DNA of 64,000 nucleotides from Microbacterium sp. H1-D42 (GTDB taxonomy: Bacteria; Actinomycetota; Actinomycetes; Actinomycetales; Microbacteriaceae). Under the pieces are notes generated by a model. That model had not been told where the DNA came from, ran no database searches, and saw only the letters and a list, made by a program, of their open reading frames with translations. Within the stretch, counting starts at the first letter, position 1, and each line of letters starts with the position of its first letter. A program made the position numbers and the translations under genes. This document shows, piece after piece, positions 1-64,000 of this stretch. The stretch spans positions 2,728,001-2,792,000 of the forward strand of contig NZ_CP093342.1 of assembly GCF_022637555.1 (NCBI RefSeq). Reading direction: 5' to 3'.

Positions 1-98
1 CGGAGAGATCGGATGTCACTTCAGCACCCTATTGCCTCCTCACGCCGGCACGGCGGCTACGCGCGTAGATCACTCTTCCCATAGCACGAAGAAAGTCT

Positions 99-104
99 TA
101 TAGT
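99..104 (+). promoter_or_regulatory. possible -10 box upstream of the Hsp70-like gene
   Basis: The sequence TATAGT fits an actinobacterial -10 box. The region 18 bases upstream (CTTCCC) is a poor -35. Nothing else is recognisable in the first 145 bases, and the long reverse-strand reading frame there is a shadow of the gene that follows. Confidence 0.3.
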
Positions 105-148
105 TGCGGCATCCAGGATTTGGATGACTGGGGAATTCGGCGGAAGTG

Positions 149-2065
149 ATGGGCGAGTCATACGTACTCGCGCTCGACGTAGGCACGACCAGTGTGACGA
201 CGGTCTCTGCCAGCGCTGCTGAGCGCGAAGGGTTGCAGGTGGTACCGCTTGCGGTGGGGCGCGAGCGGGCCGAGATTGCGGTGCTCGCGTATGTCACCGA
301 GGAGGGTGACGTGCGCTTCGGTGCCGAGGCCGCCGAGCGCGGGCTCGAGCACCCCGAGCGCCTGGTGCGTGATTTCACGCGATCGGTCGGCGATGATGTG
401 CCGATCGTGGTGGGCGGATTCGCGATGCCCGCCGAGGAGCTTTTCGCGCGGATGGCGCTGTGGATCGTGTCGACGGTGGCCGCCGAGCGCGGCATGCTGC
501 CCGGCGCCGTCGCGGTCGCGCATCCGACGGGCTGGACGCGGTATCGGATGGATGCTGTGAGCACCCGTCTTCGCGGGCTCGGCCTACCCGATGTGCTGCT
601 GGTGCCATCAGCGGTCGTCGCGGTGGAGCATTACGCCTCGAGCGACGCACGCGGCCATCAGGTGGGGGTTTACGACCTCGGGGGCAGCACGTTCGAAGCG
701 AGCGTGCTTCGCCGCTTGGATCTGCTGGCAGAGCCGCAGGTGCTCGAGGTCGGCGGATTCGACGTCGACGCCGCGCTGCTTCGTCACGTACTCAACCTGG
801 TCGGCGCAGCCGGCGGCGAGAATCCCCAGATCACGACCGGACCCGATGCCGCCGAGACCTTCGCGGTCAGCATGCGCACCGATCTGCTGCATGCCCGCCG
901 CGCCGTGACCACGGCCAAGGAGGCGCTGTCGTTCAGCGCCGATGCGGCAGTGCCGGTCACACTCGCCAGCGCCTCGACGAGCGTGCGCGTCACGAGGTCG
1001 GAGCTCGACGCGATGGCGCGCCCCGCGATCGCCGCGACGGTGGACTCATTCGAGCAGGCGCTGGATTCTGCGGGCATCGACGCGAGTGACCTCGACGAGA
1101 TCATCCTGATCGGCGGATCCGCGCGCATCCCGCTGATCGCCCAGCTGCTCTCGGAACGCATCGACCTGCCGCTCACGGTGCCCGAGAATCCGCAGTACGC
1201 CGCAGCCATCGGCGCGGCGCACGCGGCGTGGGCGCGTCTGCAGAAAGCCCCAGCCCCACTCGCCGAGTCCGAGCTGACGGAGGTTCCAGAGCCCGCCACC
1301 CATCGCTTGGCCCTCGCGGCCCTGCGCCCGTCCGGCCGGATTCGGGTGCCGTATGGCGCGGCCACGGCGCTGGTCGCCGGCGCCGTGATCGTCGCCGGCG
1401 GGATCGTGTTCGCCTCTACGACGCCGCTCGGCACCGGAATCGATTCCGCGAAGGGCGCATCTCACGAGGGATCGTCCAACGGTCCAGGCACGATGTCGCT
1501 GCTGCGCTCGACATCCGGATTCTCGGTGCTCGGCGGGACGCCGGTGGTGGCAGAGGACTCCGACGACCAGGACGATGACGAGGACGGCGATGAGTCGTCG
1601 CCGTCAGAACGCGATGCGTCACGCACGCCGGACGCGACCCCAGGCCGGGGTGGTCCGAAGGTGGAGGCCCCAGACGCGGCCGATCCGGGGCCGCGCACTC
1701 CGACATCGTCGCCGGATCCCGGTGCCCAGCCGGCCGGTGGCCCTCAGGTCGAGAACCCCGATCCGACACCCACACCGACACCGACCCCGACACCGACCCC
1801 GGATCCGACACCCGATCCGACCCCGGATCCCACGACCGATCCGACACCCGACCCCACGCCCACCACGGACCCGACCCCCGATCCGACACCGGACCCGACA
1901 CCGACGACTGACCCCGCACCGGACCCGACACCGGACCCCACACCAGCGCCTGATCCGACGACGGACCCCGCTCCAGAACCGTCGCCGACGTCAGCGCCCG
2001 CAGACCCGTCCCCCCAACCGTCACCGCCGCCGACGGATCCGCCAGCAGCCGACCCGGCACCCTGA
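149..2065 (+). CDS. membrane-anchored Hsp70-like (actin-fold ATPase) protein with extracellular Pro/Thr/Asp repeat tail
   Basis: The N-terminal ~380 residues form an Hsp70/actin-type ATPase domain: phosphate-1 loop ALDVGTTSV near residue 10, phosphate-2 [10 protein letters not shown] near 175, and adenosine motif [10 protein letters not shown] near 320. A DnaK-type substrate-binding domain is missing. Instead there is a hydrophobic segment near 405-427, then an acidic Ser-rich stretch and about 100 residues of [10 protein letters not shown] repeats. The topology expected is an ATPase inside and a repeat tail in the wall. GTG at 146 directly precedes ATG 149; GGCGGAA is better spaced for the ATG. 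It stands 21 bases before the LuxR-type regulator and probably shares its transcript. Use as a stress sensor or chaperone of the Ini proteins is inferred. Confidence 0.85.
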
Positions 2066-2086
2066 TCGAAAGCGGCCCCCGACGCC

Positions 2087-4627
2087 ATGACCATCACCTC
2101 CGAGACGCTGGCAGAGCGTCCTCAGTCGAATGCCCCGCTGACGTGGGAGCGTCAGCTGCGTCCGGCGCTCGACGCGGTCGGCATGCGCACGCCGCGAGCG
2201 GCGCTGGTCGGCACGGCAGGATCGGGGAAGTCGACCGGCCTGCAGCACCTGCACGATCTGTTCCTCGACGAATCCCGTGACGTGCTGCTCGTACAAGACG
2301 CCTCCGACGGTCTTGATGAGATCCCGGCCGCGCAGGTGCTGCTCGTCGACGACCTGCACCTGCTCTCAGACGCGCAGCTGACCCAACTCGGTGAGCGCGC
2401 CGATGACCCGACTGCGGCTCTGATCGTCGCGCGAAGACCGTGGCCCGCACGGCCCGCCGTGCGCGCGATCGCCCGCCGCCTCGAGCAGCAGGTGCCCGCG
2501 ATCGTGCTCGGTCATGTGTCGCGGTCGGACGTGCTCGACCATCTCGTCGCGCTCGAGATGACGATGTCCGACGAGTGCGTGGAGCACATCCTGCAGGCCA
2601 CGCTCGGCATGTCATGGCTGGTCGCCGCCGCGGTGCAGCACCACGATGCGCGCGACTGCGCACACGACGGCGCGCACGGTGAATTGGATCGTTCACTCGC
2701 CGAACTGATCATCCATCGGCTCGACTCCAGCGATGACGAACTGCGTCACGCTGTCGAGGAGGTCTGTGTCGCAGCACCCGCCCAGTCGCACGCCATGCCG
2801 GATTCCCCGGAGGACGACTGGGTCATGCAGGGCTATGCCCAGGGGCTGCTGCTGCGCAATGGCGACGCCGCACCGCTGGTGCGCGAAGCGGTGCGCGAAG
2901 CGCTTCCGACGCATCGCCTGATCGACCTGTGCGCCCGCTTTCCCGAGGCTCTGGAGCACCGCGACGGGCTGCGACCCGTGCGCGATGTGCGGGTCGCGGA
3001 TGCGCTGGTGGCCAGCGCCGATCGAATGCTCTCTGCCCAGCCCCTTCGTGCGAGCGAGCTCTACGAGGCCTCAGTCGAGTGCGGGGCAGACCCGCATCCG
3101 CTCGCGGTGCGCCGGGCGCATGCCGCGTGGTCGGCCGGCGACCTCGACCAGGCGACAGGGTTCGTCGACGAAGTGCTGCGCACCGCCTCGGGCGAGATCC
3201 TCTCCTCGATGGCGACGGTCTCGGCCGCGATGTGGTCGGCGCGCGCCATGATGACGCAGGCGAACGAGGTGTTCCGTTTTGCCCCGCCGCAGGACATCAC
3301 TGCGCGCGCGAACGCGACCGTCGCCGCGTATGGTGTCGGCCAGATCGATGCTGATGCTGTTGCCGATCAGCCGGCGGTGCCGGATGCCATCCCCTCCGCC
3401 TTCGGCGTCGCGATGGAGCTGCTTCGCGCCGGGCTGCACAGCACGATGACGCCAGAGGACGGCGAGGATGCGCTGCCCACGCTGCTGCGCGCCGCCGAGA
3501 TGTACTCCAGCTCACGTCGCGCCGGCGCTCTGGTGGAGCTGCCGGCGGTGATCGCGGCCATCACCGCGCTGAACCTCGGCAGACTCGTCACCGCGCAGAC
3601 CGTGCTCGACGACGCGATCGCCCGTGACCACGGCGGACCGTGGGCGCGCACGCGCCTGCTGCTGTGGAGTGCGTGGGTGGCCGTGCAGCGCGCGCACCCG
3701 GTCGACGCCAAGGAGCTGCTGGATCGAGCGGTCGCCACTTCTGAGACGACGCTGCCGACCCGCGACGCGCTGATGCTGCATGCCGTCCGCGTCGCGATCG
3801 CACGTCGGTACGACGACGCCTCGGGCTTGGAGGCGGCGTGGCTCGAAGCCCGCGGCAGCCTGCTGCGCGCTGATGTCGACCTGTATCTGCTGCATCCGCT
3901 CGCCGAGCTGGTCAGCGCAGCGGCGCGCATCGGCGATGCACCGCGGGTCGAGGCGCAGCTGACGCGCGCACTGCAGATCGTCGAGGGACTCGGCAGCCCG
4001 CCGATTTGGTCGGCGCACGTGCACTGGGCCGGCATCCAGCAGGGCATCCTGCTCGGCCGACCAGACCGCCTCGCTCCGCACGCCAAAGCGCTCGTCGCCG
4101 CGGCCGCTCACAGCCGCGTCGCCGCCGGGATGGCCAAGGCGGGACGCGTGTGGACCGATGTGCTGGCGGGAACGGTGGATCCGGATGCCGTGGTCAGCGC
4201 CGCCGAGGGACTCGCCGGCATCGGACTGATGTGGGATGCCGCACGGCTCGCCGGTCACGGCGCCGCGCGCACCGACGACCGCAAGGTGGCGGCTCAGCTT
4301 CTCGCGTGCGCCCGCGAACTGCATCCGAACGACGGCACCAGGCGCCCCACTCCGACGACGAGCGACGATGTCGAGAGCACGACGCAGGCGCCGGCTGAAG
4401 AGGTGCTCAGCGACAGGGAGATCGAGGTCGCGCGACTGGTCGTGCAGGGCAAGACCTACGCCGAGATCGGCGAATCGATCTTCATCTCCCCGCGCACCGC
4501 AGAGCACCACATCGCGCACATCAGGCGCCGTCTCGGCGCCACGTCGCGCTCGGCGCTGCTCGCACGGTTGCGCCAGCTGCTGGGGGACGGCGGCGTCAGC
4601 GCGGGGTCTTCGGACCAACCCCCGTGA
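2087..4627 (+). CDS. STAND-type LuxR-family transcriptional regulator, IniR-like
   Basis: This 846-residue protein has an N-terminal P-loop NTPase (Walker A GTAGSGKST at 42-50, Walker B LLVDDLH near 85-91), a long Ala-rich helical middle resembling TPR-type sensor repeats, and a C-terminal LuxR HTH beginning LSDREIEVARLV with SPRTAEHHIAHIRRRLG as the recognition part. Size and plan match MalT-like regulators, including mycobacterial IniR (Rv0339c), which controls iniBAC. Its place between the Hsp70-like gene and an IniB-type gene supports control of this island. Its ligand cannot be read from the sequence. The probable target is the dyad at 4641-4663 and 11219-11241. Confidence 0.85.
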   Translation: MTITSETLAERPQSNAPLTWERQLRPALDAVGMRTPRAALVGTAGSGKSTGLQHLHDLFLDESRDVLLVQDASDGLDEIPAAQVLLVDDLHLLSDAQLTQLGERADDPTAALIVARRPWPARPAVRAIARRLEQQVPAIVLGHVSRSDVLDHLVALEMTMSDECVEHILQATLGMSWLVAAAVQHHDARDCAHDGAHGELDRSLAELIIHRLDSSDDELRHAVEEVCVAAPAQSHAMPDSPEDDWVMQGYAQGLLLRNGDAAPLVREAVREALPTHRLIDLCARFPEALEHRDGLRPVRDVRVADALVASADRMLSAQPLRASELYEASVECGADPHPLAVRRAHAAWSAGDLDQATGFVDEVLRTASGEILSSMATVSAAMWSARAMMTQANEVFRFAPPQDITARANATVAAYGVGQIDADAVADQPAVPDAIPSAFGVAMELLRAGLHSTMTPEDGEDALPTLLRAAEMYSSSRRAGALVELPAVIAAITALNLGRLVTAQTVLDDAIARDHGGPWARTRLLLWSAWVAVQRAHPVDAKELLDRAVATSETTLPTRDALMLHAVRVAIARRYDDASGLEAAWLEARGSLLRADVDLYLLHPLAELVSAAARIGDAPRVEAQLTRALQIVEGLGSPPIWSAHVHWAGIQQGILLGRPDRLAPHAKALVAAAAHSRVAAGMAKAGRVWTDVLAGTVDPDAVVSAAEGLAGIGLMWDAARLAGHGAARTDDRKVAAQLLACARELHPNDGTRRPTPTTSDDVESTTQAPAEEVLSDREIEVARLVVQGKTYAEIGESIFISPRTAEHHIAHIRRRLGATSRSALLARLRQLLGDGGVSAGSSDQPP

Positions 4628-4640
4628 ACCCCCCATCGGG

Positions 4641-4663
4641 TATCGGGTAAACCCCCGATGCCG
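4641..4663 (+). promoter_or_regulatory. conserved dyad operator upstream of the IniB-type gene
   Basis: ATCGGG and CCCGAT face each other across six bases and continue into GATGCCG. The 13-mer ACCCCCGATGCCG recurs exactly upstream of the second IniB-like gene (11219-11231, other strand), preceded in both by TCGGG. It ends 18 bases before a TACGAT box, so it covers the -35 position as an activator site would. Binding by the LuxR protein at 2087-4627 is inferred. Confidence 0.6.
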
Positions 4664-4681
4664 TGAGGGCATGGCTGCGCA

Positions 4682-4687
4682 TACGAT
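4682..4687 (+). promoter_or_regulatory. -10 box of the IniB-type gene
   Basis: TACGAT lies 84 bases before the start codon. The predicted leader contains a hairpin with 8-base arms ATCCTGGC (4703-4710) and GCCAGGAT (4727-4734) and ends in the strong ribosome site TAAGGGGG. Confidence 0.5.
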
Positions 4688-4771
4688 CCGAGTCAAGGTG
4701 TGATCCTGGCGGCTGAGGGGCATTGAGCCAGGATGCGAAAGAGAAGTTGAAGAAGTTAAGGGGGCTTGCAG

Positions 4772-5614
4772 ATGACTTCACCAGTAGAGACCATCGCGGA
4801 CGCACTCATCAGGTTCATCCTGAGTCTGCTGAACGATCCGAATGCGGCTGGGGAGTTCGCCGCACGACCGACCGCGACGCTCGCCGACAACGGACTGCAA
4901 GGCGTCTGCATGGCCGACGTCGCCGCCGTTCGTCCGGTGATCGTCGACAATCCGAGAGTGGTCCACCACGACAATCCACCGCCTCCGCCGCCTCCAGGGC
5001 CGGACGACCATGAGACGGTGCGCGAGATCATCCGCATGGTGCAGCAGTACACCACCATCGATGCGCGATCGACGATCGTCGATCAGTCGGTGAACCAGAA
5101 CATCTGGACAGAGGGCGGCGACGTCACCCAGGTGTTCGACCAGGAGGCCGTGGTCGCTTCTGGCGATGACTCGATCGCCGCCGGCGATGACGTCTCGGTC
5201 GTCGACTCCGATGTCGACGTGTCGATGGGCGACGTGTCGATCGGCAACGAGACCAACGACGGCAGCTTCAACCAGACCGGCGGCGGCAGCGATGCTGAAG
5301 ACGGCGCGGCCGAGGTGGATGCCACCGACGAGACGATTCCCGCAGACGCGACCGGCGACGGCGCCGACGACGTCACGCCTGACGCTGTCACGACGGCAAC
5401 AGATGCGGCCGATGGTGCGGTCGACACTGCCACCGATGCCGCGACAGCGGCCGCACAGTCGGCAGCGCCTCCTCCCCCGCCGGCCGATGTGCCAGAGCCC
5501 GCCGACCTGCTGGAGGGCGACATGGCCTCCGGTGGCGGCGACACCTACGAGGCCGACGCCTCCAGTGCCGCGCTCGATGACACAGCGGTCGATGCGCCGC
5601 TCGAGGATGGCTGA
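4772..5614 (+). CDS. IniB N-terminal domain protein
   Basis: This is a 280-residue acidic protein. Residues 1-58 (MTSPVETIADALIRFILSLL, then an ARPTATLADNGL segment) match the IniB N-terminal domain. A Pro run near 68-76 leads to DARSTIVDQSVNQNI (97-111), ASGDDSIAAGDD (129-140) and MGDVSIGN (152-159), which recur in the protein at 9965-11149. The C-terminal 110 residues are rich in Asp, Ala and Thr. ATG 4772 has TAAGGGGG seven bases upstream; TTG 4766 is in frame but poorly placed. There is no classical signal peptide. IniB proteins in mycobacteria are made under cell-wall stress; the molecular role is unknown. Confidence 0.8.
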   Translation: MTSPVETIADALIRFILSLLNDPNAAGEFAARPTATLADNGLQGVCMADVAAVRPVIVDNPRVVHHDNPPPPPPPGPDDHETVREIIRMVQQYTTIDARSTIVDQSVNQNIWTEGGDVTQVFDQEAVVASGDDSIAAGDDVSVVDSDVDVSMGDVSIGNETNDGSFNQTGGGSDAEDGAAEVDATDETIPADATGDGADDVTPDAVTTATDAADGAVDTATDAATAAAQSAAPPPPPADVPEPADLLEGDMASGGGDTYEADASSAALDDTAVDAPLEDG

Positions 5615-6254
5615 CACTCCGCGCAGGACTCAAGCGCCTCCTCCCTCGTCCCAGGGAGGAGGCGCCGAGTCGGTCGCGCCGTACGGTTCGCGCGAACTGC
5701 CGACCCGCCCGGCGATGGCCAGTCCCAACCTGGCCCCGGTGATCGTCAAGGCGACACCGCCGTTCTCGATCCGGCTGAGCCTGTTCTTCTGGGTGCTCAG
5801 CTTCGCCGTCGGCGCATTCACGATCGTGTACATGTTCGTGATCCGGCAGGACCTGCTGCCCAAGATCACTGAGGTCGCGAAGACCGCGACAGCAGGTCGC
5901 GAAGACGTGACCTACGAGCGGGCGGCCGACATCATCTTCTGGGTGGTGTTCGGCGCGATGGTCGCGGTGCTGTTCACGCAGGTCACGTTGCTGGTGTCGT
6001 TCATGGGACGCCGGCGCCAGGTGCGCTGGTGGCAGCTGCTGACGTTCGGCGTGCTGCTGCTGCTGGTGCTGCTGTCACCCGAGTGGGTGGCGCTCGGGGC
6101 GAAGGGGGAACCACTGCAGCCGCTTCTTGCGGCGCAGGCCGCCCTGGTTCTGCTCGCCCTGCTCAGCAGCATCCTGCCCGGAGGCGTCGCCTGGTCCGCC
6201 CGCCGGTACGATGTTCGGCGCGGGCCGCAGGGGTCGGGCCAGTCCGACCTCTGA
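5607..6254 (+). CDS. four-segment membrane protein of the Ini island
   Basis: This 215-residue protein starts inside the end of the IniB-type gene (8-base overlap), so translation is probably coupled. A polar Pro-rich N-terminus of ~50 residues precedes four hydrophobic stretches: LSLFFWVLSFAVGAFTIVYM, IIFWVVFGAMVAVLFTQVTL, LLTFGVLLLLVLLS and LLAAQAALVLLALLSSILPG. No family is recognised. A long reading frame extends upstream to 5166 but only shadows the previous gene. The last 180 bases overlap the end of the convergent dynamin gene. A membrane partner for the dynamins or IniB protein is a guess from position. Confidence 0.75.
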   Translation: MADTPRRTQAPPPSSQGGGAESVAPYGSRELPTRPAMASPNLAPVIVKATPPFSIRLSLFFWVLSFAVGAFTIVYMFVIRQDLLPKITEVAKTATAGREDVTYERAADIIFWVVFGAMVAVLFTQVTLLVSFMGRRRQVRWWQLLTFGVLLLLVLLSPEWVALGAKGEPLQPLLAAQAALVLLALLSSILPGGVAWSARRYDVRRGPQGSGQSDL

Positions 6255-7736
6255 GGCGATGGCCGCCAGGCTGCGCAACACCGCCTGGCACACCATCAGC
6301 GTGCTCCGCTCGGCCAGCGGAGAAGCCGCCAGCGCACGCCAGCGGTCGATCTCAGCGCTCGTCCGGTCGGCGATGTCGCTGGGCGTCGCGTCGGCGGCCA
6401 GACCCAGGCGGTCGGATGCGGTCACTCCGGCCGCCCCGAGGATGCGCGCCGCGTCTTCGGCGTCCGATGCCGGCAGCGGCAGGCCGCGCGACCGCGCCTG
6501 AGCGAGCAGCGAGAGCTCACGCAGCACGTGCGCCGAAACGGTGAAGCGCTCGATCCCCGCTCGGATGCTGTCGACGCCGGCGCGCGGCGAACGGCGCAGC
6601 AGCGCCTGCAGCTGGAGCACCACGCCGCGCGCTTTCAGCGTCTCGGCACGAGGCTGGAACTGCGCCTTCACGAAGTCCTGCAGCTCGATCAGTCCGCTCT
6701 GATGCACCAGGGCATCCGACAGCTCGGACGAGCTCGTCACGCCGCCGCGGATGATCGCCGTCGCCAGCCGCACGCCGAAGATGCCGAACCGCGACAGCAG
6801 CTCCTCGCGCACCGGCACACTCAGCCCGGTGGCGTCGCTGGGGCGGACGAACCGGTCCGCCGACACGAGCAGGCTCTCCCGCGCGGCGCGCTCGAGGCCG
6901 GCGAGCTCGCGGAAGGCGATGTACTCGCTCTCCCGCAGTGTGCGTGCCCCCTCCGCGAGCAGCCCCGCGACCGGCACGACGCCCAGTGCGAGGGCCGCCA
7001 GATCGCCGTCGCGCTCGTAGCGCTTGGCGACGCGACGGGCCGACAGCAGCGAGTCGATTCGGCCCGAACCGACCTCGTCGGTGCGCGAGAGCACGGCGAC
7101 CGCGCACACGCTCTGCGCCGCACCGGCGGCCGTGTCGCGGAAGGCCTCGAGGAACTTCACGTCCGAGCCGTGCAGATGGCGCATCAGGTACACGACGGCG
7201 TCCGCCGACGACGGCGAGTCCTCGGGTGTGAGGAAGCGCGCCGTGCGGGCCGAGGTGTCGCCGGAGAGCGAGGCGATGCCAGGGGTGTCGATGAGGATGA
7301 GCGATTGCAGCCCATCCAGCGGCCAGCCGACGTCGATCCACTCGATCTCCTCGGCAGTGCGCCCGTCGAGATCGAACACGAGCAGTCCGTGTTCGCGTCG
7401 GATCGGCATTCGCACGCAGCGCCCGTCACGCAGGTGCATGGTGATCGCCGGAGTAGGCGAGTACCGGTACCAGGTGACGATGCGGGTGCACTCGGCCGTG
7501 TCGGTGGCGGCGATCCGCTCGCCGAGCAGGGCGTTCAGCAGCGTGGATTTGCCGGCTTTGACCATGCCTGCCAGAGCCAGCCGCAGCGGCTCGTGCAGGC
7601 GGATCTCCAGCCGGTCGATCAGGGCGGTGGCCTCGCGATCACCCGCGTACACCGAGCGCGCGGTGCGCAGCAGATCCTCGGTCTCTGCGATCACGGAGTG
7701 CGCCGGCGCGTCCAGCTGCGCTGTGGCTGCCATCAT
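6075..7736 (-). CDS. dynamin-like GTPase, IniC type
   Basis: This 553-residue protein carries a dynamin-family GTPase domain: G1 GMVKAGKST at 57-65, a candidate switch Thr in AATDTAECT near 77-84, G3 DTPG at 150-153, and G4 LSRTDE near 215. A helical region follows. It is shorter than the upstream GTPase, as IniC is relative to IniA. The start ATG 7736 overlaps the upstream stop codon (ATGA), so the pair is translationally coupled. Such tandem bacterial dynamins usually act together on membranes. The last ~60 codons lie antisense to the convergent membrane-protein gene, so the C-terminus is unusually extended and basic. Confidence 0.85.
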   Translation of the reverse strand: MMAATAQLDAPAHSVIAETEDLLRTARSVYAGDREATALIDRLEIRLHEPLRLALAGMVKAGKSTLLNALLGERIAATDTAECTRIVTWYRYSPTPAITMHLRDGRCVRMPIRREHGLLVFDLDGRTAEEIEWIDVGWPLDGLQSLILIDTPGIASLSGDTSARTARFLTPEDSPSSADAVVYLMRHLHGSDVKFLEAFRDTAAGAAQSVCAVAVLSRTDEVGSGRIDSLLSARRVAKRYERDGDLAALALGVVPVAGLLAEGARTLRESEYIAFRELAGLERAARESLLVSADRFVRPSDATGLSVPVREELLSRFGIFGVRLATAIIRGGVTSSSELSDALVHQSGLIELQDFVKAQFQPRAETLKARGVVLQLQALLRRSPRAGVDSIRAGIERFTVSAHVLRELSLLAQARSRGLPLPASDAEDAARILGAAGVTASDRLGLAADATPSDIADRTSAEIDRWRALAASPLAERSTLMVCQAVLRSLAAIASEVGLARPLRPAPNIVPAGGPGDASGQDAAEQGEQNQGGLRRKKRLQWFPLRPERHPLG

Positions 7737-9607
7737 GCTTCCACCTTCGCGCCGATCGCGGCCGGCTGTGCGCCCGCTCGGAGCGCCGGTGTGGGCGCCG
7801 GCGGCAGCGCGGGAATGGTCTTGCGCACGTTCTCGAGATCGCCGATGCGAGTGCGCAGCGCCCCGATACGCTGGTCGCGCGTCGCCGAGAATCCGGTTGC
7901 CGCTTGCTTGGCGCGCAGCAGCGCGTCGGCGAGCGAGCTGTGCAGCTCCTCGGCGAGCGACCCGAAGTGATCGCGGGTCGCGCGCTGCACCAGGCGCAGC
8001 CTGTCTTTCAGCTGCTTGCCGACTTGGAAGGTCACCTCGTCGATGTACTTGCGGACGATGACCTTCGCCTCCTGCTGGCGGCGGTTGAGCCTGTTGCCCA
8101 TGTCCTCGCGATAGGCGCGCCGTCCCACCAGCACCCCGGCCAGCAGCGAGAGCGGGTTGATCAGGGCCATGCCGACCAGGCTCGTGGCCAGCCCCACCAT
8201 CAGCACGCCGCCGTACGAGCCGCGCACGCCGATGTACATCTTCTCTGCGGCGCCCAGCTGCCCGGCGTCGAGGCCGGAGATGTCATCGACGACGTCGAGC
8301 ACTCCGGTGATGTCCGAGACGTCGTGGATCGGGATGTCGGACTGGTCCTGGCTGAACAGCTCTGCGACCTCTTCGGCCAGCCACCGCGAGCGCTCGTCCG
8401 TCCATACGAAGGTCTCCGAAACGGCCGCGGTCACGCGCTGATCGAGCCACTCGCGGATCTGATCCCAGATGGGGCCGGGGTCGCCGTCGTCGATCGCGCG
8501 CTCTGCCTCGCGCTGCACCTTGCGCAGTCTGTCGCGCACGTCGTGCTCCATGTCGGCGACGAGGTCGGCGATGCCGTCGGTCAGCAGCACCTGCCAGCGG
8601 GCCGAACGTCCGCGGAACTCATCGGCCTTGGATTTGGCGGCCTCGAGCTCGGCGATCATGCGCGGGGTGTCCTCGGGGTTCACCAGTGCGTTCAGCTCGG
8701 CCCGAAGCGACATCTCCAGCTGGTCGACGACCGAGATCAGCTCGTGCACGGCACTGCGCTCGTGAATGACCTCGGCGCGGCCGAGCACCTCACGACGCAG
8801 GTGCGCGACCAGCGCCGGAAAACCGGACTCGTCGTTGAGTGTGCGGTCCTGCAGCTCGGCAGCGAGCAGACGCAGATCACTCGACACCGAGAAGATCGGC
8901 ACATCATCGTGACCGCTCAGGTGCCGGCGGTCGATCTCTTCGATGCGTCGCCATTCCGGATACAGGTCGGTCTTGGCCAGCACCGCGGCGACGTTGGGCG
9001 ACATCCGCATGGCGTGCTGCAGAAACTGCACCTCGGGCTCTGTGTACTCCTGCGAGGCGTCCGAGACAAGCAGCACCGCGTGCGCGCTGGAGAGCGCTGC
9101 CAGCGTGGCCAGCGAGTTCGACGATTCGAGTCCGCCCACGCCTGGCGAGTCGACGAGCTTCAGCCCGCCGCGCAGGATCTCGCGCGGCAGCAGCACCTCA
9201 GCCGAGACGATGCCGCGCTCGTTGCCGGGATTGCCCCGCTCGGAGACGTAGTCGGCGAGCTGCTCGAGTTGGATCTCGCGCCTGTTCGGTGCGGCGCCGT
9301 TGCCGGTGGGCTGCTCCACCACCCAGGCCGACGGCTGCTCCGCGTAACCGACGCTCGTGGGCACACTGGTGGCCACGTCATCGTCCACCGGGCATGCCGG
9401 TGCGTTGACGAGGGCGTTGATGAGCTTGCTCTTGCCCTGCTTGAACTCGCCGACGACGATCACCCGCACGGCAGGATCTGCCAGCCGCTCGCGGGTGTTG
9501 GCCAATCGTGCAGCGAGATCCTGACGGCCCGCGGACGCGGCGAGATCGCCGACATCGTGGATGACGTCGACGATCTGAGTCTGTTCGGTACTGCGGTGCT
9601 CCGGCAC
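7733..9607 (-). CDS. dynamin-like GTPase, IniA type
   Basis: This is a 624-residue large GTPase: G1 GEFKQGKSK near 53-61, G3 LVDSPGVGGL near 150, G4 AKTDLY near 207, and a long helical stalk interrupted by a hydrophobic stretch (GGVLMVGLATSLVGMALI) that probably inserts in the membrane. IniA in mycobacteria is a membrane-associated dynamin linked to tolerance of cell-wall drugs. GTG 9607 is chosen because GAGGGGG stands six bases before it; the reading frame runs 77 codons further upstream, but that part overlaps the acidic-protein gene and has no family character. It is followed by the IniC-type gene with a 4-base overlap. Confidence 0.85.
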   Translation of the reverse strand: MPEHRSTEQTQIVDVIHDVGDLAASAGRQDLAARLANTRERLADPAVRVIVVGEFKQGKSKLINALVNAPACPVDDDVATSVPTSVGYAEQPSAWVVEQPTGNGAAPNRREIQLEQLADYVSERGNPGNERGIVSAEVLLPREILRGGLKLVDSPGVGGLESSNSLATLAALSSAHAVLLVSDASQEYTEPEVQFLQHAMRMSPNVAAVLAKTDLYPEWRRIEEIDRRHLSGHDDVPIFSVSSDLRLLAAELQDRTLNDESGFPALVAHLRREVLGRAEVIHERSAVHELISVVDQLEMSLRAELNALVNPEDTPRMIAELEAAKSKADEFRGRSARWQVLLTDGIADLVADMEHDVRDRLRKVQREAERAIDDGDPGPIWDQIREWLDQRVTAAVSETFVWTDERSRWLAEEVAELFSQDQSDIPIHDVSDITGVLDVVDDISGLDAGQLGAAEKMYIGVRGSYGGVLMVGLATSLVGMALINPLSLLAGVLVGRRAYREDMGNRLNRRQQEAKVIVRKYIDEVTFQVGKQLKDRLRLVQRATRDHFGSLAEELHSSLADALLRAKQAATGFSATRDQRIGALRTRIGDLENVRKTIPALPPAPTPALRAGAQPAAIGAKVEA

Positions 9608-9647
9608 TTGTCCCCCTCTTGCGCGCGGATGCTGGCTGCCGTGCTTC

Positions 9648-9869
9648 TCAGCCGAGCAGGTCGCCCTCTGGTGCGTCGCTGCCAGGGTCGGCGACGCCAG
9701 TGGCATCGTCGTCCCAGAACAGGTCCGCATCTCCCCAGTCTGATTCGTCGATATTGACGAGCTCCTGGCTGAACGAATCGGTCGAGAAAGGGTCGAACAA
9801 CGGACCGTCTCCCCAGACGGTGTCCTGCAGGCCGTCATCGGCCCCGGGGACTTCGTGTTCCTCAGACAT
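9648..9869 (-). CDS. small acidic protein upstream of the IniA-type gene
   Basis: A 73-residue, strongly acidic, Trp-containing protein (DESDWGDADLFWDDD near the middle) with no membrane segment. CCGGAG lies nine bases before ATG 9869, and the stop is 40 bases before the IniA-type start, so it is probably the first gene of the dynamin operon. The family is not recognised. Its charge suggests an adaptor or a regulator of the GTPases, but this is only inference. Codon third positions look coding, with little sign of a competing frame. Confidence 0.6.
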   Translation of the reverse strand: MSEEHEVPGADDGLQDTVWGDGPLFDPFSTDSFSQELVNIDESDWGDADLFWDDDATGVADPGSDAPEGDLLG

Positions 9870-9910
9870 GGCTTTCGCTCCGGATCAGATGCTTCAGGAG
9901 TTTAGTGGTG

Positions 9911-9944
9911 TGCCCGGCCGTCCACCAGAGTGGACGGCCGGGCA
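9911..9944 (-). terminator. strong hairpin between the second IniB-like gene and the dynamin operon
   Basis: The 15-base arms TGCCCGGCCGTCCAC (9911-9925) and their exact complement (9930-9944) enclose a CAGA loop. No U-tract follows on the minus strand. It probably terminates or attenuates transcription after the highly repetitive IniB-like gene, or protects its 3' end. Confidence 0.65.
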
Positions 9945-9964
9945 GGTCATGCGGCTTCTCAGTC

Positions 9965-11149
9965 TCAGAAGTCGAACTCGTTCGCGTCAGCGTTGGGGCT
10001 GAGCACGTTGGAGTTGTCGACGTCGACATCCACATCGACGTCCGTCTCGTTCGAGTTGTCCTGGAACGAGTCGTTGACGCTCCAGTTGTCGGAGTTGTCG
10101 GTCATCGAGTTGTCCTGGAACGAGTCGTTGATCGACCAGTTGTCAGAGAAGTCCTCATTGAACGAATCGGTGTTCCACGTGTTCCCGATCGAGATGTCTC
10201 CCATGTCGATGTCGGTGTCGATGTTGCGGACGTCGACGTCGCCGCCAGCTGCGATCGAGTTGTCACCCGAGGCGATATTGCTGCTCTGGCCGAAGTACTG
10301 ACCGACGTTGCCGCCGCTCGCGCCGCCGCCCATCGCACCAGCGTCTCCGCCGGCACCACCGTCGTTGTCCCCCGAGCCCGCGAAGGACCCTGCAGCTCCG
10401 CCGGCACCGCTGCCGCCGGCCGCGCCGCCGGCACCGCCGGTGCCCGCCCCTCCGGAACCACCCGAGCCGAGAATGCCGAGGCCGCCATCGCCGCCCGTGC
10501 CTGCTCCGCCCGCACCGCCGTTGCCGCCGTTGCCGGTGTCGCCGCCGGCCGCCCCCGAGAACGCGGGGCCGCCCCAGCCGCCGTCCGCGTCTCCGCCGAC
10601 TGCGATCGCCGCTCCGCCGCTGCCGGAGGAGGTGGTGATGTTCTGGTTGACCGACTGGTCGTTGACCGTGGTGCGCGCGTCGATGTCGATGTCGACATCA
10701 GCGCCGCCGCCGTGCATCTTCGACATGGCGGCGAAGTCGCCGTCTCCCACGCCGATGTTGAGGTCGCCCATTCCGGTGTCGTACTGGCGGATGCCTGCGT
10801 TGACCGAGTGGTCATAGAGCGTCTGGTTGCCCGAGTCGTGCACCGAGTTGTCCTGGAACGAGTCGTTCACCTGGAACGAGTCGTTGATGGAGTCGTCGTT
10901 CTCCGAGTTGTCGGAGTTGTCCGAGTTGTCGGAGTTGTCGGAGTTGTCCGAGTTGTCCGAGTTGTCGGAGTTGTCGGAGTTGTCCGAGTTGTCCGAATTG
11001 TCGTTGCCCGAGTCGCTGACGTCCGTGTCGTTGTTCGAGAGCAGGTCGTTGTTCGAGTCGTTCGTCGAGTTGTCGTTGCCAGAGTCCTGGACGTCGAGCC
11101 CGAGGTTCCACTGAGCTCCGAGAACGTTGATGTTGTCGTTCGCAGCCAT
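9965..11149 (-). CDS. IniB-like repeat protein with Asp-Asn-Ser and Gly-rich regions
   Basis: This 394-residue protein starts at ATG 11149, with AAGGGGAT as ribosome site. Its order is: a short N-terminus (AANDNINVLGAQWNLGLDV), an Asp-Asn-Ser triplet repeat at ~50-81, NDSFQ-type repeats near 88-100, the motif DARTTVNDQSVNQNI (157-171), a Gly/Ala-rich block at ~176-280 like PE_PGRS or IniB proteins, ASGDNSIAAGGD (293-304), MGDISIGN (316-323), and further NDSFQDNS repeats. It has no membrane segment or signal peptide. The shared motifs make it a distant paralogue of the protein at 4772-5614, but without the IniB N-terminal domain. A long repetitive structural or surface role is inferred. Confidence 0.8.
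   Translation of the reverse strand: MAANDNINVLGAQWNLGLDVQDSGNDNSTNDSNNDLLSNNDTDVSDSGNDNSDNSDNSDNSDNSDNSDNSDNSDNSDNSDNSENDDSINDSFQVNDSFQDNSVHDSGNQTLYDHSVNAGIRQYDTGMGDLNIGVGDGDFAAMSKMHGGGADVDIDIDARTTVNDQSVNQNITTSSGSGGAAIAVGGDADGGWGGPAFSGAAGGDTGNGGNGGAGGAGTGGDGGLGILGSGGSGGAGTGGAGGAAGGSGAGGAAGSFAGSGDNDGGAGGDAGAMGGGASGGNVGQYFGQSSNIASGDNSIAAGGDVDVRNIDTDIDMGDISIGNTWNTDSFNEDFSDNWSINDSFQDNSMTDNSDNWSVNDSFQDNSNETDVDVDVDVDNSNVLSPNADANEFDF
10907..11002 (-). repeat. 9-base-type tandem repeat encoding (Asp-Asn-Ser)n
   Basis: About ten tandem 9-base units read GAGTTGTCC or GAGTTGTCG on the plus strand. They encode alternating Asp-Asn-Ser on the minus strand without breaking the frame. The copy number is likely to vary between strains. 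Confidence 0.8.
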
Positions 11150-11218
11150 GATTTTGATCCCCTTCATCAAAGAGTGCCGTTTGGCGCCTAAGAAGAGTGT
11201 GCGCGGCTGCGGCTGCCG

Positions 11219-11241
11219 CGGCATCGGGGGTGATCCCGAGG
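11219..11241 (-). promoter_or_regulatory. second copy of the Ini-island dyad operator
   Basis: On the minus strand TCGGG, four bases, then ACCCCCGATGCCG repeats the site at 4641-4663. It ends about 19 bases before CACTCT (11199-11194), a poor but correctly spaced -10. Further C-rich copies (CCCCCATCG, CCCCCTATCG) lie upstream at 11240-11300. Confidence 0.55.
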
Positions 11242-11300
11242 GTTGACGGGGGCACCCGGGGGATCGATAGGGGGTCGATGGGGGCTGATAGGGGAATGCA

Positions 11301-11333
11301 GAAGGACCCGGATGCCAGGCATCCGGGTCCTTC
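11301..11333 (-). terminator. hairpin terminator after groES
   Basis: Perfect 15-base arms GAAGGACCCGGATGC (11301-11315) and complement (11319-11333) with a three-base loop begin 20 bases after the groES stop. There is no clear U-tract, as is usual for hairpin terminators in high-GC actinobacteria. Confidence 0.75.
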
Positions 11334-11352
11334 TGGTGATTCGAGGGGTGCG

Positions 11353-11649
11353 TCAGCGGACGACGACCGCCAGCACGTCGCGAGCCGAGAGCACGAGGTA
11401 CTCGTCAGCACCGAACTTGACCTCGGTGCCGCCGTACTTGCTGTAGAGCACGCGGTCGCCCACGGCGACGTCCAGCGGAACGCGGTTGCCGTTATCGTCG
11501 ATGCGGCCGGGGCCCACTGCCACGACCTCGCCCTCCTGGGGCTTCTCCTTGGCGGTGTCAGGGATGACCAGACCGCTTGCGGTGGTCTGCTCGGCCTCGA
11601 CCTGCTGGATGACGATGCGGTCCTCGAGCGGCTTGATGGAAACCGACAC
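11353..11649 (-). CDS. groES: GroES co-chaperonin
   Basis: The 98-residue product has the complete 10-kDa chaperonin sequence: [20 protein letters not shown] at the N-terminus, the mobile loop [19 protein letters not shown], and [20 protein letters not shown] near the end. It caps the GroEL folding chamber in the cytoplasm. No groEL is adjacent; in many actinobacteria the main groEL lies elsewhere. Two CIRCE-type operators upstream indicate HrcA repression released by heat shock. The sequence is normal in length and motifs. Confidence 0.97.
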
Positions 11650-11688
11650 GGTGTACCTCTTCTTTCGTGACTGGAGATCAGAAGACTA

Positions 11689-11715
11689 TTAGCACTCTCA
11701 TACCGAGGGTGCTAA
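11689..11715 (-). promoter_or_regulatory. CIRCE operator 1
   Basis: TTAGCACTC, nine bases, then GGGTGCTAA matches the HrcA-binding CIRCE consensus with one substitution in an arm. It lies just downstream of the groES -10 box. Confidence 0.9.
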
Positions 11716-11719
11716 CTCC

Positions 11720-11749
11720 AGTGTATGCCGACGGCTGGCACTCACGCAA
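11720..11749 (-). promoter_or_regulatory. groES promoter
   Basis: On the minus strand TTGCGT (11749-11744) and TACACT (11725-11720) are separated by 18 bases. The -35 lies inside the second CIRCE and the first CIRCE follows the -10, so HrcA would block both polymerase contacts. Confidence 0.55.
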
Positions 11750-11761
11750 TGCGAGTGCCAA
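11735..11761 (-). promoter_or_regulatory. CIRCE operator 2
   Basis: CTGGCACTC, nine bases, then GAGTGCCAA is a second CIRCE-like dyad with near-perfect arms, 19 bases from the first. It also lies just upstream of the divergent methyltransferase promoter and might affect it. Confidence 0.8.
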
Positions 11762-11775
11762 TCGAACGCCGCGCG

Positions 11776-11781
11776 TAGGCT
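11776..11781 (+). promoter_or_regulatory. -10 box for a leaderless transcript
   Basis: TAGGCT, six bases, then GTG 11788. The spacing puts transcription start at the start codon. Confidence 0.55.
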
Positions 11782-11787
11782 TTGCGT

Positions 11788-12966
11788 GTGGAGATGGGTG
11801 AACTGACCGCACTGCTCACTCGCGAGGGGCTCGCCCTGCTCGACGAGGTGGGCCCGATCGAGTCATCAGCGGATGTGGCGAAGGCCGTCTCACGGCTGCG
11901 GGCTGCCGGGCACTCCCCCGAACTCGTCTCTGCCGTCGTCGGTCAGGCGCACTTGCGAGTGAAGGCACACGCGAAGTTCGGCGAGTTCGCCGCACGGATG
12001 CTGTTCACCAGGGCCGGGCTCGAGCAGGCCACCCGGTTGCACGTCGCCACGCTGCACGCCGTGCGGATGCGCCAGGCCGACATCACGACGGTCACCGATC
12101 TCGGCTGCGGCATCGGCGGCGACAGCCTCGCCTTCGCCGCCGCCGGGCTGGACGTGACGGCGGTGGATGCTGACGAGGTCACCGCCGCGATCGCCGCCTA
12201 TAACTTGGCTCCCTTCGAGGCGACCGTCCGCCAGGGCCTCGCCGAGGACGCCCTCCCCACAGAGGGCGCCATCTGGCTGGATCCGGCGCGACGGACCGCC
12301 GGGCACAGCGAGACGCGTCGCACCTCAGCATCTGATTGGTCGCCGTCTCTGGATTGGTGCGCAGGCGTCGCCCGCACACACCCGACCGGCATCAAGCTCG
12401 GCCCCGGCCTCGACCGCGACCTCATCCCCGACGATGTCGAGGCGCAGTGGGTCAGTGCCGATGGCAGTGTCGTCGAGCTGGTGCTGTGGAGCGGCGTGCT
12501 GGCGCGCCCTGGCATCCGACGAGCGGCTCTGGTCGTGCGCGACGGCAAGACGCACGAGCTGACGGCGGCGGCGGATGCTGAAGACGAGCCGGTGCGCGAA
12601 CTCGGCGCGTTCCTGCATGAGCCAGACGGCGCGGTTATCCGCGCGCGGCTGATCGGCGAGGCGGGGCGGATGCTGGAGGCCGGCATGCTCGACGAGCAGA
12701 TCGCCTATCTCACCGGCGATGCCGCGCTGACGAGTCCGTTCGTGCAGTCGTTCCGGGTGCGCGAGACCATGCCGGCTCACGTGAAGGCGATCAGCGCCGC
12801 CCTGCGTGCGAACGACATCGGGCGGCTCGAGATCAAGAAGCGCGGGATGGACATCGATCCTGCCGCGTTCCGCAAGAAGCTGAATCTGAAGGGCTCGAAG
12901 GCGGCCACGCTGATCCTCACCCGCACGCCCGCCGGACGCGTGGCGATCCTCGCCGATCGGGTCTGA
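11788..12966 (+). CDS. class I SAM-dependent methyltransferase with THUMP-like domain
   Basis: The 392-residue protein has the SAM-binding motif TDLGCGIGGDSLAFAAAG near residues 107-124 with acidic VDAD on the next strand, and LDPARR near 165 as a motif IV-like segment. The C-terminal region, ending with KKRGMDIDPAAFRKKLNLKG, resembles the THUMP-like domain of a conserved actinobacterial methyltransferase family. An RNA substrate is plausible but unproven. GTG 11788 is chosen for its leaderless promoter spacing; TTG 11782 and ATG 11794 are alternatives. The stop (12964-12966) directly abuts the stop of the convergent gene, in the sequence TGATCA. Confidence 0.85.
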   Translation: MEMGELTALLTREGLALLDEVGPIESSADVAKAVSRLRAAGHSPELVSAVVGQAHLRVKAHAKFGEFAARMLFTRAGLEQATRLHVATLHAVRMRQADITTVTDLGCGIGGDSLAFAAAGLDVTAVDADEVTAAIAAYNLAPFEATVRQGLAEDALPTEGAIWLDPARRTAGHSETRRTSASDWSPSLDWCAGVARTHPTGIKLGPGLDRDLIPDDVEAQWVSADGSVVELVLWSGVLARPGIRRAALVVRDGKTHELTAAADAEDEPVRELGAFLHEPDGAVIRARLIGEAGRMLEAGMLDEQIAYLTGDAALTSPFVQSFRVRETMPAHVKAISAALRANDIGRLEIKKRGMDIDPAAFRKKLNLKGSKAATLILTRTPAGRVAILADRV

Positions 12967-14085
12967 TCACTCCTCAGGGAAGCCGGTCTTGTCATCTGCT
13001 GTGGCACAGTACCCCGAATCGACGTCGCACACCACGGATGCCGGGGTGCGGATGACGGTCAGCAGCGGACCCCGCGAATCGGTCATGCGCACGCTGTACG
13101 TGGCCCCAGGCACCGAGAGGTCGAGGGCTCGCGCAGAGTCGAGACCACCGCACGCCTGAGCCGAGATCTCGGTGGCCGTCGCGACCAGCACGCAGTTCTG
13201 CGCGTCCTGATGCAGCCAGATCGGGACGTCACCGTCGTAGCCGATCAACTGCAGCATGTCTCCGCGGAAGCCCTTGCTGTCGAGGAACTCGGCGATCGGC
13301 AGCTCGTCGCCGGAGTACTGCGAGCGCCAGTTCCACTCCTGGTCATCGTCTTGACGCTGCATGACCAGGACCTGCGTCCCCGTGATGTCCTCGATCAGAG
13401 AGGCCCAGACCGTCTCCCAGCGATCGTCGTTCTCGATCGAGGCGCTGGCCTGCAAGCCGAATTCGTTGCCCTCGCGATCCGACTGCACGCACGAGGGCGT
13501 GGGATACCGCTCGCTGCCACCGGTCTCGCTGCCGCCCGTGAGGAAGAAGCAGTCGAGTTCGCCGTCGTCCTTGGTCGCGGTCCAGGCATCGACGCCATAC
13601 TTCGAGCCGACCAGTTCGATGGAGCCGGCATCGAGGTCATCGGATTTCTGCAGCTCGATCCACACGTCGCGCTGGGCGCCGGTCATCGCCGGCGCGCCGC
13701 CGTCGCGACCGAAGGCGAGCCAACCGGCGCCGAATCCGAGGAGGAGCGTGAGGACGGCCGCGAGCGGAGCAAGCCAACGGCGAGGGGGCTTCGCGAGTTC
13801 TGCGGGAGCCGTCGGTGGCTGAGGTGGTCCCTGTCCCTCGTCGCGTTCCGCCCGTTCCGGGGCCGGAGGGCGTTCCAAGGGCGCTTCGTCTCGCTCGTGG
13901 GGCTCAGGGCGCTCAGGAGCGGGTGCGGTGACGGCCGGGGTCGGGGTGACTGCGACAGGCTCTGACTCGGCAGGTCGTGTCAGGCCCCGCAGTTCCTCGG
14001 CTTCGGCATCCGACAGGCCGCCGCCGGGTGCATAGGCCTTGTGCTCGAGTTCACGGCGGCGAGCGCGTGCGGCGTCATCCAGCAT
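12967..14085 (-). CDS. single-pass membrane protein with N-terminal PGGGLSDAEA motif (paralogue B)
   Basis: The 372-residue protein has an N-terminal segment RRRELEHKAYAPGGGLSDAE, a Pro/Glu-rich linker, a membrane span near 105-125 ending in GWLAFG, and an extracellular domain of ~245 residues with several Cys (LDCFFLTGG, CVQSD, NCVLVATA, ACGGLD, VCDVDSGYC). It resembles the next gene upstream over its whole length. It overlaps that gene by 11 bases and is last in the tsaB-rimI-tsaD transcript. No family function is known to me. Paired Cys suggest a disulfide-bonded exterior domain. Confidence 0.8.
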   Translation of the reverse strand: MLDDAARARRRELEHKAYAPGGGLSDAEAEELRGLTRPAESEPVAVTPTPAVTAPAPERPEPHERDEAPLERPPAPERAERDEGQGPPQPPTAPAELAKPPRRWLAPLAAVLTLLLGFGAGWLAFGRDGGAPAMTGAQRDVWIELQKSDDLDAGSIELVGSKYGVDAWTATKDDGELDCFFLTGGSETGGSERYPTPSCVQSDREGNEFGLQASASIENDDRWETVWASLIEDITGTQVLVMQRQDDDQEWNWRSQYSGDELPIAEFLDSKGFRGDMLQLIGYDGDVPIWLHQDAQNCVLVATATEISAQACGGLDSARALDLSVPGATYSVRMTDSRGPLLTVIRTPASVVCDVDSGYCATADDKTGFPEE

Positions 14086-15238
14086 CCGGCGCCTCCGCGG
14101 TCTTGGTGACGGTCAGGACCGGTGCACTCGTGTCAGAGGTGCGCACCGAGTAGGTCGTGCCTTCGACGGTCAACTCGGTCACCTGCCCGTCGTCCGACAC
14201 CTCGCACGAGCTCAGCACGTCGTTGGCGCCTTGGGTCACGACGTACAGGCACTGCTCGGGCGCGTAGCCCAGCCAGATCGGGGTGTCCCCGTCGTAGCCG
14301 ACGATGCTCAGTGCGTTCGGATCGACGCTCTGCGCCTCCAGAACGCGCGCCAGCTCGACCTCCTCGGGGGTGAACTGCGCTGTCCAGTCAGTGGACTCCA
14401 CGATCTCGGACCGCTGAATCACGGTCGTATCCCGTCCGGTGATGTCCTGCACCATCGTCGCCCAGTAGACCCAGTGGTCGCCGTCACCGGTCGAGTCCAG
14501 GGTGGCCGTTAGATATTCGTCCGACGTGCGAGCTTCATCGATCGTGCGGCACTCGTGCTGGGTGGCCGGTCCCCGGTTGAGGATGATGCACTCACTCACG
14601 CCCTTCTTGGCCGTGCCCGTCCACACCGTGACGCCGTACTGCTCACCCCGGAACGTGAGGGATCCGGGGTCGTAGTCCCCCGACGCCTCGAGGTCATTCT
14701 TCAGCTCGGCCTGATCGGCGGACATCTTCGGCGTTGCCTCGTTCTGCTGCCCGAAGGCCAGCCAGCCGCCGACAAAGCCGATCAGCAGCGCGAGACCCGT
14801 TGCGGCAGGGATCACCCAGCGCCGCGTGCGCGGCTGGGAGCTGGCGAGCTCGGTCTCGGTCTCGGGTTGGAGGTCTTCCTCGGACCGGACCGGCTCCGGC
14901 GGGATGATCTCCGGTGCGGCGCGGATGCTGTCGGCGGCCGCTCTCGACACGCGCGCTGGGGCGATCGGCGCCGCGTGCGGATCCCTCTCCGCACCGAGCG
15001 ACGCGGCCTGCGCACGGGCTGCCTCCGCGGCATCCAACTCCCGAAGCTCGGCCGCTTCAGCATCCGACAGCCCACCGCCAGGCGTGAATGCGCGGCGCTG
15101 CAGCTCGCGGCGGCGCGCAGCGCCCCGGTCGGTCAGGGCGTGCAGCTCTGCTGCCTCAGCATCCGACAACCCGCCGCCGGGCGCGTACGCCCTCAGCTCC
15201 AGCTCACGTCGTCGTGAACTGTCCGCGCTCTCCAGCAT
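14075..15238 (-). CDS. single-pass membrane protein with two PGGGLSDAEA motifs (paralogue A)
   Basis: In this 387-residue paralogue of the following gene, the N-terminal motif occurs twice: RAYAPGGGLSDAEAAEL near 16-32 and RAFTPGGGLSDAEAAEL near 50-66. An acidic linker, one membrane span near 140-160 (again ending GWLAFG), and an outside domain with Cys pairs (SECIILNRG, HECRTID, QCLYVV, LSSCEVSD) follow. The motif helices inside the cell look like a small interaction module, somewhat like SHOCT repeats. The start at ATG 15238 lies three bases after the preceding stop. Function is unknown. Confidence 0.8.
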   Translation of the reverse strand: MLESADSSRRRELELRAYAPGGGLSDAEAAELHALTDRGAARRRELQRRAFTPGGGLSDAEAAELRELDAAEAARAQAASLGAERDPHAAPIAPARVSRAAADSIRAAPEIIPPEPVRSEEDLQPETETELASSQPRTRRWVIPAATGLALLIGFVGGWLAFGQQNEATPKMSADQAELKNDLEASGDYDPGSLTFRGEQYGVTVWTGTAKKGVSECIILNRGPATQHECRTIDEARTSDEYLTATLDSTGDGDHWVYWATMVQDITGRDTTVIQRSEIVESTDWTAQFTPEEVELARVLEAQSVDPNALSIVGYDGDTPIWLGYAPEQCLYVVTQGANDVLSSCEVSDDGQVTELTVEGTTYSVRTSDTSAPVLTVTKTAEAPDAG

Positions 15239-15241
15239 CGG

Positions 15242-15675
15242 TCACCCCAGCTTCTCGAACTGCATCGTCGCCCAGATCAGCCATCCTGCACTGAACAGCG
15301 TCGCGCAGAGCCCCAGTACCAGCGCCCACACCGCGATCGCACGGTTCTCGACCGGTCGACGCAGTGACATGATCGCCGCGATCACGGCGACGATCGCGAC
15401 CGGGATCCCCCAGCCGACGAACATCGACGTCGCCAGCGCCACGATCGCCGCGAACAGCGCCCACGGCGCGAGCCGCCCGTCATCGGCGGACTCCGGCGCC
15501 CATTCATGCGGCACGAACTCGCCGGGATCCGCCGCAGGTCCTGCTCCGGCCATCGTCGCATCGGTCGGCACCGGCCCTGTAGGCAGCTTGCCGTACCCCT
15601 TGCGCGCACCAGGCAGCGATGCCGAGCCCTCGGTCTTCTCGACTTCGGGGGTCGGGCCCTCGATGCGCGGATCGG

Positions 15676-15679
<4 letters not shown>
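15242..15679 (-). CDS. small DUF4190-like membrane protein
   Basis: The 145-residue protein has ~70 polar residues (Pro, Gly, Glu rich) followed by three hydrophobic stretches: [33 protein letters not shown] and [20 protein letters not shown]. The arrangement resembles DUF4190 proteins. Its ATG overlaps the tsaD stop (ATGA), so it is translated together with the t6A genes. Nothing in it suggests a role in tRNA modification; with the two downstream paralogues it makes a membrane-protein tail to this operon. Confidence 0.75.
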
Positions 15680-16766
<1,087 letters not shown>

Positions 16767-16770
<4 letters not shown>

Positions 16771-17249
16771 TTGTCGGCCTCCTGCTCGCTCTGCGCGGCC
16801 CAGGCCGGCAGATCCAGCCGCATCACCACGGCGTCCACATCGTCGGGCTGGTAGTACCGCGGGCGGCGGCCGAGCTCGGTGAAACCCTCCGACCGGTACA
16901 GCCCGTCAGCGACGGGGTTGTCTGCCCGCACCTCGAGGAACAGCTCGCGCGCGCCGCGGGCGATGGCTTCTGCGATGAGGGCGCGCAGCAGCATCCGCCC
17001 CCTGCCGCGTCCGCGGAACTCGGCATCCAGCGCGATGGTCTGGATGTCAGCATCCGACCCGCCCTGCAGGGAACGCAGCCCGCCGTACCCGACGATGCGA
17101 TCGCCTTCGACGTCGACGAGGTAGTGGTTGTGGGCGCTGGCGATCTCGGTGCCCATGGTCTCTTCACTCCACGCGTCGGTGGCGAAGTTGCGGCGTTCGA
17201 GCTGCATGATCGCGGCGAGATCGTCGAGGACGGCTGGTCGCAGGGTCAC
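16767..17249 (-). CDS. rimI: ribosomal-protein-alanine N-acetyltransferase RimI
   Basis: This 160-residue GNAT-fold protein has the acetyl-CoA motif A region in [20 protein letters not shown] and the [19 protein letters not shown] segment typical of RimI. In bacteria it acetylates the N-terminus of ribosomal protein S18, and in actinobacteria it regularly lies between tsaB and tsaD, as here. Both ends overlap neighbours by four bases (GTGA), so the three genes are translationally coupled. A broader N-terminal acetyltransferase range is possible. Confidence 0.9.
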
Positions 17250-17833
17250 GCGCTCACCCGCTTCGGCGCACCGGGCTGCATGACGTCGGGCGAGCGCAGA
17301 TACAGCGGTTCGGTGCTCGCGAGCGTGCGGCCGGCGGCGAGCGCGCGTGCGCCTATCCGCGCGAGAGCGGATGCTGACAGCGCCGGCGTCACCGGTTCCT
17401 CATCCCTCTTGCGCAGGGACGTCGGCTCGATCAGGTTCGGGATGCCATCAGCATCCACCCCGTCGAAGACGCTCACCGCGATCTCGCGCCGACGCGCGTC
17501 GGTGATGACGGTGAACCGGCCTTCCGCGCCGTCGTCGAGCAGCGTCTGCGCGATCGCGAGATGGCTGGGCACGGGGATCACCGGGATGCCACGGCCGAGC
17601 GCGAACGTCCGCGCCGCGGCGATGCCGATGCGCAGGCCGGTGAAGGGCCCTGGGCCCATGCCGGCGACGACGTGCGTGATGCCGGAGCAGGCTCCTGCGA
17701 CCTCGGCCAGCAGATCGCCGATGACCTCGGCGTGTCCGAGTGGATCGGTCGTTGCTGCCTCGGCGACGGTGCGCCCGTCAGCATCGATCACGGCGACGGC
17801 CGTGCCGAGAGAGGTGTCGACGGCGAGAATCAC
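17246..17833 (-). CDS. tsaB: t6A biosynthesis protein TsaB
   Basis: A 195-residue ASKHA-fold protein: ILAVDTSLGTAVAVID at the N-terminus and GMGPGPFTGLRIGIAAARTFA near residues 60-80. It is the non-catalytic partner that binds TsaD. It is first in the operon tsaB-rimI-tsaD followed by three membrane-protein genes. GTG 17833 follows TAACCT and GGAGGA, so it can be read either as a leaderless start six bases from a -10 or as a ribosome site with no spacing. Length is normal for a short actinobacterial TsaB. Confidence 0.93.
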   Translation of the reverse strand: MILAVDTSLGTAVAVIDADGRTVAEAATTDPLGHAEVIGDLLAEVAGACSGITHVVAGMGPGPFTGLRIGIAAARTFALGRGIPVIPVPSHLAIAQTLLDDGAEGRFTVITDARRREIAVSVFDGVDADGIPNLIEPTSLRKRDEEPVTPALSASALARIGARALAAGRTLASTEPLYLRSPDVMQPGAPKRVSA

Positions 17834-17839
17834 TCCTCC

Positions 17840-17845
17840 AGGTTA
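17840..17845 (-). promoter_or_regulatory. -10 box for tsaB operon
   Basis: TAACCT on the minus strand lies six bases (GGAGGA) before GTG 17833, giving a predicted leaderless transcript. Confidence 0.45.
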
Positions 17846-17880
17846 GTCGCCCCGCTCTGGGTGAACCCCGCTCCCCTGGT

Positions 17881-17963
17881 ACGGATGGCGGTCAAGAATA
17901 CGGATGGCGGGAGACACGCCGAGGAATCCACCTGCAAGCGTTCAATCTCCCGCCATCCGTTCC
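17881..17963 (+). repeat. palindromic intergenic repeat, copy 1
   Basis: Two ACGGATGGCGG half-sites (17881 and 17900) are followed by a core with AATCCACCTGCAAGCG and then by a closing arm. ACGGATGGCGGGAGA (17900-17914) pairs perfectly with 17946-17960. It starts 36 bases after the tsaE stop on the minus strand. The same design occurs at 20058-20141 and, inverted, at 28138-28228. It may act as a terminator or a REP-like element. Confidence 0.75.
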
Positions 17964-17998
17964 CGGACGGGGCTTGAATCCGCAGCCAGGACTCGAGG

Positions 17999-18481
17999 TC
18001 AGGGGCGGACGCAGTCGATCGTCACGAAGCGAGGGGCGTCGGCGTCGAGATCCTCGTCGGCGAGATCGGCGACGCCGCCCACTGGACGCTCGATCTCGAT
18101 GTCCCACCACGAGTCGGCGACGGCGGATGCCATCCCCCGGCCCCACTCGATGACGACGACCGAGCGGGTGAAGTCGATGTCGAGGTCGTCGAGTTCGGCG
18201 GCGGAGCCGAGCCGGTAGGCGTCCACGTGCACGAGGGGCGCGCCGCCGACCAGCGACGGATGCGTGCGGGCGATCACGAAGGTCGGGCTCTGCACAGGCC
18301 CTCGCACGCCCAGTCCTTCAGCGAGCCCCCGCGTGAACGTGGTCTTGCCTGCGCCGAGCGGACCGGTCAGCATGATCAGATCGCCGGCCTGCAGCTGCTC
18401 GCCGATCCGAAGGCCGAGGTTCTCCATGGCATCCGACGTCGTGATCTCGTGCCGCCCGAGGAACGCGGGATCGACGCTCAT
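17999..18481 (-). CDS. tsaE: t6A biosynthesis ATPase TsaE
   Basis: A 160-residue P-loop ATPase with LTGPLGAGKTTFTRGLAEGLG (Walker A near 39-46), the family's SPTFVIA segment, and HVDAYRLGSAAELDDLDID. It drives turnover of the TsaBD complex in t6A synthesis. It overlaps alr by four bases as the last gene of acpS-alr-tsaE, and a palindromic repeat follows. The C-terminus is a little longer than in minimal homologues. The grouping with alr is common in actinobacteria. Confidence 0.94.
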   Translation of the reverse strand: MSVDPAFLGRHEITTSDAMENLGLRIGEQLQAGDLIMLTGPLGAGKTTFTRGLAEGLGVRGPVQSPTFVIARTHPSLVGGAPLVHVDAYRLGSAAELDDLDIDFTRSVVVIEWGRGMASAVADSWWDIEIERPVGGVADLADEDLDADAPRFVTIDCVRP

Positions 18482-19578
18482 GACACGGTCCTACGGGGCA
18501 CGCGGTCGCCGATGCGCGTGACGATCTCGTAGTTGATCGTGCCTGCGGCATCCGCCCAGTCGGTCGCGGAGGGCTGGCGCAGCGTCGGGTCGCCGAAGAC
18601 GATGACCTCGTCGCCGACTTCGACCGGCTCGTCGCCGACGTCGACGACGAACTGGTCCATCGCGATGCGGCCGGCGACGGTGTGCGGGCGGCCGTTCACG
18701 AGCACGGGGCCCGTGCCGGATGCCTGACGGGGAATGCCATCGGCGTAGCCAAGCGGCACCAGGGCGAGGGTGGTGTCCTTCTCGCAGCGGTACGCGTAGT
18801 CGTACGAGACGCCGGAGCCTGCGGGCACCCTGCGCACGGCGGCGACCGAGGCGCGCAGCGTCATGGCCGGGCGCAGCCCGAGATCCGACGAGGAGCGGTC
18901 GGCGAACGGCGAGAGCCCGTACAGTCCGATCCCGATGCGCACGGCGTCGAGCCGCGCCTCGGGGATGTCGATGGCGCCGGCGGTGGCGGCGAGGTGACGG
19001 ATCTCGGGGTGGATGCCGAACGATGCGGCCTGCTCGATGACCGCCTCGTAGCGGGTGAGCTGCTCGCGGTCGTCGGCGATGCTGGCGCCGGAGAGGTGGC
19101 TGAAGATGCCGACGATGCGGATGCGTCCGATGCGCTCCAGTCGGGCGGCCTCTGCCAGCACCCTTTCCAGGTCGTGCGCGGCGATGCCGTTGCGGGAGAG
19201 GCCGGTGTCGACCTTGAGGTGGATGGATGCCGGCGCCGGCGTGGCCTCGGATGCTGCCATCAGCTGCTCCATCGACGAGATGCCGATCTCGATGCCGGCC
19301 TCGACGGCGTCGTCGAACCGGCGACCCGGTTCGTGCAGCCAGGCCAGCAGCGGTGCGGTGATGCCGGCGCGACGCAGCGCGAGGGCCTCATCGAGTGTGG
19401 CGGTGCCGAGTCGGGTGGCGCCTCCCGCGAGCGCGGCGATGGCGACAGCGGGGGCACCATGCCCGTAGGCGTTGGCCTTGACGACGCCGATCACCGCGAC
19501 GCCGGTGAGCGCCCGCAGGTGCCGCACGTTGTCGGCGATGGCATCGAGGCTGATCGTCGCTTCGCGGAAGGGGTTCAT
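18478..19578 (-). CDS. alr: alanine racemase
   Basis: A 366-residue PLP enzyme of fold type III that makes D-alanine for peptidoglycan. The PLP Lys lies in GVVKANAYGHG (K34), the catalytic Tyr in GSGVSYDYAYR near 255, and the substrate region in HLKVDTGLSRNG. Length is typical. The ATG start overlaps the acpS stop and its stop overlaps tsaE, so the three genes are translated as a unit. The cytoplasmic dimer is expected to bind two PLP. No irregularity is seen. Confidence 0.96.
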   Translation of the reverse strand: MNPFREATISLDAIADNVRHLRALTGVAVIGVVKANAYGHGAPAVAIAALAGGATRLGTATLDEALALRRAGITAPLLAWLHEPGRRFDDAVEAGIEIGISSMEQLMAASEATPAPASIHLKVDTGLSRNGIAAHDLERVLAEAARLERIGRIRIVGIFSHLSGASIADDREQLTRYEAVIEQAASFGIHPEIRHLAATAGAIDIPEARLDAVRIGIGLYGLSPFADRSSSDLGLRPAMTLRASVAAVRRVPAGSGVSYDYAYRCEKDTTLALVPLGYADGIPRQASGTGPVLVNGRPHTVAGRIAMDQFVVDVGDEPVEVGDEVIVFGDPTLRQPSATDWADAAGTINYEIVTRIGDRVPRRTVS

Positions 19579-19937
19579 CTGGCATCCGATCGCTCGGCGA
19601 CGACGTACGCCGCGGCGAGCCCCGCGTCGTGCGTCATGGACAGGTGCAGGGCGGTGATGCCGCGCTCGACGACCACGGCGGCGGTCGACCCGCTCAGCAC
19701 GAAGTGCGGGCGGCCCGAGGGCTCGGAGGCGATCTCGATCTCGGTCCAGTACACGCCGTCACTGCCGCCGAGTGCCTTGATCAGCGCCTCTTTGGCGGCG
19801 TAGCGGGCGGCCAGCGAACGCAGCTTCAGCAACTGCTCAGCGGGAGTGAACAGCCGTGCGAGCAGCCGGGGCGTGCGGGTGACCGAGCGCTCGAACCGCA
19901 CGACATCCACGAGGTCGATTCCGGTGCCGATGATCAC
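19575..19937 (-). CDS. acpS: holo-[acyl-carrier-protein] synthase
   Basis: A 120-residue phosphopantetheinyl transferase of the trimeric AcpS type. IIGTGIDLVDVVRFE carries the metal-binding Asp, and RYAAKEALIKALGG carries the second motif. It loads CoA-derived phosphopantetheine onto acyl carrier proteins for fatty-acid synthesis. GTG 19937 lies exactly six bases after TAGGCT, a leaderless start. First gene of acpS-alr-tsaE. A tandem repeat lies directly upstream of its promoter. Confidence 0.94.
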   Translation of the reverse strand: MIIGTGIDLVDVVRFERSVTRTPRLLARLFTPAEQLLKLRSLAARYAAKEALIKALGGSDGVYWTEIEIASEPSGRPHFVLSGSTAAVVVERGITALHLSMTHDAGLAAAYVVAERSDAR

Positions 19938-19943
19938 GCATTC

Positions 19944-19949
19944 AGCCTA
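19944..19949 (-). promoter_or_regulatory. -10 box for acpS-alr-tsaE
   Basis: TAGGCT on the minus strand, six bases, then GTG. The expected -35 position falls at the edge of the 19-bp tandem repeat. Confidence 0.55.
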
Positions 19950-19960
19950 CTCGGCGCCCG

Positions 19961-20040
19961 ATCCCGGCATCCGATCCCGATCCCGACATCCGATCCCGAT
20001 CCCGACATCCGATCCCGATCCCGACATCCGATACCGGCAC
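19961..20040. repeat. 19-bp tandem repeat upstream of acpS
   Basis: GATCCCGATCCCGACATCC occurs three times exactly (19973-19991, 19992-20010, 20011-20029), with degenerate copies on both sides, ending about 12 bases from the acpS -10 box. It itself contains the submotif GATCCC twice. It is non-coding in any convincing frame. Confidence 0.85.
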
Positions 20041-20057
20041 CCGACCCGTATCCCGGC

Positions 20058-20141
20058 ACGGATGGCGGGAGATTGAACGGATGGCGGTCGAAATGCCGCG
20101 GAATCCACCTGCAACCGTTGATTCGACCGCCATCCGTTCCC
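20058..20141 (+). repeat. palindromic intergenic repeat, copy 2
   Basis: ACGGATGGCGGGAGATTG, then AACGGATGGCGGTCGAA (20076-20092) pairing perfectly with 20122-20138, around a core GAATCCACCTGCAACCG. It ends 11 bases from the stop of the SRPBCC gene. The two half-sites occur in the opposite order from copy 1 (GGAGA first here, GTCAA first there). Confidence 0.75.
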
Positions 20142-20151
20142 GAGAAAGCAG

Positions 20152-20643
20152 TCAGATAGACCCGAACCGGGACTCGTACTCGGGTGAGAGCGCGGCGAAG
20201 CGGGCATCCCAGTCGGGCAGGAACGACTCGCCCGCCACGTGCGCGGCGAGGCGCTCGAGGTACGTCTGCCAGCCGGCACCGTAGAAGATCGAGCGGATGC
20301 CCGTGTGCACCAGCAGCATCCGCGTGCCGCCCTCGACTTCTTCCAGGGTCACGGTGAGCTCGGTGGGCTCCTCTTCGATCGCGTGCCAGGTGGACGTGAA
20401 CGAGAGAGGAGCGTCGCACGCGGTGATGGTGCCGGTCGCCCAGGACGGTTCGTCGTCCTGGGCCGCGACCGCCCAGGTGCCGCCGAGGCGCAGATCGCCC
20501 GTGAGGTCGACCATCCAGCGTGCCAGGCGCTCGGCTGTGGTGATCGCCTGCCACAGGTCGTCGATGTCGGTCACGTAGACATCGTCGTAGACCAGCCGGA
20601 AGCCGGATGGATGCCTCTCGATGATCGGACTGGTGATGCTCAT
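20152..20643 (-). CDS. SRPBCC (AHSA1-type) protein
   Basis: This 163-residue protein has the START/Bet v1-like AHSA1 pattern: VTDIDDLWQAITTAERLARWM near the start, GDLRLGGTWAV, and a C-terminal helix AGWQTYLERLAAHVAG. Such proteins form a hydrophobic cavity and often accompany an ArsR regulator, as here. Its ATG overlaps the regulator's stop (ATGA), so it is co-expressed with it. The ligand is unknown. No transport or redox domain is fused to it. Confidence 0.85.
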   Translation of the reverse strand: MSITSPIIERHPSGFRLVYDDVYVTDIDDLWQAITTAERLARWMVDLTGDLRLGGTWAVAAQDDEPSWATGTITACDAPLSFTSTWHAIEEEPTELTVTLEEVEGGTRMLLVHTGIRSIFYGAGWQTYLERLAAHVAGESFLPDWDARFAALSPEYESRFGSI

Positions 20644-21032
20644 GATGCGTTCCTCTCCGTGTCGCCTTCAGAGCGAGTGCCGATGGCGGACTCGTCCACG
20701 ACTCCCTTCGCCGCAGCGCGCTGGCCGCGCGCGATCTCGGTGTGCAGAGCATCGAGGCGCTGCCCGAGCGGATCGGTCAGTTCTGCGAGCGCGCGAGCGG
20801 CAGCATCCACCCCCGACGAATCGAGCGCGTACAGGCGACGGGTCCCCTCGGCGCGCACGGTGGCGAAGCCGTTCTCACGCAGCACCCTGAGATGCTGCGA
20901 CACCGCGGGCTGAGAGATGCCGAATTCTGTGCGGACGACATCGGTCAGCAGCCCCGCGGGCTGCTCCCCCAGCGCGAGCAGCCCGACGAGTCGCCGCCGC
21001 ACGGCGTCTGCCAGCACCTCGAACTCATGCAC
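20640..21032 (-). CDS. ArsR-family winged-helix repressor
   Basis: The 130-residue regulator has an ArsR-type winged helix, FGISQPAVSQHLRVLRENGF as recognition helix and TVRAEGTRRLYAL as wing. No metal-site Cys pair (CxC) is visible, so a metal sensor is unlikely; it fits the ArsR/AHSA1 pairs that respond to other signals. GTG 21032 lies six bases after TATAGT, and a perfect dyad covers that box, which predicts autorepression. The downstream SRPBCC gene is coupled. Confidence 0.88.
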   Translation of the reverse strand: MHEFEVLADAVRRRLVGLLALGEQPAGLLTDVVRTEFGISQPAVSQHLRVLRENGFATVRAEGTRRLYALDSSGVDAAARALAELTDPLGQRLDALHTEIARGQRAAAKGVVDESAIGTRSEGDTERNAS

Positions 21033-21038
21033 AATCGC

Positions 21039-21059
21039 ACTATATAAGTCCCCACTTAT
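21039..21059 (-). promoter_or_regulatory. ArsR promoter and operator
   Basis: TATAGT (21044-21039, minus strand) is six bases from GTG 21032. Directly upstream, ATAAGT and ACTTAT form a perfect dyad around four G/C bases (21044-21059), touching the -10 box. This is a good autorepression site. Confidence 0.65.
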
Positions 21060-21075
21060 TTAGCGCAAGAGGTCC

Positions 21076-21912
21076 TCAGATCGATGCGGCGAGTTCGCGG
21101 CGCACCTCATCGCGCAGACGGCCCAGGTTCTCGGGCTCTGGGGCGGCGTTCAAGAGCCGCTTGGTGTACTCGTGCTGCGGGTTCAGGATGACCTCGTCGC
21201 TCGGCCCTCGCTCGACGACGTCACCGTGGTAGAGCACCATGATCTCGTCGCTGAAGTGCCGCGCGGTGGCGAGGTCGTGCGTGATGTAGAGCACGCCGAG
21301 GTCGTCCTCGCGCTGCAGATCGGCCAGCAGGTTCAGCACGCCGAGGCGGATCGACACGTCGAGCATCGACACCGGCTCGTCGGCGACGATGAACCGCGCG
21401 CTCGGCGCGAGCGCCCTGGCGATCGCCACCCGCTGGCGCTGCCCGCCGGAGAGCTCATGTGGACGCCGGTCGATGTAGCTCTCCTCCGGCGTCAGCCGCA
21501 CCCGCTCGAGCAGCTCGATCACGCGCGCCCGCACCTGCGGGCCCTTCAGCTCGGGGTGGTGGATGCGCAGCGGGCGCGCCAGGTGGTGCCCGATCGAGTG
21601 GTACGGGTTCAGCGAGGCGAACGGGTCCTGAAAGACCATCTGCACCTCGGAGCGGTACCGCGAGATCTCTCGGCCGCCGTTGCCGGTCGGATGCCCGTTC
21701 AGCAGGATCTGGCCGGAAGTCGGGGTCTCGAGCTTCATCAGCATCCGAGCGATGGTCGACTTGCCCGACCCAGACTCGCCGACCAGGGCGATGGTCTTGC
21801 CCGCCTCGATCGTGAACGACACGTCGTTCACGGCGTGCAGCTGGCGGGTCTTGAACCCCGACCGCAGCGTGAAGGTCTTGTTGAGGTCACGGGCCTCGAG
21901 AGTGGCGGTCAT
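21076..21912 (-). CDS. ABC transporter ATPase, DppF/OppF type
   Basis: The 278-residue ATPase carries Walker A GESGSGKST, signature LSGGQRQRVAIARAL, Walker B FIVADEPVSMLD, and an H-loop near ITHDLATA. The C-terminal oligopeptide-transporter tail YHGDVVERGPSDEVILNPQHEYTKRLL is present. It is the last gene of the five-gene importer operon and overlaps the preceding ATPase gene by four bases. It would energise uptake with the other ATPase as a heterodimer. Confidence 0.93.
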   Translation of the reverse strand: MTATLEARDLNKTFTLRSGFKTRQLHAVNDVSFTIEAGKTIALVGESGSGKSTIARMLMKLETPTSGQILLNGHPTGNGGREISRYRSEVQMVFQDPFASLNPYHSIGHHLARPLRIHHPELKGPQVRARVIELLERVRLTPEESYIDRRPHELSGGQRQRVAIARALAPSARFIVADEPVSMLDVSIRLGVLNLLADLQREDDLGVLYITHDLATARHFSDEIMVLYHGDVVERGPSDEVILNPQHEYTKRLLNAAPEPENLGRLRDEVRRELAASI

Positions 21913-22790
21913 CGCACCTGCTCCTGACTGGGTCGGCTGCCGTGACGCACGAAGTCGCCACGCTCACCGCGAAGGCTGGGGAAGCTGGAGAGCAGCTTCT
22001 TGGTGTACTCGTGCTGCGGGGTGCGGTAGATCTGCTCTGCCGTGCCCTGCTCGACGATCTGCCCCTGCAGCATCACCGCGATGCGGTCGCTGATCTCGAT
22101 CAGCATCGGCAGGTCGTGGGTGATGAAGATCACGGCGAAGCCGAGCTTCTCGCGCAGGCGCATGATCTCGCGGATGATGTCGCGCTGCACGACCACGTCG
22201 AGCGCCGTGGTGGGCTCATCCATGATCATGACCTGCGGGTCGAGGGCGAGTGCCATGGCGATCATCATCCGCTGGCGCATGCCGCCGGAGAGCTCATGAG
22301 GGAAGCTGGTGAGGCGATTCGGGTCGACCCCGACCAGCGTCAGCAGCTCTTCCGCGCGACGCTTCTTCTCGGCGCGTGAGGTGCCGGGACGATGCGTGTC
22401 GAAGATGTCGTAGATCTGCGCCTTGACGCTGATCACCGGGTTGAGCGAGTTCATCGCACCCTGGAACACCATCGAGACCTTGTCCCAGCGGAACGCACGC
22501 AGCTGCTCCGGCCCGAGCGAGACCACGTCGATGTCGTCGCCGCCGCGATCGTGGAACGTGATCTCGCCGGCATCCATCAGCGCCGGCGGCTTCAGCAGCC
22601 GGTTGAGACCATAGGCCAGAGTGGTCTTGCCGCAGCCGGACTCGCCGGCCAGCCCCAGGATCTCGCCGCGGTGCAGGGTGAGCGACACATTGCGCACCGC
22701 CTTCACCGGCGGGTCGACCTCGTACTCGATGGAGACGTTGCGGGCGGTGAGCACAGGTTCGAGCTGAGCCTCGAGCGCAGTGGCGGTCAT
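21909..22790 (-). CDS. ABC transporter ATPase, DppD/OppD type
   Basis: The 293-residue ATPase carries Walker A GESGCGKTT, signature LSGGMRQRMMIAMAL, Walker B VMIMDEPTTALD, and the C-terminal tail of the family (EQIYRTPQHEYTKKLLSSFP). The start is ATG 22790, which overlaps the permease stop (ATGA). The frame is open 63 codons further upstream, but that part shadows the permease. It partners with the DppF-type ATPase. Confidence 0.93.
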   Translation of the reverse strand: MTATALEAQLEPVLTARNVSIEYEVDPPVKAVRNVSLTLHRGEILGLAGESGCGKTTLAYGLNRLLKPPALMDAGEITFHDRGGDDIDVVSLGPEQLRAFRWDKVSMVFQGAMNSLNPVISVKAQIYDIFDTHRPGTSRAEKKRRAEELLTLVGVDPNRLTSFPHELSGGMRQRMMIAMALALDPQVMIMDEPTTALDVVVQRDIIREIMRLREKLGFAVIFITHDLPMLIEISDRIAVMLQGQIVEQGTAEQIYRTPQHEYTKKLLSSFPSLRGERGDFVRHGSRPSQEQVR

Positions 22791-23848
22791 GCCGACGCTC
22801 CCATCTTCGCTGCGGCCTTCGCCGCAGCGCTCTTCGCGGCGGCCTTGCGCACACTGCGGGCGGCCTGCGGCGCGTTGCGCAGCTTCGGGTTGATGACCTC
22901 GTCGATGGCGAAGTTGATCAGGGCGAGACCGGCGCCGAGCGTGGCGATCAGCACCCCAGGCGGGATGAACCACCACCACGCGCCGCGACTGAGCGCCTGA
23001 CCGGACTGCGCGTCATTGAGGATCGTTCCCCATGTGATCGACGAGTTCGGCCCGAGCCCCAGATAAGACAGCCCCGCCTCGTTGAGGATCGCGAAGATGA
23101 TCGCGAACAGGAACTGCGCGGTCAGCAGCGGCAGCAGGTTGGGCATCAGTTCGACGAGGATCGTGCGCCAGGACCTCTCACCGGCAACCTTCGCGGCATA
23201 CACGTAGTCGCGCGAGCGCAGCGAGCGGGCCTGCAGACGCAGCACGTAGGCGGCACCTGCCCATGAGGTGATGCCGAGGATCACCGCGACCAGCTGCCAG
23301 CTGCGGTTCGAGACGAACGAGGCGATGACCATGATCAGCGGCAGCCCGGGGATGACGATCATGACGTTGGTGACCAGCGCCAGCGTGTCCTCGCGCCAGC
23401 CGCCGAGGTACCCGGCCAGCACGCCGAAGAACAGCGACAGCAGAATCGCGATGCCGCCGGCGGTCACACCGACCAGCAGCGAGCCGCGGGCCCCTGTGGC
23501 CAGCTGCGAGAACATGTCGTTGCCGAGCTTGGTGGTGCCGAGCAGATGGTCGGCCGACGGCGGCTGCAGCGCGTCGTTTCCGGTGAAGTACGGGTCCTGC
23601 GCGAAGAGCGGCACGAGGATCGCGAAGAGAGCGATCCCTGTGACCAGCACGACGCCGGTGATGAACTTGGCAGAGCGCAGCGGGGAGCCGCTGCGGGCGC
23701 GACGGGTGCGGGAGGTCGCGACGGCGGTCGTGCTGGACGGCCCGGTCGTCGGTGCGTCGACGGCGCTCTCGCGGGTCGCCGAGGTGTCGGAATCGGATGC
23801 TGCCGACGCGGCGCTCTGGCTTTCGGACACGATCTTGGTATCAGACAT
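22787..23848 (-). CDS. ABC transporter permease, DppC/OppC type
   Basis: The 353-residue permease has a long Ser/Ala/Thr-rich N-terminus (~55 residues), a first membrane span (FITGVVLVTGIALFAILVPL), and the inner-membrane signature segment with GITSWAGAAYVLRLQARSL around the EAA loop. The C-terminus is an unusual Ala/Lys-rich tail (RKAAAKSAAAKAAAKMGASA) that probably stays in the cytoplasm. It overlaps the second permease gene by eight bases. Confidence 0.9.
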   Translation of the reverse strand: MSDTKIVSESQSAASAASDSDTSATRESAVDAPTTGPSSTTAVATSRTRRARSGSPLRSAKFITGVVLVTGIALFAILVPLFAQDPYFTGNDALQPPSADHLLGTTKLGNDMFSQLATGARGSLLVGVTAGGIAILLSLFFGVLAGYLGGWREDTLALVTNVMIVIPGLPLIMVIASFVSNRSWQLVAVILGITSWAGAAYVLRLQARSLRSRDYVYAAKVAGERSWRTILVELMPNLLPLLTAQFLFAIIFAILNEAGLSYLGLGPNSSITWGTILNDAQSGQALSRGAWWWFIPPGVLIATLGAGLALINFAIDEVINPKLRNAPQAARSVRKAAAKSAAAKAAAKMGASA

Positions 23849-24836
23849 TCTGGCGAGCCCTCGGGTCGACGAACCCGTACACCAGGTCCATGAAGAAGTT
23901 GGCGCCGAGCACGGCGATCGTGATGACGAGGAACAGCCCCTGCATCAGGGCGTAGTCGTTCATGGTCACGGCCTGGAACATCAGTTTGCCGAGACCCGGG
24001 TAGGTGAACACCTGCTCCATCACGATCGAGCCGGCCACGATGAACCCCAGCGTGATCGAGAAACCAGCGATCGACGGGATGGCGGCGTTGCGTGCGGCGT
24101 AGGTGGTCATCACCCGGCGCGGATGCAGGCCCTTGGCCTCTGCGGTGAGGACGTAGTCCTCGGCGAGGGTGGAGACCATCATGTTGCGCATGCCGAACAG
24201 CCAGCCGCCGACCGAGCTGATCACGATGGTGATCGCCGGCAGGAGCGCGTGATAGACAGCATCCGAGAGGAAGGCCCACGACATCTCTGGGCCGTACGGG
24301 TACTCGAAGACGTCGTACCCTCCGAATATCGGGAACCAGCCGAGCGTCACCGAGAAGACGAACACCAGCAGCAGCGCCAGCCAGAAGTACGGGATCGACT
24401 GCAACACGGTGGTGGCGGGGATGATGTGGTCGACCCAGGTGCCGCGCTTCCATCCCGTCCAGGCGCCGAGCACGACGCCGAGGATGAACGAGATGACGGT
24501 CGCCGTGCCCACCAGGATCAGCGTCCACGGCAGCGCCTCGGCGATGAGCTCGGAGACGGGCTTGGGAAAGTCCGTGACCGAGATGCCGAGGTCGCCGCGG
24601 AACATCTGGCCCCAGTACTGGAAGTACTGCTGCCAGAGGGGGATGTCCTCGCCGCCGAGCAGCATGCGGATGTTGCGGATCGTGGTCTCGGAGACCTCAC
24701 CGCCTGCGCGCTGCATCTTGGCGATCATGATGTCTGCCGGGTTCCCAGGCATGAGCCGGGGAAGCAGGAAGTTGAGGGAGATCGCGGCCCACAGCGTGAA
24801 CGCGTAGAACCCGATCCTTCGTGCGTAGAACTTCAT
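23841..24836 (-). CDS. ABC transporter permease, DppB/OppB type
   Basis: The 331-residue permease has the family's N-terminal span and PRLMPGNPADIM segment, several membrane helices (ILVGTATVISFILGVVLGAW, FWLALLLVFVFSVTLGWFPI), and the EAA-loop region TAEAKGLHPRRVMTTYAARN. It forms the channel with the DppC-type permease. The start ATG 24836 lies 48 bases after the substrate-binding gene. Nothing is missing compared with the family. Confidence 0.92.
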   Translation of the reverse strand: MKFYARRIGFYAFTLWAAISLNFLLPRLMPGNPADIMIAKMQRAGGEVSETTIRNIRMLLGGEDIPLWQQYFQYWGQMFRGDLGISVTDFPKPVSELIAEALPWTLILVGTATVISFILGVVLGAWTGWKRGTWVDHIIPATTVLQSIPYFWLALLLVFVFSVTLGWFPIFGGYDVFEYPYGPEMSWAFLSDAVYHALLPAITIVISSVGGWLFGMRNMMVSTLAEDYVLTAEAKGLHPRRVMTTYAARNAAIPSIAGFSITLGFIVAGSIVMEQVFTYPGLGKLMFQAVTMNDYALMQGLFLVITIAVLGANFFMDLVYGFVDPRARQNV

Positions 24837-24884
24837 TTGCCTTTACTTCCTGCGTCCCCGACTCGACATCGATCAGTGCGAGCG

Positions 24885-26579
24885 TTACTTCGCCGGCTCG
24901 AGCTGCGTCAGGACGTACCCGGCAGAGATGGAACCCCACGACGGCGGGAAGGCGTAGAGGTCGTCCTCGGTCGGCCAGCCCGTGAAGTCCTTCGAGTTGT
25001 AGAAGGTCTGGGTCGCGTTGATCACCAGCGGGATGTAGGGCACGTCGTTCACGATGTGCTCCTGGATGCTGCCGTAGATCTCCTTCTTCTCGGCCTCATC
25101 GTTGGTGCTGATGGCCTGCTGGATGGCAGCGTCGACCTCGGGGTTGTTGTAGCGGCTGAAGTTCCAGCGTCCGGGGGGAACCTCTTCGCCGACCTTGGAG
25201 GTCGATGCGACAGCGGTGCCGCCGAACCAGTCGCGGTAGATCTGGAACGGGTCGGCGACCGAGGTGCCGATGACACCGCCCATGATCAGCTCGAACTGCC
25301 CGCTCTGACGGGCATCCGAGAATTCCTGCCACTGCACGGTCGAGACGTTGAGCTTGATGCCGGCGGCCTTCGCCTGCTCGCCGATCAGCTTGGCGGCGTC
25401 GTTGTAGTCGGTCCAGCCGTCCACCGAGGTGAGGCTCAGCTCGAGGACCTTGCCGTCCTTGGCGTAGTAGCCGTCGGAGCCCTTGGCGTAGCCGGCCGCC
25501 TCGAGGATCTCGCCGGCGGCAGCCGCGTCGGCCTTCTGCGGGCTGAGCTTGTTCGCGGAGTCCGCCACCCACTTCTCGTCACGAGGGATGAGCGCGAACG
25601 TCGGCGAGATCTCGCCGGTCAGGCCGACGAACGCCTTGTCGTTGATCGTGCCGCGGTCGACAGCGACGTTCAGCGCCTGGCGCACTGCCACGTCGGTCTG
25701 TGCGCCGACGCAGCCCAGGTCTGCGTTCGAGCAGGTGTACAGCACCGTCGGGTCCTGCGGGGTGTTGACCCACTCGATCTTGCCGTTGCCGGTGACCGAA
25801 TCGGGGTTCGGGATGAACATGCCGGCCCAGTCGAGCTTGCCCGCGGCGAGCAGGTCCTGTGCCGTCTGGTTGTTGTCGACGCCGATGTACTGCACGCTCT
25901 TCACGCCGAGCTCGTCCGCGTCGCGGAAGTACTTGTTGGCGACGAGCGTGTACGACTCGCTGGTGGTCGCGTCGACCACGTAGGCACCGGATCCGACCGG
26001 CTCCTCATTGGCGAAGTTCGCGAAGTCGGTAATCTCGCCCCAGATGTGCTTGGGCAGGATGAGCGTCGAGCCGAGGCGCTGGAACTCGGTGGTGTACTGC
26101 GCGGCGCTGTAGGTCAGCACGACGGTGGTGTCGTCGGTCGCCTCGGCCGAGACGAGGCCGTTGGCCTCGGGGTTGTTCGGCTCGTAGGTGAACGTGAAGG
26201 CGACGTCCTCTGCGGTCAGGGGCTCGCCGTCGGACCACTTCAGGTCGCTCTTGAGCTTGACGGTGATGACGGTGCCGTCCTCGTTGTACTCGTACGAGTC
26301 GCCGAGCAGGCCGACGGGCTCGGTGTCGGCGGTCTTGTTGAAGAAGAACAGGGGCTCGTAGATCGGGCCCATGGCGCCGTGCAGGACGGTGGGTGCGAAC
26401 GGGTTGTAGTTCGCGGTGATCGGGGTGGTGCTGCCTGCCCAGACGCGCAGCGGACGGTCGTTCTTCGACTCGCCCGAGTCGCCCGCGTCGGCGGTCGAGC
26501 ACCCGGTCAGGGCGAGAGCGAGTACAGCTGCTCCCGCCGCGGTGGTCAACGCGATCTTGCGCGTCTTGTTGCGGATCAT
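24885..26579 (-). CDS. family 5 solute-binding lipoprotein of the ABC importer
   Basis: This 564-residue protein has a lipoprotein signal (KIALTTAAGAAVLALALTGC; lipid-modified Cys near residue 27) and the SBP_bac_5 fold, with LRVWAGSTTPITANYNPFAP, SDLKWSDGEPLTAEDVAFTF and DVAVRQALNVAVDRGTI. Family members bind peptides, nickel or oligosaccharides. The ROK regulator with a matching upstream palindrome suggests a sugar oligomer here, which is inference. It is first in the five-gene operon, and Trp/Tyr-rich segments (RDWFGG, FPPSWGS) would suit sugar stacking. Confidence 0.92.
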   Translation of the reverse strand: MIRNKTRKIALTTAAGAAVLALALTGCSTADAGDSGESKNDRPLRVWAGSTTPITANYNPFAPTVLHGAMGPIYEPLFFFNKTADTEPVGLLGDSYEYNEDGTVITVKLKSDLKWSDGEPLTAEDVAFTFTYEPNNPEANGLVSAEATDDTTVVLTYSAAQYTTEFQRLGSTLILPKHIWGEITDFANFANEEPVGSGAYVVDATTSESYTLVANKYFRDADELGVKSVQYIGVDNNQTAQDLLAAGKLDWAGMFIPNPDSVTGNGKIEWVNTPQDPTVLYTCSNADLGCVGAQTDVAVRQALNVAVDRGTINDKAFVGLTGEISPTFALIPRDEKWVADSANKLSPQKADAAAAGEILEAAGYAKGSDGYYAKDGKVLELSLTSVDGWTDYNDAAKLIGEQAKAAGIKLNVSTVQWQEFSDARQSGQFELIMGGVIGTSVADPFQIYRDWFGGTAVASTSKVGEEVPPGRWNFSRYNNPEVDAAIQQAISTNDEAEKKEIYGSIQEHIVNDVPYIPLVINATQTFYNSKDFTGWPTEDDLYAFPPSWGSISAGYVLTQLEPAK

Positions 26580-26649
26580 TTCGGTCTTTCCTCTCGGTGC
26601 TGCATTGCAGGAGGGGGTCCTCCACGCGGAGGCAAACCCCGGAGTGAGG

Positions 26650-26674
26650 TTTGTTAGGACAGCAACCTAACAAA
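26650..26674. promoter_or_regulatory. candidate ROK operator upstream of the importer operon
   Basis: TTTGTTAGG and CCTAACAAA form a perfect dyad around seven bases, within a longer imperfect repeat (26645-26683). It shares TTTGTTAG with the palindrome at the ROK gene. The remaining bases between 26580 and 26847 hold no gene that I can support. Confidence 0.6.
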
Positions 26675-26847
26675 TAAACCTCAGGGGCGCCAAGCGGGCT
26701 TGAGTAACGATTGGGACTCGCCGATGGAAATCGCTGTGACCAGGTGGATTACTCGCTTCGGATGCCCAGTGCGGGCACAGCGAAGCGACCGCCGGATGCC
26801 GGGAAGCCCCGGCACGGCGAAGTCGGAAGTCTGCTACACCGCGCCCG

Positions 26848-28020
26848 CTACGAGATGCCCAGCTGCCCCGCGAGCACCATCACGGCGGCGCCGCGAAGCA
26901 CGATGTCGGGCTGCTCGGTGCGGTGGATCGTGATGTCGCTGAAGACGCCGTCGAGGGTGCGCGCGTGCAGAGTGTCGACCGCCGCACGCAGGAAGATGTC
27001 ATCGAGCAGGTCGGCAGGACCTGACAGCACGATGTCGGAGAGGTCGAGGGCCGCGACGATCGGGGCGATGCCGATGGCCATCCGGGCCCCGGCATCCCGC
27101 AGGATCTCGTCGCGCGCTTCGGGGCGCTCCTCGATCGCGGCGCTCAGGCGCCCGACGTTGAGCCAGGCCTCCAGGCATCCATCCCGCCCGCACACGCACC
27201 GAGGACCGCCGTCGGTGCCGACCACGACGTGCCCGATCTCCCCCGCCGCGAACCGGCTGCCGGTGAGCGGCTGCCCGCCGGTGATGAGGCCGGCGCCGAC
27301 ACCTCGGCCGACCTTGATGAGCATGAAATCGCTGCGGGCGCCGCCGAAGGTGTACTCGGCGAGTACGGCCGCGTTCGCGTCGTTGCCGACGATGACGGGC
27401 AGATCCAACTCGATGCTGGTTCGTGCCCGCAGCGGCAGACCCTGCCAGCCGAGGTTGGGCGAGCTGAGCACGGCGCCATCAGCACTGACGACGCCCTGGG
27501 TGCCGATGCCGACGCCGAGGATCGGCTTGTCGGATGCTGCGATCAGCCGCCTGGCGAGTTCGATCATGACCGCGAAGGTGGCGTCGCCGTCCTCCCCCGG
27601 CGGGCGCTCGACAGCGTCCCGCGTGACGACCTCGCCGTCGAGGTTCATCACCGCGCCCTCGAACCGGGTCGAGCCCGACATGTCGATGCCGATGATCTGG
27701 TGACCGTTGCGATCGATGTCGATGAGTGTGGCGGGCTTGCCTGGGCCTGAGGCCTCGCGGACGCCGATCTCCTTGACGATCTCGTCGGCGATGAGCTCGG
27801 CGACCAGGTCAGAGATCGTGACACGGGTCAGGCCGGTCTCACGGGCGAGGTCCGCGCGGCTGACCTGACCTGCGTGGTATAGCGTCTGCAGCACCAGCGA
27901 GCGGTTGTGCGCACGTGCGTACTCGGGCAGGAGTTTCGCGCGCGATCGCAGCTTTCTCGAGGGCCCGAAGGCTCCTGAGAACTGCACGCCGGCCTGCGCC
28001 GACCCCTGAGGTCCGTCCAC
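26848..28020 (-). CDS. ROK-family transcriptional repressor
   Basis: The 390-residue protein has an N-terminal MarR-like HTH (HAGQVSRADLARETGLTRVTISDLVAEL near 48-75) and a ROK domain with IGIDMSGSTRFEGAVMNL, the Zn-site motif CVCGRDGCLE, and glucokinase-like EIGHVVV. This is the NagC/XylR type that senses sugars. It lies downstream of the importer's promoter, read in the same strand direction, and carries a 27-base palindrome at its own start. GTG 28020 is the longest start; no clear ribosome site decides it, so a slightly shorter form is possible. Confidence 0.9.
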   Translation of the reverse strand: MDGPQGSAQAGVQFSGAFGPSRKLRSRAKLLPEYARAHNRSLVLQTLYHAGQVSRADLARETGLTRVTISDLVAELIADEIVKEIGVREASGPGKPATLIDIDRNGHQIIGIDMSGSTRFEGAVMNLDGEVVTRDAVERPPGEDGDATFAVMIELARRLIAASDKPILGVGIGTQGVVSADGAVLSSPNLGWQGLPLRARTSIELDLPVIVGNDANAAVLAEYTFGGARSDFMLIKVGRGVGAGLITGGQPLTGSRFAAGEIGHVVVGTDGGPRCVCGRDGCLEAWLNVGRLSAAIEERPEARDEILRDAGARMAIGIAPIVAALDLSDIVLSGPADLLDDIFLRAAVDTLHARTLDGVFSDITIHRTEQPDIVLRGAAVMVLAGQLGIS

Positions 28021-28031
28021 GTTTCAAACAC

Positions 28032-28058
28032 CTTTGTTAGTAAACTTTACGAACAAAG
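28032..28058. promoter_or_regulatory. 27-base palindrome upstream of the ROK gene
   Basis: CTTTGTTAGTAAA and TTTACGAACAAAG form a dyad about one central C with one mismatch. It resembles known XylR/NagC-type operators (TTTGTT...AACAAA) and lies 12 bases before the start, so autorepression is predicted. Confidence 0.7.
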
Positions 28059-28137
28059 ATAGTACAGGCTATCTGTGGGAAGACTACCGTGGCTTCGCCG
28101 ACTCGGCCCCGCACGAGGTCGCGTCCCGGACTTGTCT

Positions 28138-28228
28138 GGGAACGGATGCAGGTCATCTGAACGCTTGCAGATGGATTTCGCGGTGCGGCGGTCCGCGTGT
28201 CGTGGAGTCCTGTCCTGCATCCGTTCCC
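28138..28228 (-). repeat. palindromic intergenic repeat, copy 3 (inverted)
   Basis: Perfect 15-base arms GGGAACGGATGCAGG (28138-28152) and complement (28214-28228). Inside, read on the minus strand, AATCCATCTGCAAGCGTTCA matches the core of copy 1. It lies 22 bases after the glmS stop. Arms here are GATGCAGG rather than GATGGCGG, so the stem has changed in a compensated way. Confidence 0.7.
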
Positions 28229-28249
28229 GAAAAACGAAACGAGAGGAAC

Positions 28250-30097
28250 TCACTCCACGGTGACGGACTTCGCCAGGTTCCTGGGCTGGTCGACGTCCAG
28301 GCCCTTGGCCGTGGCCAGCGCCATGGCAAAGATCTGCAGCGGCACGACGGCCAGCAGCGGCTCGAGCAGCGGCGAGGCGAGCGGAATGCGAATGACCTCG
28401 TCTGCATAGGGCAGCACGGCGGCATCCCCCTCCTCGGCGACGACGATCACACGGGCACCGCGCGCGCGGATCTCCTGGATGTTCGAGACGACCTTCGAGT
28501 GGATCAGCGCGGAGTGGCGCGGCGACGGCACCAGCACGAACACCGGCTGACCTGGTTCGATCAGCGCGATCGGGCCGTGCTTGAGCTCGCCGGCCGCGAA
28601 GCCCTCGGCGTGGATGTACGAGATCTCTTTGAGCTTGAGCGCACCCTCGAGTGCGATCGGGTAGCCCACGTGGCGGCCAAGGAACAAGACCGAGCGGGTG
28701 TCGGCCATCCAGCCGGCGAGCTGGGTGACGTGCTCGGTCTCCTCTGCCAGCACCTGAGACACCTTCGCCGGCAGCTCCTGCAGCTCGGCGACGACGTCAG
28801 AGGCCGAGGCGGGAAGAACCCCGCGCACGCGGCCCATGTGCAGGCCGAGCAGCAGCAGCGCGGTGATCTGCGCCGAGAATGCCTTGGTCGAGGCGACAGC
28901 GACCTCAGGGCCTGCGTGGGTGTAGACGACAGCATCCGACTCGCGGGGAATCGTCGCACCCTGCGTGTTGCACACAGACAGCGTGCGAGCGCCGCGCTCG
29001 CGCGCGTACTTGACCGCCATCAGCGTGTCCATGGTCTCGCCCGACTGGCTGATCGAGATGACCAGCGTGCCGTCGTCGATCACCGGGTCGCGGTAGCGGA
29101 ACTCGTGCGCCAGCTCGACATCGACCGGCACGCGCGCCCACTGCTCGATCGCGTACTTGCCGACCATCGCGGCGTACGAGGCGGTACCGCAGGCGGTGAT
29201 GATGATGCGTCGGATGCCCGTGAACAGCTCATCCAGTCCGTCGAGCTCTGGAATGACGACCTGGTCGTCCTGCACCCGCCCGCGGATCGTGTTGGCGACC
29301 GCCTCAGGCTGCTCGGCGACCTCCTTGGCCATGAACGACGGCCAGCCGCCCTTCTCAGCGGCGGCTGCGTCCCACGACACCTCGAACGGCTGCGCCTCGA
29401 CGGTCACGCCGTCGAAGTCCGTCACCGTCACAGACGAAGGCGTGATCGAGACGATCTGGTCCTGACCGATCGCCAGCGCACTGCGGGTGTGCTCGACGAA
29501 GGCCGCGACGTCACTGCCGAGGAAGTTCTCACCGTCCCCCAGTCCGATCACCAGCGGCGAGTTGCGGCGGGCACCGACGACCAGGCCGGGCTGGCTCTCG
29601 TGCATGGCGAGCAGCGTGAACGCGCCCTCGAGGCGGTTCACGACCGAGCGGAAGGCCGTCGCCAGATCTCCGGATGCCCGGTACTCGCGCCCCAGCAGGG
29701 CCGCGGCGACCTCGGTGTCGGTCTCGCTCAGGAAGGTCGTGCCCTCGGCGGTCAGCTCATCGCGCAGGGCGGCGAAGTTCTCGATGATGCCGTTGTGGAT
29801 GACCGCGAGCTTGCCGTCATCGGCGAGGTGCGGGTGCGCGTTCACGTCGGTGGGGCCGCCGTGAGTCGCCCAGCGGGTGTGGCCGATTCCGGTCGTGCCG
29901 TCGGGCATCGCAGCATCCGCCAGCGAGTCGCGCAGCACGGCCAGCTTGCCGGCCTTCTTGCGCATGTCGAGCACGCCGCCGTCATCGATGATGGCTATGC
30001 CTGCTGAGTCGTAGCCGCGGTACTCGAGGCGGGCGAGGCCCGCGAGAAGGATGTCCTGGCTGGGCCGCGGGCCCACGTATCCGACGATTCCACACAT
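28250..30097 (-). CDS. glmS: glutamine-fructose-6-phosphate aminotransferase (isomerizing)
   Basis: The 615-residue enzyme makes glucosamine-6-phosphate for peptidoglycan and other amino sugars. An N-terminal Ntn glutaminase (MCGIVGYVG with Cys2 as nucleophile; GHTRWATHG) and two SIS domains (GTASYAAMVGKYAIE; SQSGETMDTLMAV; AEGFAAGELKHGPIALIE) end in the usual AKSVTVE. ATG 30097 lies seven bases after TACGCT, so the transcript is probably leaderless and leaves no room for a glmS ribozyme. Two or more roles for GlcNAc in the nearby glycan locus make it a supply gene. Confidence 0.97.
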   Translation of the reverse strand: MCGIVGYVGPRPSQDILLAGLARLEYRGYDSAGIAIIDDGGVLDMRKKAGKLAVLRDSLADAAMPDGTTGIGHTRWATHGGPTDVNAHPHLADDGKLAVIHNGIIENFAALRDELTAEGTTFLSETDTEVAAALLGREYRASGDLATAFRSVVNRLEGAFTLLAMHESQPGLVVGARRNSPLVIGLGDGENFLGSDVAAFVEHTRSALAIGQDQIVSITPSSVTVTDFDGVTVEAQPFEVSWDAAAAEKGGWPSFMAKEVAEQPEAVANTIRGRVQDDQVVIPELDGLDELFTGIRRIIITACGTASYAAMVGKYAIEQWARVPVDVELAHEFRYRDPVIDDGTLVISISQSGETMDTLMAVKYARERGARTLSVCNTQGATIPRESDAVVYTHAGPEVAVASTKAFSAQITALLLLGLHMGRVRGVLPASASDVVAELQELPAKVSQVLAEETEHVTQLAGWMADTRSVLFLGRHVGYPIALEGALKLKEISYIHAEGFAAGELKHGPIALIEPGQPVFVLVPSPRHSALIHSKVVSNIQEIRARGARVIVVAEEGDAAVLPYADEVIRIPLASPLLEPLLAVVPLQIFAMALATAKGLDVDQPRNLAKSVTVE

Positions 30098-30104
30098 GGA
30101 TTAC

Positions 30105-30110
30105 AGCGTA
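30105..30110 (-). promoter_or_regulatory. -10 box for glmS
   Basis: TACGCT on the minus strand, seven bases, then ATG 30097: a predicted leaderless or near-leaderless transcript. Confidence 0.45.
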
Positions 30111-30180
30111 AAGCGTGCTTTTTGCGAGGGATCCGAACGAAAACGGTGGCAGAAGAACGACCCCGCAGGAAAACGAAAGA

Positions 30181-30214
30181 CGTCCACCGGCGGAGGGGGC
30201 CATACCGGTGGACG
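30181..30214 (-). terminator. intrinsic terminator after the Tat-exported protein gene
   Basis: Arms CGTCCACCGG and CCGGTGGACG (30181-30190, 30205-30214) are followed on the minus strand by a T-rich stretch (TCTTTCGTTTTCC). This is the best rho-independent terminator seen in the window. Confidence 0.7.
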
Positions 30215-30234
30215 CCTGCTTCGCAGTGCGGTGA

Positions 30235-31038
30235 TCAGCTGTCGATCGCCGCACCAAGCTGTGCCGGGGCCGGCACCTCGCCCGTGGCGTCGATCTTCAC
30301 GCGACCGGACTCACGCGACAGCGACCGTGCCTTGGGCGATCCGCTGGCCGGCAGGCACGCGTCATAGCTGAGGTCGCCGATGCCGATGTGCTGGTTGGAG
30401 CTGCTGTCCTTGCCGGCGACGTAGCGCACCTTGATGACCGTCACGGGTCCTGGCCAGCTCACCGTCACGCGGCCGGCGCCTCCGGAGATGGGCGTGTCAC
30501 CGTCGTTCTTCGGGCGGAACCGATCCGCCGACGTCCCACTGCCGATGATGTTCGTTCCGCGCTGAGAGGTGAAGCCGCCAGGTGAGACCTCGACAGTGTC
30601 ATTCCAGCTGTCCTTATCGATGTCGTGGATGATGAACGACAGCCCTGTTAGCGGTTCGCTCAGCGTGATCGTGAGCTCGATCCAGTCGTCCTTCTTGACC
30701 TCACCCGACATCTGCATCTCGAGGTAGTTCCACTGCGGTGCGGTAGAGGTGCGCGCGACCTTTCCGGTGTCACCCCAGCCCGGACGGTGTTGGTTCCACC
30801 CGGACCCCGTCACACTGCGCTCGAACGCCAGGTTGGCCGTGACTCCGGACGGCTGGAACGTCAGTGCCTTCGGGCTTGAACCGACCGTCAGATCATCAAA
30901 GCTGGTGGTGTCCCTGCACGACGCCGCAGCGAGCGGAACCGTGGCTGCGACAGCGATCGCGGGTGCTGCCCAGGCCATGGCCTTGGTGACGGTGCGACGG
31001 CTGATTTCCTGATTCGAGGCGCGCTCGACGTCGTTCAT
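30235..31038 (-). CDS. Tat-exported protein of unknown function
   Basis: The 267-residue protein begins with a twin-arginine leader, ISRRTVTKAMAWAAPAIAVA followed by a small-residue cleavage region (PLAAAS). The mature part is beta-rich with Cys near its start and end (SCRDTT, DACLPA) and no anchor. ATG 31038 is chosen for GGGGAG just upstream; an in-frame start 19 codons earlier would bury the leader. The leader is nearly the same as in the protein at 62986-63954. No enzyme motif is recognised; a wall-associated adhesion or matrix protein is possible. Confidence 0.8.
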   Translation of the reverse strand: MNDVERASNQEISRRTVTKAMAWAAPAIAVAATVPLAAASCRDTTSFDDLTVGSSPKALTFQPSGVTANLAFERSVTGSGWNQHRPGWGDTGKVARTSTAPQWNYLEMQMSGEVKKDDWIELTITLSEPLTGLSFIIHDIDKDSWNDTVEVSPGGFTSQRGTNIIGSGTSADRFRPKNDGDTPISGGAGRVTVSWPGPVTVIKVRYVAGKDSSSNQHIGIGDLSYDACLPASGSPKARSLSRESGRVKIDATGEVPAPAQLGAAIDS

Positions 31039-31154
31039 CTGACTCCCCAGTCTGCGCGCGCACTGGGCTCTCCCACAGAGCCCTCGGGCACACACGCGAT
31101 CTCGACGCTATCGGATTTCCGGGGTGTGCGGCAAGGCCGAAAATACGATGCGGC

Positions 31155-32099
31155 TCAGACCTTGCGCAATTGCACCGACTCGACAGCGTGGTCAGCGCCC
31201 TTGCGCAGCACCAGGGTCGCCCTGTGCTTGGTGGGCATGACGTTCTCGACGAGGTTCGGCATGTTGATCTCGTTCCAGTAGCCGAGTGCCGTCGTCACGG
31301 CCTCGTCGTCGGTGAGATGCGCGAACACGTTGAAGTAGGACGACGGGTTGCTGAATGCTCCCTTGCGCAGGGCGAGGAAGCGGTCGATGTACCAGCGCTC
31401 GATGTGCTCGGTGTCGGCGTCGACGAAGACCGAGAAGTCGAAGAAGTCGCTGACCGCAGCGTCGTTCGGGGCCGGCGGGGGCTGCAGCACGTTGAGCCCC
31501 TCGACGATGACGACGTCTGGCTGGCGCAGCACGACGTGCGCGTCTGGCACGATGTCGTATCGCATGTGAGAGTAGAACGGTGCGCGCACCTCAGCCGCGC
31601 CGCTCTTGACCTCGGTGAGGAATGACAGCAAGGCGCGGCGGTCGTACGACTCCGGAAAACCCTTGCGGTCCATCAGCCCGCGCCGCTCGAGCTCGGCGTT
31701 CGGATACAGGAACCCGTCAGTGGTGACCAGCTCGACGCGCGGCGTGCCGGGCCAACGACTCATCAGTTCACGCAACAGGCGGGCGATGGTCGATTTGCCG
31801 ACCGCGACGGAACCCGCGACGGCGACGACGAAAGGCGTCGTCGTGTCGTCCTCCTGCAGGAACTCGCTGGTGGCGGCGCCCAGCCGGCGGGTCGAGCTGG
31901 CGTACAGGCTCAACAGTCGGCTGAGCGGCAGATAGACCTCGCGCACCTCGGTGAGATCGAGCCGGTCGCCGATGCCTCGGATCTCGACGACCTCGGTCTC
32001 GCTCAGAGGCTGATCGAGTCCTGCGGCGAGGCGCGCCCAATCGGCTCTGTCGATCGCACGGTACGGAGACAGCGGCAGGCTCGGGTCGACGGCGGTCAC
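31155..32099 (-). CDS. coaA: pantothenate kinase (type I)
   Basis: The 314-residue CoaA phosphorylates pantothenate, the first step of CoA synthesis. The P-loop is VAGSVAVGKSTIARLL near 99-110, with VTTDGFLYPN, RKGFPESYDRRALLSFL and VIVEGLNVLQPP typical of the type I family. GTG 32099 lies seven bases after TACGAT. It is divergent from the LCP gene with a short shared promoter region. The C-terminus ESVQLRKV is as usual for actinobacterial CoaA. Confidence 0.96.
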   Translation of the reverse strand: MTAVDPSLPLSPYRAIDRADWARLAAGLDQPLSETEVVEIRGIGDRLDLTEVREVYLPLSRLLSLYASSTRRLGAATSEFLQEDDTTTPFVVAVAGSVAVGKSTIARLLRELMSRWPGTPRVELVTTDGFLYPNAELERRGLMDRKGFPESYDRRALLSFLTEVKSGAAEVRAPFYSHMRYDIVPDAHVVLRQPDVVIVEGLNVLQPPPAPNDAAVSDFFDFSVFVDADTEHIERWYIDRFLALRKGAFSNPSSYFNVFAHLTDDEAVTTALGYWNEINMPNLVENVMPTKHRATLVLRKGADHAVESVQLRKV

Positions 32100-32106
32100 G
32101 CGTTAC

Positions 32107-32112
32107 ATCGTA
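32107..32112 (-). promoter_or_regulatory. -10 box for coaA
   Basis: TACGAT on the minus strand, seven bases, then GTG 32099: probably leaderless. Confidence 0.45.
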
Positions 32113-32172
32113 TCCGGCGGTCACGGACTGCCCCGAAATGAGCTGTCCAGCACTTCCACGGCCTCATCCCGC

Positions 32173-32178
32173 GATACT
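32173..32178 (+). promoter_or_regulatory. -10 box for the LCP gene
   Basis: GATACT, six bases, then ATG 32185. The same GATACT-N6-ATG arrangement precedes the histidine kinase gene. Confidence 0.4.
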
Positions 32179-32184
32179 GATTCA

Positions 32185-33195
32185 ATGACCACGAGCGACC
32201 CGATCTTCGACACCGAGCCTGCCCCGGCAAAGCGCCGCCGCCGCCGGTGGCCCTGGGTGATCGTGTTCGTGCTCGTCGGCATCCTGATCGCGATCGCTGC
32301 GGTCGCCGGTGCGTACCTGTTGCGACTGTCCGCCTCGTACGACAAGGCTGAGACGCTCCCCACGGCTGAGGTGTTCCCTACTGTCCGCCCTGCCGCGGTC
32401 AACCCCGAGGCCGTCAACATCCTGCTGCTCGGCTCCGACTCGCGCAGCGGCCTGGATGGCGAGCTCGACAGCATCCGAGGTCAGCGTGCCGACACCATGC
32501 TGCTCGTGCACATCCCCGCCGACCGCTCAGACGTGCAGGTCATCTCGTTCATGCGCGACAACTGGGTCGAGATCCCTGGCAAGGGTGAGCACAAGCTCAA
32601 CGCCGCGCTCGCGTTCGGCGGCGTGCCCCTGCTGGTGCAGACGATCGAGGGCATCATCGACGTGCCGATCGATCACGTCGCGATCACCGACTTCGAAGGC
32701 TTCAAAGGTCTGACCGACGCGCTCGACGGAGTCTCGGTCGACAACGCGATCGCGTTCCAGTCGGAGGGCTTCTCGTATGAGAAGGGCGTGATCGACCTGC
32801 GTGGTGACGAGGCGCTGGCGTATGTGCGCGCGCGGTACCCGTTCAGCGACGGCGACTACCAGCGCGTGCGCAACCAGCAGGCGTTCATCAAGGGCGTGCT
32901 CGACAAGATGCTCAGCCGCGAGACGCTGACCGATCCCGGCCGCATCGCGGCGTCGGTCGACGCGATCTCGCCGTATCTGACGGTGGATGCCGGACTCGAC
33001 GCCGCGACCGTCGCCCAGCTGGGCTTGAGCCTGCGCGAGGTCGGCCGCACCGACATCATCTTCCTCACCGCGCCGACGCTCGGCACCGGGATGATCGGCG
33101 ACCAGTCGGTCGTGCTGCCCGACTGGGAGAAGCTCGGCGCGCTGTCGGAGGCGCTCAAGAACGACACCGTCGCTGAGTACGCCGCGGCCGGTTGA
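32185..33195 (+). CDS. LytR-CpsA-Psr (LCP) family cell-wall glycopolymer ligase
   Basis: The 336-residue protein has a cytoplasmic basic N-terminus, one membrane span (WVIVFVLVGILIAIAAVAGAYLL), and an LCP domain outside: LLLGSDSRSGLDG with the phosphate-binding Asp/Arg, RADTMLLVHIPADRSDVQVISFMRDNWVEIPG, and RARYPFSDGDYQRVRNQQAF. LCP enzymes attach teichoic-acid-like polymers or capsule to peptidoglycan, which fits the glycan locus starting 3.3 kb away. The start is supported by a leaderless-type promoter. Confidence 0.93.
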   Translation: MTTSDPIFDTEPAPAKRRRRRWPWVIVFVLVGILIAIAAVAGAYLLRLSASYDKAETLPTAEVFPTVRPAAVNPEAVNILLLGSDSRSGLDGELDSIRGQRADTMLLVHIPADRSDVQVISFMRDNWVEIPGKGEHKLNAALAFGGVPLLVQTIEGIIDVPIDHVAITDFEGFKGLTDALDGVSVDNAIAFQSEGFSYEKGVIDLRGDEALAYVRARYPFSDGDYQRVRNQQAFIKGVLDKMLSRETLTDPGRIAASVDAISPYLTVDAGLDAATVAQLGLSLREVGRTDIIFLTAPTLGTGMIGDQSVVLPDWEKLGALSEALKNDTVAEYAAAG

Positions 33196-33329
33196 CGCAT
33201 CAGGTTCGCGCGGCGCAGGAGCCCAGCGCAGGTTCGCAGAACGCCGGCGCGCAGCACAGGCGCGAAGGTCGACGGATGCCAGCTCACGGCGCCTTTGTGC
33301 GCCGGCCGCATCCTGGCCGTTAACAGTAT

Positions 33330-33378
33330 GATCGCGGGCGCAAGTAGATCAGAAGCCTAAGAAAGTGCGCCCGCGATC
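33330..33378. terminator. inverted repeat between convergent LCP and histidine-kinase genes
   Basis: Perfect 13-base arms GATCGCGGGCGCA (33330-33342) and complement (33366-33378) around 23 bases. It could end transcription from either side but has no U-tract. In the 308 bases between the genes (33196-33503) I see no coding sequence. Confidence 0.45.
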
Positions 33379-33503
33379 GTGGCGCTGGGGACGCCGTTAC
33401 TGGGGAGCTTTAAAGATATCCGGGGCACTCGTGCCGGCGGTACGGTCAAAAGGTGAAACAGCACTGGACTTTCGTCTAGACATCTGTCGCGGCGGACGCC
33501 GAC

Positions 33504-34646
33504 TCAGGTGACCGGCAGGCGCGCTGCTACTCGCCAGTGCTCGCCCTCCACGCCAGAGGCGAACTCCCCGTTGGCACCGATGACGCGCTCTGCCATGCGA
33601 TTGAGGCCTGTTCCGCTGGACGACAGATTCCGGCGGGGAGTTGCGGCGAGTGGACTCAGCATAGTCAGCGCGACCGTGTCGTCGTCGGTGTCGACGCGGA
33701 CGATGACGTCACCCGGTCCCGCGTATTTGAGGATGTTCGTGGTGGACTCGCGCACGATGCGGGCAAGCACGATCTCGGCGATGCGTGGAATCCGCTCGTC
33801 GGTGGAGGAGCCCTCCACGACCACGTTGTGTCCTGCCGCTTCGATCTCGGCGCTGGCTTCGGTGATGGCTGTGTCGAGGTCACCGGTCTGCACGGCAGTC
33901 GAGCGCGGCGCGTCGTCGGCGAGATCGATCACGAAACGCAGATCGGCCATCGCCTTGCGTGCCGCGATGCGAATCGCATCCTGCGACTCCTTGCTTACAG
34001 ACGGGTCGTCGAGCATCTGCACGTGCAATGCCACCACGGTGAGGTGGTGGGCGATGCTGTCGTGCAGTTCGCCGGCGATCCATCGCCGCTCGGCGAGAAC
34101 CGCCTGTCGCTCTTGTTCGGCGCTCTTGGCGAGCTGACGCTCCAGATTGTCGCCTCGGGCAGACGCAAGCCTCAGCGCGAATCCGATCGCACCTGCCACC
34201 GCAGCGAACAAGAGGTAGATACCAACGTTGACAGGGTCACCAGTGTCATCGAAGGCGACGATGGCCGTGGCGACGAGGAAGCCGGCGCCGTACAGCAGCA
34301 CATGTGCCGTGCCGCCAAGGCGCATCACCATGCCTGCGGCGACGGCAGCCGCGAAGAGCACGACTGAGTCCTTGCCCGCGACGACGGAGACAGCGAAGAC
34401 GAGTCCGAGGACGGCGGTGGCTGTGGCCGGCCACCACAGGTAGAGCACGAACACTGCAGTTGCGGTGACACTCAGCACGGATCCGGTGACGTCCGTTCCC
34501 GGTGTGAAAATCACGCCGAAAATGTCGAGCACCATCAGGACGACCAGGAACGCGAGCATGACGACACGCTCGAGCGTGGTCAGTCGCTCACCGCGAGTCA
34601 GCCGCAGGCGACCCGGATCGTCGCGTGTCAGCGGGCCAAAGGGCAT
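33504..34646 (-). CDS. sensor histidine kinase (HisKA_3/NarX type)
   Basis: A 380-residue membrane kinase with about five hydrophobic segments in the first 150 residues and no large outside domain, then a dimerisation helix with the phospho-His in AGELHDSIAHHLTVVALH, and a HATPase domain (IVRESTTNILKYAGPGDVIV as N-box; SSSGTGLNRMAERV as G-box). ATG 34646 lies six bases after GATACT and is preferred over GTG 34664. It is divergent from its likely partner, the NarL-type regulator at 34888. The signal is unknown. Confidence 0.9.
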   Translation of the reverse strand: MPFGPLTRDDPGRLRLTRGERLTTLERVVMLAFLVVLMVLDIFGVIFTPGTDVTGSVLSVTATAVFVLYLWWPATATAVLGLVFAVSVVAGKDSVVLFAAAVAAGMVMRLGGTAHVLLYGAGFLVATAIVAFDDTGDPVNVGIYLLFAAVAGAIGFALRLASARGDNLERQLAKSAEQERQAVLAERRWIAGELHDSIAHHLTVVALHVQMLDDPSVSKESQDAIRIAARKAMADLRFVIDLADDAPRSTAVQTGDLDTAITEASAEIEAAGHNVVVEGSSTDERIPRIAEIVLARIVRESTTNILKYAGPGDVIVRVDTDDDTVALTMLSPLAATPRRNLSSSGTGLNRMAERVIGANGEFASGVEGEHWRVAARLPVT

Positions 34647-34652
34647 GCCCCA

Positions 34653-34680
34653 AGTATCACCCACTGCGCGACAGTCTCAA
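34653..34680 (-). promoter_or_regulatory. promoter of the histidine kinase gene
   Basis: On the minus strand TTGAGA (34680-34675), 16 bases, GATACT (34658-34653), six bases, ATG 34646. The -35 lies in one of two direct copies of CTCAACGGATAG (34676-34687 and 34689-34700), so a duplicated -35 region is present. Confidence 0.5.
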
Positions 34681-34832
34681 CGGATAGACTCAACGGATAG
34701 CACCAAAGAAGCGTGCGAGCTGTTCCCAGATGGACATTGGATTCACCTCCACAAGTGAACGTTTGTCTAAGTACGTGTTAATCCTCTCGGTATGGCCACG
34801 AGAGCACATCTGCCTCACGTCCACACTTGATT

Positions 34833-34867
34833 GCCCAAAGGTCTAAGTCACTAACTGACCTCTGGGC
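34833..34867. promoter_or_regulatory. palindrome upstream of the response regulator gene
   Basis: GCCCAAAGGTC (34833-34843) and GACCTCTGGGC (34857-34867) form a dyad with one mismatch, ending nine bases before the -10 box. Inside, GGTCTAAGTCACTAAC repeats TGTCTAAGTACGTGTTA found about 70 bases upstream (34773-34789). It may be a site for the regulator itself. Confidence 0.4.
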
Positions 34868-34875
34868 AGCACGGT

Positions 34876-34881
34876 TAGGCT
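34876..34881 (+). promoter_or_regulatory. -10 box for the response regulator
   Basis: TAGGCT, six bases (CAACGC), then ATG 34888. Predicted leaderless transcript. Confidence 0.55.
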
Positions 34882-34887
34882 CAACGC

Positions 34888-35544
34888 ATGCCCAAGATCC
34901 GAGTCCTCATCGTCGACGATGACCCGCTGGTGCGCTCCGCGCTGTCACACTTCGTTGCGCGCGATCCTGAGGTCGATGTCATCGGTCAGGCCGAGAACGG
35001 ACGCGAGGCGATCGCCTTTCTCGAGCGCGATCTGCCTGACGTGGTGATGATGGATGTGCAGATGCCCGAGATGAACGGGATCGAGGCGACAGCGGCGATC
35101 GCAAAACGCTGGCCCGACGTGCGCATCCTGGCCGTGACCACGCTCGACGGCAGCGACACCGTGCTGCCCATGCTGAGTGCCGGCGCCTCGGGTTACCTGC
35201 TCAAGGACTCCAGCGCCGAGAGCATCCTCGCAGGGTTGCGCGAGGTGCACAGCGGTGCGAGTTCGCTCTCGCCGCGCATCGCGTCGCTGCTCGTACAGCA
35301 TGTGCGCAGCACGGCGCCGACGAGCGATTCCGCGGGCACGCTCGAGGCACTGACCGAACGCGAGACCGAAGTTCTGCAACGGCTGGCGAAGGGCATGTCG
35401 AACGCAGAGATCGCGCAGTCGCTGATCGTCTCCGAGGGGACGGTCAAGGCGCACCTCGGGCGCATCATGTCGAAGTGGCAGCTGCGCGACCGCGTGCAGA
35501 TTCTCGTCACCGCTGCTCATGCGGGGCTCGTCGACTTCCGCTGA
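34888..35544 (+). CDS. NarL/LuxR-family response regulator
   Basis: The 218-residue regulator has a receiver domain (acidic pocket VDDD at 9-12, phospho-Asp56 in MMDVQMPEMNG, Thr in AVTTLDG, Lys in YLLKDSS) and a C-terminal LuxR HTH (LTERETEVLQRLAKGMSNAEIAQSLIVSEGTVKAHLGRI). It is the apparent partner of the divergent histidine kinase. The 223-base region between them carries promoter-proximal repeats that could serve as binding sites. Targets beyond its own locus are unknown. Confidence 0.93.
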   Translation: MPKIRVLIVDDDPLVRSALSHFVARDPEVDVIGQAENGREAIAFLERDLPDVVMMDVQMPEMNGIEATAAIAKRWPDVRILAVTTLDGSDTVLPMLSAGASGYLLKDSSAESILAGLREVHSGASSLSPRIASLLVQHVRSTAPTSDSAGTLEALTERETEVLQRLAKGMSNAEIAQSLIVSEGTVKAHLGRIMSKWQLRDRVQILVTAAHAGLVDFR

Positions 35545-35601
35545 TCGTCGACCGAGCGCCGCATCTGCGGCACGGTGCGGTTCGCAGGGCAGGATAGGGG
35601 C

Positions 35602-36312
35602 ATGACCGACGTCGAGCAGCAGCCGCGACCGATGTGGCGGCGCATCACAGGCAGCACGCTGTTCCATCTCGTGCTCGCCTTCGTCGTCGTCGGCCTCGTG
35701 CTCTCGTTCGTCGCGAAGCCGTACTGGGTGCCGTCGGGGTCGATGGAGCAGACGCTGAAGATCGATGATCGCGTGCTGGTGAACCGGCTCGCGTATGCGG
35801 GCGACGCGCACCCGAGCACGGGTGAGATCATCGTGTTCGATGCCGACGAGACCTGGGGCGAGTGGGGCTCGAATGACGAGGGCCCACTCAAGAAGGCGTT
35901 TCGCTGGATCGGCGAGGTGAGCGGTTTCGGGCCGTCCGGGCCGCACACTCTGATCAAGCGGGTGATCGCCGGGCCTGGGCAGACGGTGTCGTGCTGCACG
36001 GCCGAGGGTGCGCTGATCGTCGACGGCAAGCCGCTCGATGAGCCGTACATCTATCAGGACCTCGCCTTCGACCCGGGCACGCTCGACTGCACGACCACGC
36101 CGATCTCACCGCGGTGCCTGCCGGAGGTGACTGTTCCAGAGGACTCGTACCTGGTGTTGGGCGATCATCGTTCGAGCTCGGCCGACAGCGCGTATCGATG
36201 TCGTGGAGAACGCGACGCCGATCCCGGATGCTGGCTGTGGGCGCGCGACGAGGATGTCGTCGGCCGCGCGACGGTGATCCTGTGGCCGGCTTCGCGGTGG
36301 AGCGGGCTGTAG
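35602..36312 (+). CDS. lepB: signal peptidase I
   Basis: The 236-residue membrane protease has one N-terminal span (LFHLVLAFVVVGLVLSFVAK), the catalytic Ser47 in PSGSMEQTL, and the general-base Lys in TLIKRVIAGPGQTV near residue 120. Box E GDHRSSSADSAYR is present near residue 195. It cleaves signal peptides outside the membrane, perhaps including the Tat leaders of the two exported proteins. ATG 35602 is chosen over an upstream ATG nine codons earlier because AGGATAGGGG lies just before it. Confidence 0.94.
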   Translation: MTDVEQQPRPMWRRITGSTLFHLVLAFVVVGLVLSFVAKPYWVPSGSMEQTLKIDDRVLVNRLAYAGDAHPSTGEIIVFDADETWGEWGSNDEGPLKKAFRWIGEVSGFGPSGPHTLIKRVIAGPGQTVSCCTAEGALIVDGKPLDEPYIYQDLAFDPGTLDCTTTPISPRCLPEVTVPEDSYLVLGDHRSSSADSAYRCRGERDADPGCWLWARDEDVVGRATVILWPASRWSGL

Positions 36313-36437
36313 CCGAAGAGCGAACGGACAGAACCGCGATTCTGTCACTACCGATTCGCGCCCAACACGGCTACGATCAACCAAGGACTCCGTCTGGGGC
36401 GAAGTCCGATAAGCGCCGCCGATCCGAAGCGGTGCTG

Positions 36438-36457
36438 ATCCCTGCTGGGGCAGGGAT
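36438..36457 (+). promoter_or_regulatory. hairpin in the leader of the polysaccharide locus
   Basis: ATCCCTGC and GCAGGGAT enclose TGGG: a perfect eight-base stem about 40 bases before the start of the sugar transferase. A TACGAT box at 36372-36377 could begin a ~120-base leader. No known riboswitch class is recognised. Confidence 0.3.
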
Positions 36458-36497
36458 GTGAGTCAAGTTTGTTGTGCCGATCCTCTGGGGAGGGGTT

Positions 36498-38021
36498 GTG
36501 GCGTTTTCTGGGGACTTCGTTCTGCGTGGACATCATGGCAGGGCGATTTCAGCGACCCCGCGTCGCTCGATCGATCTTGCGCCCGTGGCAACGGCCACGC
36601 GGCCGGTCGGATGGCAGCGTGCCTACGGCCGCCGTCTCGCGGTCACCGACACTCTCATCGTGATCGCGGCGGTCTTCGGCGCGCAGCAGCTGCGATTCGG
36701 ACAGGCCGCTGATCTGCACATCCCGCGCATCTCTGGCGGCGGATTCGGGCTGGCGTACACCTTCGTGTCGGTGCTCGTCGTCGTCGCCTGGCTCGGCAGC
36801 CTCAAGATGCTCGGCACGCGCAGCCAGCAGCGGGTCGGGGGCGGTTGGGACGAATACCGTCTCGTCCTCGATGCCAGCCTGCGCATGTTCGGATTGTTCG
36901 CGATCGCGGCCTTCCTGCTGCAGGTGGATGTCGCGCGCGGCTACCTGCTGCTGGCTCTGCCAGTCGGTCTGGCAGCGCTGGTGGCCAGCCGCTGGGCGTG
37001 GCGCCAGTGGCTGGGTCGGCAGCGCGCACACGGGCGCTTCCTCGCACGTGCCGTCGTGGTCGGCGAGCACAGCAAGACGCTGCACGTCGCGCGAGAACTG
37101 CAGCGTGACCGCACGGCGGGCATCGTGGTCTCGGCCGCGATCACCGAACGAGACGGCAGCGAGCTTCTGCCTGGCGTGCCGATGATCGGCAGCCTCGACG
37201 ATGTCGTGGCCGCCGTCGAGCACGCGCAGGTCGACACCGTCGTGTACAGCGGATCCGATCTGATCTCGCCGGCCAAGCTGCGACAGTTCGGGTGGGATCT
37301 GCAGTCACGGGGCATCGAGCTCGTCGTCGCCGCAGCGCTGACCGACGTGGCGGGCCCACGCCTGCACGCCCGCCCTGTGGCCGGCCTCTCGCTGCTGCAC
37401 GTCGACTCCCCCGAGTTCACCGGCGCCAGGTACATCACCAAGCGAGCCTTCGACATCATCGTCTCGGGCCTGGCCCTGGTGCTGCTGAGCCCGCTGCTGC
37501 TGATGCTGACGCTGCGGGTGCGTGCCGATGGCGGCCCTGCGCTCTTCCGGCAGCAGCGGGTCGGCCTCGACGGACACACCTTCACGATGTTCAAGTTCCG
37601 CTCGATGGTGATGGGGGCCGAAGCTCAGCTGGCTGATCTGCTGGCAGCATCCGATGGCAACGGCATGCTCTTCAAGATGCGCGACGATCCGCGCGTGACG
37701 CCCATCGGGCGCACACTGCGCCGCCTGAGCCTCGATGAGCTGCCGCAGCTGCTGAACGTCATCCGCGGTGACATGTCGCTGGTGGGCCCACGCCCCCCGC
37801 TGATGAGCGAGGTCAGCGACTATGAGGCCTGGGCGCAGCGACGTCTGCTGGTCAAGCCCGGCATCACCGGGCTGTGGCAGGTCAGCGGCCGGTCGGATCT
37901 CTCGTGGGAAGACAGCCTGCGGCTCGATCTGTACTACGTCGAGAACTGGTCTTTGGCCGATGACATGGTGATCATCTGGCGCACCGTGCGGGCCGTCGTC
38001 GAGAGCCGTGGAGCATACTGA
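36498..38021 (+). CDS. large polyprenyl-phosphate sugar phosphotransferase (WbaP/ExoY-type, initiating)
   Basis: The 507-residue protein has about four membrane helices in the first ~130 residues, a CoA-binding-like middle domain (RAVVVGEHSKTLHVARELQRD), a hairpin helix (ISGLALVLLSPLLLMLTLRV) and a C-terminal bacterial sugar transferase domain with KFRSMVMGAE, LRRLSLDELPQLLNV, VGPRPPLMSE and GITGLWQVSGRSDLSW. It transfers sugar-1-phosphate to undecaprenyl phosphate to start a repeat unit. GTG 36498 is chosen because GGGGAGGGG precedes it; GTG 36474 is the longest alternative. First gene of the locus. Confidence 0.92.
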   Translation: MAFSGDFVLRGHHGRAISATPRRSIDLAPVATATRPVGWQRAYGRRLAVTDTLIVIAAVFGAQQLRFGQAADLHIPRISGGGFGLAYTFVSVLVVVAWLGSLKMLGTRSQQRVGGGWDEYRLVLDASLRMFGLFAIAAFLLQVDVARGYLLLALPVGLAALVASRWAWRQWLGRQRAHGRFLARAVVVGEHSKTLHVARELQRDRTAGIVVSAAITERDGSELLPGVPMIGSLDDVVAAVEHAQVDTVVYSGSDLISPAKLRQFGWDLQSRGIELVVAAALTDVAGPRLHARPVAGLSLLHVDSPEFTGARYITKRAFDIIVSGLALVLLSPLLLMLTLRVRADGGPALFRQQRVGLDGHTFTMFKFRSMVMGAEAQLADLLAASDGNGMLFKMRDDPRVTPIGRTLRRLSLDELPQLLNVIRGDMSLVGPRPPLMSEVSDYEAWAQRRLLVKPGITGLWQVSGRSDLSWEDSLRLDLYYVENWSLADDMVIIWRTVRAVVESRGAY

Positions 38022-38052
38022 CCGCTCACGGTTTCGCAGGACACCTGCCGGA

Positions 38053-38058
38053 TACGAT
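38053..38058 (+). promoter_or_regulatory. -10 box for the DUF4012 gene
   Basis: TACGAT, six bases (GACCTG), then ATG 38065: leaderless arrangement. Confidence 0.5.
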
Positions 38059-38064
38059 GACCTG

Positions 38065-39912
38065 ATGACCACGACTGACGAGCGGCGCCCTGAGAAGGTG
38101 CGCCGCCCCCTGCTGCGCAGCTTCCGCTTCTGGATCCCGATGGGCATCCTGCTGCTGCTGATCGTCATCGCGGTGGTCGGCGCGATCGCCGGAAAGCACG
38201 TGTACGACCGCGCGATGTCGGCGAAGGGCTCGCTTGAGCAGGCGATGCCGTTGGCATCGAAGGCGGCGGATGCTGTGCTCGCCGGCGACACCGAGGACGC
38301 GAAGGCCGTGACCGCGCAGCTTGCCACGCTGACGGGCGAGGCGAAGAAGCAGACCGACGACGGTGTGTGGAAGGCCCTGGAATGGGTGCCTGTCGCCGGC
38401 CCGAACCTGTACGCCGTGCGGACGGCCGCCGCTGTGACCGATGACCTGGTTCGCGACGCGCTGACGCCGGCGACCGAGCTCTCCCTTGACGCGCTCAAGC
38501 CGAAGGACGGGGCGATCGACCTGGCCGGCATCGAGCAGATGCAATCCGTGGTGACTCAGGCGACGAAGGCGGTGAATGCAGCATCCGACGATCTCGGCAC
38601 GATCGACAGCGACGCACTCATCCCGCAGGTCAGCGGAGCGCTCGATCAGCTCACCGGCACCGTCAACGAACTGCAGCCGATGCTCGCGCCCGCCTCTGAG
38701 ATCCTCGGAGTGCTGCCGACCGCGCTCGGCGCGGAGGCACCCCGCAACTACCTGATGATCTTCCAGAACAACGCCGAGTCGCGCGGTACCGGCGGCAACC
38801 CCGCGGCGCTGGTGATGATCACCGTGGACAAGGGCAAGATCTCGATCGGCCAGCAGGCGTCCAGTGGCAACTTCAAGAACGGGCGCCCTGACCCGGTCGC
38901 GGGGCTGACGCCCGAGACGAAGGCGCTGTACGGCGACAAGGTCGCCCGCTGGATCTCGGATGCCACGATGACGCCCGATTTCACAGAGTCGGCCGCGATC
39001 GTGCGGTCGTGGTGGGCCGAGGAGTTCGGCACCCCGATCGACGCCGTCGTGTCGTTCGATCCCGTGGCGCTCAGCTACCTGCTGAAGGCCACCGGCCCTG
39101 CCGTCGTGCCGAACGACCCGATCGAGTTCAACGGTCAGACGCTGTACCCGCTTGAGAAGCCGCTGACGCTGACCGCTGAGAACGCGGTGCCGTTCCTGCT
39201 GAACGAGGTGTACTGGAAGTACGAGCCGGCGGCTCAGGATGCCATCTTCGCGGCATCCGCGAAATCGGTCTTCGACGTGCTGACCGCAGGCAACGTCGAG
39301 CCGAAGCAGCTGCTCGACAGCCTCACCCGCGCCGTCGACGAGGGGCGGCTGATGTACCAGCCCGCCACCGAGGACGAGGCGAAGCTCGTCGCTGAATCGA
39401 AGCTGTCCGGCAAGCTGCCCAGCACCAACGACGATTCCACGGCGCTGGCCGTGTACGTGAACGACTTCACCCAGAGCAAGCTCGACTACTACATGCAGCT
39501 CGACGTCGCCGCCGAGACCACACAGTGCACGGCACCCGACGCGCCGACTTTCGCGCTCACCGCGACGCTGACCAACACGGTCACCCCCGAGATGGCCCCG
39601 GATCTGCCGCGCTCGATCGCCCCGGCGAAGTACTTCGAGAAGGGGCGCGTCGCGACCAACCTGGTGTTCTACGGTCCCGTCGGTGCGACGTCGGCGACGG
39701 TGACCGTCGACGGCGCGGAGCAGAGCCGCAAGTCTCTGCCGCACCTCGGCCGCCCAGCGGTGATGGTGCCCGTCTACAACGATCCCGGTCAGAAGCACAC
39801 CGTGACGGTGGAGTTCCACGGCGCGAAGGGCGAATACGGTCCGCTCGAGGTGCGCCACACGCCGATGGTGCGTGAGACGCCGGTGGAGCTCAGCACGCCC
39901 GGCTGCGGCTGA
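38065..39912 (+). CDS. DUF4012 membrane protein of the polysaccharide locus
   Basis: The 615-residue protein has a basic cytoplasmic N-terminus, one membrane span (WIPMGILLLLIVIAVVGAIAG near 25-45), helical repeats to ~180, and then the DUF4012 domain (NYLMIFQNNAESRGTGGNPAALVMI and FDPVALSYLLKATGP). DUF4012 proteins resemble LCP-like wall proteins and often lie in actinobacterial exopolysaccharide clusters. The role is not established. The start is supported by the leaderless promoter; an upstream in-frame ATG at 38008 overlaps the previous gene. Confidence 0.85.
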   Translation: MTTTDERRPEKVRRPLLRSFRFWIPMGILLLLIVIAVVGAIAGKHVYDRAMSAKGSLEQAMPLASKAADAVLAGDTEDAKAVTAQLATLTGEAKKQTDDGVWKALEWVPVAGPNLYAVRTAAAVTDDLVRDALTPATELSLDALKPKDGAIDLAGIEQMQSVVTQATKAVNAASDDLGTIDSDALIPQVSGALDQLTGTVNELQPMLAPASEILGVLPTALGAEAPRNYLMIFQNNAESRGTGGNPAALVMITVDKGKISIGQQASSGNFKNGRPDPVAGLTPETKALYGDKVARWISDATMTPDFTESAAIVRSWWAEEFGTPIDAVVSFDPVALSYLLKATGPAVVPNDPIEFNGQTLYPLEKPLTLTAENAVPFLLNEVYWKYEPAAQDAIFAASAKSVFDVLTAGNVEPKQLLDSLTRAVDEGRLMYQPATEDEAKLVAESKLSGKLPSTNDDSTALAVYVNDFTQSKLDYYMQLDVAAETTQCTAPDAPTFALTATLTNTVTPEMAPDLPRSIAPAKYFEKGRVATNLVFYGPVGATSATVTVDGAEQSRKSLPHLGRPAVMVPVYNDPGQKHTVTVEFHGAKGEYGPLEVRHTPMVRETPVELSTPGCG

Positions 39913-39954
39913 GCAGTCCCACTCACTCGACACGTCAGAGAAGAGGAGCACGTC

Positions 39955-41265
39955 GTGAAGCTCTCGGTCATCGGTTGCGGATATCTCGGCGCGGTGCACG
40001 CCGCCGCCATGGCGTCGATCGGTCACGAGGTGGTCGGCATCGACATCGACCCGCTCCGTGTCGCTGCGCTCGCCCGTGGTGAAGCGCCCTTCTTCGAACC
40101 AGGACTGCCTGAGCTGCTGCGCTCGGGGGTGCAGTCGGGCTCGCTGACGTTCACCACCGACATGTCGATGGCCGCAGGCGCCGCCGTGCACTTCGTAGGC
40201 GTCGGCACCCCGCAGCAGCAGAGCGGGCACGCGGCGGATCTCACTCACGTGAACGAGGCATTCGATTCGCTGCTGCCGCATCTGCGACCGGGTGACGTCG
40301 TCGCCGGCAAGTCGACCGTGCCAGTGGGCACCGCGATCGTGCTCGCCGAGCGCGTCACGCCGACCGGCGCGACGCTGGTGTGGAACCCCGAGTTCCTGCG
40401 CGAGGGCTGGGCGGTGCAGGACACGATCGACCCCGACCGACTGGTCGCGGGTGTGCCCGAGGGCGCCGACGGTGCGCGTGCCGCTGAGATCCTGCGCGAG
40501 GTCTACCACCCCGCCGTGGCGAAGGGCACGCCGTTCATCGTCACCGACTATGCGACAGCAGAGCTGGTGAAGGTCGCCGCGAACGCCTTCCTCGCCACGA
40601 AGATCTCCTTCATCAATGCCATGGCCGAGATCGCCGAGGTGACCGGGGCCGACGTGACGCTTCTGGCTGAGGCGATCGGACATGACAAGCGCATCGGGCG
40701 CCCCTTCCTCGGCTCTGGCATCGGCTTCGGCGGCGGTTGCCTGCCTAAGGACATCCGCGCGTTCGCCGCGCGGGCCGAAGAGCTCGGGCGCGGTGAGTCG
40801 GTCAACTTCCTGCGTGAGGTGGATGCCATCAATCTGCGCCGCCGTGACCGTGCCGTGCAGCTCGTGATCGACGGACTCGGCGGCAAGGCGTTCGGCAAGA
40901 AGGTCACGGTGCTGGGCGCTGCGTTCAAGCCGCACAGTGATGACGTGCGCGACTCCCCCGCGCTCGACGCGGCGGTGCGTCTGCACGGTCTCGGGGCTGA
41001 GGTGGTGGTCACCGATCCGCAGGCCATCGAGAACGCCCGCCGACTGCATCCACAGCTGACATACGTCGCCGATCGAGATGAGGCGCTGCGCGACGCGGAT
41101 GCTGTGCTGCTCGTGACGGAGTGGGATGAGTACCGTCGCGAGCTCTCCCCCGAGCACGCCGCGTCGCTCACGCGCGGGCAGGTCATCGTCGACGGCCGCA
41201 ATTCGTACGACGCTGCGGCCTGGCGGGCCGCCGGCTGGACGTACTTCGGCATGGGGCGGCCATAG
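39955..41265 (+). CDS. ugd: UDP-glucose 6-dehydrogenase (copy 1)
   Basis: The 436-residue dehydrogenase oxidises UDP-glucose to UDP-glucuronate with two NAD. Rossmann motif VIGCGYLGAVHAA at the N-terminus, NPEFLREGWAVQDTIDPDRLV, VKVAANAFLATKISFIN, and the active-site Cys in GGGCLPKDIRA. GTG 39955 is the start, with GAAGAGGAG before it. Copy 2 (43629-44939) has the same length and mostly the same protein but much different codon use. UDP-GlcA would supply acidic sugar for the exopolysaccharide. A GDP-mannose dehydrogenase is a weaker alternative. Confidence 0.9.
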   Translation: MKLSVIGCGYLGAVHAAAMASIGHEVVGIDIDPLRVAALARGEAPFFEPGLPELLRSGVQSGSLTFTTDMSMAAGAAVHFVGVGTPQQQSGHAADLTHVNEAFDSLLPHLRPGDVVAGKSTVPVGTAIVLAERVTPTGATLVWNPEFLREGWAVQDTIDPDRLVAGVPEGADGARAAEILREVYHPAVAKGTPFIVTDYATAELVKVAANAFLATKISFINAMAEIAEVTGADVTLLAEAIGHDKRIGRPFLGSGIGFGGGCLPKDIRAFAARAEELGRGESVNFLREVDAINLRRRDRAVQLVIDGLGGKAFGKKVTVLGAAFKPHSDDVRDSPALDAAVRLHGLGAEVVVTDPQAIENARRLHPQLTYVADRDEALRDADAVLLVTEWDEYRRELSPEHAASLTRGQVIVDGRNSYDAAAWRAAGWTYFGMGRP

Positions 41266-42371
41266 TGGCTGGTCTGCTCGTTCACGAGTGGATCGAGACC
41301 TCGGGCGGCGCCGAGCATGTTCTCGAGGCGATGGCCCGCGCCTTTCCGGATGCTGACATCCAGTGCCTGTGGAACGATGCGCCTCAGCGATTCACGGATC
41401 GCCGAGTGCGCGAGACGTGGCTGGCACGCACTCCGCTGCGTCGGCACAAAGCACTGGCGCTGCCCTTCACCGTGCCGACGTGGCGGTCGCTGCGCGACGC
41501 CGATGACGCGGAGTGGATGCTGATCAGCTCGCACCTGTTCGCGCACCATGCTCGGCTGCGCCGACGAGACGTGCCGAAGTATGTGTACGCGCACACGCCT
41601 GCCCGCTACATCTGGGATCCCGAACTGGATGAGCGCGGCAGCAGCGCGGCCGTGCGGGCTGTGGCACCGGCGTTCCGCCGTGTTGATCGAGCACGTGCGC
41701 AAGAGGCGACGGCGATCGCTGCCAACAGTGGGTTCGTGCGTGACCGCATCAGGCGCGCGTGGGATCGCGATGCGACCGTGATCCACCCGCCCGTCGCCGT
41801 CGATCGCATCCTGTCGAAGGCCGACTGGCGAGACGCGGTGACCGACGACGAGCGTCGGGTGCTGAACGACCTGCCTGATGAGTATGTGCTCGGCGCTTCG
41901 CGCTTCATCCCGTACAAGCGTCTGGATCTGGTGATCCTTGCGGCAGAGCGCGCCGGCCTGCCTGCCGTGATCGCGGGCAGCGGTCCGGACGAGGATCGCC
42001 TGCGGGCGCTGGCATCCGAAGCCGGAGTGCCGGTGACGTTCGTGATCTTCCCCTCAGATGCCCTGATGTACGCGCTCATGCAGCGGGCGTCCGCATTCGT
42101 CTTTCCTGCTGTGGAGGACTTCGGTATCGTTCCTGTCGAGGCGCAAGCCGCCGGGACACCGGTCGTGACCGGCCCTGTCGGTGGGCAACTGGAGACGTTC
42201 GAAGACGGCGTGAGCGGCGTGGTCGCGTCATCGACAGAGCCGGTTGATCTCGCGTCGGCGATCACCACCGCCGTGGCGCTGCGCGCTTTCGATCCCGCGG
42301 CGGCGACGGCCGGTTTCAGCGAGCAGGTGTTCGCCACCAAGATCCGAGACTTCGTCCGCTCTGGTTCCTGA
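41265..42371 (+). CDS. glycosyltransferase, GT4 family
   Basis: The 368-residue GT-B enzyme has an N-terminal acceptor part (LVHEWIETSGGAEHVLEAMARA; KYVYAHTPARYIWDP) and a nucleotide-sugar part (YVLGASRFIPYKRLDLVILA; EDFGIVPVEAQAAGTPVVTG as the E-x7-E motif). GTG 41265 overlaps the stop of ugd by one base, so translation is coupled. Donor and acceptor are unknown; cytoplasmic addition of a sugar to the lipid-linked unit is expected. Confidence 0.9.
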   Translation: MAGLLVHEWIETSGGAEHVLEAMARAFPDADIQCLWNDAPQRFTDRRVRETWLARTPLRRHKALALPFTVPTWRSLRDADDAEWMLISSHLFAHHARLRRRDVPKYVYAHTPARYIWDPELDERGSSAAVRAVAPAFRRVDRARAQEATAIAANSGFVRDRIRRAWDRDATVIHPPVAVDRILSKADWRDAVTDDERRVLNDLPDEYVLGASRFIPYKRLDLVILAAERAGLPAVIAGSGPDEDRLRALASEAGVPVTFVIFPSDALMYALMQRASAFVFPAVEDFGIVPVEAQAAGTPVVTGPVGGQLETFEDGVSGVVASSTEPVDLASAITTAVALRAFDPAAATAGFSEQVFATKIRDFVRSGS

Positions 42372-42404
42372 GCGCGCGCTCGGCGACGACGGAGACCTGC
42401 TGGA

Positions 42405-42410
42405 TACCCT
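42405..42410 (+). promoter_or_regulatory. -10 box for the tyrosine phosphatase gene
   Basis: TACCCT, six bases (GTATTC), then ATG 42417: leaderless arrangement. Confidence 0.5.
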
Positions 42411-42416
42411 GTATTC

Positions 42417-43088
42417 ATGACCGACGTCGACGGCACCACTCGCCCCAATCTTCGCCGGGCCGACCTTCGCCGCATGCGCGAGGCCCTCGACCACGCCAAG
42501 CCTGCGACCATTCTGACGGTCTGCACCGGCAACATCTGCCGCTCGCCCATGGGCGAAGTGCTGTTGCGCGCGTCGCTGCGTGATCTGGACGTGCGCGTGC
42601 ACAGTGGCGGCACTCATGCGCTTGTCGACCACGGCATGACCGAGCAGGCACAGCAGCTCGCGGTCGTGAACGGAGCGGATGCCGGCGAGTCTGCCGCGCA
42701 CCGGGCGCGTCTGCTCAACGAAGGCCTGCTGGCCGAGAGCGACCTCGTGCTGACAATGGCTCGCGAGCATCGCTCGCAGGTCGTGCAGCTGGCCCCCGCC
42801 ATGTTGCACCGCACGTTCACGGTGCGCGAGTTCGGGCGTCTGGCTGCGACGCTCACCGATGATGACGTGCGTCGTGGTGTGGCGTCGGCAGGATCCGATG
42901 CCGGCACTCGCGTGCAGGCCCTCGCCCGTCTGGTCGGCGGCCAGCGCGGCATGGTGCCGGCGGCCCCTGATGACGATGACGTGATCGACCCGTACCGTCG
43001 TTCGCAGACGACGTACGAGCTGTCCACGTCTCAGCTCGTCCCCGCCGTCGCCGAGTCCACCCGGGTGATCCGTGCTGCGCTCGGTTGA
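42417..43088 (+). CDS. low-molecular-weight protein-tyrosine phosphatase (Wzb-like)
   Basis: The 223-residue protein has the PTP loop VCTGNICRSPMGE (Cys nucleophile and Arg five residues on) near residue 38. The usual DPY loop appears as DPYRRSQTTYELS near 195. It is longer than the ~150-residue family norm, with an N-terminal extension and a low-complexity stretch before the C-terminus. In polysaccharide loci such phosphatases reverse BY-kinase autophosphorylation; two BY-kinases lie at 57798-60690. Confidence 0.9.
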   Translation: MTDVDGTTRPNLRRADLRRMREALDHAKPATILTVCTGNICRSPMGEVLLRASLRDLDVRVHSGGTHALVDHGMTEQAQQLAVVNGADAGESAAHRARLLNEGLLAESDLVLTMAREHRSQVVQLAPAMLHRTFTVREFGRLAATLTDDDVRRGVASAGSDAGTRVQALARLVGGQRGMVPAAPDDDDVIDPYRRSQTTYELSTSQLVPAVAESTRVIRAALG

Positions 43089-43566
43089 CGAGACCTACCC
43101 GGTCGTTGAGCGAGCCCAGCGAAACGAAGGACGACTGCCGTTCGTCGCGATTGCCGCACGCATCCTGCTCGCGCCATACGCGATCGCTCTCGCTCTCATC
43201 GTCTGGCTGCCGGCTGCCGAGGCGTCGAAGGTCACTGGCATCGCGTTCCGCATCGCCCGTTTCGTCAGTGAGCGCTCAGGCATCTCGCTGACCACCAGCT
43301 ATACGGTTTTCGAGTTTCTCGCCAACATCGCACTGTTCGTGCCGCTCGGCCTGCTGCTGGTCGCCGCGCGCCCTCGGTCAAGCGCCTGGGTGGTGCTGCT
43401 GCTCGGGTATTCGGCCAGCGTGACGATAGAGCTCGTGCAGACTCTGCTGCCCAGCCGCTACCCCACGCTGTCCGACGTCGTCGCCAACACACTCGGCACG
43501 GCGATCGGATGCCTGATCGCGCGGATGTTCGTCCAGCGGCGTCCAGTGCGCATGCCCCGGGCCTAG
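43072..43566 (+). CDS. VanZ-family membrane protein
   Basis: The 164-residue protein with about four membrane segments carries the VanZ-like region (EFLANIALFVPLGLLLV and LLLGYSASVTIELVQTLLPSRYPTLSDVVANTLGTAIG). GTG 43072 overlaps the phosphatase end by 17 bases. VanZ proteins can confer low-level teicoplanin resistance, but the role of the wider family is unclear. The C-terminal QRRPVRMPRA is a short basic tail. Confidence 0.85.
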   Translation: MLRSVDETYPVVERAQRNEGRLPFVAIAARILLAPYAIALALIVWLPAAEASKVTGIAFRIARFVSERSGISLTTSYTVFEFLANIALFVPLGLLLVAARPRSSAWVVLLLGYSASVTIELVQTLLPSRYPTLSDVVANTLGTAIGCLIARMFVQRRPVRMPRA

Positions 43567-43628
43567 CGCGTTCGGTCACATCCTCGACATACGAGATGAT
43601 GGAGTGTGTTCAATCGGGGGGAACTTCT

Positions 43629-44939
43629 TTGCGTATCTCTGTAATCGGCTGCGGCTACCTCGGTGCCGTCCACGCTGCGGCAATGGCTTCAATCGGCCAC
43701 GAGGTCGTGGGGATCGACGTCGACCAGCGAAAGATCGACGCGCTCGCTCGTGGCGAAGCACCGTTCTTTGAACCGGGCTTGCCGGAGATTCTCGCCGAAG
43801 GCATCGCCTCTGGACGGCTCACGTTCACAACCGACATCGCGGCAGCAGAAGGTGCCCGCGTGCACTTCATTGGTGTCGGAACACCACAACAGGCCGGTGG
43901 CTATGCCGCCGACCTCACCTATGTGAACGCCGCGATCGACACACTGTTGCCCCACCTGCGCGCAGGAGACGTTGTCGCCGGAAAGTCCACAGTGCCTGTT
44001 GGGACCGCTTCTGACCTTGCCGCGCGTGTCTCCCCGACCGGCGCGACACTAGTTTGGAACCCCGAATTCCTTCGGGAGGGCTGGGCTGTCCAAGACACTA
44101 TCGACCCCGACCGCCTCGTCGCCGGGGTGCCAACTGGCCCCGAGGGCGAACGAGCGGCCGACCTCCTGCGGGAGGTCTTCCACCCGGCAGTCGCCAAGGG
44201 CACCCCGTTCATCGTGACAGATTACGCGACCGCTGAGCTAGTGAAAGTCGCCGCGAACGCCTTCTTGGCCACGAAAATCTCCTTCATCAACGCGATGGCA
44301 GAGATCGCAGAGGTGACAGGGGCAGACGTCACCCAACTGGCTGATGCAATCGGTCATGACGAGCGAATAGGTCGCCGCTTCCTTGGCGCCGGAATCGGAT
44401 TCGGCGGAGGTTGCCTCCCGAAAGATATTCGGGCATTCGCGGCACGGGCGGAGGAACTGGGCAAGCACGAGTCAGTCACTTTCCTCCGCGAGGTGGATGC
44501 CATCAACTTACGGCGCCGTGACCGCGCAGTACAGCTAGTCGTCGACGCTCTCGGCGGTAGCGTGTTCGGGAAGCGTGTTGCTGTGCTCGGTGCGGCCTTT
44601 AAGCCGCACAGCGACGACGTTAGAGACTCCCCTGCGTTGGATGCCGCCGTGCGGCTCCACGGGCTGGGGGCGAATGTAGTCGTCACCGATCCGCAGGCCA
44701 TCGAGAACGCTCGTCGGCTTCATCCGCAACTCAATTACACGGCCAACCGCGATGAGGCGGTTCGAGGTGCGGATGCCATTTTGATGGTTACTGAGTGGGA
44801 TGAGTATCGTCGAGACTTCACACCGGAACAAGCGTCCGCGCTGACCGATGGTCGGATCGTCGTCGACGGCCGCAACGGGCTAGATCCTGCCGCGTGGCGG
44901 TCCGCCGGATGGGGCTACTACGGCATGGGGCGCCCGTAG
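43629..44939 (+). CDS. ugd: UDP-glucose 6-dehydrogenase (copy 2)
   Basis: This 436-residue paralogue of copy 1 keeps VIGCGYLGAVHAA, NPEFLREGWAVQDTIDPDRLV, AANAFLATKISFIN and GGGCLPKDIRAF. The start is TTG 43629, preceded by GGGGGGAA; an in-frame upstream extension to 43509 covers the VanZ end and is not expected to be used. Codon third positions are clearly more A/T-rich than in copy 1, although the protein is nearly the same. It is the left boundary of the AT-richer part of the locus. Confidence 0.9.
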   Translation: MRISVIGCGYLGAVHAAAMASIGHEVVGIDVDQRKIDALARGEAPFFEPGLPEILAEGIASGRLTFTTDIAAAEGARVHFIGVGTPQQAGGYAADLTYVNAAIDTLLPHLRAGDVVAGKSTVPVGTASDLAARVSPTGATLVWNPEFLREGWAVQDTIDPDRLVAGVPTGPEGERAADLLREVFHPAVAKGTPFIVTDYATAELVKVAANAFLATKISFINAMAEIAEVTGADVTQLADAIGHDERIGRRFLGAGIGFGGGCLPKDIRAFAARAEELGKHESVTFLREVDAINLRRRDRAVQLVVDALGGSVFGKRVAVLGAAFKPHSDDVRDSPALDAAVRLHGLGANVVVTDPQAIENARRLHPQLNYTANRDEAVRGADAILMVTEWDEYRRDFTPEQASALTDGRIVVDGRNGLDPAAWRSAGWGYYGMGRP

Positions 44940-45041
44940 AGTCCGATGCCTGCGAAAGACGAAGTCCGCGCAGGTAGCCCGGAGCACGGTCTCAACCATT
45001 GCGGACCTGCCCTGCCAACACGAACCCAGGAATATTGAACC

Positions 45042-46286
45042 TTGAAGCGAATAGTCTACTTGCATCAGTACTTTGCGACACCCCAGGATGGCGGCGGCAC
45101 GCGATCGTATGAGTTCGCTCGACGCCTCGCACTTCGCGGCTTCGACGTGCAGATCGTGACCTCAGATCGCCGCCCGGGCAAAACTGCCCGCGGGTGGAGC
45201 GCGGAGGCTGTCGATGGGTTCACAGTGCATCGGATTTCAGTACCATATTCAAACACCATGAGCTTTCGGCGACGAATAGTCGCCTTTGCACGGTTTGCCA
45301 CGAGCGCAAGCGTGAAGGCGAGAAGCCTCCGCGGCGACCTAATCTTCGCCACCAGCACCCCACTAACGATCATCTTCCCCGCCTTGTTTGCAAAGTTCAG
45401 AAGACAATCGCCATTGATCTTCGAGGTGCGTGATCTCTGGCCAGAACTTCCGATAGCGATTGGCGCTCTCAAGAATCCGATTGCGATTCGGATTGCGCGA
45501 TGGATGGAAAAGCTTGCGTACCGTAGTGCGACGCATGTAATCGCGCTCTCGGAGGGAATGAAGATGGGGATAATTGAAGCTGGCACGCCAGTCAACAAGG
45601 TGTCCGTGATTCCGAACGGCTCGGACGTTGAATTGTTTACCACGTTCCCATCTGAACTCGCGAACTTCCACGCCGACCACCCCGAGTTGGCCGGTCGCCG
45701 GATTGTCACCTATGCAGGAACTCTCGGCTGGATAAACGATGTCGGGTACCTGGTTGAAGTCGCAAGCGTCGCGAGGACCCTTGACCCAGACCTAGCCTTT
45801 GTCATCGCCGGCGAAGGCGTCGACTATGAGCGCATTCGCGATCGAGCGAAGGAATTGGGACTACTCGACACAAGCGTGTACTTGTGGGGCCACGTCCCTA
45901 AACCCGAAATTGTCACCCTACTTGCGGCGTCAACGGTAGCTACTTCACTCTTTCTTCCTATACCTGCGATGGAAGCAAATTCCGCGAATAAGTTTTTTGA
46001 CGCGCTCGCCGCTTCCAGACCGGTACTCGTCAACTATGGCGGCTGGCACAGAACCTTGGTCGAGGAGCATGGAGTCGGCCTCTTCCTTGACCCCACAAAT
46101 ATCGACGTCGCTGCTGCGGCGATGGTCTCGTTCGTCACTGATGAGGTTCGCGTCGAACACGCTCGCGCGAACGCAGGACGGTTGGCAGCTGCCAAGTTCG
46201 ACCGCGACCTTCTCTCGAACCAGTTCATCGCCACGTTGACGCGGTTTCTCGAGGAGCCCGACTCCGGTGAAGTTGGTCGGCAATGA
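45042..46286 (+). CDS. glycosyltransferase, GT4 family (WbuB-like)
   Basis: The 414-residue GT-B enzyme begins KRIVYLHQYFATPQDGGGTRSYEFAR, characteristic of WbuB-like transferases, with a hydrophobic FATSASVKARSLRGDLIFATSTPLTIIFPALF segment in the N-domain and EANSANKFFDALAASRPVLVNYGG in the donor domain. The start is TTG 45042; AGGA lies ten bases before it. WbuB adds deoxysugars such as L-FucNAc in E. coli. AT-richer than the first part of the locus, with rare codons for this genome (TTG, ATA). Confidence 0.88.
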   Translation: MKRIVYLHQYFATPQDGGGTRSYEFARRLALRGFDVQIVTSDRRPGKTARGWSAEAVDGFTVHRISVPYSNTMSFRRRIVAFARFATSASVKARSLRGDLIFATSTPLTIIFPALFAKFRRQSPLIFEVRDLWPELPIAIGALKNPIAIRIARWMEKLAYRSATHVIALSEGMKMGIIEAGTPVNKVSVIPNGSDVELFTTFPSELANFHADHPELAGRRIVTYAGTLGWINDVGYLVEVASVARTLDPDLAFVIAGEGVDYERIRDRAKELGLLDTSVYLWGHVPKPEIVTLLAASTVATSLFLPIPAMEANSANKFFDALAASRPVLVNYGGWHRTLVEEHGVGLFLDPTNIDVAAAAMVSFVTDEVRVEHARANAGRLAAAKFDRDLLSNQFIATLTRFLEEPDSGEVGRQ

Positions 46287-46372
46287 AGGCTTCGTCACTG
46301 CTGGATCGGATAGGTCGAGCACTCATCACGCCGGGCGGAATACCGTCTACGCGGCTTGCCATCGCCGATTGA
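46283..46372 (+). other. short ORF coupled to the preceding glycosyltransferase, possible gene remnant
   Basis: ATG 46283 overlaps the TGA of the GT gene (ATGA) and opens 29 codons (KASSLLDRIGRALITPGGIPS) to TGA 46370. It may be the N-terminus of a truncated downstream gene. No family is assignable. The rest of the gap up to 46478 shows nothing coding. Confidence 0.25.
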
Positions 46373-46478
46373 GCTCAACGCGCACCGCGGTCGATCTCGA
46401 CTGCCGCAGACCGTAAACTTGAGTTAACAACTCGGACTCGTGGTCCGCTTAAATCAGTCGCTCCACCGGAAGGATCCT

Positions 46479-47744
46479 ATGTCCCTGCCTCGCAAGGTCG
46501 TCGTGATCGGTCAAGGCTATGTCGGGCTCCCAGTTGCGATGCGTGCAGTCGATGCAGGTTACCTCGTCGTCGGTCTTGACATCGATGACCGTCGCGTCGC
46601 CGCTCTCAACAACGCTGTCTCTTTCGTAGAGGACATCCGAGATGACGAGCTAGCCGAAGCAATCAGCACCGGGCGCTACTCGGCGTCCACTGACTATCAG
46701 TCCGCCAAGGACTTTGATATCGCGGTCATCAGTGTGCCCACACCGCTTCGCGAAACACTGCCCGACCTTACGTTCATCGAAGATGCCGGTCGCTCGCTGG
46801 CCGCACATCTATCCCGCGGGGCGACAGTCATCTTGGAGTCAACAACTTATCCCGGCACGACTGAAGAATTGCTGATCCCAATCCTTGAAGAAGTAAGTTC
46901 CCTGAAGGCAGGCAAGGATTTTCACGTCGGCTATTCTCCTGAGCGCATCGACCCTGGAAACGTTCGCTGGAATCTAAAGACGACTCCCAAGGTCGTGTCA
47001 GGAATCGACGATGCGTCTCTTGCGCAGGTCAAGGCCTTCTTCGACACGATTGTAGATGAAACGGTCCCGGTTTCCGGCACGCGAGAGGCGGAGCTGACGA
47101 AACTGCTGGAGAACACCTTCCGCCACGTCAACATCGCTCTGGTCAACGAGCTCGCTGTATTCGCCAATCAGCTTGGTGTTAACGTTTGGGAGTCGATCGA
47201 CGCGGCTGCCACCAAGCCATTCGGTTTCATGAAGTTCACGCCCGGACCTGGAGTCGGTGGCCACTGTCTGCCAGTGGATCCCAGTTACCTGTCTTGGCAG
47301 GTACGCCAGCAGCTCGGACAGTCGTTCCGGTTCGTTGAACTCGCAAACGACGTCAACGAGAACATGCCAAATTACGTGGTCGAACGGGCGACGAGCCTGC
47401 TTAACAGCAAGAAGAAGCCGATGAACGGATCTCGCGTCCTCATCATTGGTTTGTCCTACAAGAAGGACACGGGAGATATCAGGGAAGCACCCGCCCTCCG
47501 CCTTGCCCCATTGCTTGCTCAGCGGGGTGCAACCGTCGTAGCAATAGATCCGCATGTCGTGGATCACCGCTGGCCAGCCAATGTGAAGCGCGTAGCGTTG
47601 ACCGCTGCAGAGCTCGAAGCCGCCGATATCGCAATCCTGATCACTGATCACACAGAAGTCGACTTTGGACTACTTGAAGCGAGCAGCACTCCAATCCTTG
47701 ACACTCGGAACGTCGTTGTCGGTGAACATGTAACGCAGTTGTAA
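46479..47744 (+). CDS. UDP-N-acetylhexosamine 6-dehydrogenase (WbpA/TviB-like)
   Basis: The 421-residue nucleotide-sugar dehydrogenase has VVVIGQGYVGLPVAMRAVDA, ILESTTYPGTTEELL, SPERIDPGN, KLLENTFRHVNIALVNELAV and catalytic GVGGHCLPVDPSYLSWQ. The HCLPVDPSYLSW form is typical of UDP-GlcNAc dehydrogenases rather than UDP-glucose enzymes. ATG 46479 has GGAAGGA just before it; an upstream in-frame start at 46440 lacks one. It would supply UDP-HexNAcA to the second glycan. UDP-ManNAc is a possible alternative substrate. Confidence 0.87.
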   Translation: MSLPRKVVVIGQGYVGLPVAMRAVDAGYLVVGLDIDDRRVAALNNAVSFVEDIRDDELAEAISTGRYSASTDYQSAKDFDIAVISVPTPLRETLPDLTFIEDAGRSLAAHLSRGATVILESTTYPGTTEELLIPILEEVSSLKAGKDFHVGYSPERIDPGNVRWNLKTTPKVVSGIDDASLAQVKAFFDTIVDETVPVSGTREAELTKLLENTFRHVNIALVNELAVFANQLGVNVWESIDAAATKPFGFMKFTPGPGVGGHCLPVDPSYLSWQVRQQLGQSFRFVELANDVNENMPNYVVERATSLLNSKKKPMNGSRVLIIGLSYKKDTGDIREAPALRLAPLLAQRGATVVAIDPHVVDHRWPANVKRVALTAAELEAADIAILITDHTEVDFGLLEASSTPILDTRNVVVGEHVTQL

Positions 47745-47826
47745 TTGCTGTGCATCGCGGTTGAACGGCACTGCAGTACTGATGAGTGACATCTGATCTG
47801 GCTTGCTTTGGAGGGCTCGTCCGGAA

Positions 47827-48237
47827 GGATATCGTTGTACGCAACCCTTCCCGGCCGAGCTCCGCAACGAGGTGCGTCGCGCGGAACCGCGAGCCCGAGT
47901 GCCGATCGAGCAGATCGTCAACGCGTTCAGGGGCGCCCGATGACGTTGCAGACTCAGTTGCGTTACGCGGCTACCTTCTCCGGAATCAAGTCCATGTTCT
48001 CGAGCCGGATCGGTGCGGTTTGTCCATCGCCTCGTACATCGATTCCCGACTGGCCACCTCGGCCCCTGAGATCGCCGTCGCCATGCGCGCGACGTCGGCG
48101 GCTGCGTGGTCCATGCAGCCGCCGATCTCAATGTCAGGGCTGAAGTTCCAGCGTGTTGACCCTGCCGCACAGTCAGATCAATGGGTCGCGGGGGATCGAG
48201 CGAGCACGACGCAGTCATGGATGCTTCTCCACCCTGA
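47827..48237 (+). pseudogene. degenerate IS3-family transposase remnant
   Basis: Fragments of both IS3 open frames lie in one direction but in different frames. FPAELRNEVRRAEPRARVPIEQIV (47844 on) stops at 47941; MTLQTQLRYA (47940, next frame) continues the OrfA helix; IASYIDSRLA (~48023), GCVVHAADLNVRA (~48101) and SMGRGGSSEHDAVMD (~48178) correspond to OrfB parts (YSIDSRM; GCVVHSDRG; SMGRVGAAGDNAAME). Frameshifts, stops and an internal deletion make it inactive. It fills most of the 545 bases between the dehydrogenase and wzy. Confidence 0.6.
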
Positions 48238-48289
48238 TCCAACAGAACGCTCGCTCAAGCTCAGATGGTCTAGGTCTGACGCAACCTGT

Positions 48290-49627
48290 CTAAGTCGGAT
48301 CTAGGCGGGATTCTGAGTCACGCGGATACAACGCAAGCAAGAGCGTAATCGCAAGCAACCCGTGGGTGAGAAGCGACGTCAATAGCGCCGTGTCGATGAG
48401 TGCGAATATGACACCAATCGATGACGCCACGACTACAGGAAACGGCGTGAACTTCGTTAGCCTATCCACGATGCCCAACACGCAACCGAGAATCAGCGAG
48501 AAAATCACCATCCCCAGGTACCCATAGTTCGCGAACCCATCCCCCAAGAAGTTCGCGTTAGCTGCCATGCCTGGGTCACCCCAATAGTTCAACCCAACCT
48601 CCAGTCCAGGCGGCAGCCTTTCACTCGGCCCCAAACCAGAGAATATCGAATGCCCCAAGTGCACAAATCCGTGCTCGGAAAAGTTGTCCACATACATTCC
48701 GACAAGCAGACCAGGGACCATAACAGTTCGACGTAATATCAATTCCATCAACGCCGGACTCAGAGTTGACGCCGCGGCGAGAAGGAAGAATGCCACGGAA
48801 ACCACGGCCGCTTGAATACGCACCCGCTTACGGAGGAGTAGGTAAACAACCGGCACGAGTATGGCGGTGAGCAGCACGGATTTCTGCGCGTTCGCCGAAA
48901 ATACCAGCCATGACCCCACTGCCCCCATTCCCACGAGGAGAAAGTTTCGCTTTCGAAGTCCAAGAACAATCAGCAGAGGATTCACAACTTTCGACGCCAG
49001 TGGGACACTGTAGGCCATAAAAACGTTCTGCGAAACGACGTTGGCACGGTACTCCGCGCGAGTGTCGTAAATGTCCCCAAAAGGCGTCGCTGTGAGCGAG
49101 ACACCAGAAACGGCCAAGAACACGCCGAAAATGACCAGCCAGGCGATTACAAGAATCGCGCCATATGCTTTCGACGAAAGCGAGGGAAGCCTAATCGCCT
49201 CCCCTTGCGATATAACGTGATGCCCCGTTCGCAGCAAGATAAAGGAAACAAATATCCATAGACTAAAGAAGACCCCCTGGTCCTGAGTAATGTACCCGGA
49301 GGCAATGGGTATCACGAGACACGGAACGAATACTGCATAGAATAAAATCCATGATACAACGTCGCCAAATTTGACGCAGCTAAGTGGAAGCATGACGACC
49401 ATGGCAACCATGAAGAGAATCGCGGCGACATAATTGTCGAGCGAGAACCCTGCCCAGTGCATATTGAAATAGTCATAGCGAGGAACCACGATCTCGCGAT
49501 ACCCGGCGACAAGGAGAAGCATATATCCCAACGAGAGCAGGATAAGGAGAGATCTTTTCCACATGCCATTTTGCTTCGCCACACTGCCGGCCGAGATGAC
49601 AGCGCTGTGCCGCCTTGCGATTGTCAT
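48290..49627 (-). CDS. O-antigen-polymerase-like (Wzy) membrane protein
   Basis: The 445-residue protein has about ten membrane helices and a long outside loop (near 150-210), the layout of Wzy repeat-unit polymerases; the sequence itself is divergent. Segments such as GLRKRNFLLVGMGAVGSWLVFSANAQKS and GDGFANYGYLGMVIFSLILGC resemble O-antigen polymerase loops. ATG 49627 has GGGAGGA five bases before it. It is distinctly AT-richer than housekeeping genes in this window. It would join lipid-linked repeat units outside the membrane. Confidence 0.75.
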   Translation of the reverse strand: MTIARRHSAVISAGSVAKQNGMWKRSLLILLSLGYMLLLVAGYREIVVPRYDYFNMHWAGFSLDNYVAAILFMVAMVVMLPLSCVKFGDVVSWILFYAVFVPCLVIPIASGYITQDQGVFFSLWIFVSFILLRTGHHVISQGEAIRLPSLSSKAYGAILVIAWLVIFGVFLAVSGVSLTATPFGDIYDTRAEYRANVVSQNVFMAYSVPLASKVVNPLLIVLGLRKRNFLLVGMGAVGSWLVFSANAQKSVLLTAILVPVVYLLLRKRVRIQAAVVSVAFFLLAAASTLSPALMELILRRTVMVPGLLVGMYVDNFSEHGFVHLGHSIFSGLGPSERLPPGLEVGLNYWGDPGMAANANFLGDGFANYGYLGMVIFSLILGCVLGIVDRLTKFTPFPVVVASSIGVIFALIDTALLTSLLTHGLLAITLLLALYPRDSESRLDPT

Positions 49628-49727
49628 TGAGTCCTCCCGTCGCCTGCTAGCGGTTGGTTCATATCTTCACGCCGCCCACCTGCGGTCGTCTGCCTAGTCT
49701 TGCATTCGAGTCGGCTGCACGCCCGCA

Positions 49728-50903
49728 CTATGGACCGCTGGGCGGATCAGGCCGCTTCTTGTACGCCAGTGCCAACCACACCCACAATCCAACCTGCCCG
49801 AGCAACACAGCAAGCGCCATGCCGACCGGACCCCAGATCGTGCCAAGGAGGAAGCCGAGGAGTAGCATCGCCGGCATCACCACGAGTCGAATCTTGGCAA
49901 CTGTGTTCCCGTCGCCGATCGCGAAAAAGTGGGCGACATAGAGTTGTGTGAGCGCGGCGACCCCGGTCATCACCGTGAGGATCGCAGCAGGAAACGCAAC
50001 CCCCGAGTAGCTCTCCCCCACCACGAACTCGGTAGCGAGGCCGACCAGGGGACTGATCAAGGTCAGAATCAGTGCAACTAGATACATGGATCGCCGCGAT
50101 TGGCGGAACAACAAATCCCGCGTTTCACCCTCGAACCGCGAGGACAAGCGGGGCGTCAGGACTGACAACGCTGCGATAGTGAACGTGTTCAGTGGGCTGG
50201 TGACGCGCGCCGCCGCAGAGTAGACACCAGCTGCGACGCCAGGCATTGCGATCGCTGCAACAGATACGTCCAAGGTCTGAAGCTTTGCCAACATTGTCGG
50301 AGCCCAGTAGGACCGCGCTTCGCGAAAAACCCTTTTGAAACCTGCTGGACGTGCGAGCGTCCCCTGAAGCATCAACCCGACGGCAACGCACACGAGTCCT
50401 GCCCCCACGCACAGCCCCGCCATCAGATCGCCAGCACCTATTCCGATCATCACTCCGGCCAATACAACCACACGACGAGAAATGAGCGCCACTTGTGCTC
50501 TGGAAGTGCGGGATGATCCATACAGAAGCGATTCGACCCCCTCGCCAAGAGATTCTGCGGCCGCATAGAGAACGGCAGCAAGAACGATCGGCGTCGAGTC
50601 GGAGCCCATTAGCAATAGAGCAACAACCGTCGTCACCAATGCACTTGCTAGGACGGCCGGAACACGTAGCATCGCGATCGTCGCTGCGATTTGGCGCGAA
50701 TCCTCGAATGCTGCGATTCGCAATGCCAAAGTATTGAGCCCGAACCCAAGGACCACAGATGCCATGCCGCTCGCCGCGCTCGTCGCCGCGAACTGGCCGA
50801 ACAATTCGACTTCCAGTCCACGCGTCAATATCAGGAGAGTGACTGCCTGAATAATCGAGGCGACGACGCGCGAGCCTGTCACTGAGGCGATCAAACGGAA
50901 CAC
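49728..50903 (-). CDS. oligosaccharide flippase, Wzx type
   Basis: The 391-residue protein has about twelve membrane helices and a MATE/Wzx-like start (FRLIASVTGSRVVASIIQAVTLLILTRGLEVELFGQFAATSA). GTG 50903 is chosen because GGAAGG precedes it and the protein then begins like other flippases; ATG 50978 would overlap the previous gene with no ribosome site. It would move undecaprenyl-linked repeat units across the membrane for the nearby Wzy. Confidence 0.85.
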   Translation of the reverse strand: MFRLIASVTGSRVVASIIQAVTLLILTRGLEVELFGQFAATSAASGMASVVLGFGLNTLALRIAAFEDSRQIAATIAMLRVPAVLASALVTTVVALLLMGSDSTPIVLAAVLYAAAESLGEGVESLLYGSSRTSRAQVALISRRVVVLAGVMIGIGAGDLMAGLCVGAGLVCVAVGLMLQGTLARPAGFKRVFREARSYWAPTMLAKLQTLDVSVAAIAMPGVAAGVYSAAARVTSPLNTFTIAALSVLTPRLSSRFEGETRDLLFRQSRRSMYLVALILTLISPLVGLATEFVVGESYSGVAFPAAILTVMTGVAALTQLYVAHFFAIGDGNTVAKIRLVVMPAMLLLGFLLGTIWGPVGMALAVLLGQVGLWVWLALAYKKRPDPPSGP

Positions 50904-50949
50904 GTACTCGAAACCTTCCGCCGTGGCGTTGCAACCACAATGCGTGCAA

Positions 50950-52089
50950 TCATCTCTCGACGAGTCTCCGCAGTCCATCGGTGATCGCAGAGGCGTGTGC
51001 TTCCGCCGAGTATTTGTCGATTGCCAGCGTTTGGCCAGCAACTGACATTGCGGCATACTGCGCGTCAGTCAAATTGCTAGCGTGATTGACTGCCCGCATG
51101 AGTCCTTCGATGCCGTCTTCCCGCATGTAGCGCACACCAGTCTCACCGTTTCGAACTGCTTCGAGTTCCGGGCCGCTTTGCGGATCGCCGGACGCCGCGA
51201 TAACCGGGACCCCAAAGCCTAGAGCCTGGATAACGTTGAGTCCCGTCGCACCGGGAGAGATCGCGAAATCCGCATCGCTGTATGCGCTTTCCAGAAATGA
51301 CCGATCGTAGGCGGCGCCGAGGAACTCGATTTCCGCGTAGCCCGACGCCATCTCTTCGAGCCGCTGTCGCTCTTGCCCGTCGCCGATGATCTTCAGTCGC
51401 ACGGAAGCGCCGTCATCGCTCATCTTCTTCACGAGCTCGATTGCCTGATCAACACGGTGGCGCGGAGTTAACCGCCCCGAGTACACGAGCGAGATGCACC
51501 CGCGATCTTCCCGTCCGGCCCGCGTGGCCATCGTCTCGAGGTCGGTTTGCCGGTAGATGCTGTTGTATACCGGGAAGAACACACTCGAATTGAGGCCAAC
51601 TTGCGCCGCGTACTCCCTCGCCCAGTCACCATAGGTAAGGTGCCCGTCGGCAAGCTGATAGAACAGCCTCCTCACGCGGAGCTTCATCCCGGACTCCGGC
51701 CGCTTCCAACCATGCCCCCAGAAGATGACTTTCATCTTTCTCATCCGTGCCACGGGCACCGCGATCCAGTTCGAGACGCCGTAGATGTTGCCTTCGAGAA
51801 CGACGGCTCGCGCGTCTGTCCTGAACACCCGCATAACGAGACCACTATCCCAGAAAAGCGCACGTACAAGTTCCCGCCGACGTAGCTCGCTCACCCGGCT
51901 TGTGAGTTCGGTGGACGCGCCCTTCGGGGTTGGACCCACCTCGCCAGCCGAGCGGTTTATGCGACCGATGAGCTCATACTCAAAGGTGTCTTGTCCGAGG
52001 AGCTCCCTCACCAGCGGCTCCCTATAGTGGCTCATGGACGGCTGAACCATGAGTAGAATCTTTGACCTTGCGCTATTCAACTTCATCAC
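50950..52089 (-). CDS. glycosyltransferase, GT4-like
   Basis: The 379-residue GT-B enzyme has LLMVQPSMSHYREPLVREL at the N-terminus, AVVLEGNIYGVSNWIAVPVARM, and a donor domain with LVYSGRLTPRHRVDQAIELVKKM and ISPGATGLNVIQALGFGVPVIA, close to the E-x7-E region but with Gly/Asn in place of the first Glu. GTG 52089 and ATG 52086 are adjacent starts. It overlaps the acetyltransferase gene by 17 bases. Its sugar is unknown. Confidence 0.83.
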   Translation of the reverse strand: MMKLNSARSKILLMVQPSMSHYREPLVRELLGQDTFEYELIGRINRSAGEVGPTPKGASTELTSRVSELRRRELVRALFWDSGLVMRVFRTDARAVVLEGNIYGVSNWIAVPVARMRKMKVIFWGHGWKRPESGMKLRVRRLFYQLADGHLTYGDWAREYAAQVGLNSSVFFPVYNSIYRQTDLETMATRAGREDRGCISLVYSGRLTPRHRVDQAIELVKKMSDDGASVRLKIIGDGQERQRLEEMASGYAEIEFLGAAYDRSFLESAYSDADFAISPGATGLNVIQALGFGVPVIAASGDPQSGPELEAVRNGETGVRYMREDGIEGLMRAVNHASNLTDAQYAAMSVAGQTLAIDKYSAEAHASAITDGLRRLVER

Positions 52090-52783
52090 CCGTTCGTCCT
52101 TGCGCGTTCCGGCCCTTGCTTACGGCATCACGACTATCCACCCGCGCAGGGATCCCCATTACTGTGACGTTACTTTGAACATCTTTGGTGACGCACGCAG
52201 CGGCACCCACGGTGACGGACTGGCCGATCGTGAGCCCCTGCAATACTGTCGCGCCTGCCCCAATCAGTGTCGCCCGCTGCACGCGAACCTCGCCCGAGAC
52301 GATCGCCCCTGGGTTGATCGAGACGAAGTCCTCCAGCACGGTGTCATGACCGATGATCGCGCCGGGGTTCACCTGCACGTGGGCACCGAGGCGCAGGTTC
52401 GTCGACAATTGCACTCCCCCACACACAACGGTTCCTGCCTCCAGCTCGGTCTGCGACCCCACTACCGCAGCAGGGTGCACAATCGTCGCTGCCCGCAGAC
52501 CCCATGAGTCGAGGATCTCGGCAATGCGAGCACGAACGATCGGTGATCCAATGCCGATCACGAACCAATACTCCTCGACATGCTCTCGTAGGGCCTCGAG
52601 CCCATCGAATAGCGGAACGTCACGCGCGTTCAATCTGTCCCTCTGGACTTCAGCCGGCCCATCGTCAACAACGCCCACGACCTCCCACACCGGTTCGATA
52701 GCTGCCGCGTTGATTGCCTCGATCACGTCAAGGGTCTCGCGCCCGAATCCGCCGGCACCAACGACGACGATCTTTTCAGGCAT
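52073..52783 (-). CDS. NeuD/PglD-family sugar N- or O-acetyltransferase
   Basis: The 236-residue protein has an N-terminal Rossmann-like half (KIVVVGAGGFGRETLDVIEA) and a left-handed beta-helix with hexapeptide repeats (VNPGAIIGHDTVLEDFVSIN; ATLIGAGATVLQGLTIG). The His in IIGHDT fits the catalytic His of PglD. Next to a PglC-, PglE- and PglF-type set, acetylation of a UDP-4-amino sugar is likely. ATG 52783 is preferred over GTG 52792 for spacing to GGTGG. It overlaps the sugar transferase by eight bases. Confidence 0.87.
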   Translation of the reverse strand: MPEKIVVVGAGGFGRETLDVIEAINAAAIEPVWEVVGVVDDGPAEVQRDRLNARDVPLFDGLEALREHVEEYWFVIGIGSPIVRARIAEILDSWGLRAATIVHPAAVVGSQTELEAGTVVCGGVQLSTNLRLGAHVQVNPGAIIGHDTVLEDFVSINPGAIVSGEVRVQRATLIGAGATVLQGLTIGQSVTVGAAACVTKDVQSNVTVMGIPARVDSRDAVSKGRNAQGRTGDEVE

Positions 52784-53396
52784 CAGCGCCACCGAACTTG
52801 GGCATGGTCACTTCGCCAGGCGCCGAGATCCCGTCCCTCACTAACACTGCGCGGACCGTGTCGAGGATGATCTGCGCATCCAACCCTAGGCTCCGGTTCT
52901 CGACGTACTCCACATCGAGAGCGAACTTGTCTTCCCAGCTCAGCGCATTGCGACCGTTGACCTGCGCAAGGCCAGTCACGCCGGGACGCACCTCGTGTCG
53001 GCGAGCCTGCTCTTTCGAGTACAACGGCAGATACTCCACGAGGAGCGGACGAGGTCCAACCAAGCTCATTTCGCCACGCAGTACGTTCCAAAGGGACGGC
53101 AGCTCATCCAAGCTAGTCGACCGCAACAATCGGCCAAACCGAGTCACTCGCTGCTCATCCGTTACGAGGCCCCTCGCCTCATCAATGTCGCGCATCGAGC
53201 GGAATTTGCGCAGCACGAAAATGCGCCCGTCCACTCCGGGACGCTGCTGGGCGAAGAACACAGGCTTCCCCAGGTTCATGGCCACCAGGACAGCCACGAT
53301 CACCATCACCGGCAGCAGTACGATGGCTGCCAACAGCGAGAGGAAAATATCGAGAAACCTCTTGAGTACGTCATACGGCCGATGGATGCGCGTCAC
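52776..53396 (-). CDS. small phosphoglycosyl transferase (PglC-like)
   Basis: The 206-residue monotopic enzyme has one re-entrant hydrophobic helix (FLDIFLSLLAAIVLLPVMVI) and the sugar transferase domain with FVLRKFRSMRDIDE, LRSTSLDELPSLWNVLRGEMSLVGPRP and RPGVTGLAQVNGRNALSWED. This is the PglC/WecP-like short form without the N-terminal membrane domain of the enzyme at 36498. It would start a glycan with the sugar made by the adjacent Pgl-type genes. GTG 53396 lies three bases after the aminotransferase stop. Confidence 0.9.
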   Translation of the reverse strand: MTRIHRPYDVLKRFLDIFLSLLAAIVLLPVMVIVAVLVAMNLGKPVFFAQQRPGVDGRIFVLRKFRSMRDIDEARGLVTDEQRVTRFGRLLRSTSLDELPSLWNVLRGEMSLVGPRPLLVEYLPLYSKEQARRHEVRPGVTGLAQVNGRNALSWEDKFALDVEYVENRSLGLDAQIILDTVRAVLVRDGISAPGEVTMPKFGGADA

Positions 53397-53399
53397 GCC

Positions 53400-54533
53400 T
53401 CAGTGCTCTTTCACGAAAATCGAGATCGCCGCGGCCACGCGCTCCCGCTGCTCAGCGTTGAGCGCCGAGCCACTGGGCACAGTCAGCCCACGTTCGAACA
53501 GCGCGGCTGATGCTCCGTTGATCTCGCCACCCAGGTGCGCGAACACCGGCTGCAGATGCATCGGCTTCCACAGCGGACGGCTCTCGATGTTGTCGACTGC
53601 GAGCACCGCGGCGAGGTCGCTCGGCTCCCAGCCGGTGACCGCCGAGTCAACCAGGATCGATGTCAACCACACGTTGTCGTGCTCGTCGCCTTCGGCGCCG
53701 AAGATCTCCACACCTGCGACTCCGGCGAACAGCTGCTTGTACAGCTCACGCATTTCGCGTCGGCGGGCGATCATCTCGTCCAGGCGCGAAAGCTGAGCGC
53801 GGCCGAGAGCCGCAAGCAGGTTGCTCATGCGGTAGTTGTAGCCGACATCTGTGTGCTCATAGTGCACCACGGGCTGCCGTGCCTGCGTTGCGAGGTAGCG
53901 TACGTGTTTGGCGAAGTCCTCGTCGTCGGTGAGCAGCATGCCGCCGCCCGATGTCGTCATGATCTTGTTGCCGTTGAAAGACACGATCGATGCCTTGCCG
54001 AAGCTGCCGGCTGCCTTGCCAGCGTGTGTCGCTCCCAGCGACTCGGCTGCATCGGCCAGCACCGGCACCCCGAACTCGTCCGCGATCGCCAGAATGCTCG
54101 TGTAGTCGACGGCCTTGCCAAGCAGGTCAACGGGCACAATCGCCGCGACGTTCTCGCCCGCGTCCCGTAGCTTCGTCAGTGCCGCGCGCAATAGCGCCGG
54201 GTCCATGTTTCCGGTCGCCAGTTCAGCATCCACGAAGTACGGCTCAGCGCCGGTGTAGACGATCGCGTTCGTCGTTGCGGCGAAGGTCATGGTCGACGTG
54301 ACGACGACGTCACCCGGCTTCACGCCCAGCGTCAGCAGGCCCAAGTGCAGAGCTGCGGTGCCCGAGCTCAGCGCGACTCCGTGCGCGACACCGACCCGCT
54401 CGGCCAGCTCACGCTCGAAGGCGTCGACGTCGGGGCCGAGAGGGGCGATCCACCCAGACCGCATGGCAGCAAGAACCGCCTGCTCTTCGAGCTCGCCGAC
54501 ATCGGGCGATGACATGTAGATGCGCTCAGTCAT
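53400..54533 (-). CDS. DegT/DnrJ/EryC1-family sugar aminotransferase (PglE-like)
   Basis: The 377-residue PLP aminotransferase begins YMSSPDVGELEEQAVLAAM as in PglE and its relatives. VVTSTMTFAATTNAIVYTGA, LADAAESLGATHAGKAAGSFG and the PLP Lys in SFNGNKIMTTSGGGML are clear. It would use the 4-keto sugar from the overlapping dehydratase to make a UDP-4-amino-4,6-dideoxy sugar. The start overlaps the dehydratase gene by eight bases. No anomaly is seen. Confidence 0.93.
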   Translation of the reverse strand: MTERIYMSSPDVGELEEQAVLAAMRSGWIAPLGPDVDAFERELAERVGVAHGVALSSGTAALHLGLLTLGVKPGDVVVTSTMTFAATTNAIVYTGAEPYFVDAELATGNMDPALLRAALTKLRDAGENVAAIVPVDLLGKAVDYTSILAIADEFGVPVLADAAESLGATHAGKAAGSFGKASIVSFNGNKIMTTSGGGMLLTDDEDFAKHVRYLATQARQPVVHYEHTDVGYNYRMSNLLAALGRAQLSRLDEMIARRREMRELYKQLFAGVAGVEIFGAEGDEHDNVWLTSILVDSAVTGWEPSDLAAVLAVDNIESRPLWKPMHLQPVFAHLGGEINGASAALFERGLTVPSGSALNAEQRERVAAAISIFVKEH

Positions 54534-56406
54534 TGGTCACCAATTTATCGAGGATCAGCGGCTCGATTGCGGTGGTGTCGTTGTTGCGTGGCTCGGCTTG
54601 CATCCGAGCTTCCCACCCTGCCTTGTCAAGCCGCTCGGGGCTGATCGGATCCGCGCGGGTGTGCGAGACCTTCGGGTGGAACGGACGCTCGAGGTTCTCC
54701 CGTGAGCCGACGAGCTCTTCATGCAACTTCTCGCCGTGACGCAGCCCCGTGAAGATGATCTCGACGCTCTTGCCCGACATTGCGATCATGCGCTTGGCGA
54801 CCTCGAGGATCGACACCGGCTCACCCATGTCGAGAATCAGCACTTCACCCGGGCGGCCGATGCCGCCGGCCTGGATCACCAGTTGGCACGCCTCGGGAAT
54901 CGTCATGAAGTAGCGCGTAGCCTCGGGGTGCGTCACCGTCAGCGGCTTGCCCTCGCGGATCAGCGTCTGGAACGTCGGCAGCATCGAACCACGGCTGCCG
55001 ATCACATTGCCGAAGCGCACCGACAGGTAGCGCATGCCGCTCTCTTCGGCCGCCCAGGCGGTGAGCTTCTCGGCGACGCGCTTCGAGTGGCCGAGCACAC
55101 TGGTCGGGTTCGCGGCCTTGTCTGTCGAGACGTTCACAAAAGTCGTCACACCGACAGCGCGCGCCGCCTGCAGCACGTTCAGCGTGCCGAGAACGTTGGT
55201 CTTCCACGCCTCGTCGGGGTATTGCTCGAGCATCGGCAGGTGCTTCAACGCGGCGGCATGGAAGACGACCTCGGGTCGGCGCTCTTCAAAGAGGCGCTTG
55301 ATCACGTCGGCGTCGCGGATGTTCGCCAGCACCACGTCGTCGGTGTCGAGCAGGCCATGGCCAGAGGTGCCCAGCTGCGCGACCTGCAGGCCGGTCTCGT
55401 CGCGATCGAGCATGATCAGCTCGCTCGCGCCGAACTTCGACAGCTGACGGCACAGCTCAGACCCGATCGATCCGCCGGCCCCTGTCACCAGCACGCGCTT
55501 GCCGGTGATGTATCCGGCGATCAGCTCGATGTTCGTGTCGACAGGGTGACGTCCGATGAGGTCTTCGATGCTGATATCGCGCACATCTGTCGGCGCCTGC
55601 TCACCTGAAGTCAGCGCGCTCAGCGTGGGGGTGACCGACACGCTCGCGCCGGCCTGCTCGGCCCGGTCACTGATCTTGCGCAGCATGACGCTGTCGGCTG
55701 AGCCCATGGCGATGATCACTCGGGTCGCCCCCGTGCGCCTGATGGCGTCGGCGACCTTCGAGGTCTTGCCCACCACAGGCACGCCGCGCAGTACGAGGTT
55801 CTTCTTCGCAGGATCGTCGTCGAGAAGCCCGACAGCACGGATCGGCGAGGTGGGATCCGTGGTCATGTTGTGCAGCAGCTTGTCGGCAATGAACCCGGCG
55901 CCGACGATGAGAGCTGGCTCGGCGTCATCGCCAGGCTTGCGGGATCGATCGATCGCCAGCCGCGCCAAGTAGCGGACGCCGAACATCAACATCAGCACCA
56001 TGGGCGCCGCCAAGAACATCGTGCCCCGGGGAATGCCAACGGCGGTGCCGAACACGATCAGGAGCAGGCCGAGCACGATGGTGGTGGACAGGACGATCAG
56101 CCCGAGCAGCAGCACTTCGTCGAATGATCCGTAGGTGTGCCGCCCACGATAGAGCTTGGTCGCGTAGCCCGTGGTCACATGGATGCCCGCGGCGATGAGC
56201 GCCAGCAGAAGTGTCGCAACCCAGCCGTTTTCCGGCACAGTGAACTCGAACCGCAAAGCCACAGCAGCCAGCACTCCCACGATCCACGCGATCGCATCTA
56301 CAGCTGCTGCTGCCGCACGACGTCGACGCTGACCGGCCTTCACGTGAGCGGGCAAGGTGATTTCGCCCGTAACAGGCGCGACAGAGTCGACCCTCTCAGT
56401 CTTCAT
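54526..56406 (-). CDS. membrane UDP-GlcNAc 4,6-dehydratase (PglF/CapD-like)
   Basis: The 626-residue protein has about four N-terminal membrane helices, a CoA-binding-like fold (LIVGAGFIADKLLHNMTTDP), and a C-terminal extended SDR domain (RVLVTGAGGSIGSELCRQLSK; FHAAALKHLPMLEQ; NVSTDKAANPTSVLGHSKR as the modified catalytic site). It is typical of PglF-like dehydratases that make UDP-2-acetamido-2,6-dideoxy-4-keto-hexose. ATG 56406 is chosen; the frame stays open to 56931 only because it shadows the neighbouring gene. It heads the Pgl-like cassette. Confidence 0.92.
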   Translation of the reverse strand: MKTERVDSVAPVTGEITLPAHVKAGQRRRRAAAAAVDAIAWIVGVLAAVALRFEFTVPENGWVATLLLALIAAGIHVTTGYATKLYRGRHTYGSFDEVLLLGLIVLSTTIVLGLLLIVFGTAVGIPRGTMFLAAPMVLMLMFGVRYLARLAIDRSRKPGDDAEPALIVGAGFIADKLLHNMTTDPTSPIRAVGLLDDDPAKKNLVLRGVPVVGKTSKVADAIRRTGATRVIIAMGSADSVMLRKISDRAEQAGASVSVTPTLSALTSGEQAPTDVRDISIEDLIGRHPVDTNIELIAGYITGKRVLVTGAGGSIGSELCRQLSKFGASELIMLDRDETGLQVAQLGTSGHGLLDTDDVVLANIRDADVIKRLFEERRPEVVFHAAALKHLPMLEQYPDEAWKTNVLGTLNVLQAARAVGVTTFVNVSTDKAANPTSVLGHSKRVAEKLTAWAAEESGMRYLSVRFGNVIGSRGSMLPTFQTLIREGKPLTVTHPEATRYFMTIPEACQLVIQAGGIGRPGEVLILDMGEPVSILEVAKRMIAMSGKSVEIIFTGLRHGEKLHEELVGSRENLERPFHPKVSHTRADPISPERLDKAGWEARMQAEPRNNDTTAIEPLILDKLVTND

Positions 56407-56491
56407 GAATTCTCGAATACCCCCGCAGTCGACTAAAACCCTCAAGGTCCATGATCTCACATGGATTTCACAACCCCATCCGCTATAGCGG

Positions 56492-57700
56492 TCAGCCTTC
56501 GTCCCCAGGCGGAGGCTCTGTCGGAGGGGGTGTCGGTTCGGTCGGCTCGCTCGGAGGCGGTGTCGACTCGCCCTCACCAGGATCGGCCGGTGGTGGCTGC
56601 GCCGACTGCTCGCGCTCTCGCTCGATGCGCTCCTGCTCCGCGCGTTCCCGTTCACGGTCACGTTCGACCTGCACCTGTCCGGCGGCGAGCGCCGCAACAG
56701 CATCCCGATACTCGGCAAGGGTCGCAGGGGCGGCGTCGGACTGCAGATCGGATGCCGCGACCGCCGCACCCGCGGCGATGACAGCATCCTTGAGTTCCTG
56801 CTCCGCGTCCGGATGCGCGTCGACCGCCTTCTGCGCCACGGCCGGGAACGTCTTGGCAAAGGTGGCAAGCTGCGCGGCGAATGCCGCGGCCCGGGTGTCG
56901 ACGGCGGCCCGCACCGTGCGCACCTCGGCACTGACGCGGTCGATCTCGTTCAGCTGCTGCTGAGCCTCGTCGATCGCCGATGCAACTCCGCTCAGCGAGC
57001 CGGTGTCGACGCTGGCGCGCGCATACTCCGCCGGCATCGCCGGAACCTCGAACGCGGCGAGGTCCGTGCGGTATGACTTGATCGCCGCGAGGGCAACGTC
57101 CAGGGCAGCGGGGTCAGCGATCGCGATGGTATCGGCATCTTCAGGAGCCTCGGTCTCCCCTTCGGGGATGTCGGCGGGGTCGGTCGCGTCACGGACGGAT
57201 TCCAGCACCCGCCGCAGCGCCTCGGCACTGGCATCCGACTCGGCAATCGATTCGGTGAGGCGCGTCGTCGAAGAGACAAGGCCCGACGTCGCAGTCTCGA
57301 TCGTCTTCTCGTCGACCGCCAGCACCCGCAGCGCATCATCGGCGGGACTCGCCGTCGCCATCTGCACGCCGCCGATCGTCCCGGCCGCCGCGATCGCAAC
57401 CACCGCCAGCGCTGCGGCAGACACCGTCAGCCAGTCGACACGCCTGCGCGGTCGCCTCGTGTCCGGCTTCGAAACCGGCGGCACCGTGCCCAGCGGTCGG
57501 GCGTCGGCGACGGCGTCGTTCACCATCGCGACGAGAGCGGGCCTTGCCGAGGCACGACGCGTCTGATCGAGATCTGTGCGGCGGTCACCGCCGAACAGGT
57601 CGTCGAGACGTCGCGCAGTGTGGTGGTCGTCGACGACCTGGTCAGCGGATGCATCGGTGCGGCGCGGGCCGTCTGGAAAGAGTTGCTCGAGTGTGCTCAT
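56492..57700 (-). CDS. single-pass membrane protein with proline-rich C-terminus, function unknown
   Basis: The 402-residue protein has a polar cytoplasmic N-terminus (~90 residues; MSTLEQLFPDGPRR), a membrane span near 92-115 (VDWLTVSAAALAVVAIAAAGTIGGV), and an Ala/Glu-rich, probably coiled-coil exterior, ending in EREREQ charge repeats and PTEPTPPPTEPPP. ATG 57700 is preferred over adjacent GTG 57703 because AGGA is better spaced. No family was recognised. It lies 85 bases before the dehydratase, between it and the divergent BY-kinases. A wall-length or polymerisation factor is a guess. Confidence 0.75.
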   Translation of the reverse strand: MSTLEQLFPDGPRRTDASADQVVDDHHTARRLDDLFGGDRRTDLDQTRRASARPALVAMVNDAVADARPLGTVPPVSKPDTRRPRRRVDWLTVSAAALAVVAIAAAGTIGGVQMATASPADDALRVLAVDEKTIETATSGLVSSTTRLTESIAESDASAEALRRVLESVRDATDPADIPEGETEAPEDADTIAIADPAALDVALAAIKSYRTDLAAFEVPAMPAEYARASVDTGSLSGVASAIDEAQQQLNEIDRVSAEVRTVRAAVDTRAAAFAAQLATFAKTFPAVAQKAVDAHPDAEQELKDAVIAAGAAVAASDLQSDAAPATLAEYRDAVAALAAGQVQVERDRERERAEQERIEREREQSAQPPPADPGEGESTPPPSEPTEPTPPPTEPPPGDEG

Positions 57701-57797
57701 CACGTTCCTGGTAGTGCGGATACCAGCTGACCGTCAGCCGCCTAGTACCCTAAGACGATACCGGGGGGTTGGCCCGCGGCAGCATACCCGGAGCACA

Positions 57798-59171
57798 ATG
57801 GACCTTCGCGACTACATCCGCGCGCTGCGACGAAACCTCGTCGTGGTCATCGCGGCCACGGTCATCGGGCTCTGTGCCGGGGCGATCGTCGGGCTCACCA
57901 CCCCGCAGCGGTTCGAGGCGTCGACGCAGCTGATGGTGTCAGTGGATGCCGGCAGCGCGGCTTCGCCCGCAGAACTCGCACAGGGCAACAGTTACGCCCT
58001 GCAGGTCGCCGAAAGCTACCGCAGCGTGCTGACCAGCTCGCTGGTGCTGCAGCCGGTGATCGACGACCTCGGGCTCGACGTCACTACCCGCCAGCTGGCC
58101 GGCAAGGTCACCGCCAGCCTCGCCCCGCGCGGCGTGATCATCACCGTGGCCGTCACCGACGCGAATCCTGGCCAGGCCGCACGCCTCGCCAACGCGATCG
58201 GCGACAGCTTCTCGTCGGTGATCACCGATGAACTCGAGCAGCGCCAGAACGAGACTGCCTACAGCATCCGCATCATCCCGGTGCAGACGGCGACTGTGCC
58301 CACCACGCCCTCTGCTCCCAACCTGCGGCTCTCGGTGATCCTCGGAGGGCTCGTCGGGCTGGCAGCCGGCGTCGGAATCGCGCTGCTGCGCGAGGTGCTC
58401 GACCGTCGCATCCGCACGCTCGAAGACGTGGAGCGCACGATCGACGCACCGGTACTCGGTGGCATCTCGCTCGACCCCGAGGCATCGACCAGGCCACTGA
58501 TCATGGCGAACGCGCCACTCGACCCGCGCGCCGAGGCGTTCCGCAGCCTGCGCACCAACGTGCGTTTCCTCTTCCCGTCCGGCGGCAGCGGCGTCTTCGT
58601 GGTGACCAGCGCCGGCCCCAGTGAGGGCAAGTCGACCACCGCCGCCAACCTGGCCATCGCTCTTGGCGAATCCGGCTACCGAGTCGCCCTGGTCGACGCC
58701 GACATGCGCAAGCCACGCGTCGCGGGACTGCTCGGCATCGAGGGGGCCATCGGGCTCAGCGATGTGCTGATCGGGCGGGTTGCGGTGAACGACGTGATGC
58801 AGCGCTGGGGGCGCGGCACGTTCTTCGCACTGCCCGCGGGCACGGTGCCGCCGAACCCTGCCGAGCTGCTCGGCTCTGACGCGATGAAGGCCCTCATCGC
58901 CGACCTCGAGGCGGCGTTCGACGTGATCATCTTCGACGCGCCGCCCGTGCTGCCGGTCACCGACGCAGCCGTGCTGTCGCGGCTGACCACGGGTGTGCTG
59001 CTCGTGGCTGCCGCAGAGGCGACCACCACCGACAACCTCGCCGCCGCCGCTACGCGCATCGAAGCCGCCGACGGAAAGGTGCTCGGCACGGTCGTGACGA
59101 TGCTGCCCATCCGCGGCGCCGACAAGACCGCGTACGGCACGTACGGATACGGCGCACTGGCAAAGTCTTGA
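57798..59171 (+). CDS. polysaccharide co-polymerase / BY-kinase (Wzc-like), copy 1
   Basis: The 457-residue protein has an N-terminal Wzz domain with two membrane spans (LVVVIAATVIGLCAGAIVGL and LSVILGGLVGLAAGVGIAL) and a C-terminal BY-kinase: Walker A SAGPSEGKSTTAANLAIA, Walker A-prime ALVDADMRKP, Walker B VIIFDAPPVLPVTDA, and a short Tyr cluster (AYGTYGYG). It controls chain length through autophosphorylation. ATG 57798 is the start; frames opening upstream shadow the gene on the opposite strand. Copy 2 follows after 79 bases. Confidence 0.93.
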   Translation: MDLRDYIRALRRNLVVVIAATVIGLCAGAIVGLTTPQRFEASTQLMVSVDAGSAASPAELAQGNSYALQVAESYRSVLTSSLVLQPVIDDLGLDVTTRQLAGKVTASLAPRGVIITVAVTDANPGQAARLANAIGDSFSSVITDELEQRQNETAYSIRIIPVQTATVPTTPSAPNLRLSVILGGLVGLAAGVGIALLREVLDRRIRTLEDVERTIDAPVLGGISLDPEASTRPLIMANAPLDPRAEAFRSLRTNVRFLFPSGGSGVFVVTSAGPSEGKSTTAANLAIALGESGYRVALVDADMRKPRVAGLLGIEGAIGLSDVLIGRVAVNDVMQRWGRGTFFALPAGTVPPNPAELLGSDAMKALIADLEAAFDVIIFDAPPVLPVTDAAVLSRLTTGVLLVAAAEATTTDNLAAAATRIEAADGKVLGTVVTMLPIRGADKTAYGTYGYGALAKS

Positions 59172-59250
59172 CCGGCCGCGTTCAGCGCGGCATGTGAGAA
59201 TCGAAAAGTTGTCTGACCTGAGTTGTCTGACCGAATAGGAGAAGACCCGC

Positions 59251-60690
59251 GTGGAGCTTCGCGACTACGTACGCATCCTGCACAAGAACTGGATCCTGAT
59301 CCTGATCCTGCTCTTGCTCGGGCTGGCCGGCGGTGCCGGATACGCGGCCCTGCAGGCGCCGAAGTACGTGGCATCGACCCAGCTGTACGTCTCGGTGCGC
59401 ACCGAAGGCGCCGCAACCGGCGACCTCGTGCAGGGCACCACCTTCGCCCGCCAGATGGTGACCAGCTACGTCGATGTCGTCAACACGGCGCTCGTGCTGG
59501 AGCCGGTGATCGAGGAACTCGGACTGGACGTGTCGGTCAATGGCCTCGCGCCAAGCGTGTCGGCGTCGGCACCGCTGAACACCGTGCTCATCGATATCTC
59601 GGTCACCAACGGCGACCCTGAGCAGGCCGCCAAGATCGCCAATGCGGTCGCAACCAGCTTCACGAATGTCGTGCAGGGCACCCTCGAGCAGCCTGCCGCC
59701 GAAGGCGCCGCCAGCCCCGTGCTGGTCACCGTCACCGAGCCCGCCGTCGCACCCACATCAGCCACCAGCCCGAACGTGCGGATGCTGATCGTGCTCGGCG
59801 GCCTGCTCGGCCTGGCGCTCGGCATCGGAATCGCCATGCTGCGCACGGTGCTCGACACGCGCATCCACACGCTCAGTGACCTCGAGGGAATCACCGAGCG
59901 CCCGATGCTCGGCGGCATCGCCTACGACCCCGACGCCCAGAAGCGCCCGCTGATCGTGCACGCCGACCCGCGCAGCCCTCGGGCCGAGTCGTTCCGCACC
60001 CTGCGCACCAACCTGCAGTTCCTCGACGTCGAGGGCGGGCCGCGCATCTTCGTCGTCTCGAGCGCGGGCCCCGGTGAGGGCAAGTCGACCACCACCGCGA
60101 ACCTCGCGATCGCACTGGCCGAGACGGGCGCGCGCGTAGCGCTGATCGACGGCGACCTTCGTCTGCCGCGCATCGCCGACTACATGGGCCTTGAGGGCGG
60201 CGTCGGCCTGACCGACGTGCTGATCGGACGCATCGACGTCGCGGACGCCCTGCAGAAGTGGGGGCCGAACGAACTGTTCGTGCTCACCAGCGGACGCATC
60301 CCCCCGAACCCGAGCGAGCTGCTCGGGTCGGCGGCGATGAACAACGTGCTCAAGCCGCTCGGCGAGTACTTCGACTACGTGCTGATCGATGCCCCTCCCC
60401 TGCTGCTCGTCACGGATGCCGCAGTGCTCGGCAAGAAGACCCGCGGCGTGATCCTCGTGGCGGCCTCAGGAAAGACCAAGAAGCAGGAGCTCACTGGTGC
60501 CGTGCGCTCGCTGACCACCGCCGGCGTCGACCTGCTCGGCACCGTGGTGACGATGCTGCCGACGAAGGGCCCAGACAGCTACGGCTACGGCGCGTACACG
60601 TACGGATCGACGCACGACATCGATCAGCTGTCGCCTGAGCTGTCTGCAGCGCAGGCCAAGCCGAAGCGGCGCGCGAAAGCTGGCGTCTGA
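59251..60690 (+). CDS. polysaccharide co-polymerase / BY-kinase (Wzc-like), copy 2
   Basis: The 479-residue paralogue of the preceding gene has two membrane spans (ILILILLLLGLAGGAGYAAL; MLIVLGGLLGLALGIGIAM), Walker A SAGPGEGKSTTTANLAIA, Walker A-prime ALIDGDLRLP, Walker B VLIDAPPLLLVTDA, and a denser Tyr cluster (SYGYGAYTYGS). GTG 59251 has AGGAGAAG before it. With the Tyr phosphatase at 42417 it forms the usual kinase/phosphatase control of chain length. Two tandem copies could serve the two glycan pathways or form a heteromer. Confidence 0.93.
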   Translation: MELRDYVRILHKNWILILILLLLGLAGGAGYAALQAPKYVASTQLYVSVRTEGAATGDLVQGTTFARQMVTSYVDVVNTALVLEPVIEELGLDVSVNGLAPSVSASAPLNTVLIDISVTNGDPEQAAKIANAVATSFTNVVQGTLEQPAAEGAASPVLVTVTEPAVAPTSATSPNVRMLIVLGGLLGLALGIGIAMLRTVLDTRIHTLSDLEGITERPMLGGIAYDPDAQKRPLIVHADPRSPRAESFRTLRTNLQFLDVEGGPRIFVVSSAGPGEGKSTTTANLAIALAETGARVALIDGDLRLPRIADYMGLEGGVGLTDVLIGRIDVADALQKWGPNELFVLTSGRIPPNPSELLGSAAMNNVLKPLGEYFDYVLIDAPPLLLVTDAAVLGKKTRGVILVAASGKTKKQELTGAVRSLTTAGVDLLGTVVTMLPTKGPDSYGYGAYTYGSTHDIDQLSPELSAAQAKPKRRAKAGV

Positions 60691-60716
60691 GGTTCAGTCG
60701 CCCTGGCGCGCGGTGA

Positions 60717-61793
60717 TCAGCCGTCTTCCGGCAGACCACCTGATGTGGGCTTGAGGATGCCCGCGCCGACGAACTGGTCGAGCGTGCTCTGCACGATCGT
60801 GCGCGCATCACCTTCGGGCGGGACGCCGAATTCGGCGATGGCGGCATCGACGATTCCGTCGGCGCCGTGTCCGGCGCACAACGCATCCCATACCGCGGGG
60901 CCGATGCCGTCGAGCACCTGCACACTGGTCCTGGTCAGCAGCGCAGTGCGATCACCGAAACGCACTGCATCCACGACGTTGGGGGCCCAGTACCCACCGC
61001 CGAGCAACTCGAGGCTCGCAGGCGGAGGCACCGGATGCCACACCTCGGGCGCAGCGCGATGCGCGAGCAGCTTCGGTACCAGGGGCGTCACGCTCTCAGC
61101 ATCCGAATACCGCACGCGAGTGAGCCCGCCGATGCGGTCAACGACCGCGGCAAGCGTCTGCAGCGGAGTCGGAAGCTCCGCGAAGTAGCTCATCTGCGGC
61201 ACGATCTCGGCGACCGCGTCGCAGAAGGCGACCGCCTCGATGACAGGCTCTTCAACCGTGGCATCACGATCGAGGACCGCGATGGCGTCGAGGCGCAAGG
61301 GGTGTTCGCCCACGGGCAGCATCCCGAACTCGCTCGGCGCGATCTGCTGCTTCGGTGCCCCCTCGCGCACGACGGAGAGCGGTTTGCGATACGGCAGCAC
61401 CCGGCCGTCGAGGTCTGCGCCGACCGTCTCATCGGAGACATAGCCGTACTGACGACCGAGCGCGCCGCTGAGCGTGGTCTTGCCCCGGCCCGACGGGCCG
61501 ACGAAGGCGGCGACACGGCCCTGACTGTCGGCGACACCGGCGGCGTGGAACATCAGCAACTCGCCGCGGCGATGCTTGAGCGCCGCGAGAGTGACATCGA
61601 CCGTGAGTCGCTGGGCAAGTGAATCGGCTTCGCGGGCCGGGTCGGCCACGACCGTGGCATCCGCCTCAGCCTGCGCAGGAACGACCGCGTCGACCCACGA
61701 CGCACGCACCCGTTCGATGGTCTCAGCGGGCACACCGTCAGAAGTGACGCGCACGCGGACGCCGATGGCTGTGACGTCGAAGAAGTCGGTCAT
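60717..61793 (-). CDS. HPr-kinase-like P-loop domain fused to PqqD-like domain
   Basis: In this 358-residue protein, residues ~75-190 carry the HPr-kinase-like core: MFHAAGVADSQGRVAAFVGP with Walker A GPSGRGKT (99-106), then YVSDETVGADLDGRVLPYRK, as in kinases found with lasso-peptide and radical-SAM peptide clusters. Residues ~285-350 (TRTSVQVLDGIGPAVWDAL to VQSTLDQFVGAGIL) resemble a PqqD/RRE peptide-binding domain. No precursor peptide was found nearby. It is convergent with the BY-kinase gene and reads in the same direction as the two genes that follow upstream. The substrate is unknown. Confidence 0.75.
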   Translation of the reverse strand: MTDFFDVTAIGVRVRVTSDGVPAETIERVRASWVDAVVPAQAEADATVVADPAREADSLAQRLTVDVTLAALKHRRGELLMFHAAGVADSQGRVAAFVGPSGRGKTTLSGALGRQYGYVSDETVGADLDGRVLPYRKPLSVVREGAPKQQIAPSEFGMLPVGEHPLRLDAIAVLDRDATVEEPVIEAVAFCDAVAEIVPQMSYFAELPTPLQTLAAVVDRIGGLTRVRYSDAESVTPLVPKLLAHRAAPEVWHPVPPPASLELLGGGYWAPNVVDAVRFGDRTALLTRTSVQVLDGIGPAVWDALCAGHGADGIVDAAIAEFGVPPEGDARTIVQSTLDQFVGAGILKPTSGGLPEDG

Positions 61794-61870
61794 GCGCGCG
61801 GACTCCCCCTACCTCACCGAATTGGCACCGCTGCTCTGAACTTACTACAGCTGTGGTCGGCGACTGTCGG

Positions 61871-62908
61871 CTAGTGGGTTTCGGCGAGCGGCTGTGCCGG
61901 GCGCTCTCCGTGCAGGCTCTCGTAGATGTCGTCGATGAACGCGAAGATCGCGTCGGCGCCGTTCACCGGACCACCGGCGAGCAGACCGTCGAGGCCGAAC
62001 AGCACCGCCGTGGGGGTGCCCCATTCGTCGATCGAGTTGCGCACATAGTTGTTCGGGTCGTGCAGCGACTGCGGCTCTGCGCCCTCAGTCCATTTCGACT
62101 CATCTGGCATCTCGGTCAGCAGCAGGCGCACGCTGATCTCGGGCAGCATCGCGCGGATGTCGTCGAGCCGTTCGTGCACGATCACGCATGACCCGCAGCC
62201 GGGGCGCATGTGCAGCGCCATCATCGGCTGGCCGGTCATGCTCAGCTGACGCAGATCGAGCAGTTCTCCGTCAGCGCGCGTGACAGGCACCGAGGGGGTG
62301 CGGGTGCGGACGTAGTCGAGTTCGTCGTCGTCATCGGATGCCATTGCCGTGGGGATCCCGGGACTGAGCGTTTCTGCGGGCGCCGGCTCGTCGGCCGGCA
62401 CGGGCCACATCGTCACGGCAACCGTCACGCCCGCGGCGGCCAAGCCGAGCAGCCAGGCCCAGTCACCGGCATCCGAGGCAGCCAGCGGGCCACCCCACAG
62501 GGGATTCGCCCACGCCGTCGCCGCGGCCGCGGCGCTGAGCAGCACGTACCAGGCGTTGCGGACCACCGTCGCCCCCGTGATGCGCTTGCGAGTGCCGAAG
62601 CAGGCGCAGCTGGCGTCAGTGCCGGCGCGCACGATGCGCGCAACGAAGATCAGATAGCCGAGCATGAGCACCAGGGCGACGATCGCGGCGAGTTCGCCGA
62701 GCATCCCGCCCAGAACCGCAAGCGCCCCTCCAAGTGCGATCTCACCCCATGGGTGGAACTTCAACAGCCACATGCGACGCAGGATCGCGGGCACACCGAG
62801 CTCGGTCCACCCCGTCAGGTCGTCGGGGTGGCGAAGCTTGGCGATGCCGCTGGCGACGAGCACAGCAGCGACCAGCACGACGGGAATGATGCTCAACGGG
62901 CCTGGCAC
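61871..62908 (-). CDS. MauE/DoxX-like membrane protein with thioredoxin-like C-terminus
   Basis: The 345-residue protein has four to five membrane segments in the first ~175 residues (IIPVVLVAAVLVASGIAKL; MLGELAAIVALVLMLGYLIF) with the MauE-type CACFG near residue 100, a polar linker, and a C-terminal thioredoxin-like domain with GCGSC near 236-240. It probably forms or passes disulfides outside the membrane. It lies between the HPr-kinase-like gene and a Cys-rich Tat-exported protein, which would be a natural client. Fusion of MauE to a thioredoxin domain is common in Microbacteriaceae. Confidence 0.83.
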   Translation of the reverse strand: MPGPLSIIPVVLVAAVLVASGIAKLRHPDDLTGWTELGVPAILRRMWLLKFHPWGEIALGGALAVLGGMLGELAAIVALVLMLGYLIFVARIVRAGTDASCACFGTRKRITGATVVRNAWYVLLSAAAAATAWANPLWGGPLAASDAGDWAWLLGLAAAGVTVAVTMWPVPADEPAPAETLSPGIPTAMASDDDDELDYVRTRTPSVPVTRADGELLDLRQLSMTGQPMMALHMRPGCGSCVIVHERLDDIRAMLPEISVRLLLTEMPDESKWTEGAEPQSLHDPNNYVRNSIDEWGTPTAVLFGLDGLLAGGPVNGADAIFAFIDDIYESLHGERPAQPLAETH

Positions 62909-62930
62909 GGTTCTGATCTCTCGTGAATGT

Positions 62931-62968
62931 GATCAGGCGGGCGCGGCGCATGCCGTGCCCGCCTGATC
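62931..62968 (-). terminator. hairpin after the second Tat-exported protein gene
   Basis: Perfect 12-base arms GATCAGGCGGGC (62931-62942) and complement (62957-62968) begin 18 bases after the stop. There is no U-tract, and it lies between this gene and the MauE-like gene, so the two may still be partly co-transcribed. Confidence 0.6.
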
Positions 62969-62985
62969 GGTGGGGAAGGTCGGCG

Positions 62986-63954
62986 TCAGCAGCCTGAGCC
63001 GGTGTTGACGCGCACGGTGCTGGTGTTGACACCGTCGGACGAGAACGACACCCAGAGGCTGTTGCCGGAGCTGTTGTTACTGGCCGTCTCGATGAAGGTC
63101 GTGCCACTGCTGAGCGCCTGGGAACCACCCCACACCGAGCGACCCTCAGTCGGGTAGTTCGAGTCGTTGTTCCGCTGGATGTTGGTGATCTTGAAGTCGC
63201 TCGCGTCAGTCCTGCAGTTATTCAACACGGTGATCCCGAGGCGGTAGCGGCCACCACCAAGCGAGCAGGCGGAGACGACCTTGATCATCGGCACACACGG
63301 GTTGATCGAGCTCGTGCCGAGGTCCTCCCACGCGCCACCCTTGCGACATTCGACCTTGTAGGTGGCCATCGGGCCGGTCGCACCGCAGGGCGCCCCACCA
63401 CCGCTGGGGTCGATCAGCACATGCATGGAGTCGTCGGCGGTACCGTAGGCACCGATGGTGCCGATCTGTCCGTTGGTGTCGACCCGACGGACCGTGTCGC
63501 CCGCAGCAGGGAAGTTCGCGGACTGTCCCAGACCGAGCTCCTTCTGGATGTAGAGCCCCGGTCCGTTCGACGTGTTCGTCGACGGGTTTCGGTGACCGCT
63601 GTTCGACGAGCCGAGATCGTTGTCGTTGCTGATCCACAGCCGCGAGCGCTTCGGGTTGTCGAACATCGTGACCCGGATCCTCTCGCACTCGCAATCCTGC
63701 AGCGCTGCAGTGATCTTGAACGTGAAGTCCCAGTGCGAGTTGGCGGTGTTGCAGCCGCTGAGCGAGAGGCTCACCGGATACGTGCCACCGGTGGGCGCGA
63801 TGTTGTTGATGCAGGGCAGCTCAGAAGCGGCGGCGGTCGGCACGGTGCCGGCGACAGCGATGGCAGGAACCGTCCATGCCACCCCCTTCACGACCGTTCG
63901 GCGAGAGATGCCGGATGTCTTGTCTTCGTGTTTTATGGCAGCACGATTAGTCAT
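62986..63954 (-). CDS. Tat-exported Cys-containing protein of unknown function
   Basis: The 322-residue protein has a twin-arginine leader (ISRRTVVKGVAWTVPAIAVA, then TAAASELPC) much like the protein at 30235-31038. The mature part is Ser/Thr/Asn/Gly-rich and beta-strand-like, with about nine Cys residues (LSGCN, DCECERI, PCGATG, VECRKGG, NPCVPM, SACSLGG, NNCRTD, SGC) that could pair. No anchor or sorting signal is seen at the end. ATG 63954 has GGGGAACTG upstream. The next upstream gene lies beyond the window. An exported structural or adhesive protein is plausible. Confidence 0.8.
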   Translation of the reverse strand: MTNRAAIKHEDKTSGISRRTVVKGVAWTVPAIAVAGTVPTAAASELPCINNIAPTGGTYPVSLSLSGCNTANSHWDFTFKITAALQDCECERIRVTMFDNPKRSRLWISNDNDLGSSNSGHRNPSTNTSNGPGLYIQKELGLGQSANFPAAGDTVRRVDTNGQIGTIGAYGTADDSMHVLIDPSGGGAPCGATGPMATYKVECRKGGAWEDLGTSSINPCVPMIKVVSACSLGGGRYRLGITVLNNCRTDASDFKITNIQRNNDSNYPTEGRSVWGGSQALSSGTTFIETASNNSSGNSLWVSFSSDGVNTSTVRVNTGSGC

Positions 63955-64000
63955 TAGTTCAGTTCCCCAGTACTTGTTCTTGACATCGGATAGATCGAAC

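Follow-up and report, generated by a model that had tools for sequence, protein, structure and literature searches.

The closest described relative of the locus analysed here is the mycobacterial iniR-iniB*-iniBAC gene set. According to the available part of PMC5760070, IniR binds and activates iniBAC in mycobacteria, trehalose activates iniBAC, yet purified IniR multimerises without it, and RNA-seq suggested an excess of IniB. The accessible portion of PMC6715688 describes membrane cutting by IniA in vitro. An Hsp70-type gene in the ini neighbourhood of M. smegmatis is mentioned in one passing sentence of the available text of PMC5760070, the only statement on such a gene at ini loci that our literature search found. 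Paired GTPases together with an Hsp70-family protein are known from the DO-GTPase/GAP1 systems with HSP70 and tubulin, in which some Hsp70-family copies lack the peptide-binding domain (PMC7159879, available part), and two dynamin-like GTPases are encoded together in CjDLP1/2 (PMC6104087) and LeoABC (PMC4159319), as far as the accessible text of each goes.

An eight-gene locus of the Ini type was found at positions 149-11149 of the window, that is, the whole 64,000-nucleotide stretch of a Microbacterium-like bacterium that we analysed (Table 1). All eight reading frames were present where the first-pass annotation had placed them, and its Ini-type assignment was borne out by IniA orthology and the IniB domain. 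A gene set confined to this strain would have refuted it, but the core set recurred in other genomes and across the phylum. It had counted in the genes for the four-span, acidic and second IniB-like proteins, and they do belong to the locus, by conserved position and by a shared box or operon. The inverted arrangement that it pointed out is no peculiarity: all six genus loci seen had it. The locus shares with the mycobacterial set an orthologous IniA, an IniC-type partner, the IniB N-terminal domain and an IniR-type activator (PMC5760070 and PMC6715688, available parts), as well as CCCCTA-type boxes before iniB-type genes and a hairpin before iniA. It differs in having a further IniB-like protein that lacks the N-terminal domain, in the four-span and acidic proteins, in the two convergent operons that hold its effector genes, and in an IniR that scores under the curated cut-off. 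Its Hsp70-like gene is of the same kind, and in the same neighbourhood, as the M. smegmatis gene in the available text of PMC5760070; the loci L085 and L086 had one copy on each side of iniR. The eight genes belong together, and by sequence the locus is a full version of the mycobacterial wall-stress (Ini) gene set; stress induction and membrane remodelling would be its expected activities.

Table 1. Features of the Ini-type locus and its flanks (window coordinates)
Feature	Position	Strand	Remarks
Sigma-70-like promoter match before the Hsp70-iniR operon	76..104	+	9/12 consensus letters; 1 found vs 0.6 expected: weak
Hsp70-fold protein	149..2065	+	NBD aa ~5-360, TM aa ~404-422, 216-aa Pro/Thr/Asp-rich tail
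IniR-like STAND/LuxR regulator	2087..4627	+	NF038181, GerE
Putative IniR box ACCCCCGATGCCG upstream of iniB	4651..4663	+	13-base box
IniB-type protein with helical IniB N-terminal domain	4772..5614	+	NF038175
Four-span membrane protein	5607..6254	+	hydropathy; no family over cut-off
IniC-like dynamin	6075..7736	-	Dynamin_N E 4.7e-9
IniA dynamin, GTG start	7733..9607	-	PDB 6j72; Dynamin_N E 1.1e-20
Acidic 73-aa protein	9648..9869	-	motif common to C-terminus of second tandem IniB-like protein of relatives
15-pair hairpin between second IniB-like gene and acidic/iniA/iniC genes	9911..9944	-
Second IniB-like Asn/Asp/Ser- and Gly-rich protein	9965..11149	-	IniB core motif
Second exact copy of box ACCCCCGATGCCG upstream of dynamin operon	11219..11231	-
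Two CCCCTA half-boxes (11269-11274 and 11289-11294) upstream of dynamin operon	11269..11294	-	read from sequence

The IniR-like protein matched NF038181 with E 1e-102 and 345 bits, its best stretch pairing residues 298-832 with profile positions 290-825 of 827, and remained below the curated equivalog cut-off of 750 bits, as did 20 of the 38 IniR genomes in the class sample. GerE was matched with E 1.3e-13, the LuxR HTH lay at residues 773-824, and a P-loop was seen by eye at residues 42-50. These matches indicate homology to mycobacterial IniR, albeit under the curated cut-off. The IniA-like dynamin aligned with M. smegmatis IniA (PDB 6j72) over residues 12-589 with E 2.2e-125, which points to orthology. 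Directly downstream and overlapping it by 4 nt, iniC encodes a match to the second dynamin of mycobacterial ini loci (for example, E 5.8e-104 in L085). The product of the only IniB_NTERM gene in the host genome scored 62.2 bits against NF038175 (cut-off 40), and its N-terminal domain is followed by a low-complexity polar region with a conserved DQSVNQNIW core. A β-solenoid or amyloid form of IniB was not supported: in a predicted model with mean pLDDT 55.8 and pTM 0.35, confidence was limited to the N-terminal helices.

The Hsp70-like protein matched HSP70 (PF00012) over residues 168-359 with E 4.6e-23, the best stretch covering profile positions 184-371 of 599. Its predicted model (pLDDT 85.5) had Hsp70 nucleotide-binding domains (NBDs) as top structural matches, so the NBD fold is present, as in DnaK/Hsp70 chaperones. 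Unlike these, it showed no substrate-binding domain by Pfam search and hydropathy; a transmembrane segment (TM) and a Pro/Thr tail follow the NBD instead. Its catalytic columns are changed as well. In the alignment to a mycobacterial DnaK, the columns taken as those of the catalytic Lys and Glu of Hsp70 held T and S. These columns were also changed in nearly all mycobacterial copies, while the catalytic Lys was kept in 14/20 copies of the group labelled 'other' (one of them a true DnaK), 4/6 of 'fam2' and 4/6 of 'genus/near'. Of 157 copies that reached 350 aa and did not have the motif taken to mark the DnaK substrate domain, 141 had a predicted TM and 16 had none by the test used; five short copies and five with the DnaK motif were left out of this count. 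The tails were of low complexity, except that the tail was a β-propeller in one copy scanned from G126 and one from G191, which fits the expectation for a sensor.

The first-pass annotation had treated the Hsp70-like gene as a local extension. The class sample spoke otherwise: all 38 IniR genomes carried an Hsp70 NBD-TM-tail gene at the ini locus, making it, on this distribution, a regular member of Ini gene sets. It was on the fetched stretch in 37 of them; the apparent absence in G461 was an effect of the stretch end, as the gene lies on the adjoining stretch, 0.94 kb beyond iniC. It adjoined iniR on the same strand in 29 genomes (directly upstream in 28) and did not adjoin it in nine. In the window, iniR starts 22 nt after it, and the order Hsp70-iniR-iniB recurred in all eight other family genomes with a strong IniA. 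A chance neighbour was rejected, because at E 0.001 the only Hsp70-family gene of the host genome besides DnaK is the one adjoining iniR, and because the gene set recurs elsewhere. Beyond the class, the gene was found in 5/5 loci from four of nine genomes with a match; the phylum search gave IniA at 1e-40 in 16/246 genomes, nine of them outside the class, from which the four strong ones were fetched and the five weak ones left out. Hsp70-like here means a match to the NBD profile at E 0.001, and a spurious weak call in L074 was set aside; G099 was not among the fetched genomes. Genes of the compared loci were called by a home-made caller (codon log-odds), so that starts of divergent genes are uncertain and gap and upstream counts depend on it.

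In the named Mycobacterium loci (n=80, M. tuberculosis itself not among them), the gene was present in all 55 that covered both iniR and iniC: 53 were gene-called, and two were found by tblastn, the absences in L153 and L155 being effects of the gene caller. It followed iniC in 25/25 loci of the L126-L150 block. Five or more of the named loci are also in the class sample (L154/L091, L175/L099, L179/L097, L186/L096 and L192/L103); as the loci are also related, the counts are not independent. L116 and L117, which hold IniA paralogs in G224 and G477 respectively, had no full Hsp70-like gene; in G224 the copy beside iniR was short and weak (37 bits) and a strong copy lay on another contig. What is new here is that the Hsp70-like gene is widespread, mostly membrane-anchored and without a substrate-binding domain, with changed catalytic columns in Mycobacterium.

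The 13-mer ACCCCCGATGCCG occurred exactly three times in the genome, and two of the copies lie upstream of the two effector operons, which suggests a putative IniR box common to them. The third was rejected as marking a further regulon gene, as it lies inside a called coding sequence; by eye, that sequence resembles an ABC-transporter permease. CCCCGAYG was found in 13/16 effector upstreams against 5/94 others, and CCCCTA in 11/16 against 0/94. Over all loci, CCCCTA preceded 51/62 iniB-type genes, compared with 0/48 iniR and 12/323 other genes, and in nine mycobacterial loci CCCCTAA stood before 18/18 iniB-type genes. These counts leave out upstream regions shorter than 90 or 150 nt. The split between effector and sensor genes is not clean: CCCCTA occurred in 9/58 Hsp70-like upstreams and a CCCCGAT-like match in 12/48 iniR upstreams, and in the window CCCCGAYG is matched at -10 of iniR. 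The hairpin after the second IniB-like gene is strong, and one of -30 kcal/mol or better preceded iniA in 35/35 eligible gaps, against 28/69 other same-strand gaps.

On its left the locus is flanked by an EamA transporter gene starting at about window position 19, so it is not cut by the window edge. Its presence in the genus is patchy (6/12 sampled genomes). Among the six genomes without the island, the EamA, groES and THUMP-like genes were contiguous in five, and G255 had one 365-aa gene between groES and the EamA gene. The island lies between EamA and groES in the window and between groES and the THUMP-like gene in L068, L070 and L071; the L069 stretch ends before groES could be seen, and no groES was on the fetched stretch of L072. 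The site is groES-adjacent with gain and loss, and a self-moving island was rejected, as no recombinase was among the Pfam matches of the island genes.

Our proposal, to which we give about an even chance, is that the membrane-bound Hsp70-like protein and IniR form a sensor pair that induces the boxed IniB/dynamin operons so that membrane can be repaired. The locus would then consist of a sensor module and two effector operons. In the sensor module, the Hsp70-fold protein is co-encoded with the STAND/LuxR activator IniR; it would be bitopic, with a cytosolic Hsp70/actin-fold NBD, one TM and a tail reaching into the wall. This protein may sense the wall state with its tail and relay it to IniR via the NBD, working as a nucleotide-gated clamp and not as a folding chaperone. 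Once set free, IniR would bind the CCCCTA/CCCCGAT boxes and turn on two operons, one with iniB and the four-span gene, the other with the genes for IniA, IniC, the acidic protein and the second IniB-like protein. The hairpin might keep the second IniB-like protein in excess over the dynamins, which would cut or reseal damaged membrane. We give distinctly less weight to a wider and more tentative idea, in which a membrane-anchored receptor of Hsp70 fold, laid out like a receptor kinase, would have been associated since ancient times with IniA/IniC-type dynamins throughout Actinomycetota. With its nucleotide module in the cytosol, a single TM and an outer tail or β-propeller that can be exchanged, it would be the envelope sensor so far missing from the Ini response, and its change to a pseudo-ATPase would have happened separately in Mycobacterium and in the window's lineage. 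The conserved IniR-co-encoded membrane protein is a concrete candidate for how wall damage is perceived; if true, an Hsp70-fold partner would be added to bacterial dynamins, and an Hsp70 domain would have turned into a signalling module.

The Hsp70-like gene also stands beside dynamin pairs with no IniR on the stretch (G100, G020, G132, G173, G191 and, outside the class, G542), so it may partner the dynamins instead. In eukaryotes, Hsc70 works on the coats of trafficking vesicles, and the Hsp70-fold protein could likewise be a membrane-anchored scaffold or disassembly factor for an IniA/IniC coat, its pairing with iniR being only operon economy. We regard this as possible though rather doubtful. 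The gene order dynamin-Hsp70-dynamin in G100 and G020 and the copy after iniC in 32 of the 55 Mycobacterium loci agree with it, but the frequent position directly upstream of iniR and the lack of the gene in 8/11 IniA-only genomes do not. Moreover, the box is mostly absent before the Hsp70-like gene (CCCCGAT-like in 0/58 upstreams, CCCCTA in 9/58), so the gene seems not to be co-induced with the dynamins, and the changed catalytic residues, seen in the window's copy and in almost all those of mycobacteria, speak against ATP-driven disassembly. A distance-matrix test did not separate the partners: over 34 loci, all pairwise r between the distances of Hsp70, IniR and IniA were 0.92-0.96 (partial r of Hsp70 0.46 with IniR, 0.52 with IniA), and over 15 order-level loci the partial r was 0.37 with IniR and -0.17 with IniA.

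The same residue changes, together with the low-complexity tails and the activation of iniBAC by trehalose (PMC5760070, available part), would suit a passive wall-membrane tether or scaffold for IniB-type proteins, with vestigial nucleotide binding and signalling via IniR and trehalose alone. This seems improbable, as the catalytic Lys is kept in many other copies and the fold is intact in the predicted model. Very improbable is an anti-phage or conflict system with paired dynamins, comparable to LeoABC or GTPase-Hsp70 conflict systems. Patchy presence in the genus, with occupied and empty sites beside groES, would be expected of one, and PADLOC gave weak matches of both dynamins to LeoA/LeoBC, but none beyond the two dynamins. 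We know of no IniR, IniB or Hsp70 component of CjDLP1/2 or LeoABC. Pfam searches of the set gave no toxin or nuclease, its core is found again across the phylum, and the orthology of IniA speaks for the known stress response. The GTPase family of the DO-GTPase/GAP1 systems differs from the Ini dynamins; no GAP1, DO-GTPase or tubulin was among the family matches of the window set (no GAP1 model was searched by name), and the words dynamin, iniA and iniB are absent from the main text of PMC7159879.

Returning to the effector operons of the proposed sensor scheme, the second IniB-like protein has the core motif in common with IniB, and a profile search did not find the IniB N-terminal domain in it. 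The four-span protein gene shares 8 nt with iniB and, in antisense, 180 nt with the 3' end of iniC. Its spans were assigned by eye in the window and by hydropathy in four relatives, and Pfam and NCBI-model searches gave no family match over cut-off. Homologs were present in 16/16 order-level genomes with a strong IniA, an order-level distribution on the sequences compared, and the acidic 73-aa protein was found in the genus and one near genus.

On the window's + strand the order of the eight genes is Hsp70-like, iniR-like, iniB-type and four-span, and on the - strand it is second IniB-like, acidic, iniA and iniC. The Hsp70-like gene and iniR are 22 nt apart, iniB and the four-span gene overlap by 8 nt, and iniA and iniC by 4 nt. 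This spacing suggests three transcription units: Hsp70-iniR, iniB-four-span and second IniB-like-acidic-iniA-iniC. The first-pass annotation had likened the core to mycobacterial iniBAC, and the likeness held. IniA matched M. smegmatis IniA of known structure (6j72; E 2.2e-125) and is, by sequence, its direct ortholog; the IniB N-terminal domain scored above its curated cut-off, and IniR matched as a homolog (E 1e-102; its best stretch covers aa 298-832), yet stayed under the curated cut-off. Thus, Ini membership holds for IniA and IniB, while IniR has homology with no equivalog pass.

Coordinates of features (window positions unless a fetched locus is named; aa, protein residues)
Feature	Position	Remark
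EamA transporter gene	start ~19	left flank of the eight genes
Four-span gene/iniC 3' ends	6075-6254	antisense overlap, 180 nt
groES	11353-11649	right flank of the eight genes
Site compared across the genus	1-13000	
Hsp70-like protein, nucleotide-binding domain (NBD)	aa ~5-360	
Hsp70-like protein, transmembrane segment (TM)	aa 404-422	after basic stretch
Hsp70-like protein, tail		216 residues, 28% Pro
L064 (G100)	8940-14561	divergent dynamin-Hsp70(TM)-dynamin operons without IniR/IniB, same family as window
L065 (G020)	8818-14426	as L064
L082 (G126)	1434-3893	propeller-tailed Hsp70-fold membrane protein
L115 (G191)	1942-6480, 14239-16365	Hsp70-fold membrane proteins, propeller tail by Pfam scan of one copy
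L080 (G371)	10697-15019	1440-aa Hsp70-like frame adjoining iniR, start uncertain
L083 (G477)	11098-15072	1324-aa Hsp70-like frame adjoining iniR, start uncertain

The class sample of 394 genomes yielded IniR (E 1e-30) in 38; IniA (E 1e-60) occurred in 49, which included all 38. IniA matched in 12 of 120 genomes of the family sample, strongly in nine with the window's own genome counted, and in nine genomes outside the class; the locus was present in 6/12 sampled genomes of the genus. The surroundings of all 38 IniR genomes, window included, identified the Hsp70-like gene, by its conservation, as a core part of the Ini locus. A non-DnaK copy lay on the stretch in 37, and in the 38th (G461) 0.94 kb beyond iniC, outside the first stretch. 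It adjoined iniR on the same strand in 29/38, was directly upstream in 28 and (also) downstream in nine; two or more copies occurred in 14. In G224 the copy adjoining iniR was short and weak (37 bits), and a strong copy stood beside its IniA on a different contig. Of the 80 loci in the named Mycobacterium set, 55 span both iniR and iniC; the gene was called in 53 of these, and the remaining two were positive by tblastn. These two are the exceptions in block L151-L205, where the caller placed the gene upstream of iniR in 39/41. Block L126-L150, species regarded as slow growers and including M. gordonae, M. asiaticum, M. gastri and M. simiae, had it after iniC in 25/25, and upstream of iniR it was called in 0/15 loci with iniR on the stretch. 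Outside the class, the four strong-IniA genomes of the nine yielded five loci, and it occurred in all five. In IniA-only genomes of the class it was found on 14-20 kb stretches in just 3/11 (G132, G173, G191).

The nearest organism-named homologs of the window's Hsp70-like protein belong to Microbacterium. Its structure model (pLDDT 85.5) gave Hsp70 NBDs, BiP and DnaK as first matches. Among 157 copies no shorter than 350 aa and free of the DnaK motif, a TM was predicted after residue 330 in 141 and not in the other 16. Alignment to a mycobacterial DnaK from L162 located the columns of the catalytic Lys and Glu of DnaK, K70 and E171 in E. coli numbering. These columns hold T and S in the window's copy, and they are altered in L069 (T, A) and L057 (G, A) too. 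The Lys column is V in 86/91 mycobacterial copies of the named set (which includes two true DnaK with K) and in 26/27 of the class sample. Lys is retained in 14/20 copies grouped as 'other' (one a true DnaK), 4/6 'fam2', 4/6 'genus/near' and 2/2 from G100 and G020. Thus the NBD is conserved, yet its catalytic residues have changed in at least two lineages. For the predicted external part, Pfam scans of one copy each gave a virginiamycin-B-lyase/YNCE-type propeller in G126 and a PQQ/BamB-type propeller in G191, where three Hsp70-fold copies surround one dynamin pair. Large portions of the long frames in L080 and L083 matched no Pfam family.

The 13-mer ACCCCCGATGCCG lies upstream of both iniB and the dynamin operon, with exactly one more copy in the genome, within a called coding sequence. 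The window's 10 matches at up to two mismatches only equal the maximum of 100 shuffles, so weight is placed on the exact copies and comparative counts. Eight loci were compared, six from the genus and two from near genera: CCCCGAYG lay in 13/16 effector upstream regions vs 5/94 others (P 1.6e-10) and CCCCTA in 11/16 vs 0/94. These P values overstate the significance because related loci are not independent. Over all loci, CCCCTA preceded 51/62 iniB-type, 0/48 iniR, 0/43 iniC, 9/58 Hsp70-like and 12/323 other genes; the corresponding counts for CCCCGAT-like sequences were 50/62, 12/48, 0/43, 0/58 and 23/323. The window's Hsp70 upstream had no 9-mer in common with the effector promoters, and its iniR had a CCCCGAYG match at -10. 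We read these patterns as a putative IniR box that precedes the effectors and is little seen before the Hsp70-iniR pair, and to which IniR may bind. ChIP in M. tuberculosis, as reported in PMC5760070, shows IniR bound upstream of iniBAC.

In the window, a 15-pair stem separates the second IniB-like gene from the gene that follows it. Across the same eight loci, with the structure taken from the window row, 92.6% of the pair cells held, with 13 double-change cells. Four of five measures were reached by 0/500 shuffles and the fifth, further pair types, by 129/500; no slid version came near. Each of the eight regions was also more stably folded than the mean of its own shuffles (z -2.0 to -6.4). 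Among 45 loci, 35/35 eligible gaps before iniA (same-strand gaps of 75-340 nt) contained a hairpin of -30 kcal/mol or below, vs 28/69 other same-strand gaps of like size; the window is outside the 35 because the acidic gene intervenes. The hairpins inspected vary in sequence between families. The element resembles a terminator without a T-run, and partial termination there would leave the IniB-type protein in excess. Such an excess was suggested from RNA-seq by Boot and colleagues (PMC5760070).

The arrangement that we favour is one in which an Hsp70-fold receptor and IniR would be made constitutively, and the IniB/four-span and IniB-like/acidic/IniA/IniC units would be inducible. That the Hsp70-fold protein is a sensor acting with IniR is the best reading, to which we give about an even chance. 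The main rival, a partner of the dynamins, is possible, though we think it the less probable. Its strongest evidence comes from dynamin-Hsp70 loci without iniR, as in G100 and G020, where the gene stands between divergent dynamins; both roles may be true. A passive tether seems unlikely, and for the locus as a whole a defence function appears very improbable. The Ini system itself is already known. As far as our searches show, which covered few subscription papers, the literature gives no more than a single sentence, on M. smegmatis, to the widespread membrane Hsp70-fold component, its altered catalytic residues, the boxes common to both operons and the recurring hairpin.

The extended eight-gene island proposed earlier was partly supported. 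Across the actinobacterial genomes searched, the Hsp70-like gene is widespread with IniR, the four-span gene was found at order level, and the acidic gene occurred in the genus and a near one. The four-span protein was found in 16/16 order-level genomes with strong IniA, its gene always convergent to iniC, and in none of the other loci searched. This convergent order persists in relatives even where the other arrangement differs. The acidic 73-aa protein had short homologs in L057, L068 and L069, and so in one near genus besides the genus itself; it was absent from L071. Its W-x-x-DAD-x-[IL]-WG-type motif is also present C-terminally in the second tandem IniB-like protein of L058, L070 and L072. 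The acidic protein resembles a truncated relative of that protein and occupies the equivalent place. The window's second IniB-like protein has the DQSVNQNI core common to IniB and lacks the IniB N-terminal domain.

IniR, IniB and an Hsp70-like gene are all absent from six loci with IniA/IniC-type dynamin pairs (L106, L110-L114; genomes G136, G259, G298, G349, G175, G455); five have an adjoining opposite-strand protein of 215-285 aa with a weak IniR-profile match (18-21 bits). The host genome of the window is a single contig of 3.66 Mb, and across the genus (L120-L125, L068-L072) the groES-adjacent site is either occupied or empty. EamA, groES and THUMP-like genes are contiguous in five of the six locus-free genomes, and the sixth shows one additional gene at this place. 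Where the locus is present, it lies on either side of groES.
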